Shown: positions 1-64,000 of the stretch, piece after piece | Layout: every line of letters starts with the position of its first letter | Numbering within the stretch: position 1 is the stretch's first letter | From: Deltaproteobacteria bacterium | GTDB lineage: Bacteria; Myxococcota_A; Polyangia; JAAYKL01 | DNA length: 64,000 nucleotides | NCBI GenBank assembly: GCA_016935665.1 | Contig: JAFGQN010000148.1 | Location: forward strand, 1 to 64,000 | Direction of reading: 5' to 3' | The notes under the pieces: model-generated | Databases searched by the model: none | What the model saw: the letters and a program-made list of their open reading frames with translations, nothing else | Told to the model about the DNA's origin: nothing | Position numbers and translations under genes: made by a program

Positions 1-66
1 ACGGATGGGGATACCGACAGCGATGGCGATACTGACAGCGATGGCGACAGCGATTCGGATTCGGAG
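1..66 (+). repeat. Asp-Ser/Gly/Thr linker repeat, DUF3237 protein
   Basis: In-frame degenerate hexamer-like repeats of GAT/GAC alternating with Ser, Gly or Thr codons encode an acidic linker. It is cut by the window start. Confidence 0.8.
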
Positions 67-1023
67 CCAACGGGGTCTGAGGGTAAAACAATTGTACCGG
101 ATGCATCGTGGACATGTGGTTCTCCTGGTGGAATCGTACCCCCTGAAAGCGGGGAGTTGGCGATGACATTTACTCTGGACCTGGGCGAAATTCACGACGT
201 GGGCACCACTCATCTGGGGGACCGCCGTATCATCGATATTAATGGTGGCACCCTGTCGGGGGATAAAATTCAGGCCACGATTGACAAAGGCAGTCTGGAT
301 TTGGAACTGACGTTATCGAATGGGAATATGGAACTGGAGCAGGTCATCGTGATGCACGCCGGTGGCACTCCCATCTTTCTGCGTGTCTGTGGCGTCGCGG
401 CTGCGGGGGATTCTGTGGTACGGATCGTTCCCGGATTTGAGGCGCCCAATAGCAGTGCGGAAGCGTGGGTCAACACGGGTAAGTGGGTGGGAACACGTGA
501 ACTGGATGAATCCGGCGGAAAAATGATTCTCAAAATTTATGATGTATCAGGCGCATCCGCCGGGAGTGAGAAGGTTCAGCTAAAAGACCCGGATGGTGTG
601 GAAAACCAGGATTGGGAATGTTTTAAACTGTCGGGGTCCAAAGGCGAAGAGATGTTCAGTGAGTCCGTGTCGTTGGGCGGCTCAGTGTCGATTGGTCAGA
701 GTACCAATGGCAGTCGAAACATTATTCCCATCACCGGCGGAACTGTAACCGGGAAAATTCAAGGCAAGGTTTTGAATGGGGGCGCTGACTATCAGCTGGA
801 TTCCGGAAGTGGGACGGTTTTGGATGCGCGTTATACGCTTCAGGCCAACGATGGCGAATATATCCTGGTGAGAAATTGCGGTCCCTTTGGTGCGCTGGTC
901 CCCGTTTTTGAAACCAAAGCCGATGGTGCATACAATTATCTCAACGAAAAAGTATATCTCAGTTCAGATCCTGGTGGCGGTGCCGGTGGGGGTGTTGGCC
1001 TCACTTTCTACAAGAAGAACTGA
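1..1023 (+). CDS. Tandem DUF3237 surface protein, 5' end missing
   Basis: The reading frame is open from base 1, so the start lies outside the window; a TTG at 157 is internal. The visible part begins with an Asp-Ser/Asp-Gly/Asp-Thr linker of about 22 residues, followed by two related beta-rich domains. The second domain carries the strongest DUF3237-type signatures: RNIIPITGGTVTG, GGADYQ, LDARYTLQANDG and ILVRNCG. The first is a more divergent copy (RRIIDINGGTLSG). DUF3237 has no firmly assigned biochemical role, although it occurs in secreted or enzyme-associated proteins. The acidic linker matches those of the GH10, GH62, GH59 and CBM6 lipoproteins in this window, so I infer a lipid-anchored surface protein of the same polysaccharide locus. 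The GH10 gene follows after 29 bp on the same strand. Confidence is good for the domain, low for function. Confidence 0.75.
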   Translation, partial: TDGDTDSDGDTDSDGDSDSDSEPTGSEGKTIVPDASWTCGSPGGIVPPESGELAMTFTLDLGEIHDVGTTHLGDRRIIDINGGTLSGDKIQATIDKGSLDLELTLSNGNMELEQVIVMHAGGTPIFLRVCGVAAAGDSVVRIVPGFEAPNSSAEAWVNTGKWVGTRELDESGGKMILKIYDVSGASAGSEKVQLKDPDGVENQDWECFKLSGSKGEEMFSESVSLGGSVSIGQSTNGSRNIIPITGGTVTGKIQGKVLNGGADYQLDSGSGTVLDARYTLQANDGEYILVRNCGPFGALVPVFETKADGAYNYLNEKVYLSSDPGGGAGGGVGLTFYKKN

Positions 1024-1052
1024 TTGCTTTAGATTCGCCTTAGGAGCTATCC

Positions 1053-2144
1053 ATGAAATTTCTTACCTGGTTTTGGTTTTTGGTTTTTGTTATGGCTATC
1101 GTGTTTGTCGGATGTGGCGAGGACGGAGATTCGGAGGGGAACGGCGATTCGGATTCCGATGGTGACAGTGATGGTGATTCAGACGGCGATACCGATTCGG
1201 ATTCGGACGGTGACTCCGATTCTGATTCAGATGGCGATACGGATGACGCCATGCCTGAATTAAGAAAGTTTGTCGGAAATTTCACCACTTCGAACGACAA
1301 CAGTGTGGACTGGAATGAACGGAAATTCGCTGATTACTGGGACCAGATTACTCCGGAGAATGCCGGTAAATGGTCTAATGTTGAAAAAAACCTGGGTGAC
1401 GAACGGCGATGGGAAGCACTCGATCAAATCTATGCGTATTCCTTAAAAAACAAGGTTTTTTTCAAGGAACATGCATTCGTCTGGGGGGGACACAGCCCCA
1501 AAGGCGCCGCCGATATTCAGGAAGCGGATGTGAAAAGCTGGATGACCGAATTCTGTGAACGGTATCCCCAAACGGCGCTCATCGAAGTGGTAAACGAGCC
1601 GCCCCCCCACAGCGAACCGATGTTTGCCAATAATATTGGCGGGGGCACTGAAGAATATAGTTGGGAGTGGATTGCCAATTCATTTAAATGGGCGGATGAG
1701 GCGTGCCCGGATGCAGTGCTGATTCTCAACGATTACGACAATATGGAAGACATCATGCACCAAATGGCGTTTACCAATATGGTAACCGCAATTCAAAGTC
1801 TGGATGCCCCCATTGATGCAGTAGGTATTGCTGCGAGGGGATTTGGTGAAGCGGAAACGGAAACGCTGCAATTGTTTTTGTCCAAAATGAATGTCGATAC
1901 GGAACTGCCCCTTTACATCTCGGAGTTCGCAGTCAACCTGGCGGATGATGATGAACAGCGTGAAAAATACAAAGAACATTTTTCCTATTTCCTGGACAAT
2001 GATTTTATCGCGGGGGTCACAATTGGGGGATGGATTCACGGCGAAACAGGCGAGGATTTGCCAGACAGTGGGTTGCTTAAGGATGATACGCCCAGGCCCG
2101 CCTTTACATGGCTGATGGACACGCTTGATAGAACAGCGCCTTAA
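1053..2144 (+). CDS. GH10 endo-1,4-beta-xylanase lipoprotein
   Basis: This predicted secreted xylanase would cut the beta-1,4-xylan backbone. The first 21 residues are a hydrophobic signal ending in the lipobox FVGC, so Cys21 should be lipidated. Residues about 22-66 are an acidic Asp/Ser/Gly/Thr linker. The rest is a GH10 barrel. ITPENAGKW matches the family's TPEN motif, E182 in VVNEP is the expected acid/base, and E291 in ISEF is the expected nucleophile; their spacing of 109 residues fits GH10. At about 300 residues the catalytic part is near usual size. The ATG at 1053 follows a short purine-rich stretch (taggagc). It sits 29 bp behind the DUF3237 gene and may be co-transcribed. A run of seven C at 1602-1608 is inside the gene next to the acid/base codon. 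Confidence 0.92.
   Translation: MKFLTWFWFLVFVMAIVFVGCGEDGDSEGNGDSDSDGDSDGDSDGDTDSDSDGDSDSDSDGDTDDAMPELRKFVGNFTTSNDNSVDWNERKFADYWDQITPENAGKWSNVEKNLGDERRWEALDQIYAYSLKNKVFFKEHAFVWGGHSPKGAADIQEADVKSWMTEFCERYPQTALIEVVNEPPPHSEPMFANNIGGGTEEYSWEWIANSFKWADEACPDAVLILNDYDNMEDIMHQMAFTNMVTAIQSLDAPIDAVGIAARGFGEAETETLQLFLSKMNVDTELPLYISEFAVNLADDDEQREKYKEHFSYFLDNDFIAGVTIGGWIHGETGEDLPDSGLLKDDTPRPAFTWLMDTLDRTAP
1140..1247 (+). repeat. Asp-Ser/Gly/Thr linker repeat, GH10 protein
   Basis: Degenerate in-frame repeats encode the acidic spacer between lipidated Cys21 and the GH10 domain. The opposite strand reads as a Ser/Glu-rich shadow frame. Confidence 0.85.
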
Positions 2145-2158
2145 CTCCCAGCGCATTT

Positions 2159-2614
2159 TTAACAGTCACAGCATTTTTTTTTTGTTTTGAATATTGGCCA
2201 CGCCACGGACGCGTCTCCCGCTTCATGACCTCCGCCGTCTTTGCTGCATAATACAACCTCAGCATCATCGGCGCATTGGTCTGTCGTGTATTTGAGGCAA
2301 CCGTTTTCGTCTTGAACAGGACCAGCTGCGGTTATGCACTGATTGATTTGTGACCATTTGGTGAACGTATCAATCGCTCCGAGAAATGTGATGGGAGACC
2401 CCGCCACCCATGGCGTGCCCACGGCGGAGACCCGGGACCGGTCGATGGACGCCGAAGATGAAATGTTTTTTACAATGGCACGGGCAAACGCAATATCGTT
2501 TCCATCAAAACAGCTGGGGCCAATATTCCAGGCTGGCCCTGCCGAACCCTGCAGTCCACTGGGAAATGCCATCGCAACTCCCTTGGAATCGGTCAATCCC
2601 GGACAGGGCGACAT
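2159..2614 (-). pseudogene. Remnant of a CE1/PHB-depolymerase-type esterase
   Basis: The 151-residue frame resembles the secreted polyhydroxybutyrate depolymerase/feruloyl esterase family (alpha/beta hydrolase, CE1-like). The block with VAMAFPSG, WNIGPSC, GNDIAFARAIVKNI and IDRSRVSAVG matches the region leading to the nucleophile. At residues 66/67 (about 2416/2417) it jumps directly to TPWVAGSP and W-QINQC, which normally lie near the C-terminus. The GxSxG nucleophile, the core and the catalytic Asp are therefore gone, while the distal GGGH histidine remains. No signal peptide or complete N-terminus precedes it: an in-frame stop occurs about 45 bases upstream. I read it as a decayed gene with an internal in-frame deletion. 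Convergent to the xylanase, it fits the hemicellulose theme, since such esterases remove side groups from xylan. An alternative is a very divergent short protein. Confidence 0.65.
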
Positions 2615-2725
2615 CGATTGTCTTCTTTTCGGAACATGAACAATAGTGTTTGCTAAGAGCTATCAACTACATATATTATAAGAATTCCCTTTTAAACATT
2701 TATTGTCTCTTATAACATTGAATTG

Positions 2726-3946
2726 ATGCGAAGGATATTTTTTAAAATCGCCCAATTATTTTTGACAATTCAATTTATCTCCGGATGTCAGCAATCGGTT
2801 TTGATAGCGGATGTATTGCAGCATTCAGACGACACGTTGTCCGATCTGAACAATGAAACGGATAACATTACGACCTCTGACAACAATGATGGTACCGACT
2901 CGGAAACGGAACAGGGAACTTCTTCGGACGTCGATTCTGATTCGGACTCTGATTCTGTATCCGATACGGATAGCACCGACAGCGATAGCGACACGGGAAT
3001 ATCGGACTCCGACTCTGTTGTGATTCCATCCCGTTTTCAGTGGGAAGCGTCCGACGCACTGATTACCACCTCAGATTGGGCAAATTGGTTTAAAGACCCA
3101 ACCGCCGCCCGTGATATTGAGGACAGTTCAATTTGGCATATGTATACCTCTGCGGAATTGGGCAATGGGTTGGTTTTGGCCTATGTTCAAATCAATGACT
3201 GGGGGCAGCTGGGAAGTGTGTCGCCTGTTCGCGTACAATTTGATACCAACCCGGATGGGTACAGAGCTGCCCCCCAGCTGTTTTATTTTGCTCCGCAACA
3301 ACAGTGGTATCTCATATATCAGACCCAGAACCCCCGCTACTCCGTAACAAAAACGCCGGGTAATCCTGCGTCCTGGTCCGAATCGCAGCAACTGGTCGCC
3401 ATGCCTGACCTCATTGAGGGCAAAGAGTATACTGGGTTTGATTACTGGGTGATTTGTGATGATGCGAAATGTTATCTGTTCTTCACGGGCGCCAATGGAA
3501 TATTGTACAGAGCTCACACATTGAAAGACGACTTTCCACAGGGCTTCGATGGGTCGATTGTGGAAGTATTGGGCAGTGTCGATGACTCGAGTGCGATTGT
3601 CGAGGGGGGCAGCGTATACAAAATTGCCGGAGCGGATATGTATCTGTTGCTGGTCGAATCGCGTAAATTTGTCGAAGAGGAATATTATAGCGCCTGGACC
3701 GCCAGTGCGCTGGATGGAGAGTGGGTGGCGCTGGCCGCATCGGAGGCGACACCCTTCGCGTCGAATAACAATATTTCAAACGGGGATTGGACGGATGTCG
3801 GCATTTTGAATGGTGAAATCATTCGTGAAAACAGTGATGAAACCATGACCATCGATTTTCAGACGCTGAGATTCCTTTGCAGCGGTCGGACTTCAGAATG
3901 GGACAATTATCCCATTGGCGTCCTCACATATAAGGATTCGCCTTGA
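2726..3946 (+). CDS. GH62 alpha-L-arabinofuranosidase lipoprotein
   Basis: This enzyme should remove arabinofuranose branches from arabinoxylan. A hydrophobic N-terminus ends in FISGC (Cys21 lipidated), followed by a Thr/Ser/Asp/Glu-rich linker to about residue 95. The remaining roughly 310 residues match the five-bladed GH62 propeller: APQLFYFAP..WYLIYQ, DYWVICDD, CYLFFTGANGILYR, YLLLVE and TMTIDFQ. E293 in IVEGGSVYK corresponds to the general acid region, and the Asp of WFKDP is a candidate general base. A TTG lies directly before the ATG at 2726; I prefer ATG. The intergenic run 2615-2725 is AT-rich, as expected for a promoter. The gene complements the GH10 xylanase upstream. Confidence 0.88.
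   Translation: MRRIFFKIAQLFLTIQFISGCQQSVLIADVLQHSDDTLSDLNNETDNITTSDNNDGTDSETEQGTSSDVDSDSDSDSVSDTDSTDSDSDTGISDSDSVVIPSRFQWEASDALITTSDWANWFKDPTAARDIEDSSIWHMYTSAELGNGLVLAYVQINDWGQLGSVSPVRVQFDTNPDGYRAAPQLFYFAPQQQWYLIYQTQNPRYSVTKTPGNPASWSESQQLVAMPDLIEGKEYTGFDYWVICDDAKCYLFFTGANGILYRAHTLKDDFPQGFDGSIVEVLGSVDDSSAIVEGGSVYKIAGADMYLLLVESRKFVEEEYYSAWTASALDGEWVALAASEATPFASNNNISNGDWTDVGILNGEIIRENSDETMTIDFQTLRFLCSGRTSEWDNYPIGVLTYKDSP
2927..3016 (+). repeat. Asp-Ser/Thr linker repeat, GH62 protein
   Basis: In-frame Asp-Ser and Asp-Thr codon repeats encode the spacer before the GH62 domain. It is shorter and less regular than the other linkers. Confidence 0.75.
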
Positions 3947-4094
3947 TTTTAGGCTGAGATTACAGTGCGTTGAACGTCTGAAAATAATATAGTCACACAA
4001 AATAAATAAAATATTTCTATAACCACCCTCTTTATTTGGGAAGGGGACACTACTCACCGAAAGGTTGTGGTGATTAAACCGGTTTAATTGATTC

Positions 4095-4679
4095 ATGACA
4101 GAAACAACACTATTTTTAACAGATTTGCAACTGGCTCAAAGCGCCATGAAGGACCGTCAGGCAGAAGAGGTCCTCTTGAGAAGGCTTTATCCACGCATTG
4201 TACAGATGGTGAAGTTTGCCGGTGGCAACCACAGTCAGGTGGATGACATTGTGCAGGTCGCCGCAATGCAGGTGGTGAAAAGTCTGAAATGGTACAAGGG
4301 GCTGGGGAGCCTCGAATCATGGGCAGGCAGAATATCGTATCGCACAACCATGAAGGCGTTAAAACGAAAACGAAAACTGGGTGGTATTGAAATGCCGGTA
4401 TTCGATCATGACATCGTTAGCAGTGATACACCGGAAAAATCAACTTCAAGGCGACAGCTATTTGATGCACTGCTGGAAAAGTTAAACATCATTCCCCAAA
4501 AAAGACGGGTGCCCCTGTTGATGCATATTGCGTATGGGTACACCATTAGAGAGATTTCCGAGACACTGGATGTCTCTCCCAATACGATTAAAGATAGAAT
4601 GAAAACAGCGTTTAGGGAATTTCAGTCGATTCTGGACGATAATCCCAACCTTATCGCAACAATGCTGGAGGACTTGTGA
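4095..4679 (+). CDS. ECF-type sigma-70 family RNA polymerase sigma factor
   Basis: A 194-residue sigma factor of the extracytoplasmic-function type, with only regions 2 and 4. Region 2 spans about residues 30-95 (YPRIVQMV, VDDIVQVAAMQVVKSL, WAGRISYRTTMKALK). Region 4 spans about 125-190, with the helix-turn-helix YTIREISETLDVSPNTIKDR. It would recruit RNA polymerase to a small regulon when its anti-sigma partner releases it. The stop TGA shares one base with the ATG of the downstream anti-sigma/FecR-like gene, so the two are translationally coupled. The position inside a hydrolase locus suggests control of surface or hydrolase genes, but target promoters were not identified. The family is clear; the regulon is inference. 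Confidence 0.88.
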   Translation: MTETTLFLTDLQLAQSAMKDRQAEEVLLRRLYPRIVQMVKFAGGNHSQVDDIVQVAAMQVVKSLKWYKGLGSLESWAGRISYRTTMKALKRKRKLGGIEMPVFDHDIVSSDTPEKSTSRRQLFDALLEKLNIIPQKRRVPLLMHIAYGYTIREISETLDVSPNTIKDRMKTAFREFQSILDDNPNLIATMLEDL

Positions 4680-6016
4680 TGAAGGGACATTTGGACATGC
4701 ACGAATCGCTGTCGTGTGAGGCAGCACGGGCGCTTTGGGAGAAAATGGTTTTGGAGGAACCGTTGTCTCCTGAAGAGCTTGAAAGTTTTAATGCGCATAT
4801 TCACGCTTGCGAGCGTTGTGGTAATGCGTTCAAACTCACTCAGGCGTTGCCTGAGCTGGCGGGAATGGCCGCTGAAGGCGATTATGATGCGGATATTGCA
4901 TTGGTATTGCATAGTCTCCAGAATGAGCGTCTCCAAAAACAGAAGCAAATCAGATGGGTTGCCTCATTGGCCGCTGCAGCTCTGATTGCAGTGGCCGTGT
5001 TTTTGGGAAAATTCCTCGTCTTCGACGATGGGAATGGCGCGTCCCGTTTGGTCGCAGCGGGATCCGAATGTATTGCCACTGCGCCGGTTGAACCTGTACC
5101 GGGGGTTCTTGTGACACATTGTCTGGGAAATCAGGTAAACACCCGTGTTGTGGAAAACGGAATTCTGCAGGTGTCTCTGAACGATGGTACTGTGGCCCTC
5201 TCCGTTGATCCGGCACGCTCCAACCCCAAACAGGTGGCTGTGGTTACCCCGGATGGCGAAGTCCGCGTAAAAGGGACATTGTTTGCGGTGTACGCCGATG
5301 AATACGCCACCAGTCGCGTGGAAGTGTTCAGGGGGATTGTCGAGGTGATCCCCAATGAACAGGTGGAGAAAACTTTTGATGTCGCCGGTGGCTATGGGGC
5401 CAGAATTGAAGCTCGGCAGCTGTATGCACTCACCGAAAAGGAGACCAACGTATTGATTAGTGCGTTTGGTAAAGGTGATTTACAAACGGCGGATGACACA
5501 CAGGATGCCAAAGCCGACATGGCGGACGATGATTCGAGTCGCAAAGGAAAATTGGGAATCTCGGGCTCTGGAAATAAATTATCGGGTAATAGAGCTATTC
5601 ACAAACGAACAGCATCTCTGGAAAAAGCCGCTGAAAATCATTCGATGGATGCGTTGATAGAGCAGGCGAGATCATGTCTGCTGTCCCATGACTGGCAGTG
5701 TGCGGCAGCGAAATACAACAGTGTAATAAAAAAATATTCGAAATTACCGGAATCCAATGCGGTGTTGATTAGCCTTGCGAAGATTGAACTTCGTCATCTG
5801 GGAAGACCCAACAAAGCGCTGAATCACTATGGCGTATACCTGCAGCGGATGCCGAACGGGCCATTGGCAGAAGAGGCATTGCTGGGAATGGCTAAATCCT
5901 ATCGCCAAATGAAGCAAAACGACAAAGAGAGGAAAGTTCTGCAGCGCTTTGTGAACAGGTACCCCAATAGCGCATTGTTGCAAAAAGTTCAAAACAGACT
6001 GCAGGAACTGAATTAA
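4679..6016 (+). CDS. Membrane anti-sigma factor with FecR and TPR domains
   Basis: A likely regulator of the sigma factor directly upstream (overlap TGATG). The cytoplasmic N-terminus carries a zinc-finger-like H-x3-C-x2-C (HIHACERC), as in ZAS-type anti-sigma factors. A single membrane segment lies at about residues 98-118. The following FecR-type beta domain (about 140-250: VNTRVVENGILQVSLNDG, VTPDGEVRVKGTLFAV, VEVFRGIVEV) would be periplasmic. After a charged linker, the last 120 residues are TPR-like (PNKALNHYGVYLQRMP, RKVLQRFVNRYP), resembling YbgF/BamD-like repeats. The mix suggests it senses an envelope state and holds the sigma factor. A GTG directly before the ATG at 4679 is an alternative start. 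Partner assignment rests on gene order. Confidence 0.82.
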   Translation: MKGHLDMHESLSCEAARALWEKMVLEEPLSPEELESFNAHIHACERCGNAFKLTQALPELAGMAAEGDYDADIALVLHSLQNERLQKQKQIRWVASLAAAALIAVAVFLGKFLVFDDGNGASRLVAAGSECIATAPVEPVPGVLVTHCLGNQVNTRVVENGILQVSLNDGTVALSVDPARSNPKQVAVVTPDGEVRVKGTLFAVYADEYATSRVEVFRGIVEVIPNEQVEKTFDVAGGYGARIEARQLYALTEKETNVLISAFGKGDLQTADDTQDAKADMADDDSSRKGKLGISGSGNKLSGNRAIHKRTASLEKAAENHSMDALIEQARSCLLSHDWQCAAAKYNSVIKKYSKLPESNAVLISLAKIELRHLGRPNKALNHYGVYLQRMPNGPLAEEALLGMAKSYRQMKQNDKERKVLQRFVNRYPNSALLQKVQNRLQELN

Positions 6017-6106
6017 TATCAGCGATTCCAAGGCAACCCGCTTCTGACCGCAGGGCCAATCGAGTTCTCGAAATGTCAGGGACCGTGCTTTTTTATGCCC
6101 GAGACT

Positions 6107-6116
6107 GGGGGGGGGG
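6107..6116. repeat. Homopolymeric G10 tract
   Basis: Ten consecutive G lie in the 237-bp convergent interval between the FecR-like gene and the next minus-strand gene. They are outside any gene I accept. Such tracts can slip during replication or sequencing. Confidence 0.7.
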
Positions 6117-6253
6117 CAAGGCGGCAGATAAACTACCACGCTACGTTGTTTTCTACTCTTTGGCAGAACTCAATACCCCCTGGACCGTATATTTTTTTTA
6201 TCGCCTGCTTGCTAATGTCACTGATGACCATCACGGGCAATTGCCAATTGGGC

Positions 6254-7405
6254 TTACATCTGAATCACAATTCCCACTTGATAAAATGGCTTGAGTATCA
6301 AAGGCTTAACAGCTGTGGTCAGGTCTCTGCCATTATCGATCCCAAAATCGTATTTTTTTTCGTTTAAGGAGATGGCGGAACCAATGGCCAGAGACACTAA
6401 AAAATGTTTATGAAGCATCCAGGCCAATCCAAAGAAAGGGGCAATGGCGTGGACGGCGTTGATTTTGGTTTGACGGGGAATGATATCATTTATCTCGGAT
6501 TCCATCTCGTACGATCTTAGACTCGTTATCCAGGCGATACCAAATCTGAATTCAAACGCGCCGCGTATCGCCCGCCTGGCGAGGGATGCTGAAAATTCTC
6601 TGGATAACACTGAAAACTGATATTCACTGGTGGACCAATCCATTGTCAGATTTTGAGTAAAAGACACATCCGCAACGAATTTTGACTGCAACAGAAGACC
6701 GAGCCCCGCGCGGATGCCGTGCGATAGCGTGCTCCTCGAAAAGTAGCTGCTACTGTAGCCGGTGAACACTTCGGAATCATATCGCTGACTGCGATCCGTT
6801 TGAATGGGGGCAACGCGGTTGGGCGGGACCTGGCGAGATCTGGAGCCACCTGCAGTCGCACTGGGGAGTTGCTGTTTAGTGATTTTCTGATTAACGATAA
6901 CGTCTTCCACCATGCTGGATACTGCATTCGCGATGGTCTCGAATCGGCTTGAAACGTTTTCTGATGTCAATCGCAAATCACGAGAGTACAGACTGCCGAA
7001 TTCTCCCCCTGAGCTGTACAGAAATACACTGCACGACCAGGTGTCTTCCATTATCCAGAATATCATTTGGGAATCGTGTAATTCTGACAACGCCGCTGCG
7101 TCGTTGGAGGGTGTGTCAATGCTGAATTCATCGGGGTCAATATCTATTTCCTGGATTTGAATGTCTGTATCGGAAAGCTGTGCCCGAATGGCCTTGAGCA
7201 ATTGCGAAGAGTGAACCGTGACACCGTCAATTCGAAGAATGAGCACAGTTGAAATGTCCTGTTGAGGAGCGCAGATGCCGTGATGCGGAAAAGAACTGGC
7301 CAGAATAAAGAGCAAAAGTCCCACCGCCAGGGGAGCGTCTTTACGAGGTGATGAACAACAGCCTGGTCGCCATAACCGCAACGTGAGTATGAATTGAGAA
7401 ATCAT
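6254..7405 (-). CDS. Exported protein with barrel-like C-terminus, unknown function
   Basis: I do not recognise a named family. The N-terminus (first about 47 residues) has a basic stretch, then a hydrophobic segment ending near GICAPQQ, consistent with a signal peptide. Residues about 50-170 form a soluble alpha/beta region (VLILRIDGVTVHSSQLLKAIRAQL), followed by a low-complexity polar linker to about 225. The last 160 residues alternate polar and apolar residues with aromatic caps and end in an aliphatic strand with terminal Met (FYQVGIVIQM), suggesting an outer-membrane beta-barrel or porin-like domain. The gene converges on the sigma/FecR pair and lies 75 bp downstream of the GH59 gene on the same strand, so it may be read with it. 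A role in sensing or uptake of sugars is only a guess. Confidence 0.6.
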   Translation of the reverse strand: MISQFILTLRLWRPGCCSSPRKDAPLAVGLLLFILASSFPHHGICAPQQDISTVLILRIDGVTVHSSQLLKAIRAQLSDTDIQIQEIDIDPDEFSIDTPSNDAAALSELHDSQMIFWIMEDTWSCSVFLYSSGGEFGSLYSRDLRLTSENVSSRFETIANAVSSMVEDVIVNQKITKQQLPSATAGGSRSRQVPPNRVAPIQTDRSQRYDSEVFTGYSSSYFSRSTLSHGIRAGLGLLLQSKFVADVSFTQNLTMDWSTSEYQFSVLSREFSASLARRAIRGAFEFRFGIAWITSLRSYEMESEINDIIPRQTKINAVHAIAPFFGLAWMLHKHFLVSLAIGSAISLNEKKYDFGIDNGRDLTTAVKPLILKPFYQVGIVIQM

Positions 7406-7480
7406 TTCTCATTGATACGACTTTTTGAAAATTTAGTCCATTTGCACGGTGAGGATCAATGACAGGATTGTATTTTCTTC

Positions 7481-10400
7481 TTAGAGAGGAGCAGCGACGA
7501 CGCCAACCGCATCTATAACCAGGGTGCCGCCAACGACTTTGATCTTCACAGTATGGACATCGTTGTCGAGGTTGCGCAGGGTGTAGGTCTGGGTAAAATC
7601 GCCACATTTTGCAGTGCTGGCAGATGGTTCCTTTATATCGCCATCGACGGTGACTTCCAGTTTGGCGGAGCCGTCGTTGGGTCCCAGAATATCGAGGCCA
7701 ACCCCGGAAAATGTAAATTCCATCGTTGAACCGCTGCCGATGCTGGTGGAGAGTGAACGCTGGTAGTTGTACATGCTTTTGCCGTTCGCATGGGACCATC
7801 CACCTTCATATTTCAGTTTTACCGAGGGTGGGTCGGACAAATCGTGCATTTCGAGATTGTCCAGCAGTTCCGAGTAATATGGCGGTTGACCATCGATGGC
7901 TTCCACTTTCAGATTGTCAAAAAGCGTGTGATAATACCCACTGGCGAGATCGATTCGTCCGGAAAGTCTTGGCGTCGGATCTGTGAACGTGTTGATTTCC
8001 TCATGGTCAATCAGGGCCGTTATTTTGTTGCCCACCACTTCAAGCGCAATGTTGTGCCATGCATCAAACGCCGTATCGAAACCGGAGATTGTTGTGCCTC
8101 CCGATCCCGTGGCGACATTGCCCGAGGCCACCGAGTTGCCATCCACCCACATGGACCATCCCCCATCGTACCAGAATTTCAACATGTAAGGTGTGCCACT
8201 CAGTGTGTGGGAATTTCCGCCGCCCTGCTGACGCGCGCCAACGGCCGCGTAGTTGTCGCCTCCCTCCGTGCCATTGTGTTCAAATGACACATCCACGCTC
8301 ACCTTATAGTTCATCCAGCGATTGTCCCCAATACCGGTAATGGGGTCGCCGTTGTTCCATGTGGCGCCAAGACCCATTAACGAACCGTCCAGCTGCTGCC
8401 GCAGGACATAATTGTCGTTGCCCGCAGGCAGATACGCTTCGAATGCACCATTGCGGTCACTGGTGTACCTTGGGATAAGCCCGCTGTTGCTACCTCGGGA
8501 GTCTATGTAACTTTCGTCTCCGTCAATTTTTCCGCCGTCTGCAAAAATAGGGACCGATAAATCCGAGTAGTCAAAATCGTCTGCATACAGAATCGTATCG
8601 GATGTATCCAGCGCGTCACCTGTGGCATTGGTATCGAGTACGTTGCGCTCACCTTCCACGGGAAGCGGTGTGTGATGTGCCACATCATTCCAGTTGACCA
8701 GTGATGAAGCGGTGATGACCGAATACGGTTTAACTTTGATGGTGTATGCACCACTTCCGTCTGCCGCCAGGTTGCACAGGTATTTCATGTAATTGCTGTT
8801 GAACGCCTTTCCTGCATCCGCAGCACGGGTTTCCCATATTTCAAGTTCAGGAGCATTGGAAAATGCCATATTTGCGGTTTCGATTCGATAGATCCGTTCA
8901 TACTCGCTGTCGTTCATGAGGATCGAAGAAAAGTGGGTCCCATCGGGGGCGGCAAGGGTCATGTAGTTTGGCCGTCCGTTGCGACCGTTAATGGGATTGG
9001 TCCCGGTGGCGCCCGAAGCACTGGCCCTGGGGATGACACGCCAGATTCCCTTTGTATTGCCGTCATTTTCCCATCCCGTTTTGGCAAACCAGCTGAAGTG
9101 CCTTAGTATTTGCAGACCCGCATCATAGTGTATCCATCCAGACCAGGGGTCTCTGGCGCTGAGTAACTCCTTAAAGGAATACTGACCGCCTTCGTAAAAA
9201 GAACCAATAGCCGGCTGATAAATAAAGTGAGTTCGATGAGAATTGACAAACCCTTTAATGATTGTGTTTCCCATTTCCAGTGGTCCGTATGTGCCACCAA
9301 TTCCCGTTCCCGCCACCGACGGATCCTTCATATTGTTGTTGGGACGGAATGCGCTGTTGCTGAATGTTGCCTGCGCTTCGCTGTTCCATATCTCTTTATC
9401 GTAGTCCTGGGCGAGTTTTTTAAAATTGCCGGACGCATCATCATCGGTGTTGTAGTGGTAACCTGCGACGGAAACCGCGTTTCGCAGAGCCGTATCAGTG
9501 ATCATTGCGCCACCAAATGAGCCCAGGCCCGCTTCGTCGGAAATAATAATCTGAATACTGTTATACAGCTGTTGTTCGGTTGCATCGGCAAATCCCGTGT
9601 TGTCCGATTTGACACGGGAGGCGTAGTCTTTGGTCCAATTGATATTGGGGCCCCGTTCGTTTTCACCCGGGTTTACGTAGTTTATCATGTATCCGTAAGA
9701 CCGATATGCGGCAAGGATGGTGTTTTTAAACCACGTGTAAATCTTGTCGTTGTTGTTTGCCCATGCGGGTGCGTGCCAGCGCAGAATACTCACTTTCAGA
9801 TTGGGATTAATCCTTCTGGCATCTGCTGCCAGCTGAAATCCGGGATGACGCGCAACGTTTGCCGCTTCGCCTGCCAATCTCATGGTGCACGGGTCAGGCC
9901 CGGTTGATGTATTTCTGTCATTGCCCATCTCAATTTTCACATGCGTCATAATTGGAAGGTCGCCACCGAATAGAATCTGAAGGAACTGTTGATATTTTTT
10001 CGGATGCGCAGCCTTGTAATCCATTAACAGGGCACTGGTGCCGTTGGCACTGAGCACGCCAAATCCTTTAAAGGTCAGTCCGTGTGTATTGTCCACCTTA
10101 ATGTCATTGCCATTGACAACTATTGTTGCATCCGGAGTCCCGGCGTTTATTGGCTCGCAGGCGATAGGTTCCTCTGGAACAACAACCTCGATTTCAGTGT
10201 CTGAATCGGCGTCACCATCCGAATCGCCGTCGCCATCCGTGTCTGTGTCCGAATCGCCATCCGAATCCGTATCTGAATCCGAGTCATTATCGGTGTCGCC
10301 ATCGGTATCGGAATCACTATCCGTGTCAGTGTCGGTATCACCATCGCCGTCGGTGTCGCTGTCTGCATCACTGTATGTATTCGTGTCAGAGTCGTCCGAT

Positions 10401-10507
10401 GTCTCCGTGTCGGGCGTGTTGCCGGATGAGTTGTCCGATGAACATCCCGATGTCGACAGCATCACGGTTGCAAGTATTAATGGAATCGCAATTTCAATTG
10501 GTCTCAT
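7481..10507 (-). CDS. GH59-type galactosidase (galactocerebrosidase-like) lipoprotein
   Basis: The ATG at 10507 is chosen because GGAGG stands 7-11 bases upstream and the protein then starts with a signal ending in STSGC (Cys22). Upstream in-frame codons would bury that signal. An unusually long Asp/Ser/Gly/Thr linker covers residues about 39-104. The catalytic part resembles GH59: LTFKGFGVLSANGTSALL, HVKIEMGND, INPNLKVSILRWHAPAW. E284 in ENERGP is the likely acid/base and E377 in WNSEAQ the likely nucleophile. About residues 700-900 resemble the lectin-like domain that closes GH59 enzymes (NYKVSVDVSF, GTPYMLKFWYDGGW, WHNIALEVVGNKITALI). A further beta-sandwich of about 120 residues ends the protein. 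GH59 members are galactosidases; the plant substrate here is not known. At 1008 residues it is longer than usual because of linker and extra module. Confidence 0.82.
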   Translation of the reverse strand: MRPIEIAIPLILATVMLSTSGCSSDNSSGNTPDTETSDDSDTNTYSDADSDTDGDGDTDTDTDSDSDTDGDTDNDSDSDTDSDGDSDTDTDGDGDSDGDADSDTEIEVVVPEEPIACEPINAGTPDATIVVNGNDIKVDNTHGLTFKGFGVLSANGTSALLMDYKAAHPKKYQQFLQILFGGDLPIMTHVKIEMGNDRNTSTGPDPCTMRLAGEAANVARHPGFQLAADARRINPNLKVSILRWHAPAWANNNDKIYTWFKNTILAAYRSYGYMINYVNPGENERGPNINWTKDYASRVKSDNTGFADATEQQLYNSIQIIISDEAGLGSFGGAMITDTALRNAVSVAGYHYNTDDDASGNFKKLAQDYDKEIWNSEAQATFSNSAFRPNNNMKDPSVAGTGIGGTYGPLEMGNTIIKGFVNSHRTHFIYQPAIGSFYEGGQYSFKELLSARDPWSGWIHYDAGLQILRHFSWFAKTGWENDGNTKGIWRVIPRASASGATGTNPINGRNGRPNYMTLAAPDGTHFSSILMNDSEYERIYRIETANMAFSNAPELEIWETRAADAGKAFNSNYMKYLCNLAADGSGAYTIKVKPYSVITASSLVNWNDVAHHTPLPVEGERNVLDTNATGDALDTSDTILYADDFDYSDLSVPIFADGGKIDGDESYIDSRGSNSGLIPRYTSDRNGAFEAYLPAGNDNYVLRQQLDGSLMGLGATWNNGDPITGIGDNRWMNYKVSVDVSFEHNGTEGGDNYAAVGARQQGGGNSHTLSGTPYMLKFWYDGGWSMWVDGNSVASGNVATGSGGTTISGFDTAFDAWHNIALEVVGNKITALIDHEEINTFTDPTPRLSGRIDLASGYYHTLFDNLKVEAIDGQPPYYSELLDNLEMHDLSDPPSVKLKYEGGWSHANGKSMYNYQRSLSTSIGSGSTMEFTFSGVGLDILGPNDGSAKLEVTVDGDIKEPSASTAKCGDFTQTYTLRNLDNDVHTVKIKVVGGTLVIDAVGVVAAPL
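10196..10393 (-). repeat. Asp-Ser/Gly/Thr linker repeat, GH59 protein
   Basis: This is the longest acidic linker in the window, about 66 residues of alternating Asp with Ser, Thr, Gly or Ala between the lipidated N-terminus and the GH59 domain. The plus strand reads as a Ser/Pro/Glu-rich shadow. Confidence 0.85.
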
Positions 10508-11024
10508 TATATATATCCTCCGGAAGTCCTTAGCTGGTTCCATATTAAAGGAGTCTGTCTCGTCAGTGTATTGTATTCGTGAAAAAGGGGCGGATTCAGT
10601 CAAAATTATATCACCAAATGATTGTTCAATTTGCTTACATATGGCGTGCATCTCAGAATGGATTCAGCAAATATCCGGGGAACAAAGCAGTCGCCGCCAT
10701 TTGCAATTCACGTCACGAAGAGTTACATTACAGCTATTCAAAAGTGGGCTGTTTATTTAAGTAAAACCGTCAATGGTTTTGCAGAAAGGTGACGGTATGG
10801 ATGTTGCAACGTCTTCTAATGCCGATAACTTCAAGGACGTATTATGGTCGCTGATTGCGGAGGTTGTGCCAGACGGTCGACATCAATGTAGACACCGAAT
10901 CGTAAAAATAACTCTGGACGAAGCGGGCATTGGCATTCCGGTTCCGCAGCGGTATGTGCATTTTGATGAAAGGTTTGTAAAAGCCATGAAGTCGACCTGG
11001 GCTGGTTTGAGGCCCTTTTATCGG
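10508..11024. other. Intergenic region, 517 bp
   Basis: This stretch separates the GH59 start from the nitroreductase stop. The GH59 leader and promoter should lie at its low end. A short inverted repeat AAAACC/GGTTTT with a 6-base loop lies at 10763-10780 and has no strong T-run. The upper half contains a plus-strand MscS-like remnant, listed separately. No intact gene is supported. Confidence 0.5.
10797..10990 (+). pseudogene. C-terminal remnant of an MscS-type channel gene
   Basis: In the plus strand at about 10914-10976 the frame reads LDEAGIGIPVPQRYVHFDER. This closely follows the C-terminal motif of small-conductance mechanosensitive channels (alDEAGIeIPfPQR-vh). About 35 preceding residues (DNFKDVLWSLIAEVV) have the look of a decayed MscS C-terminal domain. 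No membrane segments or start precede it, and the frame runs without a stop into the antisense of the nitroreductase gene. I interpret it as the tail of a lost channel gene. The motif match is from memory of the family and needs a profile search. Confidence 0.45.
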
Positions 11025-11585
11025 CTACTTTGGGTAGGCATTTCCAAATCGATTGACGTGAACAAATTCGCTGACGGCTTTTCTTGGCGGAGAGACGCCG
11101 ATCTGTTCGGGATATCCCACGGGGATAAGCGCCACGGCCTCAACTTTTTGGGGCAACCCAATGACGCGTTTGAGCCTGTCGTGATCCAGCCAACCCACCA
11201 CCACTGTGCCCAATCCCAATTCGGCGGCGCAGTTGCACAGATTCTGTGTGGCCAGTCCTGCGTCGAACATGAACCAGTCTCCAGGTGTCGTAATGTGCGT
11301 ATTGCCAATATATCCCACTTTGTCTGTTTGGGCGCACAGGGCTATGACCAGGGGCGCTTCGACAACGGCAGCAAATGCGGGATTCTGTTTGGGGACCGCT
11401 TCCTGCATGGCTTTTTTGGTTTCGTCATTTGTGACAAGAACCAGCTCCCAGCATTGGGTATTGGCCCATGATTGGGAACACTGAACAGATTCCAACAGCT
11501 GCTCAACCAGCTCTTCATTTATGGGATCTGTTTTATATCGGCGAATGGTTTGTCTTTTTTTCATGGCTGACAGGATAGTTGTCAT
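11025..11585 (-). CDS. Nitroreductase family protein (FMN-dependent)
   Basis: A 186-residue flavin reductase of the nitroreductase fold, likely cytoplasmic, reducing nitro, quinone or similar substrates with NAD(P)H. The N-terminal KKRQTIRRY is the usual FMN-phosphate binding element. SQSWANTQCWELVLVTN and the GWFMFDAGLATQN-type segment (here GDWFMFDAGLATQNL) are family landmarks, followed by ELGLGTVVVGW and the late VALIPVGYPEQ. Length is typical of the short nitroreductases. GAGG lies about 8 bases before the ATG at 11585. It is divergent from the MgtC-like gene, and a perfect small palindrome lies between them. The true substrate cannot be told from sequence. Confidence 0.88.
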   Translation of the reverse strand: MTTILSAMKKRQTIRRYKTDPINEELVEQLLESVQCSQSWANTQCWELVLVTNDETKKAMQEAVPKQNPAFAAVVEAPLVIALCAQTDKVGYIGNTHITTPGDWFMFDAGLATQNLCNCAAELGLGTVVVGWLDHDRLKRVIGLPQKVEAVALIPVGYPEQIGVSPPRKAVSEFVHVNRFGNAYPK

Positions 11586-11930
11586 CTTGGCACCTCATTG
11601 TTTTTTCGCAACAGTTCAACCCTGTTGAAAGGGATGCTGTCGCGGGATTTTCGTTCATGACCGTTTGACCGGCGCTGTCTATTGGAGGTACTATACCCGC
11701 TTGAATCGAAAAGAACAGTACCCACTTTTGGGTAGGGTACATTCCCATTGGTTTGTATTGTGAGTCCTATGCGTCGCTGTGAAACTGGTTGTATTTTTGC
11801 ACGTGGTTCCTTCATTTCGGTTGAACCGGTTATGGTTTCACGCTGCAGCAATGATCGTTGAGGTTTGAAAACCGCTGATGTGGCCTGATTCGACGAAGAA
11901 GAAAACGCTAAAGGAGCAGACAGATTATTT
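11586..11930. other. Divergent intergenic region, 345 bp
   Basis: This region lies between the nitroreductase and MgtC-like starts and should hold both promoters. I see a palindrome at 11719-11734 and an AAGGAG ribosome site at 11911-11916 for the MgtC-like gene, about 14 bases from its ATG. Reading frames here show no conserved protein. Confidence 0.5.
11719..11734. promoter_or_regulatory. Possible operator palindrome
   Basis: TACCCA and TGGGTA form a perfect inverted repeat with a 4-base centre, nested in an outer GTACCC/GGGTAC pair (11718-11740). It lies about 135 bp upstream of the nitroreductase. GTAC-type palindromes are used by HxlR/MarR-type redox regulators, which often control nitroreductases, but no such regulator is visible here. 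Confidence 0.3.
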
Positions 11931-12446
11931 ATGGATTGGGAACAGCTAATAACGATTGCGCCGTTTAAGTGGGAATCGGTGGGGGTAGTGTTGCTGTGCG
12001 GCATTGTGATTGGTTTTGAGCGGCAGCTTCGGGGCAAGCCGGTGGGAATTCGAACGGCGTCGCTTATCGCTCTGGGTACCTATATTTTTACGGCGGCCGC
12101 AGTGGCGGTGAACACCGAGGAATCGGATCCCTCGCGGATTATCGGACAGGTGGTTACCGGCGTCGGATTTTTGGGGGCTGGTGTCATGCTTTCAAAAGAT
12201 GGTGTTGTGATAGGGGTGACATCCGCCGCAACCATCTGGGTGTTGGCGGCCATTGGTGTGGTGGTGGCAGTGGCATCCCCCTGGACAGCCATTAAGCTGG
12301 CACTACTGGTGATTGGAATTCTTTACGGTGTGGAATTGCTCGAAACGTACAGCGCCGCGCTCACTCGGGGCGTTCATTCCCGATATCGCAATTGGCGGGG
12401 CTCCCCGCAGAATGAGGAATCCGGGACCCAATCTTCGGATGAATAA
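11931..12446 (+). CDS. MgtC/SapB family membrane protein
   Basis: A 171-residue inner-membrane protein with four to five hydrophobic segments across residues about 15-145. The MgtC/SapB signature is clear: LLCGIVIGFERQLRGKPVGIRT, then GQVVTGVGFLGAGVML and GVTSAATIWVLAAIGV. The family is tied to magnesium limitation, membrane ATP synthase modulation or general stress in various bacteria; the short forms like this lack the ACT-like cytoplasmic tail of full MgtC. It is divergent from the nitroreductase and stands alone. The ATG at 11931 follows AAGGAG at a slightly long spacing. No Mg-sensing leader is recognised upstream. Confidence 0.88.
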   Translation: MDWEQLITIAPFKWESVGVVLLCGIVIGFERQLRGKPVGIRTASLIALGTYIFTAAAVAVNTEESDPSRIIGQVVTGVGFLGAGVMLSKDGVVIGVTSAATIWVLAAIGVVVAVASPWTAIKLALLVIGILYGVELLETYSAALTRGVHSRYRNWRGSPQNEESGTQSSDE

Positions 12447-12560
12447 CCTTTTTCATATGCATGGGAAAGAGGCCAATCAAAGGTTTCTGCTGCGACAAGG
12501 GTGTGGCATTTTGACACAATGGGGCATTTTGACGCAGGTGTGGTTCGCTCGTTGAGCATT

Positions 12561-12788
12561 CTATTCTCTGTCTTTGAACACATTTCGGCGTGGCGCAGTC
12601 GGCGGTGGATGGTAATCTTTCCAGCGGACGCTGCCTCGACGGTATTCGGGCTGGGATGGAGTCGATTTCATCTGAACGTGATGTGTGGCGTTCGCAGCTT
12701 GTTTCCCTGTGAAAAGCAGTAGCAGCTTTCTGAGTGGCACAAGCAGCAGATCGCCTAGCCGACGGAGACCGTTTTTTCTGCTGCCCAT
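12561..12788 (-). CDS. Small basic protein of unknown function
   Basis: A 75-residue protein is supported mainly by its start: AAAGGAG stands 7 bases before the ATG at 12788. Longer frames through the same region lack such a site. The N-terminus is a basic amphipathic or membrane-seeking helix (LRRLGDLLLVPLRKLLLLF). The rest is polar, basic and proline-containing (KDYHPPPTAPRRNVF). I know no family for it. It points away from the protease/ATP-grasp/ligase operon at 13129, from which it is separated by 340 bp with two hairpins. It could be a small membrane-associated protein, a peptide precursor or a chance frame. Confidence 0.4.
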   Translation of the reverse strand: MGSRKNGLRRLGDLLLVPLRKLLLLFTGKQAANATHHVQMKSTPSQPEYRRGSVRWKDYHPPPTAPRRNVFKDRE

Positions 12789-13128
12789 ATAAATCTCCTT
12801 TATGGAATAGCAAAATGTCATAAATAGCAAATACAGCGAATTGCGTGCCATGACACGTTGCGCCATAATGTCTTTGAAATCGGTAAAATGAAGCGTATGA
12901 ATTGTCCTGCACGGTGTGGAAAATGGCCCCAGTGGGGCAAAAAGAAACGCTCCAGACGCCCCGCTGGCGTCTCGGAAAAAAGATTTTTGGCCCCTGGCAT
13001 GGAACTGGCAATACGATTTTTTTTGAGGCAATGGATTTGGAGAAAGTCCTGATATGACAATGTGTAGATACTCGGTGCCGGTGCAAAAGACAACGTTCCT
13101 GCGCCCGTCGGATTGATGGGGGAACGCT
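12789..13128. other. Divergent intergenic region with two hairpins, 340 bp
   Basis: Two perfect inverted repeats stand close together: GCCCC/GGGGC with a 3-base loop at 12926-12938, and AGACGCC/GGCGTCT with a 5-base loop at 12954-12972. Neither is followed by a proper T-run on the plus strand. On the minus strand the second is followed by a T-rich stretch before the first. The region should hold the promoter of the 13129 operon. A small plus-strand frame (12858-13052) has no good ribosome site or family match. Confidence 0.45.
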
Positions 13129-13863
13129 ATGAAGAAGTTTCTGACACTCGATATTTTACCGCAACCGGACGATACCACCTGCGGGCCCACCTGTTTGCAT
13201 GCCCTTTATCGGTATTTCGGTGATGAGATTCCCTTGCAGGATGTGATTGCGGAGGTGCAGTCGTTGAAAGGAGGGGGGACGCTGGGCGTCATGTTGGCCA
13301 ACCACGCACTTCGCCGCGGATACCGGGCGTCCATTTACACCTATAACCTTATGATTTTCGATCCCACCTGGTTTTTACCCGAAGCAGATATTCAGCGCAA
13401 GCTGGCAAAGCGGCTCGAAGTCATTCACGACGCCAAACAGAAAAAGGCCATTCGAGCCTATCAGTCGTTCCTTATTAACGGTGGAAAGATTCACTTTGTG
13501 GATTTAACGAGAAATCTGTTACGACGATTTTTAAAATCCGGAAGACCCATCCTCACCGGACTGAATTCCACTTTTTTGTACCGCGCACCACGTGTCGACG
13601 AAGCCTCCATGAAAAACGACGATATTGGCGGAGAAGTGGTGGGGCATTTTGTGGTGCTTTCCGGATATGACCAGATGAACAAAACAGTGCACGTCAGTGA
13701 TCCATACGCGCGCAATCCGTTTGCCAACCAATCTTACGAACTTCCCATTGACCGGGTTATCGGCGCCATTCTCCTGGGGGTGATGACCTATGACGCCAAT
13801 TTTCTCATCATCGATCCCGGAAACAATGAACCCAGACACAATCGAAAGGCTGTATCTGTATGA
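13129..13863 (+). CDS. C39-like papain-fold cysteine protease, operon leader
   Basis: A 244-residue cytoplasmic protein (no signal peptide) of the C39/papain-like fold. Gln12 and Cys18 in DDTTCGPTC, His173 in GHFVVLSGYD and Asp191 in VSDPY form the expected catalytic set. There is no ABC-transporter portion, so it is not a bacteriocin exporter-protease. Its stop overlaps the ATG of the RimK-type gene by four bases (13860-13863), and that gene overlaps the next likewise, so all four enzymes are one operon. In such amidoligase clusters the protease or transglutaminase-like member is predicted to trim or hydrolyse the amide product or a precursor; this is inference. A GGGGGAACG stretch precedes the ATG. 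Confidence 0.78.
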   Translation: MKKFLTLDILPQPDDTTCGPTCLHALYRYFGDEIPLQDVIAEVQSLKGGGTLGVMLANHALRRGYRASIYTYNLMIFDPTWFLPEADIQRKLAKRLEVIHDAKQKKAIRAYQSFLINGGKIHFVDLTRNLLRRFLKSGRPILTGLNSTFLYRAPRVDEASMKNDDIGGEVVGHFVVLSGYDQMNKTVHVSDPYARNPFANQSYELPIDRVIGAILLGVMTYDANFLIIDPGNNEPRHNRKAVSV

Positions 13864-15335
13864 AAATTTTGTTGGTGGTGGCCAACTCAAAAAAATGGCC
13901 CCTCAGTATCCCCGACTGTGAAGTGGTGTCGGCGCGCAAATACCTGACAGAACCCATTTTCTCAAGGTTGAGTGGCGTGCGCGTATTCAATCTGATGCAT
14001 CCGTGTCGATACCAGAGCCAGGGATACTACGTATCGTTGCTGGCCGAGGCCCGAGGACACAGGCCCGTTCCCAATATTACGACATTAAGGGATTTGCATA
14101 CACCGGCCATGGTTCGTATGACGGATGCCGCCATTAGCGAACTGGTGCAGAAGTCGCTGACAGGTATCCGATCGCAGCGCTTTGAGTTAAGCATTTATTT
14201 TGGACGCAATCTGGCCCGCAAATACGACAAACTGTGCCGTGAGCTGTTCAACCGCTTTCACGCGCATTTTTTAAGGGCGGTATTTGTACGCAATAAGGAC
14301 ATCTGGACGCTTCAGAACATCAGTCCAATCAGCATCAATGAAATTCCACAAAGTCATCATGACTTTGTAGAGGAGGCGGCGGGAAACTATTTTACCAAAG
14401 CCGGTTATCGTCAGCGAAAGGTGCAGCAGTTTCGATATTCGCTGGCCATCCTGCATCACCCGGACGAAAAGGAAGCGCCGTCAAATGCGGCGGCCCTTAA
14501 AAAGTTTATTCGCGCCGGGCAGAAACTGGGACTGGATACCCAGCTTATCACTAAAGAGGATTTTGGACGCCTTTCCGAGTATGACGCGCTGTTTATTCGT
14601 GAAACAACAAATGTGAACAATCATACGTTTCGCTTTGCCCGTTATGCCGAAGCGGATGGGCTGGTAGTCATCGATGATCCGCAATCCATTATTCGCTGCG
14701 CCAACAAAGTTTTTTTGGCGGAGCTTTTGGAACACCACCGTATCCCCACACCGAAAACCATGATAGTGCACAGGGACAATGTGGACTTGATTACGCATAC
14801 GTTGGGATTCCCCTGTGTATTGAAGCAGCCGGACAGTGCATTTTCTGTTGGTGTGAAAAAAGTCGAACGTGCAGACACGCTGGCACTGGTGGCTGAACAG
14901 ATGCTTGAAAAATCGGAGCTTATTATTGCGCAGGAATATCTGCCCACTGATTTTGATTGGCGAGTCGGTATTCTTGATTCGAAGGTGATTTTTGTCTGCC
15001 GCTATTATATGGCCAGAGACCACTGGCAAATTGTCAAGCGGGATCAACATGGGGAAAAACAGGAGGGCGACGCCGATACGTTGAATCCCAATGATGCGCC
15101 GGATGAAGTACTTCGCATTGCTTTGAAAGCAGCTGCACCCATCGGCAACGGACTGTATGGTGTGGATGTGAAGCAGGTGGGTAGCAGATTTTACGTCATT
15201 GAAGTGAATGACAATCCCAATATTGACGCAGGGCTGGAAGATGCGTTGTTGCAGGATCGGCTCTATCATCAGGTGATGTCCATTTTTTTACAGCGAATCG
15301 AAGAAAAGAAACTGGTGTCGAGGGCAGCCAAATGA
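13860..15335 (+). CDS. RimK-type ATP-grasp ligase with RLAN-like N-terminal domain
   Basis: A 491-residue ATP-dependent carboxylate-amine/thiol ligase. Residues 1 to about 190 match the N-terminal domain found only with certain RimK-like ligases (RLAN), including YVSLLAEARGHRPVPNI, YFGRNLARKYDKL and a region rich in aromatic and basic residues. Residues about 200-480 form the ATP-grasp: ETTNVNNHTFRFARYAE, PTPKTMIVHRDN, GFPCVLKQPDSAFSVGVKKV (nucleotide-binding Lys), IIAQEYLPTDFDWRVGILD and IEVNDNPNIDAG with the metal-binding E and N. The substrate is unknown; RimK relatives add glutamate or other amino acids to carboxylates. Overlaps of 4 bp on both sides show translational coupling with the protease and the GCS2-type ligase. 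Confidence 0.85.
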   Translation: MKILLVVANSKKWPLSIPDCEVVSARKYLTEPIFSRLSGVRVFNLMHPCRYQSQGYYVSLLAEARGHRPVPNITTLRDLHTPAMVRMTDAAISELVQKSLTGIRSQRFELSIYFGRNLARKYDKLCRELFNRFHAHFLRAVFVRNKDIWTLQNISPISINEIPQSHHDFVEEAAGNYFTKAGYRQRKVQQFRYSLAILHHPDEKEAPSNAAALKKFIRAGQKLGLDTQLITKEDFGRLSEYDALFIRETTNVNNHTFRFARYAEADGLVVIDDPQSIIRCANKVFLAELLEHHRIPTPKTMIVHRDNVDLITHTLGFPCVLKQPDSAFSVGVKKVERADTLALVAEQMLEKSELIIAQEYLPTDFDWRVGILDSKVIFVCRYYMARDHWQIVKRDQHGEKQEGDADTLNPNDAPDEVLRIALKAAAPIGNGLYGVDVKQVGSRFYVIEVNDNPNIDAGLEDALLQDRLYHQVMSIFLQRIEEKKLVSRAAK

Positions 15336-16576
15336 ATCAACAGCGGGAGTCTTATCATTTGTTTCAGGCGTATGGTCTGGAGCTGGAGTACATGATTGTG
15401 GACAAAAACTCGATGAATGTCCTGCCCATTTCCGATTGGTTGCTTGCCGAGCTGGGAGGCGCTGCTGGCAGTCGGGAAGTGGAAAGAGGGTCCGTGGTTT
15501 GGTCCAACGAACTGGCGATGCATGTCATCGAAGTAAAGGGCAATGGCCCGGTGTCGGACATCACGTGTCTGCACCAACCCATCATAAAGGACATTCGGGA
15601 AATCAACCGGATTCTTCTTAAAAAAAACGCATGCCTCATGGGGGGCGCCGTGCATCCCTGGATGAATCCGGATACCGATACCGGATTGTGGAATTTCGAG
15701 GACGGACCAATATACAGCGCCCTTGACCGCGTGTTTGGCTGTCGGGGACACGGATGGTTCAATCTGCAGTCGGCACATTTGAATCTTCCTTTCTGCGGTG
15801 ACGACGAGTTTGCGCGACTTCACGCGGCAATTCGGATGGTATTGCCCATTATCCCCGCACTGGCTGCATCATCGCCCTTTCTGGATGGTCAGGACGCGGG
15901 CGTTGCCGATGCGCGGCTTCGCGTGTACAGTCAGCATTGCAATCGGCTGCCGGAAGCCATGGGGGAGGTGATTCCCGAACCTGTTTCCGGTCGACAACAG
16001 TATGAGGACACGATTTTAAATCCTTTGTATGAGGCGCTGTTGCCGCGGGATCCGGACGGCATTCTGTGTCATGAATGGAGCAACGCCCGTGGCGCCATTG
16101 CCCGGTTCGACCGAAATACAATTGAAATACGTTTGATAGATGTTCAGGAACACCCTGGAATGGATGAAGGGGTTGTGTGTGCTGTGGCCGCTGCCGTCCG
16201 CCTTTTGACAGAGCAGGCGTTGGACGATATGGAGGCGATGAACGCCTTTGATTCCGCCGGATTGCGGCGGATTCTAATGGAAACCATTGCTTATGCGGAA
16301 AATGCCCTCATCACAGACTCCGCGTATTTAAGGCTTTTGACGGGAAACGAAATCGCCTGCAGCGCGTCGCGATTGTGGCGGCAAATTCTGGCACGTTGTA
16401 TGGCGTTTCACGGCCGGGAGCGCAATACGGCGGAGTGGATTATCGATCATGGCACTCTTGCCTCCCGGATGAGGCAATTTGCGAATCAGGGGATGAGAGA
16501 ACTCGCAAATCGTCTTTGTCGTTCGCTTGAAACGGGTCAGGCGTTGTGGCCCAATGGAATAATGAATGGACAATAA
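15332..16576 (+). CDS. GCS2-type glutamate-cysteine ligase family enzyme
   Basis: A 414-residue member of the glutamate-cysteine ligase 2 (carboxylate-amine ligase, YbdK-like) family with the glutamine-synthetase fold. YGLELEYMIVD at the N-terminus supplies the Glu residues that bind metal/ATP, EVKGNGPV follows, and GAIARFDRNTIEIRLIDVQEHPGMD carries the late Arg/Glu motif. It would form an amide bond between a carboxylate, probably glutamate-like, and an amine using ATP. It starts inside the stop of the ATP-grasp gene and overlaps the next gene by 11 bp. Two different amide-forming enzymes side by side point to a short peptide-like metabolite made in the cytoplasm rather than glutathione alone. 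Confidence 0.85.
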   Translation: MNQQRESYHLFQAYGLELEYMIVDKNSMNVLPISDWLLAELGGAAGSREVERGSVVWSNELAMHVIEVKGNGPVSDITCLHQPIIKDIREINRILLKKNACLMGGAVHPWMNPDTDTGLWNFEDGPIYSALDRVFGCRGHGWFNLQSAHLNLPFCGDDEFARLHAAIRMVLPIIPALAASSPFLDGQDAGVADARLRVYSQHCNRLPEAMGEVIPEPVSGRQQYEDTILNPLYEALLPRDPDGILCHEWSNARGAIARFDRNTIEIRLIDVQEHPGMDEGVVCAVAAAVRLLTEQALDDMEAMNAFDSAGLRRILMETIAYAENALITDSAYLRLLTGNEIACSASRLWRQILARCMAFHGRERNTAEWIIDHGTLASRMRQFANQGMRELANRLCRSLETGQALWPNGIMNGQ

Positions 16577-17366
16577 AGGCATTTTATGGTCGATACAACA
16601 GGGAAGCGGACCCCTCCTCGCCACTGCCATTCATCACGGACACAGTCTGCGCGCCGAGGTGGCCAATCGGCTGTACATCAGCGAGTTGGAACGATTGCGG
16701 GAAGAAGATCCCCATACCGGTGAGCTGACGACAATTGTCGATTGTCAGCTGATAGTTCATCGGTCCCGTTTCGAGATGGACATCAATCGCGACAGAAGTA
16801 ACGCCGTATACCGGGTCCCGGCCGACGCGTGGGGTTTGAGAGTATGGCAATCCCCCCCGGACATAGCGTTGATTCGTCGTTCTCTGGCACAGTACGATGC
16901 TTTTTATCAGATGCTTCACGGCACTCTGAACACCATGCTGCGCACGCATCCCATTGTGGTTGTGCTCGATTTTCACAGCTACAATCATCGCCGATCCGGA
17001 CCGGACCGCCCGGCCGACAACCCATTGCGGGATCCGGAGATAGAGATTGGCACCGATACAATGGATCGTCAGCGATGGGCGCCCGTCGTGGACAACTTTA
17101 AGCAGGCTCTTCAACGCTATACATTTAACGGACGTAAACTGGATGTGCGGGAGAATGTCAAGTTTGGCAGCGGATGGATGAGTCGCTGGATTCATTCTCA
17201 CTTTCCATATAGTGTATGCGCCATATCAGTGGAGTTGAAAAAACTGTTCATGGACGAGTGGACTGGCAAACTGTATCCACAGATGCTCAACGATTACCGG
17301 CAGGCCTTCGCGTCCACCATTCCTGGTCTTATTCAAATCTGTCAAACGTTCCCCAGTGATGTCTGA
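16566..17366 (+). CDS. N-formylglutamate amidohydrolase family hydrolase
   Basis: A 266-residue zinc amidohydrolase of the N-formylglutamate deformylase family. Landmarks are AIHHGH (metal ligand), SRFEMDINRDRSNAVY, VVVLDFHSYNHRR (second metal site) and ISVELKKLFMDEWTG with the catalytic Glu. The start overlaps the ligase by 11 bp, and it ends the four-gene operon. Histidine-degradation genes are not nearby, so deformylation of formylglutamate is unlikely to be its main job. In this setting I infer cleavage or release of a glutamyl- or aspartyl-type amide produced by the two ligases. Transcription termination after it is not evident from a hairpin. Confidence 0.82.
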   Translation: MDNKGILWSIQQGSGPLLATAIHHGHSLRAEVANRLYISELERLREEDPHTGELTTIVDCQLIVHRSRFEMDINRDRSNAVYRVPADAWGLRVWQSPPDIALIRRSLAQYDAFYQMLHGTLNTMLRTHPIVVVLDFHSYNHRRSGPDRPADNPLRDPEIEIGTDTMDRQRWAPVVDNFKQALQRYTFNGRKLDVRENVKFGSGWMSRWIHSHFPYSVCAISVELKKLFMDEWTGKLYPQMLNDYRQAFASTIPGLIQICQTFPSDV

Positions 17367-17779
17367 GTAAAAATGGTCGAGGTGATTGTTGTATTTTTCG
17401 CCCCTGTAGCCAATTGGCGAGATGCGGACGACCAGGAATAGATCCGATTTTTTTTTGCGCCAAACAAATTTGTTCATGCACTTTTGGGGCGTAACTGCTA
17501 ATTTAGCAATTGATGACGAGTGGCGCGCTTTAATGAATATAAAAAGTGTGCAGCACGAGCGGATTGAGGGCCACAATTCGTAACACGTTTATTTGGACAT
17601 CGAACTATTGTGTTCAGTGATAGTGTAAAATTATACTTGGGAGCGATTATTATTGCCGGAGATGCAGGAAAAATGACGTTTATTTCTTTCATTCGTAGTA
17701 ATATGGCTGAAGCGACTCAAATGAGTAAAAGGACTTTTGTCACCCTGTTGGCACTTTATAGACCTGGGAGGTTAAGCAT
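17367..17779. other. Intergenic region with palindromes, 413 bp
   Basis: No gene is supported. It contains the 12-base palindrome AACAAATTTGTT (17463-17474) and TGCTAA/TTAGCA around one base (17496-17508). These may be regulatory sites for the fibro-slime gene downstream, but no regulator is known. A GGGAGG ribosome site lies just before the ATG at 17780. Confidence 0.45.
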
Positions 17780-19816
17780 ATGACGCGCAATATTTTGTTA
17801 CCGATGATAGCATTTTTCACGTTCGCCTTTATGGCCTGTGGGTCCGACGATACCAAGCCCGGCGAAGAAGGTGAGAGCCGAAAAGACACGGGCAAAAAAG
17901 AAGATGTCTCCACCGAAAAAGAGACTGACGTGAAAGAAAAGGACACAGATGATAAGGACACGGGCCCGGAAAAGCAAGTGGACACAGATGATACAGATAC
18001 TGCCGTTTGCGGTGACGGATTACTCGGTAAAAATGAAGCCTGCGATGATGCCAACACCAATGATGAAGATGGGTGTGCCGGCGATTGCAAGCATGTGGAA
18101 GAAGGCTGGTCCTGTTATCCCCCCGGCAGAAAATGTCATCAAATGGCCATTTGCGGCGACGGCAAAGTGTTGAGTCCGGAGATGTGTGACGACAAAAATC
18201 ATGAATCCGGCGATGGCTGCAGTGAGATGTGTCAGATTGAATTTGGGTTCAAATGCGACGGAGAACCCAGCAAATGTGGGCCTTCCACCTGTGGGGACGA
18301 AAAACAGGAAGGGGCGGAAAGCTGCGACGACGGCAATACGATTCCATTCGACGGCTGCTCCCCTCTGTGCCAAAAGGAACCGGATTGCTCTCAGGGCGAG
18401 TGCGTTTCCGAATGCGGCGATGGATTTATGCTGAACGAGGAATGCGATGACGGCAACAAATTGGATGGGGATGGTTGCTCGTCTGAATGCAAAATTGAAA
18501 AAGGCTACGAATGCGTTCACGATGAGGCCTGTGAAGGTGAGGATTGCACACTGGTTGTCGATGCCATTTATCGCGATTTTTCCAGCAAAGACGACGATTT
18601 CGATGTTGATTGCGAAGGTGAGGAAGCCACCACTGGCCTGGTGGAAGATACCATTGGCGACAACTGGAAACCGGTACTTAAAAAAGATGGCGACAAAGAT
18701 ACGTGCATTAAATCACGCGACTCGTTTAACAAGTGGTACACCACAGAACCCACAAAAGTTGGCAAAATTACACTGTTTCCCGACGGCAACGGCAACTTTG
18801 TGAATCGTTGGGGCGAAGATGGCGAACAATGGTTGTATGTGGCCGAAGAACGACTGAGTTTCTGTGCCAAAGGCCCCGAAGTGGTGGATTGCTACCACGA
18901 AGAGGATGCAGATTGTGACGAGGTATGTCCGGATGTGGTAGAAGAGTATCCGGACTACATTTGTACCTCTCCGTGTCCGGATGACTATGCCAACCGCACC
19001 TGTTTGACCTCTCCCAACCCCGCGACATGCGACGATTGCCCCAACTTTGGGGCCGGAGTGGAGGGGTATGAGTGCGTGAATCCCTGCAGGCAAAACGATA
19101 CAACCCGGGGAATCAGCAACTGGGATGTGTGTGAATATGGGGCGCCGAGAAAACGTTTCGATGGCAATCCGCTGTTTTTCCCGCTGGATGAACTTGGTGC
19201 CGACTCCATCGCCGTTATTCCCCCGGAATACGGCAGCGAGGACGAGGACACCTGGATTTGGCCCGAAGAAGAAGAATTCACCGGCAAAGCAATAAAACAT
19301 AATTTCTTTTTTACCACTGAAATCACATACTGGTTTACCTATGAGGAAGATGAAACCGCTATCCTGAACTTCACCGGCGATGATGACGTTTGGGTGTATG
19401 TTAACGGACAACTCGCAGTGGATCTCGGCGGGTTGCATCCCCCGGAAGATGGCAGTCTTGTAATTGACAAACAGCATAGTTACGGGATGAAAGACGGCAG
19501 TGTTTATCGAATCAACATTTTCCATGCCGAGCGCAAGGTGGAAGGCTCGTCATTCCGGTTGACGCTTGGCGGATTCGATATGTTCAGGAGCTATTGCAAA
19601 GCCGAATGCGGCGATGGCGTGCTGTCGCTGGGTGAGCAGTGTGACGATGGCATAAATGATGGATCATACGGTGGTTGTAACGAAGATTGCACACTGGGCG
19701 CGTTCTGTGGCGATGGTGTCGTACAGGATGATTTCGAAGATTGTGACGATGGCAATTTCACCGACGACGACGACTGTCCCTCTTCCTGTCGAATAATCCT
19801 TATTGAGGTTGAGTAA
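17780..19816 (+). CDS. Fibro-slime and DUF4215 cysteine-rich surface lipoprotein
   Basis: A 678-residue surface protein. The signal ends in FMAC (Cys20), followed by a Lys/Asp/Glu/Thr-rich linker to about residue 75. Then come at least four DUF4215-type repeats of CGDG...E.CDDGN...GDGCS..C pattern up to about 245, and two more at the C-terminus (about 610-670). The middle (about 490-600) fits the fibro-slime domain: FFTTEITYWFTYE, LNFTGDDDVWVYVNGQLAVDLGG, YRINIFHAERKVEGSSF, a PA14-like beta sandwich that may bind carbohydrate or calcium. Such proteins occur in Myxococcota, Fibrobacteres and slime moulds. The role is probably adhesion or surface structure. It is monocistronic by spacing. Confidence 0.85.
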   Translation: MTRNILLPMIAFFTFAFMACGSDDTKPGEEGESRKDTGKKEDVSTEKETDVKEKDTDDKDTGPEKQVDTDDTDTAVCGDGLLGKNEACDDANTNDEDGCAGDCKHVEEGWSCYPPGRKCHQMAICGDGKVLSPEMCDDKNHESGDGCSEMCQIEFGFKCDGEPSKCGPSTCGDEKQEGAESCDDGNTIPFDGCSPLCQKEPDCSQGECVSECGDGFMLNEECDDGNKLDGDGCSSECKIEKGYECVHDEACEGEDCTLVVDAIYRDFSSKDDDFDVDCEGEEATTGLVEDTIGDNWKPVLKKDGDKDTCIKSRDSFNKWYTTEPTKVGKITLFPDGNGNFVNRWGEDGEQWLYVAEERLSFCAKGPEVVDCYHEEDADCDEVCPDVVEEYPDYICTSPCPDDYANRTCLTSPNPATCDDCPNFGAGVEGYECVNPCRQNDTTRGISNWDVCEYGAPRKRFDGNPLFFPLDELGADSIAVIPPEYGSEDEDTWIWPEEEEFTGKAIKHNFFFTTEITYWFTYEEDETAILNFTGDDDVWVYVNGQLAVDLGGLHPPEDGSLVIDKQHSYGMKDGSVYRINIFHAERKVEGSSFRLTLGGFDMFRSYCKAECGDGVLSLGEQCDDGINDGSYGGCNEDCTLGAFCGDGVVQDDFEDCDDGNFTDDDDCPSSCRIILIEVE

Positions 19817-20001
19817 TCAATCCCCGGTCCGAAACACTGGTCCTTTGCTAAACATCCTCGAAAAAAAATAGATTGTCTGGACCACAAATCCCCTGATTTT
19901 TTTCATTTGTGAAAATTTCATTCTGATAAATTTCTTTGATCTGTCCGCATGAGTGATATACTCGTCTCCATTCAATTTTAAGTGGCAAAAGGACTGGCGT
20001 G

Positions 20002-21039
20002 ATGACCGTTGGAATAGTGTATGATTCAATTTTTAAAAAACATGTGGCGAGGTTTGATCATCCGGAGTGTCCGGAAAGACTGGACGCCGTTGTTAATGGA
20101 CTAAAGCGGGCCGGTGTCTGGGAAGAGGCCACGCATATCGTACCTGTGGAAGCGACAGTGATGGAACTGTGTACTGTTCATGAAGCGCTTTATGTGGAAC
20201 GTCTGTTGCAGACCGTTGACGGAAGCAGGCGGGGAAATCTGGATCCGGATACCTTTTTCTCCGCCGGAAGCCGTGATGCCGCGTTGCGGGCAGCAGGGGG
20301 CGCCATCGAGATGGCCAAACGCGTTCACGACAGAGAATTGGATTGGGGGTTTGCCGCAGTCCGGCCCCCGGGACATCATGCGGAAAGCAATAGGGCTTGC
20401 GGCTTTTGCATGCTCAATAATATTGCCATTGCGGCAGGGGTCCTGCTCGAACAGAAGATGGCGGCACGATTGGCGATTGTAGACTGGGATGTGCATCATG
20501 GAAATGGGACGCAGCAGCAGTTTTACAGCAATCCAGATGTGCTGTATATTTCAATTCATCAATGGCCACACTTCCCGGGGTCCGGGTTATCGACTGAAAT
20601 GGGAACCGGAGAAGGCGTGGGGAAAAATGTGAATGTACCATTTCCTCCAGGAATGGGAGATGTGGAGTACGCGGATGCGTTCGAGCGACTGGTGCTTCCA
20701 TTGCTTCATGCCTTTCGCCCCGAGCACATACTGGTAAGTGCAGGATTCGACGCCCATCGGCTGGACTTTCTTAGCGGGATGCGATTGTCCACTGAAGCGT
20801 ATCAGTATATGACACGCCAGCTGAAAGAGGTGGCGCAACGCGTGTGCGACGGCCGAATATCTTTCTATCTGGAGGGCGGATATCAATTAAACGCGTTATC
20901 CGATGCCATAGTCGCACTTTGTGATGGAATGCGCGCCCTGCCTTTGGCCAGCCCACAGGGAACGCCGTCGTCCACTGGTAAAAAAATAGTTGACGATACA
21001 ATCGGGGCAATATCTGCGTCATGGGGTGGGATTTTCTGA
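20002..21039 (+). CDS. Histone deacetylase-like amidohydrolase
   Basis: A 345-residue zinc deacetylase of the HDAC/acetylpolyamine amidohydrolase superfamily. HPECPERLDAV, RPPGHHAE (paired His), FCMLNNIAIAA, IVDWDVHHGNGTQ (zinc-binding Asp and His) and SAGFDAH (second zinc Asp) are all present, as is the late YLEGGY containing the family's glycine-rich motif. Bacterial members deacetylate polyamines, acetoin-related substrates or proteins; the substrate is not readable here. GTG at 19999 precedes the chosen ATG at 20002, with AAAAGGA about 10 bases upstream. It is probably monocistronic. Confidence 0.92.
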   Translation: MTVGIVYDSIFKKHVARFDHPECPERLDAVVNGLKRAGVWEEATHIVPVEATVMELCTVHEALYVERLLQTVDGSRRGNLDPDTFFSAGSRDAALRAAGGAIEMAKRVHDRELDWGFAAVRPPGHHAESNRACGFCMLNNIAIAAGVLLEQKMAARLAIVDWDVHHGNGTQQQFYSNPDVLYISIHQWPHFPGSGLSTEMGTGEGVGKNVNVPFPPGMGDVEYADAFERLVLPLLHAFRPEHILVSAGFDAHRLDFLSGMRLSTEAYQYMTRQLKEVAQRVCDGRISFYLEGGYQLNALSDAIVALCDGMRALPLASPQGTPSSTGKKIVDDTIGAISASWGGIF

Positions 21040-21066
21040 TTTCCCGGAAATTGCAGAATTTCAACG

Positions 21067-21109
21067 GGATATCGTATTTCTTGACAATCGATATCCGACG
21101 AAAAATATT
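21067..21109 (+). promoter_or_regulatory. Candidate promoter with palindromic operator
   Basis: GGATATCG at 21067-21074 and CGATATCC at 21089-21096 are perfect inverted repeats with a 14-base gap. TTGACA (21081-21086), a consensus -35 element, lies in that gap. AATATT at 21104-21109 sits at 17-base spacing as a possible -10. A repressor bound to the palindrome would cover the -35 box. The next gene starts about 120 bp downstream. Confidence 0.4.
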
Positions 21110-21226
21110 GCTGTGCTCTGCGACATTTATGTGGGGACGGTAAACTAACTGTAAATCCTTGTATAAAATGAGAAAAGTCCTGTATACTTGGCAACGTGGA
21201 AACTAAAGCCCCTGGGAGGATAACGA

Positions 21227-21844
21227 ATGATTCGATTCCTAATAGACCAATTCAGAAATGCGCCCGGCCCCTTGAAGAAGCCTCGGATTCTTACAGCGGA
21301 TTTGGCAGAAGAACTGTTGGATTTGGCAGAACATTTTTTAAAAAAAGGAGATTCCAGGGTCGGGCAATCCCCATGTGGACATTCACCCTGTTCGGATGCA
21401 ACTTCCGCGTCTGCTCCAACCGCAGCGTCTTCGGCCGCTGCTGTGTCGCCGTCCCCTTCTGAGACACTTGCGGGCAGTCCAGTCGTGGCTACACCTGCGT
21501 CCGTTAAGACTCCAGAGTCCAATTATTCGGTAGAACTGGATGCCAGGTTGTTTGCCGCAATGCACATCCCCGCCAATGTGCGAAAACAGGAATTCAAGGT
21601 TCTCGCTATATTGTGGGATGCAAAGCAAAAAGAAATCGGTGCGTTATCTGCGAAGGCAATATCCAGACGCGGCGAGGACTTGTTGAAGATTCAGATTAGA
21701 CATGAAAATGTTCGAAAAGTTATACGGATGCGGCTCGAAAATTATGTTAAAGTACATGCTCAGGGTGTTGGTAACGGCACCGTGTACAACTACGAGCTGT
21801 CTGAGGCTGGCGCAGAGTACTTTGTATCAACCTATTTGAAGTAG
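21227..21844 (+). CDS. Uncharacterised protein with C-terminal winged-helix-like domain
   Basis: A 205-residue protein with no family I can name. Residues 1-50 are a helical region (ILTADLAEELLDLAEHFLKKG). Residues about 58-98 are an Ala/Ser/Pro/Thr-rich linker. The last 100 residues (FKVLAILWDAKQKEIGALSAKAISRRGED, NVRKVIRMRLENYV, YNYELSEAGAEYFVS) look like a winged helix: recognition helix, then a wing ending in the YELSEAG-type strand common in small transcription regulators. It lies 18 bp before the response regulator and is probably co-transcribed. A possible operator sits upstream, so autoregulation is conceivable. AGGAT before the ATG is a modest ribosome site. Confidence 0.65.
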   Translation: MIRFLIDQFRNAPGPLKKPRILTADLAEELLDLAEHFLKKGDSRVGQSPCGHSPCSDATSASAPTAASSAAAVSPSPSETLAGSPVVATPASVKTPESNYSVELDARLFAAMHIPANVRKQEFKVLAILWDAKQKEIGALSAKAISRRGEDLLKIQIRHENVRKVIRMRLENYVKVHAQGVGNGTVYNYELSEAGAEYFVSTYLK

Positions 21845-21862
21845 TACTGGAAAAGGTCTATC

Positions 21863-23392
21863 GTGTCCCAAACGAGCATTAAATTGAACCTGGTAAATAT
21901 CGATGCAGTGCCAACATCTACAGATGTTTCCAAAATTCTGGTGGTGGATGACGAAAAAGTCATTCGTGAAATTCTGGCCGATTTTCTTACCCTGGAGGGG
22001 TTTGAAGTGGTGACCGCCGCAGACGGTGCTGCCGCTGTGGAGGTGTTGAAGAAAAATCATTTCAACATGGTGATTTCTGATTTGAAGATGCCCAGGATGG
22101 GTGGGCTTGAATTACTGGAGCATATACAGGATCATCACGACAACCTGCTGACCGTCATAATGACCGGATTTGGTACGGTGGAGACAGCTATTGAAGCGAT
22201 GAAAAAAGGCGCGTACGACTACATCTTAAAACCATTTAAAGTGGAGGAAGTCGTCCATATCGTTCATCGTGGCATGGAAAAACAGCGACTGATATCTGAA
22301 AATATTCGGTTGAAGGAAATTCTGTCCTTGCATCAACTGTCCGAACAGCTGCAGTCCACACTTTCACTGGACGAAGTTATCGAATCGGTTCTGGCTGCGT
22401 TGATAAAGAACCTGAAATGCGATTACGTGGGCATAAATTTGAGAGCCAAATCATCTGGGCGGTTTACTCAGCAGAGCCAGCAGACAGATCCCGATGCCAG
22501 TGCGGATGTGATGGCCGCAGCATTGGATGCGGATTTGATTTTAGATGAAATCAGGCACAATAAGTATGTTCTGGCGCAAAATGAGGAAGCATATCGCTTT
22601 TTTAAGGTGGTGCCGGCGGATTTGTCGTCATTTATCGCATTGCCAATGGTGGCCAGACAGGAAGCCATTGGCTTTTTGACCGCCTTCTCATGTACGCCGG
22701 GTTTTCATTTCACCGTGGGGCAACGGAAGATGATGGATATTCTGTGCTCCCGTTCCGCCGCAGCGATTGATAATGCGGAATTGTATGGCGGTCTGAAACA
22801 GTCCTTTCGCCAAACTATACAGGCGCTGGCCCGTGCACTCGAAGCGATGGATACATATACGGCCGGACATTCGGACAGAGTCACCCTGTACTCGCGTATC
22901 GTTGCCAGGCAATTGCACGTGTCTGAAGATGAACTTGAAATCATCACTCAGGCGGCGATGCTGCACGATATTGGAAAGTTGGGTTGTCATACCAATCTCA
23001 ATAAGCCAGGTAAACTCACAGACGAAGAATACGAGATTTTCAAACAACATCCCACCTACGGCAAGGAGATATTGGAACCCATTGAGTTTCTCAATAATGT
23101 GATTCCCGGGGTGGAATATCATCACGAGCGATGGGATGGCAAAGGATATCCCGCAGGGTTGAAGGGCACAGATATTCCACTGGTTGCCCGAATCCTTTCC
23201 GTGGCAGATGCCTACGATGCCATGACATCCGATCGCGCCTATCGAAAAGCGCTGCTGCATGAAAATGCAGTTGATGAAATAAAAAAGTTTGCCGGCTCGC
23301 AATTCGATCCCACGACTGCGGAAGCATTTCTGGAAGGTATTGAAGAGTACCGACAGGACTGTCTCCGTCGCAACATTCCGGTTCCCAAATAA
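21863..23392 (+). CDS. Response regulator with REC, GAF and HD-GYP domains
   Basis: A 509-residue cyclic-di-GMP phosphodiesterase-type regulator. REC occupies about residues 23-140, with D29/D30 and phospho-acceptor D73 in VISDLKMP, and K in ILKPF. A GAF-like domain follows at about 165-310. HD-GYP covers about 320-490: HSDRV, H368-D369 in MLHDIGKLG, and HHERWDGKGYP at 420-430, so the GYP and metal ligands are intact and activity is likely. It starts with GTG at 21863 behind AAAGG; no suitable ATG lies nearby. The histidine kinase gene follows after 7 bp and is its likely partner. The PilZ protein elsewhere in the window is a possible receptor of the same messenger. Confidence 0.9.
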   Translation: MSQTSIKLNLVNIDAVPTSTDVSKILVVDDEKVIREILADFLTLEGFEVVTAADGAAAVEVLKKNHFNMVISDLKMPRMGGLELLEHIQDHHDNLLTVIMTGFGTVETAIEAMKKGAYDYILKPFKVEEVVHIVHRGMEKQRLISENIRLKEILSLHQLSEQLQSTLSLDEVIESVLAALIKNLKCDYVGINLRAKSSGRFTQQSQQTDPDASADVMAAALDADLILDEIRHNKYVLAQNEEAYRFFKVVPADLSSFIALPMVARQEAIGFLTAFSCTPGFHFTVGQRKMMDILCSRSAAAIDNAELYGGLKQSFRQTIQALARALEAMDTYTAGHSDRVTLYSRIVARQLHVSEDELEIITQAAMLHDIGKLGCHTNLNKPGKLTDEEYEIFKQHPTYGKEILEPIEFLNNVIPGVEYHHERWDGKGYPAGLKGTDIPLVARILSVADAYDAMTSDRAYRKALLHENAVDEIKKFAGSQFDPTTAEAFLEGIEEYRQDCLRRNIPVPK

Positions 23393-23399
23393 GTGATTC

Positions 23400-25001
23400 A
23401 TGGCTATCGGAGGACAGCCTTCCCCGACTCAGATAAAGTATTCCGTGAGCAATCGCGTGATTATCGGGTTGAGCATTATTCTGCTCATATTTACCGGCCT
23501 GATGGTTTACAGCCTGGTTCTGTATAAAAAGTCTGTGGAAGAGATGAAACTCATCAATCAGACCTATGTGCCGCTTACCCTTGGCACCTCTGAGATTCAA
23601 TCCACCCAGGTGATTTTCAACACGCTGATGGACAGACTGCAGGAAGAGCCCTACCACCCGCTGACCCGTGACTGGTTGAATGCGGCGAGAAAATATCGAC
23701 CCGCGCGATTGACCCGATTAATTGATATTATCGATGGGCGATTGAACACCTTTCGCAATCTCCCCAGGCAGGAACTGGTTTTTTTAAGAGAGTTGCGAAA
23801 GCGCCTGCGGGACGTGCGTCGGCGTTATCGAATGAATGAAAACAAATTCGTGCGACTTTTTTCTTCGCTGGATATGGGAAAGTCCACCAATACCGTGTCC
23901 AGTATTGAGAATCTGAAGCGCTCCGAGCGACTGTTAAACAAAGTGCTGCAGGCAATAGGCAATGATGTCAAAACCCATATCACCGATGTTTCGACAGAAG
24001 CGGCGGAGAACGGACGCATGGCAACGATTGTGCTCAGCGTGCTGGGGGTTGTCGCCCTGTTGATAGGCATTGTTATCGTACTGTCGACCCAGAAGCTGCT
24101 GAGTCCGCTGAAGCATTTGCACCAGGCTGTTTCAAAAGTGGCGGCGGGTGATTTTCGCACCCGCACCAGCATTGTGCGCAACGACGAAATCGGCATGCTG
24201 GCCAATAACTTCAACCATATGACCAACGCGCTTGAAGAACGCGACAAAAAGCTGATTCGGTCTGAGCGTCTTGCCACTGCCGGAAGAATTGCGGCTCAGG
24301 TCACCCACGAAATCCGAAACCCGCTTTCGTCACTGGATTTGAATGCCGATCTGTTGAAAGATGAGATTGCACAGGACGGTTCAAAAGAAGAAGCGTTGCA
24401 GCTGCTTGGGGCGATGCAGGATGAAATTGAACGATTGACCCGAATTACCGAGGCCTATCTGCGCTTTGCCCGATTGCCTGCGCCATCGGTGGGTGAATAT
24501 CGAATGCACCCGGTGATTAAAAATACGGTTGAATTTATGATGTCGCAGTTTTCCGAGTGCAACATTCGTGTGAAAATGGAATTGGAGGCCACACCGGATA
24601 CAGCGCTGTTTGATAAAGAGCAAATGATACAGGTGTATATGAACCTGTTTCGAAATGCCATGCAGGCGATGCCAGGCGGCGGCGACATCACCATCGCGAC
24701 GAGTCGGGATGACGACGGTTTGCACATACTGGTGAAAGACGACGGCGCCGGTATCTCTTCCGAATCTGCGGTGAGCATTTTCGACCCGTTTTTTACCACC
24801 AAGAGCGAGGGTACCGGGCTTGGTCTGGCCATGGTACGGCAAATCTGTCTGGCGCATGGCGGCAATATCCAGTACATTGACCAGCATTCGGATGAGCAGA
24901 ATTCCGGATTGCAGAATCCAATAGAGGGAAATGTCGAGGGCACTGTATCGGGTGCGGCATTTGAAATATCCATACCGGTCAGGAAGAAGGAAACCATATG
25001 A
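23400..25001 (+). CDS. HAMP sensor histidine kinase
   Basis: A 533-residue membrane kinase. One membrane segment lies at about residues 19-42 and a second at about 213-233, enclosing a helical periplasmic sensor domain. HAMP follows (SPLKHLHQAVSKVAAGDFRTR, NNFNHMTNAL). The dimerisation/phospho-acceptor domain carries H303 in THEIRNPLSSL. The ATPase domain has QVYMNLFRNAMQAMPGGG (N box), DDGAGIS (G1), FDPFFTTKSEGTGLGLAM (F and G2 boxes). It follows the REC-GAF-HD-GYP regulator by 7 bp and overlaps rph by 4 bp, so a signalling pair and an RNA-processing gene share one transcript. The signal is not known. Confidence 0.9.
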   Translation: MAIGGQPSPTQIKYSVSNRVIIGLSIILLIFTGLMVYSLVLYKKSVEEMKLINQTYVPLTLGTSEIQSTQVIFNTLMDRLQEEPYHPLTRDWLNAARKYRPARLTRLIDIIDGRLNTFRNLPRQELVFLRELRKRLRDVRRRYRMNENKFVRLFSSLDMGKSTNTVSSIENLKRSERLLNKVLQAIGNDVKTHITDVSTEAAENGRMATIVLSVLGVVALLIGIVIVLSTQKLLSPLKHLHQAVSKVAAGDFRTRTSIVRNDEIGMLANNFNHMTNALEERDKKLIRSERLATAGRIAAQVTHEIRNPLSSLDLNADLLKDEIAQDGSKEEALQLLGAMQDEIERLTRITEAYLRFARLPAPSVGEYRMHPVIKNTVEFMMSQFSECNIRVKMELEATPDTALFDKEQMIQVYMNLFRNAMQAMPGGGDITIATSRDDDGLHILVKDDGAGISSESAVSIFDPFFTTKSEGTGLGLAMVRQICLAHGGNIQYIDQHSDEQNSGLQNPIEGNVEGTVSGAAFEISIPVRKKETI

Positions 25002-25756
25002 AAAGAATCAGGAACGATGTTGGCAGACAAGTCATCATTACCCCCAATTTTTTAAAACATCCCGAAGGTTCAGTACTTATAGAAACGGGAGATACCCGCG
25101 TGATTTGCACGGCGTCCGTGGAGTACAAAGTTAATGATTGGATGCGTGGCAAGGGAAAAGGGTGGGTTACAGCGGAGTACGCCATGCTGCCAAGGGCCAA
25201 CGCCACCAGAAACCGCCGGGAAGGGCAGTTTGGCAGGTGGCCCTCCAGTCGGTCTCAGGAAATTCAGCGATTGATTGGCCGATGCCTGCGTGCCAGTGTT
25301 TGGCCGGCGCGCCTTGGAGAAATAACCATAACGGTGGACTGTGATGTTATTCAGGCGGATGGCGGTACAAGAACCGCATCGGTGACGGGGGGATGGGTTG
25401 CCCTGGCTCTGGCGCTGGAAAAACTGCAGGATGAAGGAAAAATTAAAAAGCGCCCGCTCAAACGCCAGATCAGTGCCGTAAGCGTGGGGATGAAGGATGG
25501 CGAGTGCCTGCTGGACCTGAACTACGATGAAGATTCGAGTGCGGATGTGGACTTGAATATCGCGGGAGATGAAAAAGGGGGCATTGTGGAAATTCAGGGA
25601 ACTGCCGAAGGTAGATTGTATTCTTTTGAAGAGCTGAACACGATGACGCAAATGGGATTGAAGGGCGTGTCGGCGTTGGCTGAGAATCAACGGGCAACGT
25701 TGGCATCTGTGGGAATTTCGCTGGATTCGCTGCTGCAGCGTCCTGAGGATTTGTAA
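24998..25756 (+). CDS. rph: Ribonuclease PH
   Basis: A 252-residue phosphorolytic 3'-5' exoribonuclease that trims tRNA 3' ends and other RNAs. Family signatures are GSVLIETGDTRVICTASVE, KGWVTAEYAMLPRANATRNRRE, RSQEIQRLIGRCLRA, ITVDCDVIQADGGTRTASVTGG and LLDLNYDEDSSADVDLN (catalytic acidic residues). Length is normal. The start overlaps the histidine kinase by ATGA and its stop shares one base with the next gene, rdgB. The rph-rdgB order is widely conserved and supports both calls. Confidence 0.96.
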   Translation: MKRIRNDVGRQVIITPNFLKHPEGSVLIETGDTRVICTASVEYKVNDWMRGKGKGWVTAEYAMLPRANATRNRREGQFGRWPSSRSQEIQRLIGRCLRASVWPARLGEITITVDCDVIQADGGTRTASVTGGWVALALALEKLQDEGKIKKRPLKRQISAVSVGMKDGECLLDLNYDEDSSADVDLNIAGDEKGGIVEIQGTAEGRLYSFEELNTMTQMGLKGVSALAENQRATLASVGISLDSLLQRPEDL

Positions 25757-26346
25757 TGAAACGGTTGATTGTGGCGACATCCAACCGAGGAAAAACCAGG
25801 GAGATTAACAATATTGTGGCAGAGCTGGGGTTTGAAGTGTCTTCGCTGCTGGACGTGGCAATTCCCCCGGAAATTATTGAAGACGGTGACACCTTCGAAG
25901 CAAACGCCATAAAAAAGGCCCGGATTGTCAGTGATGCGTTTGATTGTGCCTCTCTGGCCGACGACTCCGGGCTGGTGGTGGATGCGTTGGACGGTGCACC
26001 AGGGGTATTCTCCGCCAGGTACGGTGGCGAAGGCCTCTCCGATACTCAGCGGTATGAGCGTCTGCTGGAAGCGTTGAAAGACGTGCCCGAGCACGAGCGA
26101 ACAGCGCGATTTCAGTGTGCGCTGGCGTTCATTACTCCCGGCGAGCCTGTGCAGCTTTTCAATGGAACCGTGGAAGGCCGTATTGCCTTTGCTCCCCGTG
26201 GCACAAAAGGATTTGGATACGACCCCGTTTTTCTGCCAGAAGGGCAACACATCTCCATGGCGGAACTGGACAGCGACAAAAAACAGCAAATCAGCCACCG
26301 TGGACGCGCTTTGCAACAGTTTGCAAAGTGGGTCAGTTCTCGGTAA
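25756..26346 (+). CDS. rdgB: XTP/dITP diphosphatase (HAM1/RdgB)
   Basis: A 196-residue house-cleaning pyrophosphatase that hydrolyses non-canonical purine triphosphates to monophosphates. The N-terminal IVATSNRGKTREI binds the triphosphate; SLADDSGLVVDALDGAPGVFSARYGGE and GTKGFGYDPVFLPEG are diagnostic. It is coupled to rph by a TAATG overlap. The 3' end overlaps the last 14 bp of the convergent expansin gene (26333-26346), leaving no room for a terminator between them. Confidence 0.96.
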   Translation: MKRLIVATSNRGKTREINNIVAELGFEVSSLLDVAIPPEIIEDGDTFEANAIKKARIVSDAFDCASLADDSGLVVDALDGAPGVFSARYGGEGLSDTQRYERLLEALKDVPEHERTARFQCALAFITPGEPVQLFNGTVEGRIAFAPRGTKGFGYDPVFLPEGQHISMAELDSDKKQQISHRGRALQQFAKWVSSR

Positions 26347-27625
26347 ATTCAATATTATCCACAAACAGGTCGCCCACGCCATTGGAACGACTGATAGTCA
26401 GTCCGTGAATCCATTCGGTCTGTGGACAGCTATCGTCGATGTTTACAGCGACCGTGGTCCAATCACCGGTCACATCAAATGTTGAGGGGGAGGTGCATTT
26501 GGCGTCTTTTGACCTGGGAGCGATTTCAACGGTTCCTTTGCCCGATGACGATTTCAGTTGAACGGTTACTCTGCGAAAAATGTGTTTGGGGAATGTGTGA
26601 CGGTAGGTGATGTGGACCCCGTTCCCGTCGAACGATTTGAATTGCAGACAGGCAGCACTTTGGGCGGCGCAGTCCGATGTGATGTCAGATACCTCAGTGC
26701 TGCCCCAGTCGTTGTATTCCCAGCGAACGCCCTCAATGCCGCCCCATTCATCGATAAACACATCTCCCGGAGGCGTGAACGGGCATACCCCTTCGGGGGA
26801 CGCAGCTTCGGCGAACTGGACACCGGTATTGAAGTCGCTCCCTTCGGTCACGTCGTATGTGAGGACTTCCCTTGCCTCCACCACATCGCCATTGGCGCTG
26901 GTGAGCCGAAAAACGCCGCCGGGGCCTCCCTTCGAAAAAGTCGATTTGTCCTCCTCCTGGCACCATCTGGCAAGACAGCGTTCCATGGGATGCCATTGCG
27001 CACTGTCTGCGGCGCGATATGCCACTTCTCTGATGGGAAAGCGATGGTTGAAAAAGGCGAGTTGCATGTATCCCCACTGGTTTCGCGCAGTGATTTGAAC
27101 GTGAATATTTCCGGTTACCGGGCACGGCACGCGGCGCACTGCAGCTTCGCCCAGCCACTGGCCACCATCTATCTTCGCCGCTACTTCGCTGGCCACATCG
27201 AAATGAAAATGGCTGCCGGCGCAAATGGGATTGCCTTCAATGGGACATAAATCGTGCACCATGACAATTTGTGTGGCAAATGTGGTGGCAAGTTCCCAGC
27301 ATTCCCCGCAGGCTTCACCCGGCGCGCCGTTCCATGAACTTCCGTTCCATGGTTCGGCGATGGCCACCGTCATACCCTGTCTGACAAATTCGGGAAGAAT
27401 GGGCGATGTTCTGTCAAAACCGCACCATCGGCTGTCGCTGGATGTATACTGGGTCATTCTCACACTGCCGCACTCGGACGATACCCCATCGGCGGGATGT
27501 TTCGGGATAGTGGTGTGCTCGGAATTTGAATCTTTATTAGTATCGCATCCGATGCCGCCACTGCAGAGGCAGGTGAGACATATCGCGAATATGGTTTGAA
27601 TGGTGCATTTGAGCGTGCTTAACAT
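26333..27625 (-). CDS. Bacterial expansin-like protein with extra beta domain
   Basis: A 430-residue exported protein. The signal contains several cysteines and may end at Cys27 (GGIGC) as a weak lipobox. Residues about 50-165 form a double-psi beta-barrel: GECWEL, MVHDLCP, GSHFHFDVA, whose Asp corresponds to the essential expansin residue. Residues about 170-265 form the second, Ig-like wall-binding domain (VQITARNQWGYMQLAFFNHRFPIREVAYR, GPGGVFRLTS). A further 140-residue beta sandwich ends the protein (VRWEYNDWGS, FDVTGDWTTVAVNIDD, LFVDNIEF), resembling carbohydrate-binding modules. Expansins loosen cellulose-hemicellulose contacts without hydrolysis. It is divergent from the CBM6 lipoprotein and converges on rdgB. 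Confidence 0.82.
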   Translation of the reverse strand: MLSTLKCTIQTIFAICLTCLCSGGIGCDTNKDSNSEHTTIPKHPADGVSSECGSVRMTQYTSSDSRWCGFDRTSPILPEFVRQGMTVAIAEPWNGSSWNGAPGEACGECWELATTFATQIVMVHDLCPIEGNPICAGSHFHFDVASEVAAKIDGGQWLGEAAVRRVPCPVTGNIHVQITARNQWGYMQLAFFNHRFPIREVAYRAADSAQWHPMERCLARWCQEEDKSTFSKGGPGGVFRLTSANGDVVEAREVLTYDVTEGSDFNTGVQFAEAASPEGVCPFTPPGDVFIDEWGGIEGVRWEYNDWGSTEVSDITSDCAAQSAACLQFKSFDGNGVHITYRHTFPKHIFRRVTVQLKSSSGKGTVEIAPRSKDAKCTSPSTFDVTGDWTTVAVNIDDSCPQTEWIHGLTISRSNGVGDLFVDNIEFTEN

Positions 27626-27838
27626 GTCGAAATCGCTTTTCCGTTGCTATAGCAGGCCGTTTGGCCTTTTGGGAATCGAGTGAAAAATGAACTGCTTGTT
27701 AAAATTGTAGTGCTACTGCGTTTACAGGCAAGTTGCTTCGTGTATGATGTCATATCTTCTGTTGCAAATGGAAGTTTCAAAATTTATAGTTGAATTTCGG
27801 GCTGGGTAAAATGCCACCGCATCGAAAGGCTTACAGGG

Positions 27839-28606
27839 ATGAAAGACATATTAATTATATTTTCTGTTGTGATTGCATTTGCATGGCTGGCGTCCTGTGC
27901 CAGTGATTTGGAGCTTGTAATGACCGGAAACGGAAAAATCGACATGAGCGATGATTCCGAAATTCGGGATTCCGATACTGGAGAGAATGATGCGGATAGC
28001 GATACGGATGGGGATACGGATACAGATGGGGATACCGATACAGACGGGGATACCGACACAGATGGCGACAGCGATTCGGATTCCGGCGACTCCGATTCGG
28101 ACGATTCGGATTCCGGCGACTCTGAAAGTGAGTTGGATACCGTTGATACCAATCCTGCCGCCGATTTACAACTGGAAGCAGAATGCGCATTTTCGGGAGT
28201 GAGCGGATGCGAAGATGTAGACGGCTCTAACAGTCAATCCCCCGCCGCATGGGGAGATGGGGTTGTCAGTAACTTTCCCGCGCTTGAGAACGACAACACC
28301 ACTGTGGGATATTTCAATGGCGGTGTGTGGATTTCGTATAGCGGTATCGACCTGACGGGATATTCAAAAGTAACTATCCGTACCGCCTGTGCCGAGGACG
28401 CCGATGGATTTTCTGTTCGCCTGGACAACCCGGAAGGCGCCTCTGTGGCCATTCTTTCAGTTCCCAACACCGGCGCATGGGATGCCTGGCAGGAAGTGGA
28501 AGCCGACCTGGACAGCTCTGCGACGGGCGTTCATGACGTTTATTTTGTTGCACAGAGAGAAGGTGTCGGCAATGGCAACCTGGATTGGGTGAAATTCCAC
28601 AACTGA
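27839..28606 (+). CDS. Stand-alone CBM6 lipoprotein with acidic linker
   Basis: A 255-residue surface lipoprotein: signal ending in LASC (Cys20), an Asp/Ser/Gly/Thr linker at about 51-99, then one CBM6-like module of about 140 residues. The module shows LQLEAECAFSGVSG, VGYFNGGVWISYSGIDL, VPNTGAWDAWQEVEADL, GVHDVYFVAQ and a closing GNLDWVKF, all in family order. CBM6 binds xylan, cellulose or beta-glucan. No catalytic domain is present, so it probably acts as a surface glycan-binding protein. It is divergent from the expansin with 213 bp between the starts, which may hold shared control. The ATG at 27839 follows ACAGGG only loosely. Confidence 0.82.
   Translation: MKDILIIFSVVIAFAWLASCASDLELVMTGNGKIDMSDDSEIRDSDTGENDADSDTDGDTDTDGDTDTDGDTDTDGDSDSDSGDSDSDDSDSGDSESELDTVDTNPAADLQLEAECAFSGVSGCEDVDGSNSQSPAAWGDGVVSNFPALENDNTTVGYFNGGVWISYSGIDLTGYSKVTIRTACAEDADGFSVRLDNPEGASVAILSVPNTGAWDAWQEVEADLDSSATGVHDVYFVAQREGVGNGNLDWVKFHN
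27989..28135 (+). repeat. Asp-Ser/Gly/Thr linker repeat, CBM6 protein
   Basis: Near-perfect short repeats of the GATACNGATGGGGATAC type encode the linker. They are the most regular DNA repeats of the linker family here. Confidence 0.85.
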
Positions 28607-28647
28607 TCCACTGAATCCTCGGGCTCACTCTCTTTTTTTCCAATTAA

Positions 28648-28992
28648 CTAAAATGTGTCGTTATTCCATCCCCAATTGCTGCGCGCCACATCGGTGAAAG
28701 AGACATAAACTCTCATTGCGGGAATATTCAGTGTATCATTACAGAACTGGCAGAGACGTTTGGTGATTGAGGCGTTTGTTTCCGGTGAGAGACTGCCGAT
28801 ACTGCGGACATCAAAAAAAGCCGCATCCCCGTTCTTTTCGCCCATCATGATGGGGGTTTGTTCCAGGGTTACCATTACGTAGGCTGCGGGTTTGCCGGTT
28901 TCTTTGGCAACGATATCCGACAAGGATTTCATTACTGAATCCTGTTTTGAGGCGTCGATGGGGCTGGCTGTTTGCATTTTTATAAGTGGCAT
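28648..28992 (-). CDS. MIF/phenylpyruvate tautomerase family protein
   Basis: A 114-residue member of the macrophage migration inhibitory factor fold. The ATG at 28992 is chosen because AGAGGAG lies about 10 bases upstream and Pro2, the catalytic base after Met removal, then follows at once. TGKPAAYVMVTLEQ, the FFDVRSIGSLSPETN segment and the closing VYVSFTDVARSNWGWNNDTF-like tail fit the family. MIF-type proteins tautomerise phenylpyruvate-like substrates as trimers in the cytoplasm; the bacterial role is often unknown. A longer frame exists to 29100 but would hide Pro2. It is divergent from the OmpA gene. Confidence 0.88.
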   Translation of the reverse strand: MPLIKMQTASPIDASKQDSVMKSLSDIVAKETGKPAAYVMVTLEQTPIMMGEKNGDAAFFDVRSIGSLSPETNASITKRLCQFCNDTLNIPAMRVYVSFTDVARSNWGWNNDTF

Positions 28993-29118
28993 TTGTGGTG
29001 CTCCTCTGTCTTCCTTTTGATATTTGGTTGATTTGCCCGTAATATATATCAAAGTGAATTTGTTTCGAGAATAAAAACTGAATGAGGTGAATTGAAACAC
29101 CCCTGCAAGGAGAAAAAT

Positions 29119-29934
29119 ATGGGAATGTATCGGAATTTTGTGTGGATGACCTGGTTTTGGCTAATCATTTTTGTGGTGGCAACAGGCTGTGGCGATGAAA
29201 TCAAAGCCGAGCTGGAAAAATGCAAACAGGAGATTTTTATTGTTCAAAAGGAGAAAAAAGACAGTCAGAAGCGGGTGGATGAATTGACCAAATCGGTGAT
29301 GGAGGCGCAGGAACAGCTCAAAAAAACAGATGAAATGAAACAGGAACTCAAACAGGTCCAGGAAAAGAAACAAACGCTGTCTGCCGAAAGACTGAAAACC
29401 GTCAAGGACATTCTGGACCAGCTCAAATCCATCATTGAAGCCGGTAATCTCAAGGTTCGAACCAAGCGCGGCAAGATGACACTTGAGCTTCCCAGCGCGG
29501 TGTTGTTTGATTCCGGCAAAGCGGATTTAAGTGACAAGGGAAAAGAAACCATGAGTAGTGTTGCCAAAGCTCTTAAAAAAATTCGGGGACGAGAGTTTCA
29601 GGTGGCGGGACACACCGATAATGTGAAAGTGAGCGAGGGAAACCCATTTGGGGACAACTGGCATCTCAGTACCGCCAGAGCTGTGTCTGTGGTGCTTTTT
29701 CTGAAGCAATCCGGCGTGAATCCGAAACAACTGAGTGCCGCCGGATATGCGCAGTACCAACCCACAGCTCCCAATAAGGGCGCCAAAGGCAAAGCGCGCA
29801 ACCGTCGTATTGAAATTACATTGATGCCAAACCTGAAGGAACTTCCGGATTTAACGGAGCTGGAACAGGAATTGGGTCTGAAAGAGTCAGACGCCGACAA
29901 CAAAGATGAAAAAAAACAACCCTCCAACTTCTAA
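29119..29934 (+). CDS. OmpA-family peptidoglycan-binding lipoprotein
   Basis: A 271-residue envelope protein. The ATG at 29119 stands 7 bases behind AAGGAG; the signal ends in ATGC (Cys24). Residues about 30-110 are a charged coiled coil (CKQEIFIVQKEKKDSQKRV). The C-terminal OmpA domain (about 125-250) includes VLFDSGKADLSDKGKETM, VAGHTDNVKVS, NWHLSTARAVSVVLFL, LSAAGYAQYQP and RNRRIEI, with the Asp and Arg that bind diaminopimelate. It should tether the outer membrane to peptidoglycan. No partner gene is adjacent; the Fic-like gene follows after 184 bp. Confidence 0.9.
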   Translation: MGMYRNFVWMTWFWLIIFVVATGCGDEIKAELEKCKQEIFIVQKEKKDSQKRVDELTKSVMEAQEQLKKTDEMKQELKQVQEKKQTLSAERLKTVKDILDQLKSIIEAGNLKVRTKRGKMTLELPSAVLFDSGKADLSDKGKETMSSVAKALKKIRGREFQVAGHTDNVKVSEGNPFGDNWHLSTARAVSVVLFLKQSGVNPKQLSAAGYAQYQPTAPNKGAKGKARNRRIEITLMPNLKELPDLTELEQELGLKESDADNKDEKKQPSNF

Positions 29935-30118
29935 TTCCATCCACTCCCGCAACTGAGCGGATATTCCGGAGTGCCCGCGATACAAATTGAAACTCACTGT
30001 CATTAACCGTGCTGTCGGAACATTTACTGGACATTTGCGCCCACCCTAAAGCAGCCATCGTTATTACCGATAATATCAAATGATATTCCGGGGAAACGAA
30101 TATCCGTTGGGGGGTGCG

Positions 30119-31078
30119 ATGGATAAATGTATTGTACATATGGATGTTTCGCCTCAAATTCTGTTGGGCGTGAGCGACGCCGCAAGATTACTGGGTCAGT
30201 ATGAGGGGCGCAGCTGCGCCATATCGCCGCATGTAAAACGAGAGAATTTTGTCCGGAATCTTCATGCAAATCTGGCACTGGAAGGCAATACTCTGAGTGT
30301 GGCTGAGGTTCAATCGCTGCGCAATGGGCACGACGTGGGGGCCATGAAAGATGAATTGCAACAGGCAAATGGATTTCTAACGGTCTACAGGAAATCCGAT
30401 CATTTTAAGGTAACTCATTCCAAAGATCTGTTGACTGCGTTTCTCCTGATGAATGAGGAGCAGCCATTTTATCCCAAAATGAGCGAAGATTCAGCGATTA
30501 TATGGAATGCGCGAATGAAGGAGTCGTTGGAGAAAGTGAACTGGCTGTTCCGATGCGTGGAACAGAACGAGCAGCAGCATCCGTTCATTGTTGCGGCACA
30601 GTTTCACTACCACATGTTTCATCTTCAACCGTTTTCGAGATACAGTGATGCGCTGGCGCGATTGTGGCATCGCCTGTTGCTTGCGCGGTATCATCACGTG
30701 TTTTTTGATGCGCCATTCGAATTGTTGATTAAGCAGAATCGACAGCGTTATACAGATGCACTCGGCACGGCAGATACCGCGGAAGGGCTGCAGCGCTTTG
30801 TGACATTTACGTTGGAATGTATTGGCGAGAGTCTCGAAATTGTGCTTGATGGACTGGACATGAGGTCGCAGCGAACGGATGACCGGCTTGCGTTTGCGAA
30901 GATGCATTTTGGAACGGAAAAACTGACGCGAAAAAAATATATGGAGTTGTTTCGAAATATCGGACCGGCAACGGCAAGCAGAGATTTGAAGGCGGGATTG
31001 GATTCGGGAATTCTGACCAAGCAAGGGGAAAAGGCGAGAACGGAGTACTGTTTTGTGGCAGCAGCGATAAGGAAATAG
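30119..31078 (+). CDS. Degenerate Fic-fold protein with winged-helix C-terminus
   Basis: A 319-residue protein (ATG at 30119; an upstream ATG at 30080 would add 13 residues). The Fic fold is visible: inhibitory-helix-like ANLALEGNTLS at 50-60, then the core, then the place of the HPFxxGNGRxxR motif at 168-182, here LQPFSRYSDALARLW. Q170 replaces the catalytic His, and Y-S-D-A replaces the G-N-G-R phosphate loop; P171, F172 and R181 remain. The C-terminus (KKYMELFRNIGPATASRDL, GILTKQGEK) is the winged helix common in Fic proteins. AMP-transfer activity is unlikely. It may bind DNA or a partner as a pseudo-enzyme. No toxin-antitoxin partner is adjacent. Confidence 0.7.
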   Translation: MDKCIVHMDVSPQILLGVSDAARLLGQYEGRSCAISPHVKRENFVRNLHANLALEGNTLSVAEVQSLRNGHDVGAMKDELQQANGFLTVYRKSDHFKVTHSKDLLTAFLLMNEEQPFYPKMSEDSAIIWNARMKESLEKVNWLFRCVEQNEQQHPFIVAAQFHYHMFHLQPFSRYSDALARLWHRLLLARYHHVFFDAPFELLIKQNRQRYTDALGTADTAEGLQRFVTFTLECIGESLEIVLDGLDMRSQRTDDRLAFAKMHFGTEKLTRKKYMELFRNIGPATASRDLKAGLDSGILTKQGEKARTEYCFVAAAIRK

Positions 31079-31216
31079 CACAAACGCGTTTCAACTCGCT
31101 CTTCTTTGATGACGTTCTGGTTATTGACGCCTGTCGCTGTCAATGGTACTTTTTTACGACTTTTCTTTTTAGCTTTCAGAATATTGTTGCCGGACGTTCC
31201 TGAATAGGAGAATTGT

Positions 31217-32596
31217 ATGAAGGCGAAGATAATTATTCCCAATATTATAATTGTATTGCTCCTTGGATTGGGCCTGTATGTTTATCTCGGGATTGCTGCC
31301 CGGATGGAAGCGGAATCGGTGCTCAACAGGCAGCTGACGTCCGTGGCGCCTATGTTTGCCCGGTCGGAGTCTCTGCGGGGAAATGAGCAGTTAAAGGAGG
31401 TGACTCGGCTTTCCATGATGCGAAAGGTGACGTCGCTTTTTCGTGAACTGCCCATGATTCAGCAACCCGACGAAGATGCCGCTGCTTTCGATTCCCGGTT
31501 GCGAGCGGCCTGGTTTAAAAAATCGCTCAAAGCGGTGGAAGCAGTGAATGCGCATCTGGAGTCAAATGGAAGGTCTCCGTCAATCGTGTTTGTGACGGAC
31601 CGAAACGGTGTGGTGCTGGCACGAAATACAACCCCCAATGCATGTCCGGCCGGCAAAAATGTGGCGAATGCCATGGCAGTGGTGAAGCGCGCGTTGGACG
31701 GTGAGCCGGGGTACAGTGTCTGGTCGGTAAACAATTCGCCTTTCAGCAAAGACGAACAAACTAACAATCACGTATGCGCACTGATGAACACCGGGTTAAT
31801 GGAAATCGCTGTCGCACCTGTTTGGGGACAGAGCGACCAGGTGGCGGGAGTGCTGGCAGTTGGCTATGAAATTTCAAATGGAACAGCAACACAGCGGGCA
31901 ACGTCTTTGGGAATGGATTTGGCTATTTTGCAACGGGGGGTTGTATACAGTACGTCCCTGACAGACAATACTGAGATAGAACATCTGAACAATGCGCTGA
32001 CAACGACGCGTGTTCAGGCGCAGCTTGAGAAAGCATACAAAGGGCAGCCAGTTCACGAGACGTTTGGGCTGACCATTGGCGATTCGGACTATTGGGCATA
32101 TCCCATTGCCGTTATGAACGCGGCAGCGGAGGAAAAACTGGTCTTTTTATTTCTTGCCCAGGAAAAACAGGTGTCGATTTGGCACACTGTTAAAACGCCG
32201 GTCCTGCTTTTTTTTATTGGCGCAATAGTGTGTGTGTTTATCGCAGGTGTAATGCTTGGCAATTATTTTATGAAACCAGTCATCGAGATAGAGGAGGGTG
32301 TTCTCCGGATAATCAACGGTGAGACGAATTACAGGTTTGATGTTGATTCTGCAGAAGTGGGTGGTTTGAGTTTCAGAATCAATCAGCTTGTCAATGCATT
32401 AACAGGAGAGGATGAGCCAGACGAGGAGGACGAGAACGGCGAGAATGACAGTGATGAAGACATCGATAACAATACCGATGGCGATGACTCCGGTGACACT
32501 GATGAAAGCGTTGGTGACGATGAATTGGATGACGAGGCGGATGAAAGTGTCGCACACGATTTGGATGATGGTGACGACGAGAGGACAAATTCCTGA
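31217..32596 (+). CDS. Membrane sensor with periplasmic domain and acidic tail, no output domain
   Basis: A 459-residue inner-membrane protein. Membrane helices lie at about residues 5-26 and 330-352. Between them is a Cache-like periplasmic sensor (IVFVTDRNGVVLARN, GVLAVGYEIS, DYWAYPIAVM). A HAMP-like segment follows (MKPVIEIEEGVLRIINGET, INQLVNAL). From about 396 the last 64 residues are almost all Asp, Glu, Asn, Ser, Thr or Gly. There is no kinase, methyl-accepting or cyclase domain, so any output must pass through a partner protein. AGGAGA lies about 9 bases before the ATG. I do not know a named function. Confidence 0.7.
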   Translation: MKAKIIIPNIIIVLLLGLGLYVYLGIAARMEAESVLNRQLTSVAPMFARSESLRGNEQLKEVTRLSMMRKVTSLFRELPMIQQPDEDAAAFDSRLRAAWFKKSLKAVEAVNAHLESNGRSPSIVFVTDRNGVVLARNTTPNACPAGKNVANAMAVVKRALDGEPGYSVWSVNNSPFSKDEQTNNHVCALMNTGLMEIAVAPVWGQSDQVAGVLAVGYEISNGTATQRATSLGMDLAILQRGVVYSTSLTDNTEIEHLNNALTTTRVQAQLEKAYKGQPVHETFGLTIGDSDYWAYPIAVMNAAAEEKLVFLFLAQEKQVSIWHTVKTPVLLFFIGAIVCVFIAGVMLGNYFMKPVIEIEEGVLRIINGETNYRFDVDSAEVGGLSFRINQLVNALTGEDEPDEEDENGENDSDEDIDNNTDGDDSGDTDESVGDDELDDEADESVAHDLDDGDDERTNS

Positions 32597-32783
32597 ACGA
32601 ATTCCTGATTTTTTTTATTGTGTAAATCTGATTGTCCGCTAAAAGACTGATGTTCGGCAGATTGTTTGATAAAGGAATAATTGATGTGATCACGAATTGC
32701 ACCTGACGAAAGACAATCGGGGTTCACAGATATATCCGACAGTAATTTGCCTGCGACAACTTTTAAAGATTTACGAGGCCACC

Positions 32784-33524
32784 ATGGGAATTTTCGATTT
32801 TCTATCCAAAGAAAACAGAACCAGATCAAAAATAGAAAAAAATGTTAAGAGAGCCAACAATAAACATACGCCCAAAGATTATCGACAGGCGGCGTTATAT
32901 GAGGTCATCGAACAGGCAAAGCAGGGCAATGATCTGGCCATTGGCGGCTTGTTGGCGCGATTTGCTGTAAATGCGGAACCATCAATAGAGGATGAAAAGG
33001 AAAAAGAATGGGTGTGCGACGCGTTAATTGATATTGGCGAAAAAGCATTGCCACGAATTAAACGCGCACTTCGGTCTGCGGAATCCGTGAATTGGGTCCA
33101 GCGAGTGCTTCGAAATATTGTTGATGAGGAACAATACAAGCAGGAATTGCTCGATGTTCTGGATGAGTTTGATACAGAGTATGAGAGAAATCCCGATAGA
33201 AAAATCCAGACTATAATGGCGTTGTCGGAGCTGGAGGGCGAGATTATTGCAGAGAAACTGGTCCGCTTTTTGGAAGATGTGAATGAAACGGCCCGATATC
33301 AGACCGTTGTGGCTCTGGCAAAACTCGAATTTGAGCTGGCCAGGGAGCCATTGCTGAAAACCATGTGTGAAGACGAAAGTATTCGAGTGCGAAATGAAGT
33401 GGTGGATGTTTTTTGCACATTGGAATGGTCAACCTCTGGCGCTAAAAAACAGGTAGCAGCCATTCTTCCTTCCGGATACAAACAGGATAAATCTGGAAAA
33501 ATTATTCGCCTTGGAAACGCTTGA
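32784..33524 (+). CDS. HEAT-repeat protein
   Basis: A 246-residue soluble protein starting at ATG 32784 (MGIFDFLSKENRTRSK). From about residue 40 it is built of helical HEAT-like repeats: EWVCDALIDIGEKALPRIKRAL, TIMALSELEGEIIAEKLVRFL, YQTVVALAKLEFELAREPLL, IRVRNEVVDVFCTL. Such repeats are protein-binding scaffolds. No enzymatic motif is present. An in-frame extension to TTG/ATG upstream (32697) is possible but its sequence is not conserved in style. It lies 188 bp after the sensor gene on the same strand; a functional link is speculative. Confidence 0.75.
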   Translation: MGIFDFLSKENRTRSKIEKNVKRANNKHTPKDYRQAALYEVIEQAKQGNDLAIGGLLARFAVNAEPSIEDEKEKEWVCDALIDIGEKALPRIKRALRSAESVNWVQRVLRNIVDEEQYKQELLDVLDEFDTEYERNPDRKIQTIMALSELEGEIIAEKLVRFLEDVNETARYQTVVALAKLEFELAREPLLKTMCEDESIRVRNEVVDVFCTLEWSTSGAKKQVAAILPSGYKQDKSGKIIRLGNA

Positions 33525-33682
33525 AAAGTTATTTGTTTCTATATCTGCTGGCGATTCAATAAAATCAACAATTTCGGTTTCAATGTGGATGAAAAAAGGG
33601 TTTACATCTGCCGATGTATTCTCTAGTATTCCTGTCTGACTAAATTAGAAGTTCTATACAAAGGTATGATAGGAGAAAATCT

Positions 33683-34558
33683 ATGAGCAAAAAGCTGATT
33701 TTAGCCATTTGTGCACTGGGAACCATGCTGTCTGGTGGTAAGTGCAGTCGTGAACATGTTCATTCCGTTGAAATGATGAACAGTTGCGTGGAGTATCATC
33801 GGCGCAAGCTGTATCCGCAGGCAATTCGCGATTGCAGTAAGGCCGTAAGTCTCGATCCGGAGAACGAGAAGGCGTTCCACAATCTTTCCATCGTGTACAT
33901 CGAAACCAAAGAATATGAGCAGGCTGCACGAAATCTGCAGCAGGCCATCAGCCTTTCCGGCGATATTCCGCTGTATTACTATCAGCTGGGTGAGGTGTAC
34001 CAGTGGATGCAGCAGTGGGAGCGCGCCGCTGAAGCCTTCAAGAAGGCGATTGAATTGGATGACAATCTTTACAAGGCGCATTATCGGCTGGGGGTTGTTT
34101 ATCAGGCAATGGATAATCCTCAGCAGGCATTGCAGAAGTACACGGATTCTCTGATGAAAAACGGCAAGTTTTTCGATGCGTATCGTGAGCTGGGCAGCCT
34201 GTATCTGGATTATGATTTCGTTCCTCAGGCAGAGCAAGTGCTCCAGGAGGGGATTAAAGCGCTGGTGGGACGCGGGGACGAATTGGCCGTTCTTCACTCC
34301 AGATTAGGTGCTGTTTATTCGGAAAAGAAACAGTATGAAGAAGCCATTGCTCAGTTCCGCAAAGCACTCGAATTGAAACCCAATATGGTAGATGCCATGT
34401 TCAGCCTGGGTTGGAATTACTCCTATGTAAACAAAGAGAATGCCAAAATATGGTTGCAGAAATTTATGGAATCCGCCAACAAGGATACACCTCCTGATTA
34501 CCTGACCGCTGCCCAGTCACGCTTGACAGAAATAGAAGTTGGGTCACCTATACATTAG
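33683..34558 (+). CDS. TPR lipoprotein, possibly PilF/Tgl-like
   Basis: A 291-residue exported TPR protein. The signal ends in SGGKC (Cys21); Lys before Cys is unusual for a lipobox. At least six tetratricopeptide repeats follow: YPQAIRDCSKAVSLDPENEKA, YEQAARNLQQAISLS, WERAAEAFKKAIELD, PQQALQKYTDSLMKN, AEQVLQEGIKALV, YEEAIAQFRKALELKPN. AGGAG lies about 8 bases before the ATG. TPR lipoproteins of this size include the pilotins PilF/PilW/Tgl that assemble type IV pilus secretins, but no pilus gene is adjacent, so this remains open. The giant TPR gene follows after 262 bp that contain nothing I recognise. Confidence 0.8.
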   Translation: MSKKLILAICALGTMLSGGKCSREHVHSVEMMNSCVEYHRRKLYPQAIRDCSKAVSLDPENEKAFHNLSIVYIETKEYEQAARNLQQAISLSGDIPLYYYQLGEVYQWMQQWERAAEAFKKAIELDDNLYKAHYRLGVVYQAMDNPQQALQKYTDSLMKNGKFFDAYRELGSLYLDYDFVPQAEQVLQEGIKALVGRGDELAVLHSRLGAVYSEKKQYEEAIAQFRKALELKPNMVDAMFSLGWNYSYVNKENAKIWLQKFMESANKDTPPDYLTAAQSRLTEIEVGSPIH

Positions 34559-34820
34559 TGTAAATTTTATTAAAAATGTCTGACAGATTACGTCGAGCGT
34601 TTTGGGGAAGATTCCAGACGGATGCAGAAGACAAATGATCGGTGCCAGGTGTTATGGCGTGACATACCAGGGGAGTATGAATTGCCTGCAATGATTGTGG
34701 CGGGCATGAGATGGGATAGAACAATTAAATACGCGCAATGTCATCCTTTATTTATTCAGCGAATTCATATAAATACAGCCGCAAAACGAGGTTGATTTTA
34801 AATACTTCGAGGAGTGCAAA

Positions 34821-37800
34821 ATGACGAACAATTCCGGTACGGATAACAACAGCCAGGTAGATGTAACTGAAGAAGAGGAAATGGAACAATACGAAGACAT
34901 TTCAGCATCCGGCCAGGAGGAAATTGCAGAACCTGAGATTATAGAAGTGAGCAGAGAAGTATCTGATGCGTTGGCGACGGCCATTGAAGCTGCCACCGCT
35001 GCGGAAGAGGAAGGGGCGGAACAGGGAATCAAAGTATGGCAGACCGACGCATGGAATGCGGATCCCGGACATCCTTTGATATTGGAAGCGTTGGAGCGTC
35101 TGTATGCCGATACGCAAAAATGGAGTGGCCTCGCGGATTTCCTGAAACGCATGGGGCGCAAAATTGAAGATGATGGTAAATTCGTCGAAACGCACATGAT
35201 GTTGGCGCGCATTTATGATGAGTACCTGAGCCAGGATGCGATGGTTGTCGCGACCTACCAGGGAATTCTCAAAAAGAAGAAAAATTATCTGCCCGCCCTG
35301 GATGCGGCCATTGAAAAATATGAATCGATGGAGCGCTGGCCGGATTTGGTGAAAATGCTCAAAGCCAAAGGTGAGTTGATTCGAGATAAAGACGAACAGG
35401 TCGAATTGTGGTTGCGGGTTGCCAATCTGTTCATGAATCAGTTTTCCAATCAGGCGGAAGCAATTAAAGCGTTCGAAAAGGTACTCGAAGCGGATTCGGA
35501 ACATCCCGAGGCAATCGATTTTCTGAAGGACATGTATGAGAAGCGTCGCGACTGGAAAAAGCTGATCGACATGATGGATTTGCAAGCGGCGGCCCTGAAC
35601 GACGGACCGGAGAAAATCGACGCACTCGTGGAAATCGCCAGAATGAGCGCCGAACGGCTGAAGAAACCGGAGATCTGCATCGAGCGTTGGGAAGCGGTTC
35701 TCGAACAGGATCCGGAGCACTCCGAGGCACTTGAGGATTTGTCCAATTTTTACGAACGTGCCAGGGAATGGGAGAAGCTGGCGGATGTTCTGGAAAAGAA
35801 AGTTTTGCATGCCGGCAACAGCGATGAACAAAAGGAAATCTATCAAAAGCTGGGCGTCGTTTACGGCGACAAAATAAATGACGATGCCAAAGCGGTTGAG
35901 GTGCTCAAGGCGTTGCTTGATATCGATCCTGATGATCGTCGGGCGCAGGAACAGTTGAAAAAGAGGTATCTGGCTCTTCAGGCATGGGAAGAGTTGGAAG
36001 CCTTTTATGCCGAATCAGAGAAATGGGATGAATTTATCCGTGTTCTCGAGAGAGAGGCCGGTAAAGAAGACGCGGCGCTGGAAGCGAAAGTAGGTCTGTA
36101 CTTTAAAATAGCCGAGCTTCAACGGGAGAAGAAAGAGCGTATCGATAAGACGGCCGAAGCTCTGCAGGAAGTCTTGAAACTGGACCCCACCAATCTGGAC
36201 GCAGCCGAACTGTTGATTCCCATTTACGAGGAAGCCGGAAATGAAGCTGCACTGCTCGCAGATGTCCTTGAAGTAAAGCTGGGGCATATTGACGACGCGA
36301 CAGAAGCCCAGGCGTTGCTGCAACGTATTTCCAAACTTGTGGAGGACGAAGTAGGGGACGCAGAGCGGGCGTTTGCCGGTTTTCTGAAAGCATTCGAAAA
36401 TGAGCCCACCGATGAGATATGCCAGGACGATCTGGAGCGCACCGCAGGAAAAGCAGGGCGTTGGGAAGATGTTTTGGCAGCGTACAGGAGTGCGTATGAA
36501 GCAGCCAAAGGGGATGACAAAATAGATTTGCGAATTCGCATGGCCCGCGTCATGAATGAGGAGCTCGGGCGTTCTGAAGAGGCATTGAAACATTTTGATG
36601 CGATTCTCGAAGAGGACCCCAAGAACGCGAAAGCCATCTATGCGCTTGAGCGTATCTATGCGCAAATGGGTCGGTTCGAGGAACTCCTTGATATTTATGC
36701 CCGTCGTATTGAGATGGCAGCGGATGATGATGAACGCAAGGAGATTTATTACAATCAGGCATTGCTGTGGGAAGAAGAGATTGATGACACGCAGAAGGCC
36801 ATTGATGTGTACAAAAAAATCATCAAGATGGCAGGCGATGAGCAGCGCTCTCTTGCGGCATTGGATAGATTGTATGCGCGAGATGAAAAATGGAGCGATG
36901 TTGCATCGATAATTGAACGTGAGTTGGCAGTCGGCCCTGAGCGAATCGACGACGAGGTTGAGCTGAAATTTCGACTCGGTATGGTCAGCGCCCAGTATTT
37001 GGATGAAACAGCGCGTGCGCTGGAGTGTTTCCGCGAGGTATTGCTGATTGATGCGGGGCATGAAGGGGCTGTCAGCGCTCTGGAGAGCATGCTCGATAAC
37101 AACGATTTTAAAGGCGAAGCTGCCGAGATTCTTGCGCCGTTGTATGAAGAACAGGGACAGTGGGAACAGCTGGTGAAAGCAACCGAAATATTGGTTGAAA
37201 CATCTGATGATAACACTGAGAAATACGATTTGCTGATGAAAGTGGGTGCCATTTGCGGTCATCAACTTGAATCTTCAGAGAATGCCTTTGACGCCTATGC
37301 GCGGGCGTTTATTACGAATCCGGATTATCCGGATGCGCTCGAACAAATGGAAGGCATTGCAGCGATTCTGGATAATTGGAAGGCCCTGGTTGTCATTATG
37401 GAGAAGGGGGCCCGGTCTACAGAAGACAACGATAACAGAAAAGCATTGTGGCTGAAGGCAGCACAGATATTCGATACTCAGCTTGATTCCACCCAATCCG
37501 CTGTGGAGGCCTACAGAAACGCATTGAAGGCAGACATGCAATGTGCCGATGCGATTCTGGCTCTGGAAGATATTTATGGTCGGGAAGAGAAATGGGAGGA
37601 TTTGGTCGAGATTCTGTCGGTGAAAGTGGATGCCGTCACAGACTCTGAGGAAAAACAGGAAATTTACCGGCATATGGCGCGTATTTATGAGGAGATGCTT
37701 GAAAATGCCGACGCTTCAGTGCGCTGCATGCTCGAAATCCTCAATATAGATCCGTCCAATGTCGACGCATTGCAGACTCTCGACAGATTGTTTGTTGTTC

Positions 37801-40800
37801 TGGAAAAATGGACGGATCTTGCAGATAACCTGTCTCAGCAGTTGGGATTGGAGACAGAACCGGATCGGATTATTGAACTGAAACTCCGTTTGGCCGATCT
37901 GCAGGAAAATAAACTCGATGAGATATCGGCAGCTGTGGAGATTTACCGCGAAGTATTGGAGATGGATTCGTCGAGTGATGCTGCAATCGAAGCCCTCGAA
38001 AGAATTTTAGAGAATCCTGAATTCAAAAATGACGTCGCGGCGATTCTCGAACCCCTGTATCGAGACCTTGGTGACTGGCAGAAACTGGTGGGCGTCATCG
38101 AGATTATGGTCGACGCGGAGGAGACAGTTGATCGGCGGGTGGAGTTACTCCATGAAATTGCCAATCTGTACGAAACAGTGGGAGACAATCCCGAGCGCGC
38201 CTTTGCAACCCTGGGACGCGCGCTAAAAGAAGATCCAGAGCAGGAGCGCACGCAGGAGGAGCTGGAACGAATGGCGCGTGTTCTGGATTATTACCGCCAA
38301 TTGGCCGATTTGTATGGCGAGCAGGTTGGGGCTTTGGAGGATACAGATGTTCAGGCGGCATATCATTTGAAGATTGCCGGAATATGTGAAGAACAACTGC
38401 AGGATGTGGCCCGTGCGATTGCGCACTATCGGGAAGTTCTTGCCCTCGATCCCACACATCTGGATGCGGCATCAGCGCTGGAAAGATCGTACCAGATTAA
38501 TGAAGACTATGAGTCTCTGGCCGGAATTTATCTCAAGAAAACCGAGATGGTTCCGGATATGGATGAGCAAAAAGAGTTGCTGTTTAAAGCGTCTCAGATT
38601 TACGAAGAGGTTCTCGAAAACGTTGAAAAGGCCATTGAAGTTTATCAACGCATTTTAGAAATCGATTCTGATGAATTACAGGCAATTAATCAGTTGGAAG
38701 GACTGTTCCTGCGTCTTGAGCGCTGGGACGAGCTGCAGGCCATTTACAATCAGAAGGTTGACCTGGTCGACATGCCGGACGATAAGAAGGAAGTCCTGTA
38801 TGTGCTGGGGGCAATGTACGAGCGCGAATTGAATGACAGTGCACGTGCGATAACCACTTATCAGCGCATCCTCGAATTTGATCCGGATGATTTTCAGGCG
38901 ATATCCAGGTTGGACATGCTTTATGCGGAGGCAGAGGAATGGGAAGATCTCCTGTCAATTCTTGAGCGAGAGATAGAGTTGGTCGTAGACCCGGATGAAT
39001 CCGTTTCATTTAAGTACCGTATTGCTGAACTGTATGTGCGTCATCTTGAGGATGTGGCCCGTGCGGTGGACTATTTAAAGGATATTCTGACGGTCTCTCC
39101 CGATCACGAACCGACAGTGCGGTTGCTTGAGGAACTGGTTGCCGGAGATGCGGAGCCCATGTTGGCTGCCGAAGTTCTGGAGCCCCTGTATCAGGATTTG
39201 GCCGAGTGGCGGAAACTGATTGGGCTCTTTGAAGTGAAACTGAAACACGTTGAAGACGATTGGCAGAAAGTTGAATTGTATCATAAAGCAGCGGAGTTGC
39301 TGCAGAGTGACTTGCATCTGGATTCGCCGGCTGAAGCATTCGAAATGTATGCCAGATCGCTGCAGGTCGAACCTGCCAATGAAATTACATTGGGCCAATT
39401 GGATGCACTGGCGCATACCACAGGCAAATGGGCGGAGCTGGCAAAGATTCTGGATGATAGACTTGAAAATCTTGAGGACGATGAAGCACGCATTGTTCTG
39501 GGGCTCAAAGCAGCCACTGTCTACGAAGTCAGTCTTGACAACATTGAAGCCGCTATTGCGCGATATCAGCGGGTATTGGATGTTGAACCTGATAATCGGG
39601 ACGCTATTTTAAGTCTGGATAAGCTTTATCAGATTGGGGAGCAATGGGACAAACTGGCGGCGATTCTGCAAAAAGAAGCGCTGTTGATGGATGATCCGGA
39701 AGAAAGCCTGAATGTGCAGTTCCGTTTGGGGCAGTTGTACCAGCAGGAACTCCTTGAAATTGAAAAAGCGGTTGAGGTGTATCGCGAAATCCTGGCGGCG
39801 GAGCCCGCATTTGATTCTGCGATTTCTGCTCTGGAATTCCTCTTTACAGAGGGGCATATGAGAGCTGAAATCGTTGAAATTCTGGAGCCACTGTTGCAGA
39901 TGCAAGGGGAGTGGTCGAAGTTGGTTTCCCTTTACCAGCGGCAACTTGAGGTTATTGAAGATCAGGAAGATCGCGTTGCCATGCATCACCGAATAGCTGA
40001 AACGTTTGAAGACAAGCTTCTCGATCCGGTTGAGGCGTTTGGATGGTATTGTCGTGCCTTTGCGCAGGATCCCTACAACGAACGTTCAACAATCGATGTA
40101 GAGCGGTTGGCCGGCGCCACAGATTCATGGAGTGAACTGGCGGATGCCTATGAGCAGTTGTTTGGCACATTTGAAGACGAGGAAACCAAAAAACTGGTGG
40201 CCAAACGCGCCGCTCGCGTCACGGAAGAAGAGTTGCAGGATGCTGCTCGGGCGGAACGCGCATATCGTGCCTGTCTGGAATTGGGAGATGACGATATCGA
40301 AGTTCTGCAGGCGTTAGATCGGATTTACTCTCAGCATATGGAGTGGGAGCATCTGGTTGGCATATTGGATAAATTGTCAAAAGTGGACGAATCTGTTTCT
40401 GAGCAGGTTCAATACATTTTCCGAATGGGGGATGTACTCGAAACACAACTGGACGAAATCGAAAAAGCACGCGTTGCTTTCCACTTAATCGTCGATGAAC
40501 TGGAGCCAACACACACCGAAGCATTGGAGCGACTGGAAACCATTTATGCCAATCTTGAAGATTGGGAATCGCTTTATACAATTTACGAGAAGATGCGGGA
40601 TTGCGCCACCAACGATGCAGACCAGGCGGACCTGTACGCAAAACTGGCCACAATTGCAGCGGATTGTCTCGACAATATTCCTAAAGCCATTGAGTTGTGG
40701 GAAGCTGTCCTTGACACGCTTGGCGAAGATGCGCACGCACTGGAGGCGCTTGGTGATTTGTATGCACGGCAGGAGAACTGGGATGAGTTGGTGGAGGTTT

Positions 40801-43800
40801 TGGAACGCGCGGTGTCCATTGCGGACGACGATGACGCCAGAGTTCGGATTTACAGTCAACTCGGTACAGTTTGGGGTGAGTGTCTCGACAGGGACAGAAC
40901 GGCGCTGGAAAACTGGCAAAACGTGTTGTCCATCGATCTCGAGAATATCCCGGCACTTCAGGCAATTGCCAAAATTTACGAATCCAACCATGAGTGGGAG
41001 GATTTGATTGAAACGCTGGAACGACTGATTGAAGTTGGCATTTCGGTTTTTGAGACCGAAGAAATTAAAGCTTATTATGCCCAGCTCGGAAAAATTCTTG
41101 CCGAGGTTGTGGAACGGCCGCTGGATGCCATAGATGCTTTAAGACGTTCGTTGGACATTGATCCCACAGATTTGAACACCGTTCAATCTCTGGAGACGCT
41201 GTATCGAAGCCAGGAACTCTGGGACGATATGGTGGAAATGCTCGGGCGCAAAGCGGACCTCCTGGAAGGGGACACCCAGATTGAAACCTGGTTGGCACAG
41301 GCATCTGCCATGGAGGAGCTGCTGGAGCAGCCGTTGTTGGCTAAAAAGCCTTACCTGAAGATCCTGATTGCGGCGCCGCTGCACGAACACGCCTTTGAGC
41401 GAACCGTGGAAATTCTGACGGAAGAGGGCGCATTTGACGATTTGATTCAATTGTATTCCGTACGCCTTGAAAATGTCAGCGATGACCAGGCTCAGATTAA
41501 ATTGCTGCACAAAGCGGCGGTGATTTATGAAGAAAAATTGAACCAGGCAGAAAACGCATTCCTGGTGATGCAGCGTGCTTTTGAAATTGATTACTCCAAT
41601 GACGCCACCGGAGATCATCTGGAACGTCTGGCTTCCGAAACTGGCAAATGGCAGGAGCTGCTGGGCGGGTGCAACCAGATTCTGGCGGCAACACAGGACA
41701 CAAAAATTCAAATCGATTTGTGCCTTAAAATTGGTAAATGGTACTCGGCAATTGGAAACCCGGAGTACGCGATTCAATATTATCAGCAAGTGCTGACTCT
41801 GGATGCGAACAACGTCCCGGCGTTGCGGCTCATGGGCGAGTTGTATCGAGGCGCCAAGCAATGGACCGAGCTGGTAGAGGTTTTGAAAAAAGCAGTCAGT
41901 TGCGAGGACAAGCCCGAAAAGAAAAAAGATATTCTGGTCGATCTTGGCGAGATTTATCTGGAGTACATGGAGGATTTCCCGGAAGCGAAGCGCGTCTATC
42001 GGGAAGCTCTGGATATTGATCCGGCGCTGGAACCCGCGTTGCTGGCCCTTGAGCGAATGTTCAAAACGACTGAAAACTGGGAGGAACTGATTCCTGTTCT
42101 TCGCAGAAAAATTGGTGTGCTCGATGAAACGGACACCGAATCGATTATTCGCACCAGACAGCGTATCGCTGAAATATATGAGACGAACCTGGATGAGCTG
42201 GCGAAAGCCACCGAGGAATATAAAGCGAATCTGGATATCGATCCTGGTCATATCCCGTCGTTGAAAGGGCTGGAACGATTATTTGAAAAACGCGAAATGT
42301 GGCAGGATTTGCTCGATATCCTGGAAATTCAGCTCGAATATGCCACCAGTGAAGGTGAGCGCATCGAATTATTACTGAGAATTGCCGGAATGCTTGAGAA
42401 AGAGTTCCGTAAACCAGAAAAAGCAATTGAGCGTCTCGAAGAAGTCGTAATGATCGATCCCACTGAAATTCGCGGTCTGGAGTCGTTGGAACGGTTGTAT
42501 CGCGTGGTACAGAAATGGGATGAGCTTATCGATACTCTGGAAAAACACATTGATGCGACACTTGATAGGGAAGATCGTGTTCCGCTTTTGGAGAATATGG
42601 GTAAAGTTTTTGCGCTTGAGTTGAAGGAAATCGATCGGGCGATGGATACCTATGTTCAGATTCTGGACATTGATCCGGAGAATATTGATGCTCTCGATAA
42701 TCTGGCCAGGATGCAGGTGAAAGCGGAAGACTGGGTCTCTGCCCATGATACATTGAGCCGGTTGGCGCAAACTGTTGAGGATGAGGACAGGCAGGTCGAT
42801 TTGTATTTCCGTCTTGGGGAATTGAATGAAACCCATTTGCAGGATCGCGGCGCGGCTGTTGATCATTTCCGTTCGGCGCTCGATATCAATTCGGGACACT
42901 TGAATACTCTGGCATCATTGTGTGCCATTCACATTGATGAAGGCGAGTGGCTAGCTGCCTGCGAGACACTGGAAATGCAACAGGAACACACCGAAAACAA
43001 ACGGCAAAAATCCAAATTGCAGTACCAGTTGGGTGACTTGTATCGTGACAAACTCAATGATGAGGCAAATGCTATTGAGTGGTTTGAAAAAGCACTTGAA
43101 TCCAACGCTGACAACGAAAAAGCTGCTGAGCCACTTGTCGACGTATACATCGATGCTGAACGGTACGCAGAAGCGGAACGATTGTTGGATATGCTCATTC
43201 GTCTGGGTGGAAAGCGGTCTCCAGAGGAATTGCAACCGCTGCAGACGAAACTGGGCCGCGTTGCAGATAAACTGAACAACCGGGAGAAAGCGCTTAAGGC
43301 TTACCAGTCAGCGTATGATGTGAATCCGCAGCATCTGCCGGCGTTGTTGAATTTGGCAGATTGTTTGTACAGAGCGGAAGAGTGGGATAAAGCATTTAAG
43401 CTATACCAAATGGTATTGGTTCATCACCGTGACGATCGCAGCAAGGATGAAATTGTTGATATTTTCTATCGACTTGGAAATATCAAAGCCAAGGTGAAAG
43501 AGAGAAGAAAAGCGCTGAATATGTTCGACAAAGCGCTGGAAATTGATGGCAATCATGTTCCTACTCTGGAGGCAGTTATCGAACTGCAGGAAGAGCAGAA
43601 GAATTACGAGCAGGTTATCCATTTCAAGAAGATACTTATCGATGCGGTCGAAGAGACTGGAAGACAATTCGAACTGTATGAAGAAATTGGCGATATTTGG
43701 CAGAGCAATCTGAAAAACCCTCAAAAAGCGATTTCTGCATACCAGGAAGCGTGTCACATCGACCCGGATAACAGACCGATTTTGCACAAGTTGCTCCCAT

Positions 43801-45284
43801 TGTATCAGGCAACCAAGCAATGGCAGAATGTGGTTGAGACAGTTAATCGAGTCTGTGAGATGGAAGAAGATAAAGAGAAACTTGCCAGACTCTACTACAC
43901 CATTGCTGTTATTTTCAGGGATGAAATCAAAAGTGCCGAAGATGCGGTGGAGTATTTCAACCGGTCTTTGGATAACAGTATTGAAAACCTGAAAGCATTT
44001 GAGGCGATAGATCGAATTCTGACGCAGAAAAAAGCCTGGAAGGAGTTGGAGCGGAATTATCGCAAGATGATTCATCGAATTACCGGCAAGGGCAAAAAAG
44101 ATGTGGAAATCAATCTGTGGCATTTCCTTGGCGAAATCTATCGAACACGAATGGGACAGTTTGAAGCTGCCGCTGAGGCATTTAAGATGGCATCCACTCT
44201 GGACCCCGAAAACGTGCTGCGCCACGAAATCCTTGCTGAGTTGTATTCGAGAATGGATGACCGTTTGGAAGATGCGGTGCGCGAGCATATGGCGCTTATT
44301 GCGCAAAAGCCGTATAAAGTGGATTCATACAAGGCATTGCGGCGTCTCTATTTTGAACATCGTCAATATGACAAAGCGTGGTGTCTCTGTGCCACGTTGG
44401 CGTTTCTGAAGAAGGCGGATGTGGAAGAACAACAATTCTTCGAACAGTATCGGACCAAAGGAACCGTTCGCGCCCAGGCGCGCCTCGACAATGAACGCTG
44501 GATAAAAGACGTTTTCCACGCTGATGAATCCATCTACATGGGCAAGATTTTTGAGTATGTGACCAATGCGGTTCGCTCGTTTAAAGTATTGCCCATTAAG
44601 AACTATGGATTGAAAAAAGGGCAGAAACGACCTGTCAATGATACGCTCACGTTCTCCAAAACGTTCTTCTATGCAGCACAGGTTATTAACCTGCCTGTGA
44701 TTCCAGAGTTGTACTTGCAGGATGACCGCGCCGGCGGGCTAAACTTTGCCATTACCGAGCCGATGGCATCCGCCTGCGGCGCCACGCTGCTGTCGGGATA
44801 TCAACCCAACGAGCTTCTGTTTATGGTGACCAAGCACCTGACGTATTACCGACCGGAGCACTATATTCGCTGGATATTGCCGTCCCATTCGGAATTAAAA
44901 ATGCTGATGCTCGCAGCTATCAAACTGGGGAATCCCAGTGCGAAGATTCCGGAAGACGCAGTGCTGAAAAACTGGATGAAGCAACTCGGTTCCACCATGA
45001 GCCCCATGGAAATTGAAGGACTGCGTAAAGTGGTGAATAAATTCCTGAAATCCGGCGAACAGGCGGATTTGAAAAAATGGATTCGCAGTTTGGAATTGAC
45101 AGCATGCCGTGCCGGATTCCTGTTATGCAACGATTTGGAAACCGCTGCACGCATGATCCAGGCCGACCCCACCGCAGTGGACGACATGTCTCAGACGGAC
45201 AAAATCAAGGAATTAGTCCTGTTCAGCGTTTCTCCGGAATACTTCCGTCTAAGGGAAGCTCTGGGCATTGTGATTGGCGCCTAG
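34821..45284 (+). CDS. Giant TPR-like repeat protein with M48-like C-terminal domain
   Basis: A single uninterrupted 3487-residue protein with no signal peptide. A Glu-rich head of about 60 residues precedes some forty units averaging about 75 residues, each a pair of TPR-like helical hairpins. One hairpin has the pattern (E/D)-x-W-(D/E)-x-L-(V/A)-x-(I/V)-(L/Y), as in EKWEDLVEIL, ENWEELIPVL or ERWDELQAIY. The other resembles A-x-x-x-Y-x-x-(I/V)-L-x-(I/L)-D-P. Copies are diverged at sequence level. From about residue 3200 a distinct domain follows, with LNFAITEPMASACGATLLSG and ELLFMVTKHLTYYRPEHY, reminiscent of M48 peptidases without the HExxH motif. GAGGAG precedes the ATG and a terminator follows the stop. 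A cytoplasmic scaffold is the simplest guess; function is unknown. Confidence 0.85.
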   Translation: MTNNSGTDNNSQVDVTEEEEMEQYEDISASGQEEIAEPEIIEVSREVSDALATAIEAATAAEEEGAEQGIKVWQTDAWNADPGHPLILEALERLYADTQKWSGLADFLKRMGRKIEDDGKFVETHMMLARIYDEYLSQDAMVVATYQGILKKKKNYLPALDAAIEKYESMERWPDLVKMLKAKGELIRDKDEQVELWLRVANLFMNQFSNQAEAIKAFEKVLEADSEHPEAIDFLKDMYEKRRDWKKLIDMMDLQAAALNDGPEKIDALVEIARMSAERLKKPEICIERWEAVLEQDPEHSEALEDLSNFYERAREWEKLADVLEKKVLHAGNSDEQKEIYQKLGVVYGDKINDDAKAVEVLKALLDIDPDDRRAQEQLKKRYLALQAWEELEAFYAESEKWDEFIRVLEREAGKEDAALEAKVGLYFKIAELQREKKERIDKTAEALQEVLKLDPTNLDAAELLIPIYEEAGNEAALLADVLEVKLGHIDDATEAQALLQRISKLVEDEVGDAERAFAGFLKAFENEPTDEICQDDLERTAGKAGRWEDVLAAYRSAYEAAKGDDKIDLRIRMARVMNEELGRSEEALKHFDAILEEDPKNAKAIYALERIYAQMGRFEELLDIYARRIEMAADDDERKEIYYNQALLWEEEIDDTQKAIDVYKKIIKMAGDEQRSLAALDRLYARDEKWSDVASIIERELAVGPERIDDEVELKFRLGMVSAQYLDETARALECFREVLLIDAGHEGAVSALESMLDNNDFKGEAAEILAPLYEEQGQWEQLVKATEILVETSDDNTEKYDLLMKVGAICGHQLESSENAFDAYARAFITNPDYPDALEQMEGIAAILDNWKALVVIMEKGARSTEDNDNRKALWLKAAQIFDTQLDSTQSAVEAYRNALKADMQCADAILALEDIYGREEKWEDLVEILSVKVDAVTDSEEKQEIYRHMARIYEEMLENADASVRCMLEILNIDPSNVDALQTLDRLFVVLEKWTDLADNLSQQLGLETEPDRIIELKLRLADLQENKLDEISAAVEIYREVLEMDSSSDAAIEALERILENPEFKNDVAAILEPLYRDLGDWQKLVGVIEIMVDAEETVDRRVELLHEIANLYETVGDNPERAFATLGRALKEDPEQERTQEELERMARVLDYYRQLADLYGEQVGALEDTDVQAAYHLKIAGICEEQLQDVARAIAHYREVLALDPTHLDAASALERSYQINEDYESLAGIYLKKTEMVPDMDEQKELLFKASQIYEEVLENVEKAIEVYQRILEIDSDELQAINQLEGLFLRLERWDELQAIYNQKVDLVDMPDDKKEVLYVLGAMYERELNDSARAITTYQRILEFDPDDFQAISRLDMLYAEAEEWEDLLSILEREIELVVDPDESVSFKYRIAELYVRHLEDVARAVDYLKDILTVSPDHEPTVRLLEELVAGDAEPMLAAEVLEPLYQDLAEWRKLIGLFEVKLKHVEDDWQKVELYHKAAELLQSDLHLDSPAEAFEMYARSLQVEPANEITLGQLDALAHTTGKWAELAKILDDRLENLEDDEARIVLGLKAATVYEVSLDNIEAAIARYQRVLDVEPDNRDAILSLDKLYQIGEQWDKLAAILQKEALLMDDPEESLNVQFRLGQLYQQELLEIEKAVEVYREILAAEPAFDSAISALEFLFTEGHMRAEIVEILEPLLQMQGEWSKLVSLYQRQLEVIEDQEDRVAMHHRIAETFEDKLLDPVEAFGWYCRAFAQDPYNERSTIDVERLAGATDSWSELADAYEQLFGTFEDEETKKLVAKRAARVTEEELQDAARAERAYRACLELGDDDIEVLQALDRIYSQHMEWEHLVGILDKLSKVDESVSEQVQYIFRMGDVLETQLDEIEKARVAFHLIVDELEPTHTEALERLETIYANLEDWESLYTIYEKMRDCATNDADQADLYAKLATIAADCLDNIPKAIELWEAVLDTLGEDAHALEALGDLYARQENWDELVEVLERAVSIADDDDARVRIYSQLGTVWGECLDRDRTALENWQNVLSIDLENIPALQAIAKIYESNHEWEDLIETLERLIEVGISVFETEEIKAYYAQLGKILAEVVERPLDAIDALRRSLDIDPTDLNTVQSLETLYRSQELWDDMVEMLGRKADLLEGDTQIETWLAQASAMEELLEQPLLAKKPYLKILIAAPLHEHAFERTVEILTEEGAFDDLIQLYSVRLENVSDDQAQIKLLHKAAVIYEEKLNQAENAFLVMQRAFEIDYSNDATGDHLERLASETGKWQELLGGCNQILAATQDTKIQIDLCLKIGKWYSAIGNPEYAIQYYQQVLTLDANNVPALRLMGELYRGAKQWTELVEVLKKAVSCEDKPEKKKDILVDLGEIYLEYMEDFPEAKRVYREALDIDPALEPALLALERMFKTTENWEELIPVLRRKIGVLDETDTESIIRTRQRIAEIYETNLDELAKATEEYKANLDIDPGHIPSLKGLERLFEKREMWQDLLDILEIQLEYATSEGERIELLLRIAGMLEKEFRKPEKAIERLEEVVMIDPTEIRGLESLERLYRVVQKWDELIDTLEKHIDATLDREDRVPLLENMGKVFALELKEIDRAMDTYVQILDIDPENIDALDNLARMQVKAEDWVSAHDTLSRLAQTVEDEDRQVDLYFRLGELNETHLQDRGAAVDHFRSALDINSGHLNTLASLCAIHIDEGEWLAACETLEMQQEHTENKRQKSKLQYQLGDLYRDKLNDEANAIEWFEKALESNADNEKAAEPLVDVYIDAERYAEAERLLDMLIRLGGKRSPEELQPLQTKLGRVADKLNNREKALKAYQSAYDVNPQHLPALLNLADCLYRAEEWDKAFKLYQMVLVHHRDDRSKDEIVDIFYRLGNIKAKVKERRKALNMFDKALEIDGNHVPTLEAVIELQEEQKNYEQVIHFKKILIDAVEETGRQFELYEEIGDIWQSNLKNPQKAISAYQEACHIDPDNRPILHKLLPLYQATKQWQNVVETVNRVCEMEEDKEKLARLYYTIAVIFRDEIKSAEDAVEYFNRSLDNSIENLKAFEAIDRILTQKKAWKELERNYRKMIHRITGKGKKDVEINLWHFLGEIYRTRMGQFEAAAEAFKMASTLDPENVLRHEILAELYSRMDDRLEDAVREHMALIAQKPYKVDSYKALRRLYFEHRQYDKAWCLCATLAFLKKADVEEQQFFEQYRTKGTVRAQARLDNERWIKDVFHADESIYMGKIFEYVTNAVRSFKVLPIKNYGLKKGQKRPVNDTLTFSKTFFYAAQVINLPVIPELYLQDDRAGGLNFAITEPMASACGATLLSGYQPNELLFMVTKHLTYYRPEHYIRWILPSHSELKMLMLAAIKLGNPSAKIPEDAVLKNWMKQLGSTMSPMEIEGLRKVVNKFLKSGEQADLKKWIRSLELTACRAGFLLCNDLETAARMIQADPTAVDDMSQTDKIKELVLFSVSPEYFRLREALGIVIGA

Positions 45285-45305
45285 CTGGCAAAAATAAAAT
45301 GAAGG

Positions 45306-45337
45306 ACCCCGAAGGCCTATGGTTTTCGGGGTTTTTT
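45306..45337 (+). terminator. Rho-independent terminator after the giant TPR gene
   Basis: ACCCCGAA (45306-45313) pairs with TTCGGGGT (45325-45332) around an 11-base loop and runs into six T (45332-45337). It lies 22 bp after the stop and before the lipoamide dehydrogenase start. Confidence 0.85.
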
Positions 45338-45368
45338 ATTTGTGGCGTGTTCAAGGAGTATTATTGGA

Positions 45369-46784
45369 ATGTCTGACGAAATAAAAACGGTGGATTTAGT
45401 TGTTCTTGGGGGAGGTCCCGGTGGATACACTGCGGCTTTCCGCGCTGCAGACCTCGGTTTGAGAACTGCAATTGTAGAGAGGTACGACGTGCTTGGAGGC
45501 GTGTGTTTGAACGTTGGATGCGTTCCGTCCAAAGCATTGCTTCATGCCGCATCTCTGATTGAAGGGGTCCAGCACTTTCATGCATCCGGCGTGATGAAAA
45601 CCACGGTCAGTTGTGACATAGACGGGTTGCGCAAATGGAAAGATGAAGTGGTTGGGAATCTGAACAACGGGCTTTCCAGCCTGGCGAAGAGACGCAAAAT
45701 CGACATATTGAACGGCAGGGGATCGTTTGTGTCTCCAAATCAAATCGAAATCAAATCGCGAGATGGTGTCTCAACGATTCAGTTCACAAATGCAATTGTC
45801 GCCACAGGATCGCACTCTGCAAAGTTGCCATTTCTTCCAGATGATGACTCCATCTGGGATTCCACCGATGCGTTGCGATTATCCCATGTGCCCACACGGT
45901 TGCTTGTATTGGGGGGCGGTGTGATTGGACTGGAAATGGCTACCGTTTATCAGGCGCTGGGCAGCGACGTCAGCATCGTTGAGCTGGCGGATAGTATTCT
46001 GCCGGGAATAGATAAAACAACGGTGCGCCCATTGTTTTTAAGTATGAAGAAAAAGTGCACGATATACACCGATACAAAGGCGGTTGGTGTAAAAAGAACC
46101 GATGACCTTTTAAAGGTTGCGCTGGAAGGAAAAAAATGTCCGGAGCATCTGGTAGTGGACGCGATTTTAGTATCTGTGGGGCGACGTCCAAATGTGGACG
46201 ACATCGGACTTGAATCCATTGGAATTGCGTTGGATGACCAAAAATTCATCCAGGTGGATGAGCAATGCCGCACCAGCGTACCGCATATTTTTGCCATAGG
46301 CGATGTCACCCGCGGGAGTATGCTGGCGCATCGCGCATCCGCAGACGGTCGAGTTGCGGCGGAAGTGGCGGCTGGACTATCCACACGCCGGTCATATCGT
46401 GCCATACCACAGGTGGCCTATACACATCCTGAGGTGGCCACTGTGGGCTTGAGTGAAATGGCGGCCACAGCCGAGGGCATTTCCGTGGGTATTGGGAAGT
46501 TTCCGTTTGCCGCAAGCGCGCGGGCAATGACCATTGGCGAGTCCGCCGGTTTTTCAAAGCTGATTTTCAACGCTGAAACAGACGAAATCATTGGTGCGGA
46601 ATTGGTGGGCGCACACGCTGGAGAGCTGATTGCGGAGGCCGTTGTGGCGATACAGAATGGTCTGACCGTAAAACAGCTGACTGCAGCGGTTCATCCGCAT
46701 CCCAGTCTGTCTGAAAGCACAATGATGGCGGCGGAGGTGTTCGAAGGCACAGTAACGGATTTGTTTATTCCCAAACGAAGCTGA
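45369..46784 (+). CDS. lpdA: Dihydrolipoyl dehydrogenase (E3)
   Basis: A 471-residue FAD-dependent disulfide oxidoreductase that reoxidises dihydrolipoamide of 2-oxoacid dehydrogenase complexes or the glycine cleavage system. The N-terminal FAD site is VVLGGGPGGYTAAFRAA, and the redox disulfide is C46/C51 in GGVCLNVGCVPSKALL. LLVLGGGVIGLEMATVYQALG binds NAD, IFAIGDVTRGSMLAHRA is the second FAD site, and H444/E449 in HPHPSLSE form the active-site base pair. The ATG at 45369 follows AAGGAG; upstream in-frame codons read through the terminator. No E1 or E2 gene lies nearby, so this is a detached E3 gene. Confidence 0.95.
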   Translation: MSDEIKTVDLVVLGGGPGGYTAAFRAADLGLRTAIVERYDVLGGVCLNVGCVPSKALLHAASLIEGVQHFHASGVMKTTVSCDIDGLRKWKDEVVGNLNNGLSSLAKRRKIDILNGRGSFVSPNQIEIKSRDGVSTIQFTNAIVATGSHSAKLPFLPDDDSIWDSTDALRLSHVPTRLLVLGGGVIGLEMATVYQALGSDVSIVELADSILPGIDKTTVRPLFLSMKKKCTIYTDTKAVGVKRTDDLLKVALEGKKCPEHLVVDAILVSVGRRPNVDDIGLESIGIALDDQKFIQVDEQCRTSVPHIFAIGDVTRGSMLAHRASADGRVAAEVAAGLSTRRSYRAIPQVAYTHPEVATVGLSEMAATAEGISVGIGKFPFAASARAMTIGESAGFSKLIFNAETDEIIGAELVGAHAGELIAEAVVAIQNGLTVKQLTAAVHPHPSLSESTMMAAEVFEGTVTDLFIPKRS

Positions 46785-46793
46785 GTTGTTCGG

Positions 46794-47291
46794 TTATTTG
46801 CATCCCTGCGGTTTCTGATTGGCCATTAGGATGTATGTGGCATTTTCATCAATTTCAACAGCCCATTGTTCCTTGAATTGCTTCTTTATTGATTGCAACA
46901 GGGAAGGGGGCAGGTGCTTCCACAATAAGAGCGTGCCAGTGAATGACGACTTTATGGTTGGCGTTTGCCCTGTAGCCAGCTTTTCCATGTAAAAAAGCTT
47001 GCCTTGTGCCCCCATGACTTTGGTTGCGAAGTAGATTTGTTTCGATTTCAGATCCTGCCAGATGAGGGTTTTGGGACTGGACATGCCCTGCATGTTCACA
47101 TATTGATTGTCTGGCAATTCGGCTTCCACCGCGTCGGACGCTTCTCCAAGGTTCATCATCTGACACATACCGTCATGTTGGGGAGCGGGGGAATAGGGCG
47201 TATTGGCATCGGCTTTTTTTTTGTTTCCGCATCCGAAAAAAGAAAAGATAAAAGCAGTGAAGACCACAGCGTTAAATGATATATTCCACAT
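46794..47291 (-). CDS. Lipoprotein of unknown function
   Basis: A 165-residue protein with a hydrophobic signal ending in FFGC (Cys21), then a Lys-rich and Pro-rich linker. The mature part has alternating charged and apolar strands (KTLIWQDLKSKQIYFATKVMG, KLFYMEKLATGQTPTIKSSFTG) and a C-terminal helix-strand (LLQSIKKQFKEQWAVEIDENATYILM). I do not recognise a family. AGGAG lies about 8 bases before the ATG at 47291. It converges on lpdA with 9 bp between the stops and is divergent from rho. Confidence 0.7.
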   Translation of the reverse strand: MWNISFNAVVFTAFIFSFFGCGNKKKADANTPYSPAPQHDGMCQMMNLGEASDAVEAELPDNQYVNMQGMSSPKTLIWQDLKSKQIYFATKVMGAQGKLFYMEKLATGQTPTIKSSFTGTLLLWKHLPPSLLQSIKKQFKEQWAVEIDENATYILMANQKPQGCK

Positions 47292-47336
47292 GTACGTGCT
47301 CCTATGAAAAATTATAGAGATTTAAACTATTAATTC

Positions 47337-47365
47337 TTGACAACCCATTATCCAGGATTTAGAAA
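47337..47365 (+). promoter_or_regulatory. Candidate sigma-70 promoter of rho
   Basis: TTGACA at 47337-47342 and TAGAAA at 47360-47365 are spaced 17 bp. The resulting leader before rho would be about 170 bases and is A-rich and C-poor in its second half. Rho leaders are often autoregulated, but no attenuator hairpin is evident. Confidence 0.4.
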
Positions 47366-47543
47366 ACTGTTCAAACTTTTTCACACCGGTTGCTTAACTA
47401 CCAAACAATTTTACAAGCAAAAAAAACAAAAGCAGCCTTTAACTTTTAAAAATTTAAGGACATCCGTTCAGGTAATAAATGTCAATCCAACATCGCAATT
47501 AAGCGATCACACTACCAAAAAAACATAAAACGAGAGGAAACAA

Positions 47544-48794
47544 ATGCATCTTAGGGATCTGAAGAACAAACCCGTCTCAGAGTTGGCACAAATGGCTACG
47601 GAACTGGGCATTGACGGCGTTGCCGGAATGCGTAAACAAGAGCTGATTTTTCAGCTGTTACAGACTGAATCGGAGAGAGATGGTTCGATTACCGGCGAAG
47701 GCGTACTGGAAGTACTGCCGGACGGTTTCGGATTTCTTCGCGCTCCCGATTACAACTATCTCCCCGGTCCGGATGATATTTATGTTTCTCCTTCTCAAAT
47801 TAGAAGATTTACATTGCGCACAGGTGATATCGTCTCCGGCAATATCCGTCCGCCCAAGGAATCGGAACGCTATTTCGCTCTGTTAAAAGTTGAAAAGATC
47901 AACGGTGAGCCGCCAGAGGTTGCACAGACGAAAATTCTCTTTGACAACCTTACTCCGTTGTATCCCGACACTCGTTTCCAGCTGGAAACACCGGAGCAAC
48001 CCAACGACTCGACTCGGATTATCGATTTGCTTTGCCCCATTGGCAAAGGACAGCGCTGTTTGATCGTATCTCCGCCTCGCGCAGGTAAAACCGTTTTACT
48101 CCAGCAGATTGCCAATGCCATCTCAGCCAATCATCCAGAAGCAAAACTTCATGTGCTGCTTATCGATGAGCGCCCTGAAGAGGTGACGGATATGGCCAGA
48201 AACGTGGATGGCGAAGTTGTCAGCTCCACGTTTGATGAGCCCGCACAACGACACGTGCAGGTGGCTGAAATGGTAATTGAAAAAGCCAAGCGTCTGGTAG
48301 AGCACAACGAAGACGTTGTTATTCTGCTTGACTCCATCACACGTCTGGCCCGTGCATACAACACTGTTGTTCCGCCGTCTGGAAAAATTCTCTCCGGTGG
48401 TGTGGATTCCAACGCATTGCATAAACCCAAACGATTCTTTGGGGCAGCTCGAAACATCGAAGGCGGCGGCAGCCTGACAATCATTGCTACGGCTCTGGTG
48501 GATACCGGTTCCCGTATGGATGAGGTGATTTTCGAGGAATTCAAAGGAACGGGTAACAGCGAGATTCATCTCGATCGCAAGCTGATGGAAAAACGTATCT
48601 TCCCTTGCATGGATATCAATCGCTCCTCCACCCGTAAAGAGGAACTTTTACTCGAAGAATTCATCCTTCAGCGCGTTTGGCTGCTTCGTCAGCTGCTGCA
48701 CCCACTGAATGTTATTGACTCGATGGAGTTTTTGTTGGATAAGCTTCGCAGAACAAAGACCAACCAGGAATTCCTGGAGTCGATGAATCAGTAA
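47544..48794 (+). CDS. rho: Transcription termination factor Rho
   Basis: A 416-residue hexameric RNA helicase that ends transcription at Rho-dependent sites. The N-terminal helical domain starts [18 protein letters not shown]; the cold-shock-like RNA-binding domain has [14 protein letters not shown] and [13 protein letters not shown]. The ATPase core has [19 protein letters not shown] (Walker A), [29 protein letters not shown] (Walker B), then [12 protein letters not shown] (Q-loop region) and [20 protein letters not shown] (R-loop region). Length is normal, with no large insertion. AGAGGAAAC precedes the ATG; rpmE follows. Confidence 0.97.
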
Positions 48795-48859
48795 GCAAAC
48801 GCAACGGCATGAATACCCGGGCTACATTAAGCGTCCGGCGTGTGCCAAAGGGGTATAGA

Positions 48860-49081
48860 ATGAAACAAGGAATACATCCAGATTATCAGCCAGTTACAAT
48901 TACCTGTGCGTGTGGAAATACCATCGAAACACGTTCAACCAGAACGGAAAATTTCTCTATCGAAATTTGTTCCGAATGCCATCCGTTTTTCACCGGTAAA
49001 CAAAAACTGGTTGACTCCGCAGGCCGTATCGAGCGTTTCCGTAAGAAATACGGCGATAATGCCACCAAAATTGGTAAATAA
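48860..49081 (+). CDS. rpmE: Ribosomal protein bL31, zinc-binding form
   Basis: A 73-residue large-subunit ribosomal protein. ATG 48860 is used because [16 protein letters not shown] is the usual N-terminus and AAAGGGG lies upstream; an in-frame ATG at 48809 would add 17 atypical residues. Cys16, Cys18, Cys37 and Cys40 form the zinc site, so this is the C+ paralogue, which in many bacteria is replaced under zinc starvation. The [20 protein letters not shown] segment is diagnostic. It lies 65 bp after rho, a common neighbour. Confidence 0.96.
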
Positions 49082-49183
49082 TCCCTCACTTTTTGAGTAA
49101 TTTTGCTATATATTCTGTCGTGTTGGTTCTCGTTTTGGAGAACGTAGGCAATGTCTCGTTCTAATGAGTGATTTGGAGTAGTA

Positions 49184-50248
49184 ATGAACAAATCTGTACC
49201 TGTTGGCGGACAGGCGGTGATAGAAGGCGTCATGATGCGTTCACCGAACAGCCTGGCTGTTGCTGTCCGTAGGCCCGATAAGGAAATTGTGATTAAAGAG
49301 GCTGTGTGGCGTTCTATCTGGAATAAGTATCCCTTTTTCAAGTGGCCGTTTTTCAGAGGAACGGTTGTCATGATTGAAGCCATGATGAACGGTATGCAGG
49401 CATTGAATTTCTCGGCCAGGGAAGCCATGCCTCCCGAGGAAGATGCAAAATCCTCATCTGAAGCGGGCTCTCCGAAAGGAGACGACAAAGGCGGTGACTG
49501 GATGATGATGGCATTGCCCATGTTGCTGAGTGTCGTATTTGCCATTGGACTGTTTAAATTTGTTCCACATATGGCCGCTACTTACGCGGGGATTCTTTTC
49601 ACCGGGACAGAATGGACCGTGGATGATATCAGCTATCATTTTGTAGATGGACTGGTTAAGGTAACCTTGTTTATCGCCTACGTGGCTGGAATCAGCTTGT
49701 TCAAAGATATTCGCAGAGTATTCATGTATCACGGCGCCGAGCATAAAGCCATATACACATATGAGGCTGGAGAAGATTTAACAGTCGAAAATGCGCGTCG
49801 GAAGTCCAGGCTGCATCCGCGCTGCGGCACGTCTTTTCTGATGGTGGTAATACTGGTCTTTATTATCGTATCTGCCATTCTTTTGCCCATGTTGCCCGAG
49901 TCACTGAAACCGACTGATGGAAAACCCTTTTACTTCCATCTGATATTGGTACTCGTAAAACTGCCATTGCTCATTCCGGTGGCGGGTATCTCCTACGAAT
50001 TTAATCGCTTCGCCGGGAAGCACTGCAATCTGACTCTGATAAAACCACTGATGTGGCCGGGGTTGGCAATGCAACTGATTACCACAAAAGAACCCACAGA
50101 TGATCAGCTGGAAATTGCTCTGGTGGCGCTGCGGACATCGCTATGGCGGGAAGAAGTGGGGCAGGCGGCCAATACTATCAGCGATGAGTTGTTGGTTTTT
50201 CAGGATTTTCAGGCATTTCAGAGCGCTTCTTCCAATTTGCGCGCATAA
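49184..50248 (+). CDS. DUF1385 membrane protein (YqhQ-like)
   Basis: A 354-residue inner-membrane protein. The N-terminal VGGQAVIEGVMMRSPNSLAV and the central RRVFMYHGAEHKAIYTYEAG with LHPRCGTSFLMVV are hallmarks of DUF1385. About five hydrophobic segments lie between residues 105 and 290. The family's activity is not established; the conserved His and Glu residues of HGAEHK suggest a metal or catalytic site. In many bacteria the gene neighbours rpmE and prfA, exactly as here, which supports the call. Ribosome site TTGGAG lies about 9 bases before the ATG. Confidence 0.9.
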   Translation: MNKSVPVGGQAVIEGVMMRSPNSLAVAVRRPDKEIVIKEAVWRSIWNKYPFFKWPFFRGTVVMIEAMMNGMQALNFSAREAMPPEEDAKSSSEAGSPKGDDKGGDWMMMALPMLLSVVFAIGLFKFVPHMAATYAGILFTGTEWTVDDISYHFVDGLVKVTLFIAYVAGISLFKDIRRVFMYHGAEHKAIYTYEAGEDLTVENARRKSRLHPRCGTSFLMVVILVFIIVSAILLPMLPESLKPTDGKPFYFHLILVLVKLPLLIPVAGISYEFNRFAGKHCNLTLIKPLMWPGLAMQLITTKEPTDDQLEIALVALRTSLWREEVGQAANTISDELLVFQDFQAFQSASSNLRA

Positions 50249-50272
50249 CTTCAGGATGACAGGGATGATGGT

Positions 50273-51349
50273 ATGTTTTTAGACAAACTGGCTAGAGTTG
50301 AAGAGAGATTTGAGGAAATAGAACAGAAATTGTGCCAATCGGACGTTATTTCTGATAGAGCAACCTTCACGAAGCTCTCCCGGGAACGCGCCGAAATTGA
50401 AGATATTGTACCCGTTTTTCGCGAGTATAAGAAAGTGTTATCGGATATTGAAGAGTGTAGGGAGTCGCTGGAATCCGGGGATGATGAATTGGCAGAGTTG
50501 GCCCGCATGGAGTTGCCGGAATTAGGCGAGAAGCGGGAAGCCCTTGAAAAATCACTCCAACTGTTGCTGCTCCCCAAAGACCCCAACGACGCAAAGAATA
50601 TCATTCTTGAGGTTCGTGCGGGTACGGGCGGGGATGAAGCAGCATTGTTCGCCGCGGATCTGTTTCGCATGTATTCCCGATTTGCGGAGATAAAAGGCTG
50701 GAAAGTGGATATCATGAGTTCCTCCGGCACGGACGGTGGCGGGTTTAAGGAGGTCGTGGCCAACATTTCGGGAAAGCAGGTTTTTTCGAGCTTGAAGTAC
50801 GAAAGTGGTGTGCACCGGGTTCAGCGAGTTCCCGTGACCGAAAGCCAGGGGCGAGTACACACGTCGGCATGCACTGTAGCGGTGCTCCCTGAAGCGGAGG
50901 AAGTGGAAGTCGATATAAATGACAAGGATTTGCGAATCGACGTGATGCGGGCCGGTGGGCCTGGGGGACAAAGTGTAAACACCACGGATTCAGCAGTGCG
51001 GATAACCCATCTTCCGTCCGGACTGGTGGTTATCTGTCAGGACGAAAAATCTCAACATAAGAACAAAGCCAAGGCAATGACCGTTTTAAGAGCACGTTTG
51101 TACGACAAACTGCAATCTGAAGCAGATGCAGAACGTGCGGCGAATCGGAAAAGCCAGGTTGGAAGTGGTGATCGCAGTCAGCGTATTCGGACGTACAATT
51201 TCCCACAGGGGAGAATTACAGACCATCGTGCCGGGTTGACGGTGCATAAGCTAGATACGATACTTCAAGGTGAATTGGGCGAATTTCTCGACTCCGTGGC
51301 TGCATATTTCCAGGCCGAAGCCCTGAGAGAACACAGCGAACAGGATTGA
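50273..51349 (+). CDS. prfA: Peptide chain release factor 1
   Basis: A 358-residue release factor that reads UAA and UAG and triggers peptide release. The GGQ motif is at 231-233 in [21 protein letters not shown] in [20 protein letters not shown] is the RF1-type codon-recognition tripeptide, as opposed to the SPF of RF2. Length is typical. It follows the DUF1385 gene by 24 bp. The methyltransferase gene prmC, a frequent downstream partner, is not present after it. Confidence 0.97.
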
Positions 51350-51427
51350 CGCGAAACCCGCCGCATCATCCCAGGATATCATTATATTCTCTGAACGGCA
51401 GTCCCCACCTGAAAAATATGTCAATGG

Positions 51428-51444
51428 CTGCACATTATGTGCAG
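51428..51444. terminator. Hairpin between convergent genes
   Basis: CTGCACA and TGTGCAG form a perfect 7-bp stem with a 3-base loop, between the stop of prfA and that of the small minus-strand gene. There is no adjacent T-run, so it could be a bidirectional weak terminator or an RNA-stabilising hairpin. Confidence 0.4.
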
Positions 51445-51521
51445 ATTTACAGTAGTTACAACGCGAATTATTTTTCTAGAGATTGAGAATTTGTAAAATG
51501 GAAGTCTGCAGATGGGGCAGC

Positions 51522-51713
51522 TTACTGGGCACGATTGTAGAATATAATGATGGACAGGCAATGGAACTCGCTGTCCGAACTCTGTTTAACCTGCGTGTTT
51601 TTGATTTCGATACCGGGATTTTCATCAATCCATCGAGTGATTTCTTCACCAAGTTCGCTACGTTCTCTGGCCTTAGTAGCGGAAAATACCTTAATTGCGT
51701 TGTAGTTTTCCAT
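51522..51713 (-). CDS. Small conserved protein of unknown function
   Basis: A 63-residue protein, MENYNAIKVFSATKARERS..., with the closing block SSDSEFHCLSIIIFYN. I recognise this pattern (VFSATKAKER...LGE...W and QSSDSEFHCLSI) as that of short uncharacterised proteins from deltaproteobacteria, although I cannot name the family. It has one mixed alpha/beta domain, no signal peptide and one Cys in the conserved end. AAAGGA lies about 11 bases before the ATG at 51713. A plus-strand frame over the same bases is judged a shadow. Confidence 0.65.
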   Translation of the reverse strand: MENYNAIKVFSATKARERSELGEEITRWIDENPGIEIKNTQVKQSSDSEFHCLSIIIFYNRAQ

Positions 51714-51920
51714 TTCCGACGTCCTTTCCTAACGAAGACTTCATTGTCAAAAAAAACAGTCCTTATTTAAGTTCTATCAGGATAAAAAGCAATCAAAAAG
51801 AAGTTGTATTTTATTCGTGATTGGTTTTGACATAGATAGCATGAGTATAAACCGGGGCTCCTGAATAAAAATTGATTTTTTAAAATCCAGGGTTTCCAAA
51901 AGGCGAAAGAAAGGCCAATC

Positions 51921-52268
51921 ATGATGAGCGACGACTGTATTTTCTGTAAAATTGTCAATGGGCAAATTCCATGTGCAAAACTGTACGAAGATGACAACGT
52001 TCTGGCGTTTGAAGATATACATCCAATTGCACCAACCCACTTTCTCGTAATTCCCAAAGAGCATATCCCAACACTGGATGATGTCGAGGAACATCACACC
52101 AAAACATTGGGACAAATGGCGTATGTGGCCAGTCAAATTGCGAAACAAAAAGGTGTTGGCGCTACAGGATATCGGCAAATTGTAAATTGCAGGGAGTCGG
52201 CGGGGCAGGTGGTATTCCATCTGCACCTGCATGTGATTGGCGGCAGAAAAATGGAGAGTATGGGGTAA
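51921..52268 (+). CDS. HIT-family nucleotide-binding hydrolase
   Basis: A 115-residue histidine-triad protein of the Hint/HinT type. CIFCKIVNGQIPCAKLYEDD at the N-terminus, HFLVIPKEHIP and the terminal triad HLHLHVIGGRKM are diagnostic. Hint proteins hydrolyse adenosine phosphoramidates such as AMP-lysine. An ATG-ATG pair opens the gene; the distinction is trivial. The membrane-protein gene follows after 2 bp and is likely co-transcribed. Confidence 0.94.
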   Translation: MMSDDCIFCKIVNGQIPCAKLYEDDNVLAFEDIHPIAPTHFLVIPKEHIPTLDDVEEHHTKTLGQMAYVASQIAKQKGVGATGYRQIVNCRESAGQVVFHLHLHVIGGRKMESMG

Positions 52269-52270
52269 TC

Positions 52271-52762
52271 ATGTCGCAGCATGAGGAAAACCCATTGCCC
52301 GCTCCCGAAACAGACAGATTCAATGTTCGTTTTATCGCGCTGGGGGCATTTATTATTTTTTTGGTACTGTTTGGTGCGGAAAAGCTGGTATGGAAGCTGG
52401 TGGACTCATCAACCCGTTCTTTTTTGAGTGACGCCATTGAAAGGGTCAGTGCTCCGAACATCACCAGCGAACAGAAAGATGCAATACGCAAGGAAACCCT
52501 CCATCGACTGGCCGTGCCTTCTATTATTGTTGTTGGCGCACTGGTTCTGCTGGCCCCGTTGGGGGTCGGACTATTGTTGGGGTGTCAATCCAAATCTCTG
52601 CTTAGTGCCCCCATTGCTGTGCTGACGGGGTATATTGTGACGCTTGCCATTTCACAGGCGGTTTCCCTGGGGGCTTTACTGATCGGTGTGCTATATGCGG
52701 TCATCTCAATTCTGGGGAGCGCAGGCGTAAAAAGACTACAAAAATGTCGCTATGGAAAGTAG
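52271..52762 (+). CDS. Four-helix membrane protein of unknown function
   Basis: A 163-residue protein with hydrophobic segments at about residues 18-40, 85-107, 112-133 and 135-155, and a charged loop after the first (SSTRSFLSDAIERVS, TSEQKDAIRKETLHR). The ATG at 52271 directly follows the HIT stop; a longer in-frame extension would overlap the HIT gene and read its 3' end. I do not recognise a family. It precedes the F0 ATP synthase genes by 59 bp on the same strand, but similarity to AtpI is not visible. Confidence 0.65.
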   Translation: MSQHEENPLPAPETDRFNVRFIALGAFIIFLVLFGAEKLVWKLVDSSTRSFLSDAIERVSAPNITSEQKDAIRKETLHRLAVPSIIVVGALVLLAPLGVGLLLGCQSKSLLSAPIAVLTGYIVTLAISQAVSLGALLIGVLYAVISILGSAGVKRLQKCRYGK

Positions 52763-52821
52763 AAATTCTGCTATATTTTTCCCGGGTTAAAGATGTTTGC
52801 GGTTGACGGTATTTTACTGTT

Positions 52822-53085
52822 GTGATACTCGACAGCCAGCTTTTTCAGGAGGAATCAGTCACGGATTCTGAGAGTAAAAAGATGTTGCGACAGTCGCTGA
52901 ATTATGTGGCTGTGGGGCTGGAGATGGGAATTTCGGTCGCAATAGGTATTGCGGCAGGAAGTTGGTTGGACTCGAAGTATGGCACGCATCAGATCTTTTT
53001 TTGGATAGGGTTTGTCGTTGGGCTGGGGGCAGCGGTTAAAGCTGTGACAGATGCAATACGAAAAATCCGAAAAGAGCTGAAATAA
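52822..53085 (+). CDS. atpZ: AtpZ/AtpI-family F0 accessory membrane protein
   Basis: A protein of up to 87 residues with two membrane segments (YVAVGLEMGISVAIGIAAGSWLD, GTHQIFFWIGFVVGLGAAVKAV), the AtpZ pattern G-x-E...G...LD..xGT. Such proteins aid assembly of, or magnesium handling by, the F0 sector. The start is unclear: GTG at 52822 fits length, but AGGAGG lies inside the frame at 52846-52851 with no start codon at proper distance; ATG at 52882 is the next option. The stop overlaps the ATG of the next gene. Confidence 0.8.
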   Translation: MILDSQLFQEESVTDSESKKMLRQSLNYVAVGLEMGISVAIGIAAGSWLDSKYGTHQIFFWIGFVVGLGAAVKAVTDAIRKIRKELK

Positions 53086-53468
53086 TGACGAATCAGGCAA
53101 TGTTGAAAAAAATTGATTGGTTCATTTTACTATATGGGATTTTGTTAAGTTGCGGCGTTTTTTTATTATGGGGAGCGGAATCGTTTATCAGTGTGTTCAT
53201 TGGTGTCGCAGTCTCTTACATCAACTGGATATTGTCACGAACTGTTGGACATTTTCTGATTCGCCTGGGCAAAGGGGAGTTGGTCGTTATTATCCTGCTG
53301 CTGAAAACAATCGTCTTGATGGCCGTGGTGTTCCTGATATTGCTGTTGACTTCTGTAGAACCTATTTCTTTCATGATTGGATTATCCTCCCTGGTTGTCA
53401 GCGTTTTGACGAAATCTTTTTCTTTTTGTTTTGTAGAAGACGATACGGACAAAGGAGATAACGAATAA
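53085..53468 (+). CDS. atpI: ATP synthase subunit I-like protein
   Basis: A 127-residue membrane protein with four hydrophobic segments (about residues 10-30, 33-53, 70-92, 95-115) and a short acidic tail, as in AtpI, which helps assemble the c-ring. ESFISVFIGVAVSYINWIL and the RLGKGELVVIILLLKTIVL segment match the family style. It overlaps atpZ by one base and abuts atpB with no gap, so the four F0 genes are one operon. Confidence 0.85.
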   Translation: MTNQAMLKKIDWFILLYGILLSCGVFLLWGAESFISVFIGVAVSYINWILSRTVGHFLIRLGKGELVVIILLLKTIVLMAVVFLILLLTSVEPISFMIGLSSLVVSVLTKSFSFCFVEDDTDKGDNE

Positions 53469-54242
53469 ATGCCACATGGAATGTCATGGTTCGATTTGTT
53501 ACTGCCGTATATTTCCCAATGGCGTGACCAGCTACAGCAATTCACCGGATTGTCCTATATTGAGAAGACGCCCATTAGTATTCAATATGTGATCGCTCTG
53601 ATTTTCATTTCGTTGCTGATTATTCTGTTGGTTCTTTCAGTTCGACCGAAACTGACAAATATTGAAAAAGGCCTCATGCCTGATGCCAGACTGAATACGC
53701 GTACTTTTTTTGAGATGATGATTGAAGGTGTCCTCAATATGATGGACACCACCATGAGTCGAAAACATGCGCTGTTTTTTTTACCGTTGATTGCCACCTG
53801 TGCCTTTATGATCTTTTTTTCAAATTTTCTGGGGTTGATTCCCGGATTTTTGCCCCCGACTGCCAATTTTAATACGACGTTTTCCATGGCGGTGATTATT
53901 TTTTTTGTTACACATATATATGGCGTCAAAGAGCAGGGGTTGCGTTATTTTGCTCATTTTTTTGGACCGATTCGAAAATGGTATGCATTTCCGTTTATGC
54001 TCATGATGTTCGCCATTGAAGTGGTCAGTCATCTCTCCAGACCGCTCTCTCTTGGCGTACGTCTGGCGGGTAATATGTTGGCCGATCATACTGTGGTGGC
54101 AACCTTTACACTGCTGGTGCCCTTTCTGCTTCCAGTTCCGATGTTGCTGCTTGGGGTTTTAGTATGTATTGTTCAGGTTGCAGTCTTTTGTATCCTGTCG
54201 ATGGTTTATATTGGAATGGCGGTTGCCCATGAAGAACATTGA
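53469..54242 (+). CDS. atpB: F0F1 ATP synthase subunit a
   Basis: A 257-residue membrane subunit forming the ion half-channels. The essential Arg is R198 in LGVRLAGNMLADH; FFSNFLGLIPGFLPPTANFNTTF and the late MVYIGMAVAHEEH tail are typical. It begins directly after atpI. The gene is followed after 34 bp by atpE. Confidence 0.95.
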   Translation: MPHGMSWFDLLLPYISQWRDQLQQFTGLSYIEKTPISIQYVIALIFISLLIILLVLSVRPKLTNIEKGLMPDARLNTRTFFEMMIEGVLNMMDTTMSRKHALFFLPLIATCAFMIFFSNFLGLIPGFLPPTANFNTTFSMAVIIFFVTHIYGVKEQGLRYFAHFFGPIRKWYAFPFMLMMFAIEVVSHLSRPLSLGVRLAGNMLADHTVVATFTLLVPFLLPVPMLLLGVLVCIVQVAVFCILSMVYIGMAVAHEEH

Positions 54243-54276
54243 GATCCCATGCGGGGCTCAAAAAGGAGACCGAAAT

Positions 54277-54606
54277 ATGCAATTTCGTAAAATATTAGTT
54301 TCTACTTCCTCAACTCTGATATTGTTTCTCATAGCGTCATCTGCATTTGCTCAAGCGCTTACTGAAGGTGCAGCTGCGGCAGAAGAAGAAATCGGCCTTC
54401 GTGCGCTCGGTGCGGGTGTGGCCATTGGACTGGCAGCGTTGGGTGGCTCCATCGGTCAGGGCATTTCTTCCGGCTTTGCGTTTCAAGGCATTGCTCGAAA
54501 TCCCAAAATGACAAATAAAATTTTTACATTTATGATTTTGAGTCTGGCGCTGATCGAATCTTTGGTTATTTACGCTCTCGTTATCTCGTTCATGGTAAAA
54601 CCCTGA
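54277..54606 (+). CDS. atpE: F0F1 ATP synthase subunit c
   Basis: A 109-residue subunit with a cleavable-looking signal (about residues 1-25, ending AFA) before two c-ring helices. ATG 54277 is chosen for the AAAAGGAG site; an in-frame start inside atpB is implausible. Helix 1 has GGSIGQGISSG, the loop is ARNPK and helix 2 has LALIESLVIYAL. E94 is the ion carboxylate; Q61, S95 and Y99 occupy the positions of Q32, S66 and Y70 in sodium-binding c subunits, with the same 33-residue spacing Q to E. Signal-bearing c subunits occur in several lineages. No atpF (subunit b) or F1 gene follows within the window. Confidence 0.93.
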   Translation: MQFRKILVSTSSTLILFLIASSAFAQALTEGAAAAEEEIGLRALGAGVAIGLAALGGSIGQGISSGFAFQGIARNPKMTNKIFTFMILSLALIESLVIYALVISFMVKP

Positions 54607-54668
54607 TTTCTTAATCTATTGCAAACTACATTGCATATTTTCCTTTCTGAAGGTTGAGGAAGAACTGA

Positions 54669-55316
54669 ATGATGAGAAGTTTTTTTATTGTTGTGGCATG
54701 CTTCGTTGTCGCCAGTTGTGCTTCAACGCGCTTTGAGAAGCTGGCTGCCTCCGCAGAGTCTGTTGATCAGAAACAGCTCGATAAATTGATTCCCGCTCCC
54801 GTGGAAGCGCCGGAAAATCTGACAGTCACCCATCGCGTGGAGATAACGACATCCATGGGGGCAATGGTGGTTGGACTGTATGGGGATGCTGCTCCTAAAA
54901 CGGTTCGAAATTTTTTGGCGTATGTTGAGTCGGGTTTTTTTGAGGGGCTCATTTTTCATCGTGTTATTCCCGGCTTCATGATTCAGGGCGGCGGATACAC
55001 CCCCGATATGGATAAACGCGAGAGTGAGGAACCGATTCCTCTCGAGCTGATACCAGGTATTGACCACGTTGCCGGGACTATTTCAATGGCTCGAACAACC
55101 GAGCCGGACAGTGCGACCAGTCAATTTTTCATTTGCGTTGCGAGAACAGAACAATTGAATGGCGAATACGCTGCATTTGGTCGATTGGAACAGGGCATAG
55201 ATGTGGCTTCGGCAATATCTCAAGTGAGTACACATTCTGTGGAATCTGAGCTTGCCGTTATGGACGATGTACCCGAAACCCCCGTTATCATCCAAAAGAT
55301 GACAATTCTTAAGTGA
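54669..55316 (+). CDS. Cyclophilin-type peptidylprolyl isomerase lipoprotein
   Basis: A 215-residue protein: signal ending in VASC (Cys17), a short spacer, then a compact cyclophilin domain from about residue 55. Family motifs include APKTVRNFLAYVESGFFEG, IFHRVIPGFMIQGGGYTPD (active-site Arg, Phe, Met, Gln region) and TSQFFICVA with the late NGEYAAFGRLEQGIDV. It catalyses cis-trans isomerisation of prolyl bonds and, being lipid-anchored, should help fold envelope or exported proteins. It lies 62 bp after atpE; a short inverted repeat there is too weak to call a terminator. Confidence 0.92.
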   Translation: MMRSFFIVVACFVVASCASTRFEKLAASAESVDQKQLDKLIPAPVEAPENLTVTHRVEITTSMGAMVVGLYGDAAPKTVRNFLAYVESGFFEGLIFHRVIPGFMIQGGGYTPDMDKRESEEPIPLELIPGIDHVAGTISMARTTEPDSATSQFFICVARTEQLNGEYAAFGRLEQGIDVASAISQVSTHSVESELAVMDDVPETPVIIQKMTILK

Positions 55317-55590
55317 ACCCAAATCTCACCAGAAGATTGACAAATCGGCGTTCATGAACTGTCTGACCCATACCATCGGTTCTGTTTGAGAAGCACATCC
55401 GGAAACACTTTTTTTGATTCAAAGTGCAATAGAAATGATTTTGTGTTGGTTGGTAAAAATGAACAGGTTTCGATGTATATTATGTCAATAGAAAAATGTT
55501 CGTTACTGGTTGCAAATATATAAATCAGGGGAGAAACATTTCTGAATTTGAAGAAAGGCGTGATGTGTTTCCAGTTTGATACAAAAGTGG

Positions 55591-55800
55591 TTACTGGTTG
55601 GTTAGTTCCCAGTCGACAAAAACGTTGAGTGAGTCTGCGAATTCCTTCAAGTCGGATTCCACAATCTTTATAGCCAGGCCGCCTGTCGTATTGTAGGCCT
55701 TAAGGCTGTTTTTACGAATCCATCGACGGATTGTTTCGTTTGACACTTTACACATTTGTGCCACATCTTTCACTGAATAAACACGTTCACTGTTTGACAT
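55591..55800 (-). CDS. Small MerR/excisionase-type helix-turn-helix protein
   Basis: A 69-residue DNA-binding protein. YSVKDVAQMCKVSNETIRRWIRKNSLKAY is the winged helix of the excisionase/MerR-like (HTH_17) group, and a short tail follows. AAAGGAG lies 7 bases before ATG 55800; a longer frame to 55875 lacks such a site. No integrase or phage gene is near, so it is probably a host regulator. It ends a run of three minus-strand genes from the PilZ gene at 56995, with about 100-160 bp gaps. The 274 bp downstream contain only an 11-base direct repeat (GTTACTGGTTG at 55502 and 55590). Confidence 0.78.
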   Translation of the reverse strand: MSNSERVYSVKDVAQMCKVSNETIRRWIRKNSLKAYNTTGGLAIKIVESDLKEFADSLNVFVDWELTNQ

Positions 55801-55898
55801 CTCAGAGCTCCTTTCACTCGAAATGAATTTGACCGACGCTTGCTGTTGAATTTTTCCAGAATTGTGTACAGCCAAGCTGGCGAAGAATATATTACAGA

Positions 55899-56405
55899 TT
55901 AGTCGGTAATTTGACCATCTAAAAATTCAGAAATGATGTTCCAATTGTCGATGGTACGAGATCGGCGACATCCCCAAACATTGCAAAGGGCGAGGATGTG
56001 ACTATCGGACAAATCGGAAGATGTGAATAGTTTTACCAGGTCTCCATCCTGACCATTTTCGAAGTTACAATGGCATTTGGCAAATGTGGGTAGCGGAGTT
56101 TGGCATTCTGGACAGAAAAACTGAAGCCTCTGACCGTCTTTCCAGCCCTGAAATCCTTTTTTTGTTCCGTCCCCATGGAACGGGGACAGGAAAACGATGC
56201 CTTCATTTACATCGCTTTTCAAAAGTACTTTTATCCCAGGATATCCATCAAAATCTTCATTGTCGTCAGCGATAAGATTATGGCCATTGGGACAATATGC
56301 TTCGGTAATAACGATAAAAACGTCATCGACCTGTTTAATGGTGGATTCCATGGGGGGAGGGGCTGAAATTCTGACCCTTTCCTGCTCTACATCCTTTTTT
56401 GCCAT
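55899..56405 (-). CDS. Cysteine-rich zinc-ribbon-like protein of unknown function
   Basis: A 168-residue protein from ATG 56405 (AAGGAG upstream). Several Cys and His pairs look like metal sites: YCPNGHNLI, FFCPECQTPLPTFAKCHC and CNVWGCRRSR. The central part (YPGIKVLLKSDVNEGIVFLSPFHGDG) is beta-rich. No signal peptide is present, so it is cytoplasmic. I do not recognise a named family. It sits between a PilZ gene and a small helix-turn-helix gene on the same strand; a link with them is only positional. Confidence 0.65.
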   Translation of the reverse strand: MAKKDVEQERVRISAPPPMESTIKQVDDVFIVITEAYCPNGHNLIADDNEDFDGYPGIKVLLKSDVNEGIVFLSPFHGDGTKKGFQGWKDGQRLQFFCPECQTPLPTFAKCHCNFENGQDGDLVKLFTSSDLSDSHILALCNVWGCRRSRTIDNWNIISEFLDGQITD

Positions 56406-56563
56406 TTGGGACTCCTTAAACAATGGTTTCAAATACACGTATGTCAGTAAAACTACAGAGTCAAGTGAATCTGGCGATTTCTTTTTTCATAATTTTAAAT
56501 AGTCGATTAAAGTCGATATATTGAGGAACTGGCGCGGAGTGATTATGGAATGGCCTGAAATTA

Positions 56564-56995
56564 TCAGAGGGGAGATGGGGATTTCTTTTTCAGCAGTTTC
56601 TGGTACAGATGCTGGCCCAGGCTGTCTATCATTAATCTTTCGACCTTGTTTTCGACCAGGTCTCTTTCGGATTGATCTGCGTAAATAAATTTGATCCCCA
56701 TTCCCGCTGGAGATTCCTCAGTGGCACTTTGGGTTTCCACTACCCATTTTACCTTTCCTTTTAATGTGATGGGCGCCGTCAACGATGGTATTTTCAGTTT
56801 GAAAATAAATTCTGTGTCGATGGGAAGGGGGGTATCCGTTTTGATAAATGTTCCGCCACGGCTGATGTTGCGCGTGTAATCCGCAAAAAACGTGTTGAGC
56901 CGGCGATATTCCACTTTGAGTTCGATTGGAGCCCTGGGGTGATTTCGCCGATCATCTTGATTCAAGTCTTCCACCTGGTTACCCTTTTGTTGCAT
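56564..56995 (-). CDS. PilZ-domain c-di-GMP receptor
   Basis: A 143-residue single-domain PilZ protein. RRNHPRAPIELKVEY contains the RxxxR-type motif and NISRGGTFIKT the (D/N)xSxxG motif needed for c-di-GMP binding. KGKVKWVVE and PAGMGIKF are the later strands of the barrel. Single-domain PilZ proteins of this kind (the TIGR02266-like group) are numerous in Myxococcota and affect motility or exopolysaccharide. It is divergent from miaB with 92 bp between starts. The HD-GYP protein at 21863 may control its ligand level. Confidence 0.9.
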   Translation of the reverse strand: MQQKGNQVEDLNQDDRRNHPRAPIELKVEYRRLNTFFADYTRNISRGGTFIKTDTPLPIDTEFIFKLKIPSLTAPITLKGKVKWVVETQSATEESPAGMGIKFIYADQSERDLVENKVERLMIDSLGQHLYQKLLKKKSPSPL

Positions 56996-57087
56996 ATTAA
57001 CAGGAGATTCAGGGACTGCTCCCCGCGATACTATGTTTTTAATTTACCTTATTGACCGCTTTGCGCAAATAGTACTAAGGCACTACT

Positions 57088-58404
57088 ATGAAATTTTACA
57101 TAAAAACCTTTGGTTGTCAGATGAATGTTCACGACAGTCGACGAATTGAAGAAATCCTGTCGAATGCGGGACATGTGGCTACGAACGAACCGGGGGACGC
57201 CCAAATCGCTCTGGTGAACAGTTGCACCATCCGCCAGAAGCCCTGGCATAAAGCGATTTCCGAAACGGGAAGATTACGCAAAGGAAAAATCTCGGGGCGA
57301 GACAAGCAGTTGCTGGTGGGACTGGTGGGCTGTGTTGCGCAACAGGAAGGCGATAACATATTTGATTTGTTGTCGCATGTAGACTTTGTAGTTTCTCCGG
57401 ATAATTATAGTCAATTACCCGGAATCATTGATAATTTACTTAAAGAGAAAACTCAAATCGCAGTGACGGGGTTCTCCGAAGGTCGAGCAGAGGATTTCCT
57501 TTCCATTGAGCGTGTGGCGCAAGGCGAAGTCACGGCTTTTGTTACTATTATGAAAGGTTGCCAGGAGCGTTGTAAATATTGCATTGTTCCCACTGTTCGA
57601 GGCCCGGAACGGCATCGCGGTGCAGAGCAGATTCTGCACGAAATCAGGAATTTGGTCGCCAGCGGAGTGAAGGAAATCACGTTGCTGGGCCAGAAAGTCA
57701 ATGCGTATCAGGCAGACGGACTGCGTTTTTCCGATTTGTTAAAAATGATTGATGAGGTTGCAGGGCTGGAGAGATTGCGATTTACTTCGCCACATCCAAG
57801 GCACATGACGCCCGATGTAACCGATTGTTTTGGCCAGCTGCGCACCCTGTGTGAAGCAATTCATCTGCCAGTACAATCGGGTTCAAATGCGACTTTGAAA
57901 CGTATGGGGCGCAGATACACAAGAGAAGATTACCTGGCGGTTGTTGCGCGACTGAAACAGGCGTGTCCTGAAATTTCGATTTCCACCGATTTAATTATTG
58001 GTTATCCAGGAGAGACGGAAGCCGAATTTGAGCAGACGCTTTCGCTGATTGAAGAGGTTGGATATTCCGCTGCGTTCTCCTTCAAGTTTTCGCCCAGACC
58101 CTTCACTCCCGCCGGGAAACTCGACGATGATGTATCTGAAGAAGAAAAGAGCAGACGCCTTGCAAATGTTCATGCCCTGGTGAATCAGCAGGAAAAATCA
58201 TTTCGGGACAATTTGCGAAATTCTGTACTTGAGGTATTGGTTGAAGGGGAGGGCAGGATGGACAGACAATTGACAGGACGCGCAAGAAATTATCAGATTG
58301 TAAACTTTGTATCTGCGCAATCCATCAACGAAATGGTCGGAAAGCTTGTTAATGTGCGCGTAACGGAAGTTCATCCCAACAGCCTGGAGGGAGAGCTCGT
58401 TTGA
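57088..58404 (+). CDS. miaB: tRNA-2-methylthio-N6-dimethylallyladenosine synthase MiaB
   Basis: A 438-residue radical-SAM methylthiotransferase that modifies A37 of tRNAs reading U-starting codons. The N-terminal cluster ligands are C10, C46 and C82; the radical SAM ligands are C158, C162 and C165 in GCQERCKYCIVPTVRGPE. LPVQSGSNATLKRMGRRYT and the STDLIIGYPGETEAEF segment are typical; a TRAM domain ends the protein. The motif after C46 is IRQKPWHK rather than the usual IRExAExK, a mild divergence. Its stop overlaps the TTG start of the VanZ-like gene. Confidence 0.93.
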   Translation: MKFYIKTFGCQMNVHDSRRIEEILSNAGHVATNEPGDAQIALVNSCTIRQKPWHKAISETGRLRKGKISGRDKQLLVGLVGCVAQQEGDNIFDLLSHVDFVVSPDNYSQLPGIIDNLLKEKTQIAVTGFSEGRAEDFLSIERVAQGEVTAFVTIMKGCQERCKYCIVPTVRGPERHRGAEQILHEIRNLVASGVKEITLLGQKVNAYQADGLRFSDLLKMIDEVAGLERLRFTSPHPRHMTPDVTDCFGQLRTLCEAIHLPVQSGSNATLKRMGRRYTREDYLAVVARLKQACPEISISTDLIIGYPGETEAEFEQTLSLIEEVGYSAAFSFKFSPRPFTPAGKLDDDVSEEEKSRRLANVHALVNQQEKSFRDNLRNSVLEVLVEGEGRMDRQLTGRARNYQIVNFVSAQSINEMVGKLVNVRVTEVHPNSLEGELV

Positions 58405-58832
58405 AAACTTTTCGGATATTGGAAAAGCCAGGCACCTGGCTTTTCGCGTTGATTATCTACCTGATGATGATTTTCATGGTTTCTCATTTGAGTTCGCAGC
58501 AGATAGGCCAGTTGCCCATTGCTGTATGGGACAAGTTGGTGCATTTCCTGGAGTACATGCCCGTCGGTTTAATGGTAACCGGGCTGCTGCATGCAAAATG
58601 GCCAAATGTCGCGTGGGGACGCACTATTTTTGGGGCAATCGTCATTGTGGCCATATTGGGGGGACTTGACGAGTTTCACCAGTCTTTTGTCCCCGGGAGA
58701 ACCGTCTCTGCAGGGGATGTGGTCGCCGATACGATGGGAGCCACCGTTGGCGCGTTGTCCGCGGCGGCTCTGTTGAAGGGGCTTCGTCAGCGTCTGGTGT
58801 CCGTGTCGGCATCCTCAAATCTTCATCACTGA
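58401..58832 (+). CDS. VanZ-like membrane protein
   Basis: A 143-residue protein with four hydrophobic segments and the VanZ-like signature DKLVHFLEYMPVGLM followed by LDEFHQSFVPGRTVSAGDVVADTMGA. Members occur in teicoplanin resistance but most are of unknown role. It begins with TTG at 58401 behind GGAGG, overlapping the miaB stop by four bases (TTGA); no ATG is suitably placed. Resistance to glycopeptides should not be assumed in a Gram-negative-type cell. Confidence 0.85.
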   Translation: MKTFRILEKPGTWLFALIIYLMMIFMVSHLSSQQIGQLPIAVWDKLVHFLEYMPVGLMVTGLLHAKWPNVAWGRTIFGAIVIVAILGGLDEFHQSFVPGRTVSAGDVVADTMGATVGALSAAALLKGLRQRLVSVSASSNLHH

Positions 58833-58844
58833 ACGTTGAGATTT

Positions 58845-59525
58845 TTAGTCTTTGTAGCGATTTCTGTTTGGGATCCAGAAAAGCATCTCGATACCGGCCA
58901 ATGCGAACAATCCGTCATATCCATCAGCGGTCATCCATGTGGTGGTGATGACCGGCGCAATAGTCATTTTACGAGTTATGCGAAACTCATAGAGCAGTGA
59001 CATCGCCAGTGTTCCAGGGCCGCCAAATCCAAACTCCCATTTATTCTCCCCTTGCGCAAATCCAAAACCAAAGCCTGCAGAAGGGCGAATCCCCAACCCT
59101 TTCCACGGATAAATGGAGAGATCCAGCAGCAGCGCGAATGCCGATATTTGAACGTGTTCTGCTTTGGAATTGAGAAACTGCACCTGGAATCCCAGTGCAA
59201 TATGATCTCCGAATGCATCACCCACGCGTAGAGCACCGGCGCCGGAATGCAAAGGTCCGTATTTCAGCGCTTTATGGTCATCGTTTTTTTCGAGCCAGGT
59301 GTACAGTTGAACGTAGTTCAATGAGCCGCCAACGTATGAAGCGGGTCTGCGCTTTACTGCCGGATCGTCTCGCCAGTGAAGAGACGGGGTGTCCGCTGAC
59401 CCTACAGAATCCGTCGTGGCGACATCGATGGATACCGTTCGGGCGTTTTTCTCACCTGCTATGGATTCACTCGCGTTTAACGCGAGCGCTACAATTAAAC
59501 ATGCAATTGGAATTAGTGATTTCAT
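58845..59525 (-). CDS. Outer-membrane barrel-like protein of unknown function
   Basis: A 226-residue exported protein with a classic signal peptide (MKSLIPIACLIVALALNASESIAG). The mature part has many amphipathic strands with glycine and aromatic residues (SYVGGSLNYVQLYTWL, FAQGENKWEFGFGGPGTLAMSLLYEFRI, FALAGIEMLFWIP), suggesting an eight-stranded outer-membrane barrel. It lacks a typical C-terminal Phe because of a basic tail (NRNRYKD). I know no named family. It converges on the VanZ-like gene and lies 15 bp downstream of lepB on the same strand. Confidence 0.65.
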   Translation of the reverse strand: MKSLIPIACLIVALALNASESIAGEKNARTVSIDVATTDSVGSADTPSLHWRDDPAVKRRPASYVGGSLNYVQLYTWLEKNDDHKALKYGPLHSGAGALRVGDAFGDHIALGFQVQFLNSKAEHVQISAFALLLDLSIYPWKGLGIRPSAGFGFGFAQGENKWEFGFGGPGTLAMSLLYEFRITRKMTIAPVITTTWMTADGYDGLFALAGIEMLFWIPNRNRYKD

Positions 59526-59540
59526 GTGATGCTGATTTAA

Positions 59541-60755
59541 TTACTTCAGCGCGCACTTTTCAAGTTCTTTTTCCTGTTCCTCGGTTAGATCTGGTGCGCC
59601 CATAATAATGCTTCCCACACGATCCCATTCAAAGCCGTGCGGTCGTTTGTTGGACCACCAGATAACCATGGCCCGACCTTTAATGTTTTGCAGCGGGACA
59701 GTTCCCCACATACGCGAATCGCTTGACCTGTCCCGATTATCCCCCATCACAAAAACCTGATCATCCGGTACTTTTACGGGTTCAAAATCATCAAACAGAT
59801 ATTCTTCAACTATCGTATAGCTGTGGTCGCCATGTTTTTCCACCCAGAGGGAACTGGAGCGGTCCACCCATTCATCTGTAAGACTGTCTCTGGATTTGAA
59901 GGACCGTTTTCCCACTTTGCATCGCGAAATGGGTTTGCCGTTCACATAAACGACACTGCGCTTCACTTCAATAGTGTCACCTGGCAATCCAATCACCCTT
60001 TTAATGAAATCAGTTCCCACCAGAGTTTCTTCATAACCGTCGTTTGCATATCCCTGCTCCTGCCTGGAGGGTTTGGCAAATACGATGACGTCCCCATATG
60101 CCGGCGGGCCAAATTGTACCAGCTTCTTGTTTTGAAAGGGGAGAGATATGCCGTACTGATACTTGCTGACAAAAATGTGGTCCCCCACCATCAGTGTGGG
60201 AACCATCGATTCACTTGGAATCTTGAATGCTTCCACAGCGAAAAGGCGAAGGCCGAAGGCCACCAGCACTGCAATCCCAATGGACTCGAAATATTCGCGG
60301 CCCGGACTTTTTTGCGCAAAGGCCAGATGCTTATTGGCCATGGCCTCCAGCTTCTTCGCCAGAGACTGAACATCCCCATGCTCTTTTTTTTCAATCGCAT
60401 TTTCCAGCGAGTGGATAAGGGCTTTTAATTCCGCAGTGTTCTTTTCCGAAATTTTCGCCGGATGCCGGGTCATTATTTTATGCACGCGTTTCATCAGCCC
60501 TATAGCGTTTTTCACTCGCCGGCTGCGATTGTACTGAGAGTCAAAATCCTTGTCGCGCCAGAAGGGCAGTTTGTTTTTGGAGGAGTATAGCAACACCACG
60601 AGGATTGCGAAAAGAAGGAGTACATACCACGGTTCAAATTCATCCACCACACGTGCTCGGTCCAGCAGGTCAATTGTAATCCAGGAGATGGAAAGCGGCA
60701 GCGCGACAAACCATACAACATACCAGAATTTATGAGAAAAATAACGAAGCTTCAA
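59541..60755 (-). CDS. lepB: Signal peptidase I
   Basis: A 404-residue inner-membrane serine protease that removes signal peptides. Catalytic S183 lies in IPSESMVPTL and the general base K252 in DFIKRVIGLPGD; VFVMGDNRDRSSDSRMWG is the conserved box E. The protein is longer than usual: two membrane segments (about 14-30 and 42-57) and a charged helical stretch of about 100 residues (60-150) precede a third hydrophobic segment at about 158-174. It lies upstream of, and probably reads into, the barrel-like gene. With so many exported proteins in the window, its role is central. Confidence 0.94.
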   Translation of the reverse strand: MKLRYFSHKFWYVVWFVALPLSISWITIDLLDRARVVDEFEPWYVLLLFAILVVLLYSSKNKLPFWRDKDFDSQYNRSRRVKNAIGLMKRVHKIMTRHPAKISEKNTAELKALIHSLENAIEKKEHGDVQSLAKKLEAMANKHLAFAQKSPGREYFESIGIAVLVAFGLRLFAVEAFKIPSESMVPTLMVGDHIFVSKYQYGISLPFQNKKLVQFGPPAYGDVIVFAKPSRQEQGYANDGYEETLVGTDFIKRVIGLPGDTIEVKRSVVYVNGKPISRCKVGKRSFKSRDSLTDEWVDRSSSLWVEKHGDHSYTIVEEYLFDDFEPVKVPDDQVFVMGDNRDRSSDSRMWGTVPLQNIKGRAMVIWWSNKRPHGFEWDRVGSIIMGAPDLTEEQEKELEKCALK

Positions 60756-60868
60756 TCTTTGTCTCCCATTTTATAGAAATTGTTTGCTGTTTAATATCCC
60801 TGTTATCGCTTTTACGCAATGATGGAATTTGAAAACCCTGACAGCGCTGAAACACCCATGGGATTTGT

Positions 60869-61960
60869 TTATTCCCGCGGGGCCCGGGTGTCATTGCTGC
60901 GAACCTTTAATTTTTTTAGTACCGAAGCTCTCTGACGTCCTTTGTATCGGGTATGCGCCGCCTCGCCTCTTTCGTTTAGCCGATGAGTTTTACGATCGAG
61001 TATCTGAATTTCGGCACGGACGTAAATGATTGGTCGCGGTACTGGATTCACACCGTCAGTCACATAAGCGTGTTTGAAGTTTTCAATTCGAACAGGCATA
61101 TCTGCAACCCAGTGAACGACCTGGTATTGGGGAGATGAATGAACATTCTGCACCATGGGATTCAGATGATCCTGCAACTGATTGGTGCTATTCAATTGAT
61201 TGGCAAGCTCTCGCAAATGGGTGTGACTCTCAATATAACTGGCAAATGGAAATAGCGTATTGTAGGACTCGCCCGGAAGAATGTAGTTGAATGGAAATAA
61301 ATTTCGCGACAGGAAGTTGATGGCAGGCAGCACATCGTCTTTCGTAGCGGTGACCACTCTGAACCGAATTTTGTCGAACAGCTGTGCCGATAGCGGATCG
61401 TCTTTGGATAGTAGTTTGGTCACCATGCTGGCGCGTTGCTTGCGGCCGCCCATAAACTCAACGATGGGGAGTCTGTCGGCCATCATGTGGCTGATGGTTT
61501 GATAAATACGCGCTTCCGCTTTCTGAAACAACTGCTGATCTGTAATCGTCAGCGCCTGTCGGGCTTCTCCCGCATCGAAATGATTGATGATATGCATGGC
61601 TTTAAGCAGCGTGCATGCACAGAACTGGCGGTGCCGGGTATTGGAATTGGAAGCGATTTTAAACAGCTCCAGCAGGGAGGCGTTCCGAATGGGTTTGGGC
61701 ATCGGAAAATCAAACTCTTCCTGCAAATAAGCACTGGATTCGTCACGGATTCGTTCGATGAGCGCTATGTCGGATGGGGCATTCAGGTCCAGACAATGGT
61801 TTCGGCACAGTTTTTCGGCGTCATTGTCCGAAAGATTCAGTCTGGTCCAGTCGAGTATATTTCCGTTGGTGAGGCTTAGACGGACAATTTCCAGATCGAA
61901 CAGCTGAAATTTATCCAGAGCTCTGAATGGAGTAATGTAATTTTGAGTAATATTTTGCAC
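60869..61960 (-). CDS. RelA/SpoT synthetase-like protein (TIGR04552-type)
   Basis: A 363-residue cytoplasmic protein. Its middle follows the order of the RelA/SpoT (p)ppGpp synthetase domain: GGRKQRAS at 171-178, the metal-binding Asp of FDKIRFRVV at 196, NFLSRNLFPFNYILPGESYNT at 215-235, YQVVHW at 279-284 (Tyr and His as in YQSxH), AEIQI with E318, and GEAAHTRYK at 332-340. About 40 residues are inserted before YQVVHW and about 25 before the EIQI strand. No HD hydrolase, TGS or ACT domain is present. I believe it belongs to a group annotated TIGR04552 in myxobacteria, from memory. It could make ppGpp, another pyrophosphorylated nucleotide, or be inactive. It stands 113 bp from lepB. Confidence 0.65.
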   Translation of the reverse strand: MQNITQNYITPFRALDKFQLFDLEIVRLSLTNGNILDWTRLNLSDNDAEKLCRNHCLDLNAPSDIALIERIRDESSAYLQEEFDFPMPKPIRNASLLELFKIASNSNTRHRQFCACTLLKAMHIINHFDAGEARQALTITDQQLFQKAEARIYQTISHMMADRLPIVEFMGGRKQRASMVTKLLSKDDPLSAQLFDKIRFRVVTATKDDVLPAINFLSRNLFPFNYILPGESYNTLFPFASYIESHTHLRELANQLNSTNQLQDHLNPMVQNVHSSPQYQVVHWVADMPVRIENFKHAYVTDGVNPVPRPIIYVRAEIQILDRKTHRLNERGEAAHTRYKGRQRASVLKKLKVRSNDTRAPRE

Positions 61961-62013
61961 AACATTTTTTTATTCGAGCGGATGAACGAGGAAGGGAACA
62001 GCCGTGACTTTTG

Positions 62014-62187
62014 CTACTTGTTCAATACTTTCTCGGTTTTGGTGTTTCTGGCACCGCCCAGAGAAAGGGTTCCCAAAAGAATACCAGAAGTAATTGCCAA
62101 AAGCAGAACATGGCCCCATATTGTGCCTGAACAAAGGGGAACGAGAGCAGCTAAAAGAACAATTGGAAAAAGTGCCAGCTTTACCAT
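62014..62187 (-). CDS. Small membrane protein
   Basis: A 57-residue protein from ATG 62187 (AAGGA about 10 bases upstream): two hydrophobic segments (LALFPIVLLAALVPLCSG and GHVLLLAITSGILLGTL) and a polar tail. Starts at 62220 and 62229 would add 11-14 residues but lack a ribosome site. No family is recognised. It is read toward the RelA/SpoT-like gene, 53 bp away, and divergent from lon with 243 bp between starts. Confidence 0.5.
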   Translation of the reverse strand: MVKLALFPIVLLAALVPLCSGTIWGHVLLLAITSGILLGTLSLGGARNTKTEKVLNK

Positions 62188-62430
62188 GGTGTCAATTCCT
62201 TCTGTTAATTTTTTACTCATGGGTGCCATGTGGGATAAGCTACCACACGGCTTGCCTCGTGTCAAATTCGCGTATTTTTTAAATGTGAAATGGGTTTTGC
62301 GCAAGGAAAAAAATTACACAGGTGCGTAATTTATTACTCTTCCCAATTTGACATCAATGCCTTAAGAGATAGATTATAAAAATCTTTACACGAGTTTGTT
62401 TTCCCTTACAACGAAGGAAAAGTACCTGAT

Positions 62431-64000
62431 ATGATTGAACAAATTGTCCCAATATTGCCACTGCGAAACTCCGTTATGTTTCCCGCTTCGGTGGTGCCCA
62501 TTAACGTTGGTCGGAAAAAGTCCATTGCCGCTATTGAAGAGGTTCAAAAAGGCGACGAACAATTGATCGCGGTCCTAAGCCAGAAAGATGCAGATACGGA
62601 AGATCCCATATGGCCGGATTTGTATCAAATGGGAACCATTGCGCGGGTTTTAAAGGTTATTCGGCTGGGAGATGACAACTATTCGGTCGTTCTTCAAGGG
62701 GTGGAGCGATTTAGAATTGTGGAACCTATGGCCGTGGAGCCGATATTACGCGCAAAAGTTCAGCGTATCCCGGACAGCACTCAAAACAGCCTTGAACTTG
62801 AAGCTCTGGCCAATAACCTGAAAGAAACGGGCCGCAAGCTCATCAATCTGCTGCCCAATTTACCCAAGGAGGCTTCAGGGATATTGGAACATGTTACCGA
62901 ACCGGGAATACTGGCCGATTTGGTCGCTTCCAATCTCACGGTGGAGGTGGCTGAAAAGCAGACCGTTATTGAAGCTGTGGACGTTGAGAAGCGCATCCGC
63001 ACCTGTTTGAAGCTGTTGACCAAGCAACTGGAAATGTTAAAGGTCAAAAAGGAGATCTCTTCTGCGGTGCAGGAGGAAATGGGGCGCAGTCAGCGGGAAT
63101 ACTTCCTCCGCCAGCAAATGAAGGCAATCAAGGAAGAACTGGGCGAAGGCGAGGATGTTGAAGATGAAATTGAGGAAATAAGAGCAAAAATTGCCGAAAG
63201 CGGCATGAGCGAAGAAGCCGAGAAGATGGGGAATAAACAGCTGAATCGCTTGCGTCATATGCAAACATCGTCAGCTGAATACACGGTGACGCGGACCTAC
63301 CTGGATTGGCTGGTGGAACTGCCCTGGAGCACTACAACCACGGACAAACTGGACATAGATACCGTTCAGAAGATTTTGAACGAAGACCATTACGATTTGG
63401 AGAAGGTAAAGCAGCGCATCCTGGAGCAGATAGCCGTACTCAAATTGAATCCGGAGAAAAAAGGTTCTATTTTGTGTCTCGTTGGACCGCCCGGTGTGGG
63501 GAAAACCTCTCTTGGTAAATCCATTGCCCGCGCCATTGGCCGGGAATTTGTAAGGATTTCGCTGGGGGGTGTGCGTGATGAGGCTGAGATTCGCGGACAC
63601 CGCAGAACGTATGTGGGCGCGCTTCCAGGACGCGTGATTCAGGGAATGAAAAAGGCGGGCACCATCAATCCATTGTTTATGCTGGACGAACTGGACAAGC
63701 TGGGATCGGATTTTAGAGGGGATCCCGCGTCGGCCATGCTCGAAGTGCTCGATCCGGAACAGAACAACACGTTTTCCGATCATTATCTGGAAGTGAATTA
63801 CGATCTTTCCAAAGTAATGTTCATCGGCACCGCCAACAACAAATCCACTATTCCGCCAGCCCTGCTGGACCGGATTGAGATGATTGATATTCCGGGATAT
63901 ACACGGCACGAGAAGCGTCAGATTGCTGTTAATTATTCCATTCCAAAGCAAATTGGCGAACATGGTCTCACATCGGATGTGCTGACGTTTACCGATGAGG
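62431..64000 (+). CDS. lon: ATP-dependent protease Lon, 3' end outside window
   Basis: The gene starts at ATG 62431 behind GAAGGAAAAG and runs off the window after 523 codons. The N-terminal substrate domain begins VPILPLRNSVMFPASVVP, with QGVERFRI; a helical region with REYFLRQQMKAIKEELGE follows. The AAA+ module has the Walker A motif GPPGVGKTS at about 352-360, LGGVRDEAEIRGHRRTYVGA and MLDELDKLGSDFRGDPASA (Walker B). The Ser-Lys protease domain lies beyond the end. Lon degrades misfolded and regulatory proteins in the cytoplasm. No heat-shock promoter or CIRCE-type element is evident upstream. Confidence 0.96.
   Translation, partial: MIEQIVPILPLRNSVMFPASVVPINVGRKKSIAAIEEVQKGDEQLIAVLSQKDADTEDPIWPDLYQMGTIARVLKVIRLGDDNYSVVLQGVERFRIVEPMAVEPILRAKVQRIPDSTQNSLELEALANNLKETGRKLINLLPNLPKEASGILEHVTEPGILADLVASNLTVEVAEKQTVIEAVDVEKRIRTCLKLLTKQLEMLKVKKEISSAVQEEMGRSQREYFLRQQMKAIKEELGEGEDVEDEIEEIRAKIAESGMSEEAEKMGNKQLNRLRHMQTSSAEYTVTRTYLDWLVELPWSTTTTDKLDIDTVQKILNEDHYDLEKVKQRILEQIAVLKLNPEKKGSILCLVGPPGVGKTSLGKSIARAIGREFVRISLGGVRDEAEIRGHRRTYVGALPGRVIQGMKKAGTINPLFMLDELDKLGSDFRGDPASAMLEVLDPEQNNTFSDHYLEVNYDLSKVMFIGTANNKSTIPPALLDRIEMIDIPGYTRHEKRQIAVNYSIPKQIGEHGLTSDVLTFTDE

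Follow-up and report, generated by a model that had tools for sequence, protein, structure and literature searches.

The operon at positions 13129 to 17366 of the window (the whole 64,000-nucleotide stretch analysed) encodes four enzymes that, in our judgement with somewhat better than even confidence, make up a self-contained cytosolic pathway for the synthesis and reversible breakdown of a short peptide-like metabolite derived from glutamate. All four genes lie on the + strand. Gene 1 (13129..13863, 244 aa) encodes a C39-like cysteine hydrolase of predicted papain fold, gene 2 (13860..15335, 491 aa) an RLAN-RimK ATP-grasp carboxylate-amine ligase, gene 3 (15332..16576, 414 aa) a GCS2-fold, glutamate-cysteine-ligase-like amidoligase, and gene 4 (16566..17366, 266 aa) an N-formylglutamate amidohydrolase-like (FGase-type) hydrolase of the subfamily here called FGa. 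The original prediction had described this arrangement, with overlaps of 4, 4 and 11 bp between successive genes, and had assigned each product to its family; the list of open reading frames agreed with the layout, and each protein matched the expected Pfam family above the gathering score. No signal peptide was evident by eye in any of the four proteins, so the set is probably cytosolic. None of them passed a named-family cut-off of NCBIfam. The operon region contained no Rfam element, and promoter and terminator scans of it were uninformative.

We have investigated the conservation of the operon by scanning species genomes with the GCS2 alignment, which gave at least 562 confirmed relatives. 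The neighbourhoods of the best 80 of these loci, those most similar to the query, were then compared. The C39, RLAN-RimK, GCS2 and FGase genes occurred in that order and on one strand in 58 of the 80, ten further loci were missing only the FGase, and the remainder were mostly cut by contig ends; the remoter relatives may lie in other gene contexts. Judging by record titles, the loci belonged to at least eight phyla (Planctomycetota, Acidobacteriota, Bacteroidota, Pseudomonadota, Desulfobacterota, Verrucomicrobiota, Myxococcota and Omnitrophota). The recurrence of the gene order across phyla puts the operon far beyond chance and supports a real, widespread pathway. The co-occurrence elsewhere on which the original prediction depended was thus found in multiple phyla. 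Within the window's genus, the complete set recurs in unchanged order in one genome (G001), and the last three genes are present on a short contig of another (G002). One record carrying the operon is titled as a Klebsiella pneumoniae MAG (L118) and is probably mislabelled.

The two ligase genes were tightly associated. Among 284 genomes of the window's phylum, RLAN was present in 22 and the GCS2 subfamily (counted at E below 1e-40) in 21, with both occurring together in 21/21; the two genes were adjacent on the contig in 20 of these 21, and a single RLAN genome (G067) was without GCS2. RLAN-RimK and GCS2 were fused in one open reading frame in three genomes (L146, L148 and L150, with Pfam support for L146). 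When compared across 61 loci, the four proteins had correlated pairwise distances, with r values of 0.71-0.86, to which shared ancestry contributes, against a largest shuffled value of 0.25. As to mobile elements, one Legionella plasmid carried the RimK, GCS2 and FGase genes, phages gave no match at 1e-20 and viral contigs gave no match. Legionella adelaidensis has three of the four genes, which bear only generic names in the public annotation.

The gene 2 protein contains an RLAN domain (PF14401, 6.6e-43; about residues 1-190) and a RimK-type ATP-grasp domain (PF08443, 6.3e-10; about residues 280-460), in which K283, K322, D436, E448 and N450 were invariant in 94 RLAN-RimK sequences. Enzymes of the RimK ATP-grasp type join a carboxylate to an amino acid. 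The PDB entries most like this ATP-grasp domain were RimK and LysX, and comparison with E. coli RimK gave an hhalign probability of 97%. The scores nevertheless stayed far below the cut-offs for the RimK S6-ligase equivalog (29.9 bits vs. 331), the RimK family model (68.5 vs. 143.4) and glutathione synthase GshB, TIGR01380 (18.3 vs. 299). The predicted model of the RLAN domain (13860-14444; pLDDT 89.1) was partly similar to LysX/ArgX, with a query TM-score of about 0.5-0.58, and RLAN is possibly a degenerate second ATP-grasp-like unit. A tree of 33 RLAN-RimK proteins placed the window sequence with one planctomycete and one acidobacterial sequence from Zodletone metagenomes, apart from the myxococcal sequences of its own class. 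This grouping outside its class suggests that the operon was acquired by horizontal transfer. The trees, together with the myxobacterial repeat protein encoded beside the operon, also suggest that the window's phylum is Myxococcota.

The gene 3 protein matched GCS2 (PF04107, 9.9e-26), a family whose enzymes activate the gamma-carboxylate of glutamate. The motifs E17/E19, N59/E60 and E265/R267 were kept in 97-98 of 98 homologues. Its homology to YbdK was remote (hhalign probability 70%), and neither the YbdK model TIGR02050 (47.3 bits, cut-off 176.4) nor the cyanobacterial GshA model TIGR02048 (25.8 bits, cut-off 249) was reached. Gene 3 was the sole PF04107 match in its own genome, where a search covering PF04107 and PF04262 found no PF04262 ligase. 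The curated cut-offs, taken together with the co-occurrence of the two ligases, led us to reject plain glutathione or S6-modification enzymes, an identity that would have undermined the original prediction.

The gene 1 protein matched Peptidase_C39_2 (PF13529) at 1.9e-11, with 45 bits against a cut-off of 24. The intact Cys-His-Asp triad attributed to it earlier was corroborated by alignment, with Cys18 (13180-13182), His173 (13645-13647) and Asp191 (13699-13701), all on the + strand, being invariant in 63 homologues. Its confidently predicted model (pLDDT 91.7) shows a papain-like fold, and the best PDB matches were the C39 peptidases of PCAT1 and ComA, the pseudomurein endoisopeptidase PeiR and the primitive phytochelatin synthase Alr0975, the latter in a structure with a glutathione acyl-enzyme. 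This resemblance of the predicted fold to C39 peptidases, PeiR and a primitive phytochelatin synthase is new in this analysis; it comes with 8-16% identity and a modest query TM-score of about 0.45-0.50. The match to phytochelatin synthase is one of fold only (8-10% identity), and the Pfam scan of gene 1 gave no phytochelatin-synthase family match. The model permits, without proving it, an action on a gamma-glutamyl peptide or isopeptide bond. The fold match equally covers genuine leader peptidases, leader-peptide cleavage being the usual job of C39 peptidases.

The gene 4 protein matched FGase (PF05013) at 9.3e-19 and scored 28.0 bits against the equivalog of the N-formylglutamate deformylase HutG, whose NCBIfam cut-off is 278.75. 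In the other phyla examined, the operon FGase was of one kind, FGb, and the FGb profile did not report the window FGase. The FGa and FGb types were split at 100/100 in the tree, where the operon FGases of the window's genus-mates clustered with the window protein; the operons closest to it by RLAN (L040 and L041) have the FGb type. That gene 4 of the window genus belongs to a different FGase subfamily is also new here, and the simplest reading is that an FGa-type enzyme took the place of the original FGb. A related FGase lies in the same genome, on contig 98 (G000; L187:1103-4881), where an FGase-GshB fusion is followed by a QEGLA/MATCAP peptidase gene. The window FGase shares 45% identity with the FGase part of this fusion, whose GshB-type domain matched PRK12458 with 447 bits (cut-off 408). 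Another genome (G041) has an FGb operon and, in addition, an FGa gene within a longer, fusion-sized open reading frame. Since the fourth slot is filled from two separate FGase subfamilies, the FGase activity itself seems to be needed by the pathway, although the 10 of 80 loci in which the other three genes stand with no FGase found indicate that it may be dispensable.

The four-gene module is self-contained. Neither clustering of the neighbours of the 80 loci nor a tally of Pfam families in 105 flanking proteins revealed a consistently linked fifth gene, the commonest neighbour family accounting for at most 3 of the 105, and neither a regulator nor a transporter recurred among the neighbours. 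The neighbours were about evenly divided between the strands (52/102 upstream and 49/98 downstream) and were conserved only among Pontibacter species. There, an arginine cluster seen by eye beside the operon was set aside as lineage-specific, and an opposite-strand gene lies between the two in most loci. A link to osmolytes through a mechanosensitive channel was likewise unsupported by the tally. MscS-like genes adjoin the operon at L073:9227-10093 (by Pfam) and L034:6156-6968 (by eye). An MgtC-family gene lies upstream of the operon in the window (11931-12446, by Pfam) and another directly downstream of it in G001 (L032:5467-5988, by eye), that is, on opposite sides in two genomes of the window genus and with no wider pattern. 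Directly downstream of the window operon, 17780-19816 encodes a Fibro-slime/PA14 protein with myxobacterial cysteine-rich acidic repeats. Elsewhere in the window we observed a glycosyl hydrolase family 59 (galactocerebrosidase-like) protein on the minus strand (7481-10651), with a long stretch rich in Asp, Ser, Thr and Gly close to its N-terminus, and a 3487-aa open reading frame consisting mostly of tetratricopeptide repeats (34821-45284).

From these data we infer the substrates, the order of the steps, the roles of the hydrolases and a small-molecule product as follows. By family precedent, the GCS2 enzyme would use ATP to form the first amide bond, by way of the glutamate gamma-carboxylate, and the RLAN-RimK ATP-grasp enzyme would form the second on the GCS2 product. 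The C39 enzyme would then cut, or transfer at, the bond made by RLAN-RimK, possibly as a papain-fold amidase opposing an ATP-grasp synthetase, as in glutathionylspermidine synthetase/amidase, or alternatively in the way a primitive phytochelatin synthase cuts glutathione. The FGase might remove an acyl or glutamyl group, or recycle the product. The original prediction had proposed two amide bonds made in succession on a glutamate-like core, with hydrolases for maturation or turnover, which is a reasonable reading of the families. Linked ligases often work in succession (PMC4431377), and the fusion of RLAN-RimK to GCS2 is as expected for successive steps. We can also put forward, tentatively and with considerable doubt, a bolder version in which the operon makes a novel and widespread gamma-glutamyl tripeptide-like metabolite, either a glutathione/phytochelatin analogue or an osmolyte; the C39 protein would be a phytochelatin-synthase-like transpeptidase/amidase, and the FGase an exchangeable release step that another pathway of this cell, based on GshB, has in common with it.

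A protein target is also possible, since the RimK family includes a protein-modifying enzyme. A protein would in that case receive glutamate or a different amino acid from the ligases and lose it again through the C39 and FGase enzymes. Precedents are RimK, which adds glutamate to ribosomal protein S6, and LysX/ArgX, which work on the carrier protein LysW; this fits an ATP-grasp domain that is nearest to RimK and LysX in the PDB. The pairing of a ligase with a hydrolase is moreover known from RimK and its protease RimB, which act on RpsF (PMC12239564). We nevertheless hold such a modification to be unlikely, because no gene for a target or carrier protein was linked among the clustered neighbours and 105 flanking proteins, and because the score of gene 2 against the S6-ligase model was so low. 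The GCS2 ligase also argues against it, as the substrates of this family are more often small molecules than proteins. The equal number of ligases and hydrolases would suit a catabolic gamma-glutamylation as well, likened to the Puu putrescine pathway, in which an amine or amino acid receives a tag from the ligases and glutamate is freed by the hydrolases, for nitrogen use or detoxification. Gamma-glutamyl amides have precedent in the GCS2 family and the distribution of the operon is wide and patchy, both in keeping with such a role; however, no oxidase, dehydrogenase or transporter was consistently linked, unlike in known amine-use pathways, and we regard this role as improbable.

Gene 3 could instead encode the glutamate-cysteine ligase of the cell and supply the GshB-like protein whose gene lies on the other contig, which would make the operon part of glutathione synthesis. 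Its being the only GCS2 gene of a genome where no PF04262 ligase was found, together with the PRK12458 match of that GshB-like domain, speaks for this. It becomes very improbable when one considers that the GCS2 subfamily tracks RLAN-RimK in every one of the 21 genomes of the phylum sample and scores far under every glutamate-cysteine ligase cut-off, and that the GshB-like protein, being fused to an FGase and beside a QEGLA peptidase, may not make glutathione. Least of all do we expect the product to be a ribosomally made peptide that the ligases modify and the C39 peptidase matures. Leader peptides are the usual targets of C39 peptidases, and ATP-grasp enzymes produce graspetides (PMC8939145), yet the 80 loci showed no ABC transporter or other conserved neighbour among genes of about 90 codons upward. 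The synthesis and turnover of a small glutamate-derived metabolite stays our preferred reading.

That a compact set of four enzymes keeps its gene order from Planctomycetota to Bacteroidota, with ligases that can be fused, is strong evidence for a real pathway, and we found no product of the operon in the literature searched. The operon is present in culturable organisms (many Pontibacter species, Roseivirga and Noviherbaspirillum, with Legionella adelaidensis having three genes), so its product is directly testable. A homologue set is now available for proteins that are annotated generically as "RimK family," "glutamate-cysteine ligase family" or "N-formylglutamate amidohydrolase."

Compared with known systems, the window operon resembles GshA/GshB, GshF and YbdK in that an ATP-grasp ligase follows one of the GCS fold, the two being sometimes fused. 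It differs from glutathione synthesis and YbdK in falling outside the named families by NCBIfam, in having a RimK-like instead of a GshB ATP-grasp enzyme and in its two extra hydrolases. The RimK/RimB system of Pseudomonas, which performs S6 glutamylation, has a homologous ATP-grasp enzyme and the same pairing of ligase and hydrolase, but no RLAN, GCS2 or FGase, and its hydrolase is of another fold. The window C39 protein has a papain-fold match to the phytochelatin synthase Alr0975, which acts on a gamma-glutamyl peptide, and the ligase/amidase pairing of glutathionylspermidine synthetase/amidase offers an analogy; with both, the similarity is remote and structural, without sequence membership. 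The C39 bacteriocin leader peptidases likewise have a Cys-His-Asp triad in a papain fold. They would be expected beside an ABC transporter and a precursor peptide; among neighbouring genes of about 90 codons upward, no transporter recurred.

The FGase-GshB and QEGLA/MATCAP cluster of the same genome resembles the operon in combining an ATP-grasp ligase with an FGa-type FGase and a further peptidase, but its ATP-grasp enzyme is of the glutathione-synthetase type, it has no GCS2 and its peptidase is of the MATCAP family instead of C39. The nearest known arrangement that we found is the pair of a GNAT-C39 (DUF3335) protein and an RLAN-RimK ligase in Azospirillum brasilense Sp7 (L200). There too, RLAN-RimK (45% identity) stands beside a C39-type hydrolase, but an acetyltransferase is fused to the C39 domain and no GCS2 was detected; Pfam found no GNAT domain in the window C39 protein, and the window set carries GCS2 and FGase instead of an acetyltransferase. 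In a genome of the window's family (G010), GNAT, RLAN and RimK occur in one open reading frame (L039:2209-4197), with no GCS2 on the short contig. The predicted amidoligase pathways of the type described by Iyer, Aravind and colleagues are characterized by RLAN fused to a RimK-like ATP-grasp domain, as in gene 2, and by a second ligase or peptidase in a conserved neighbourhood, as in the window operon (58/80 loci; 21/21 genomes). The window operon is a variant of these predicted systems.
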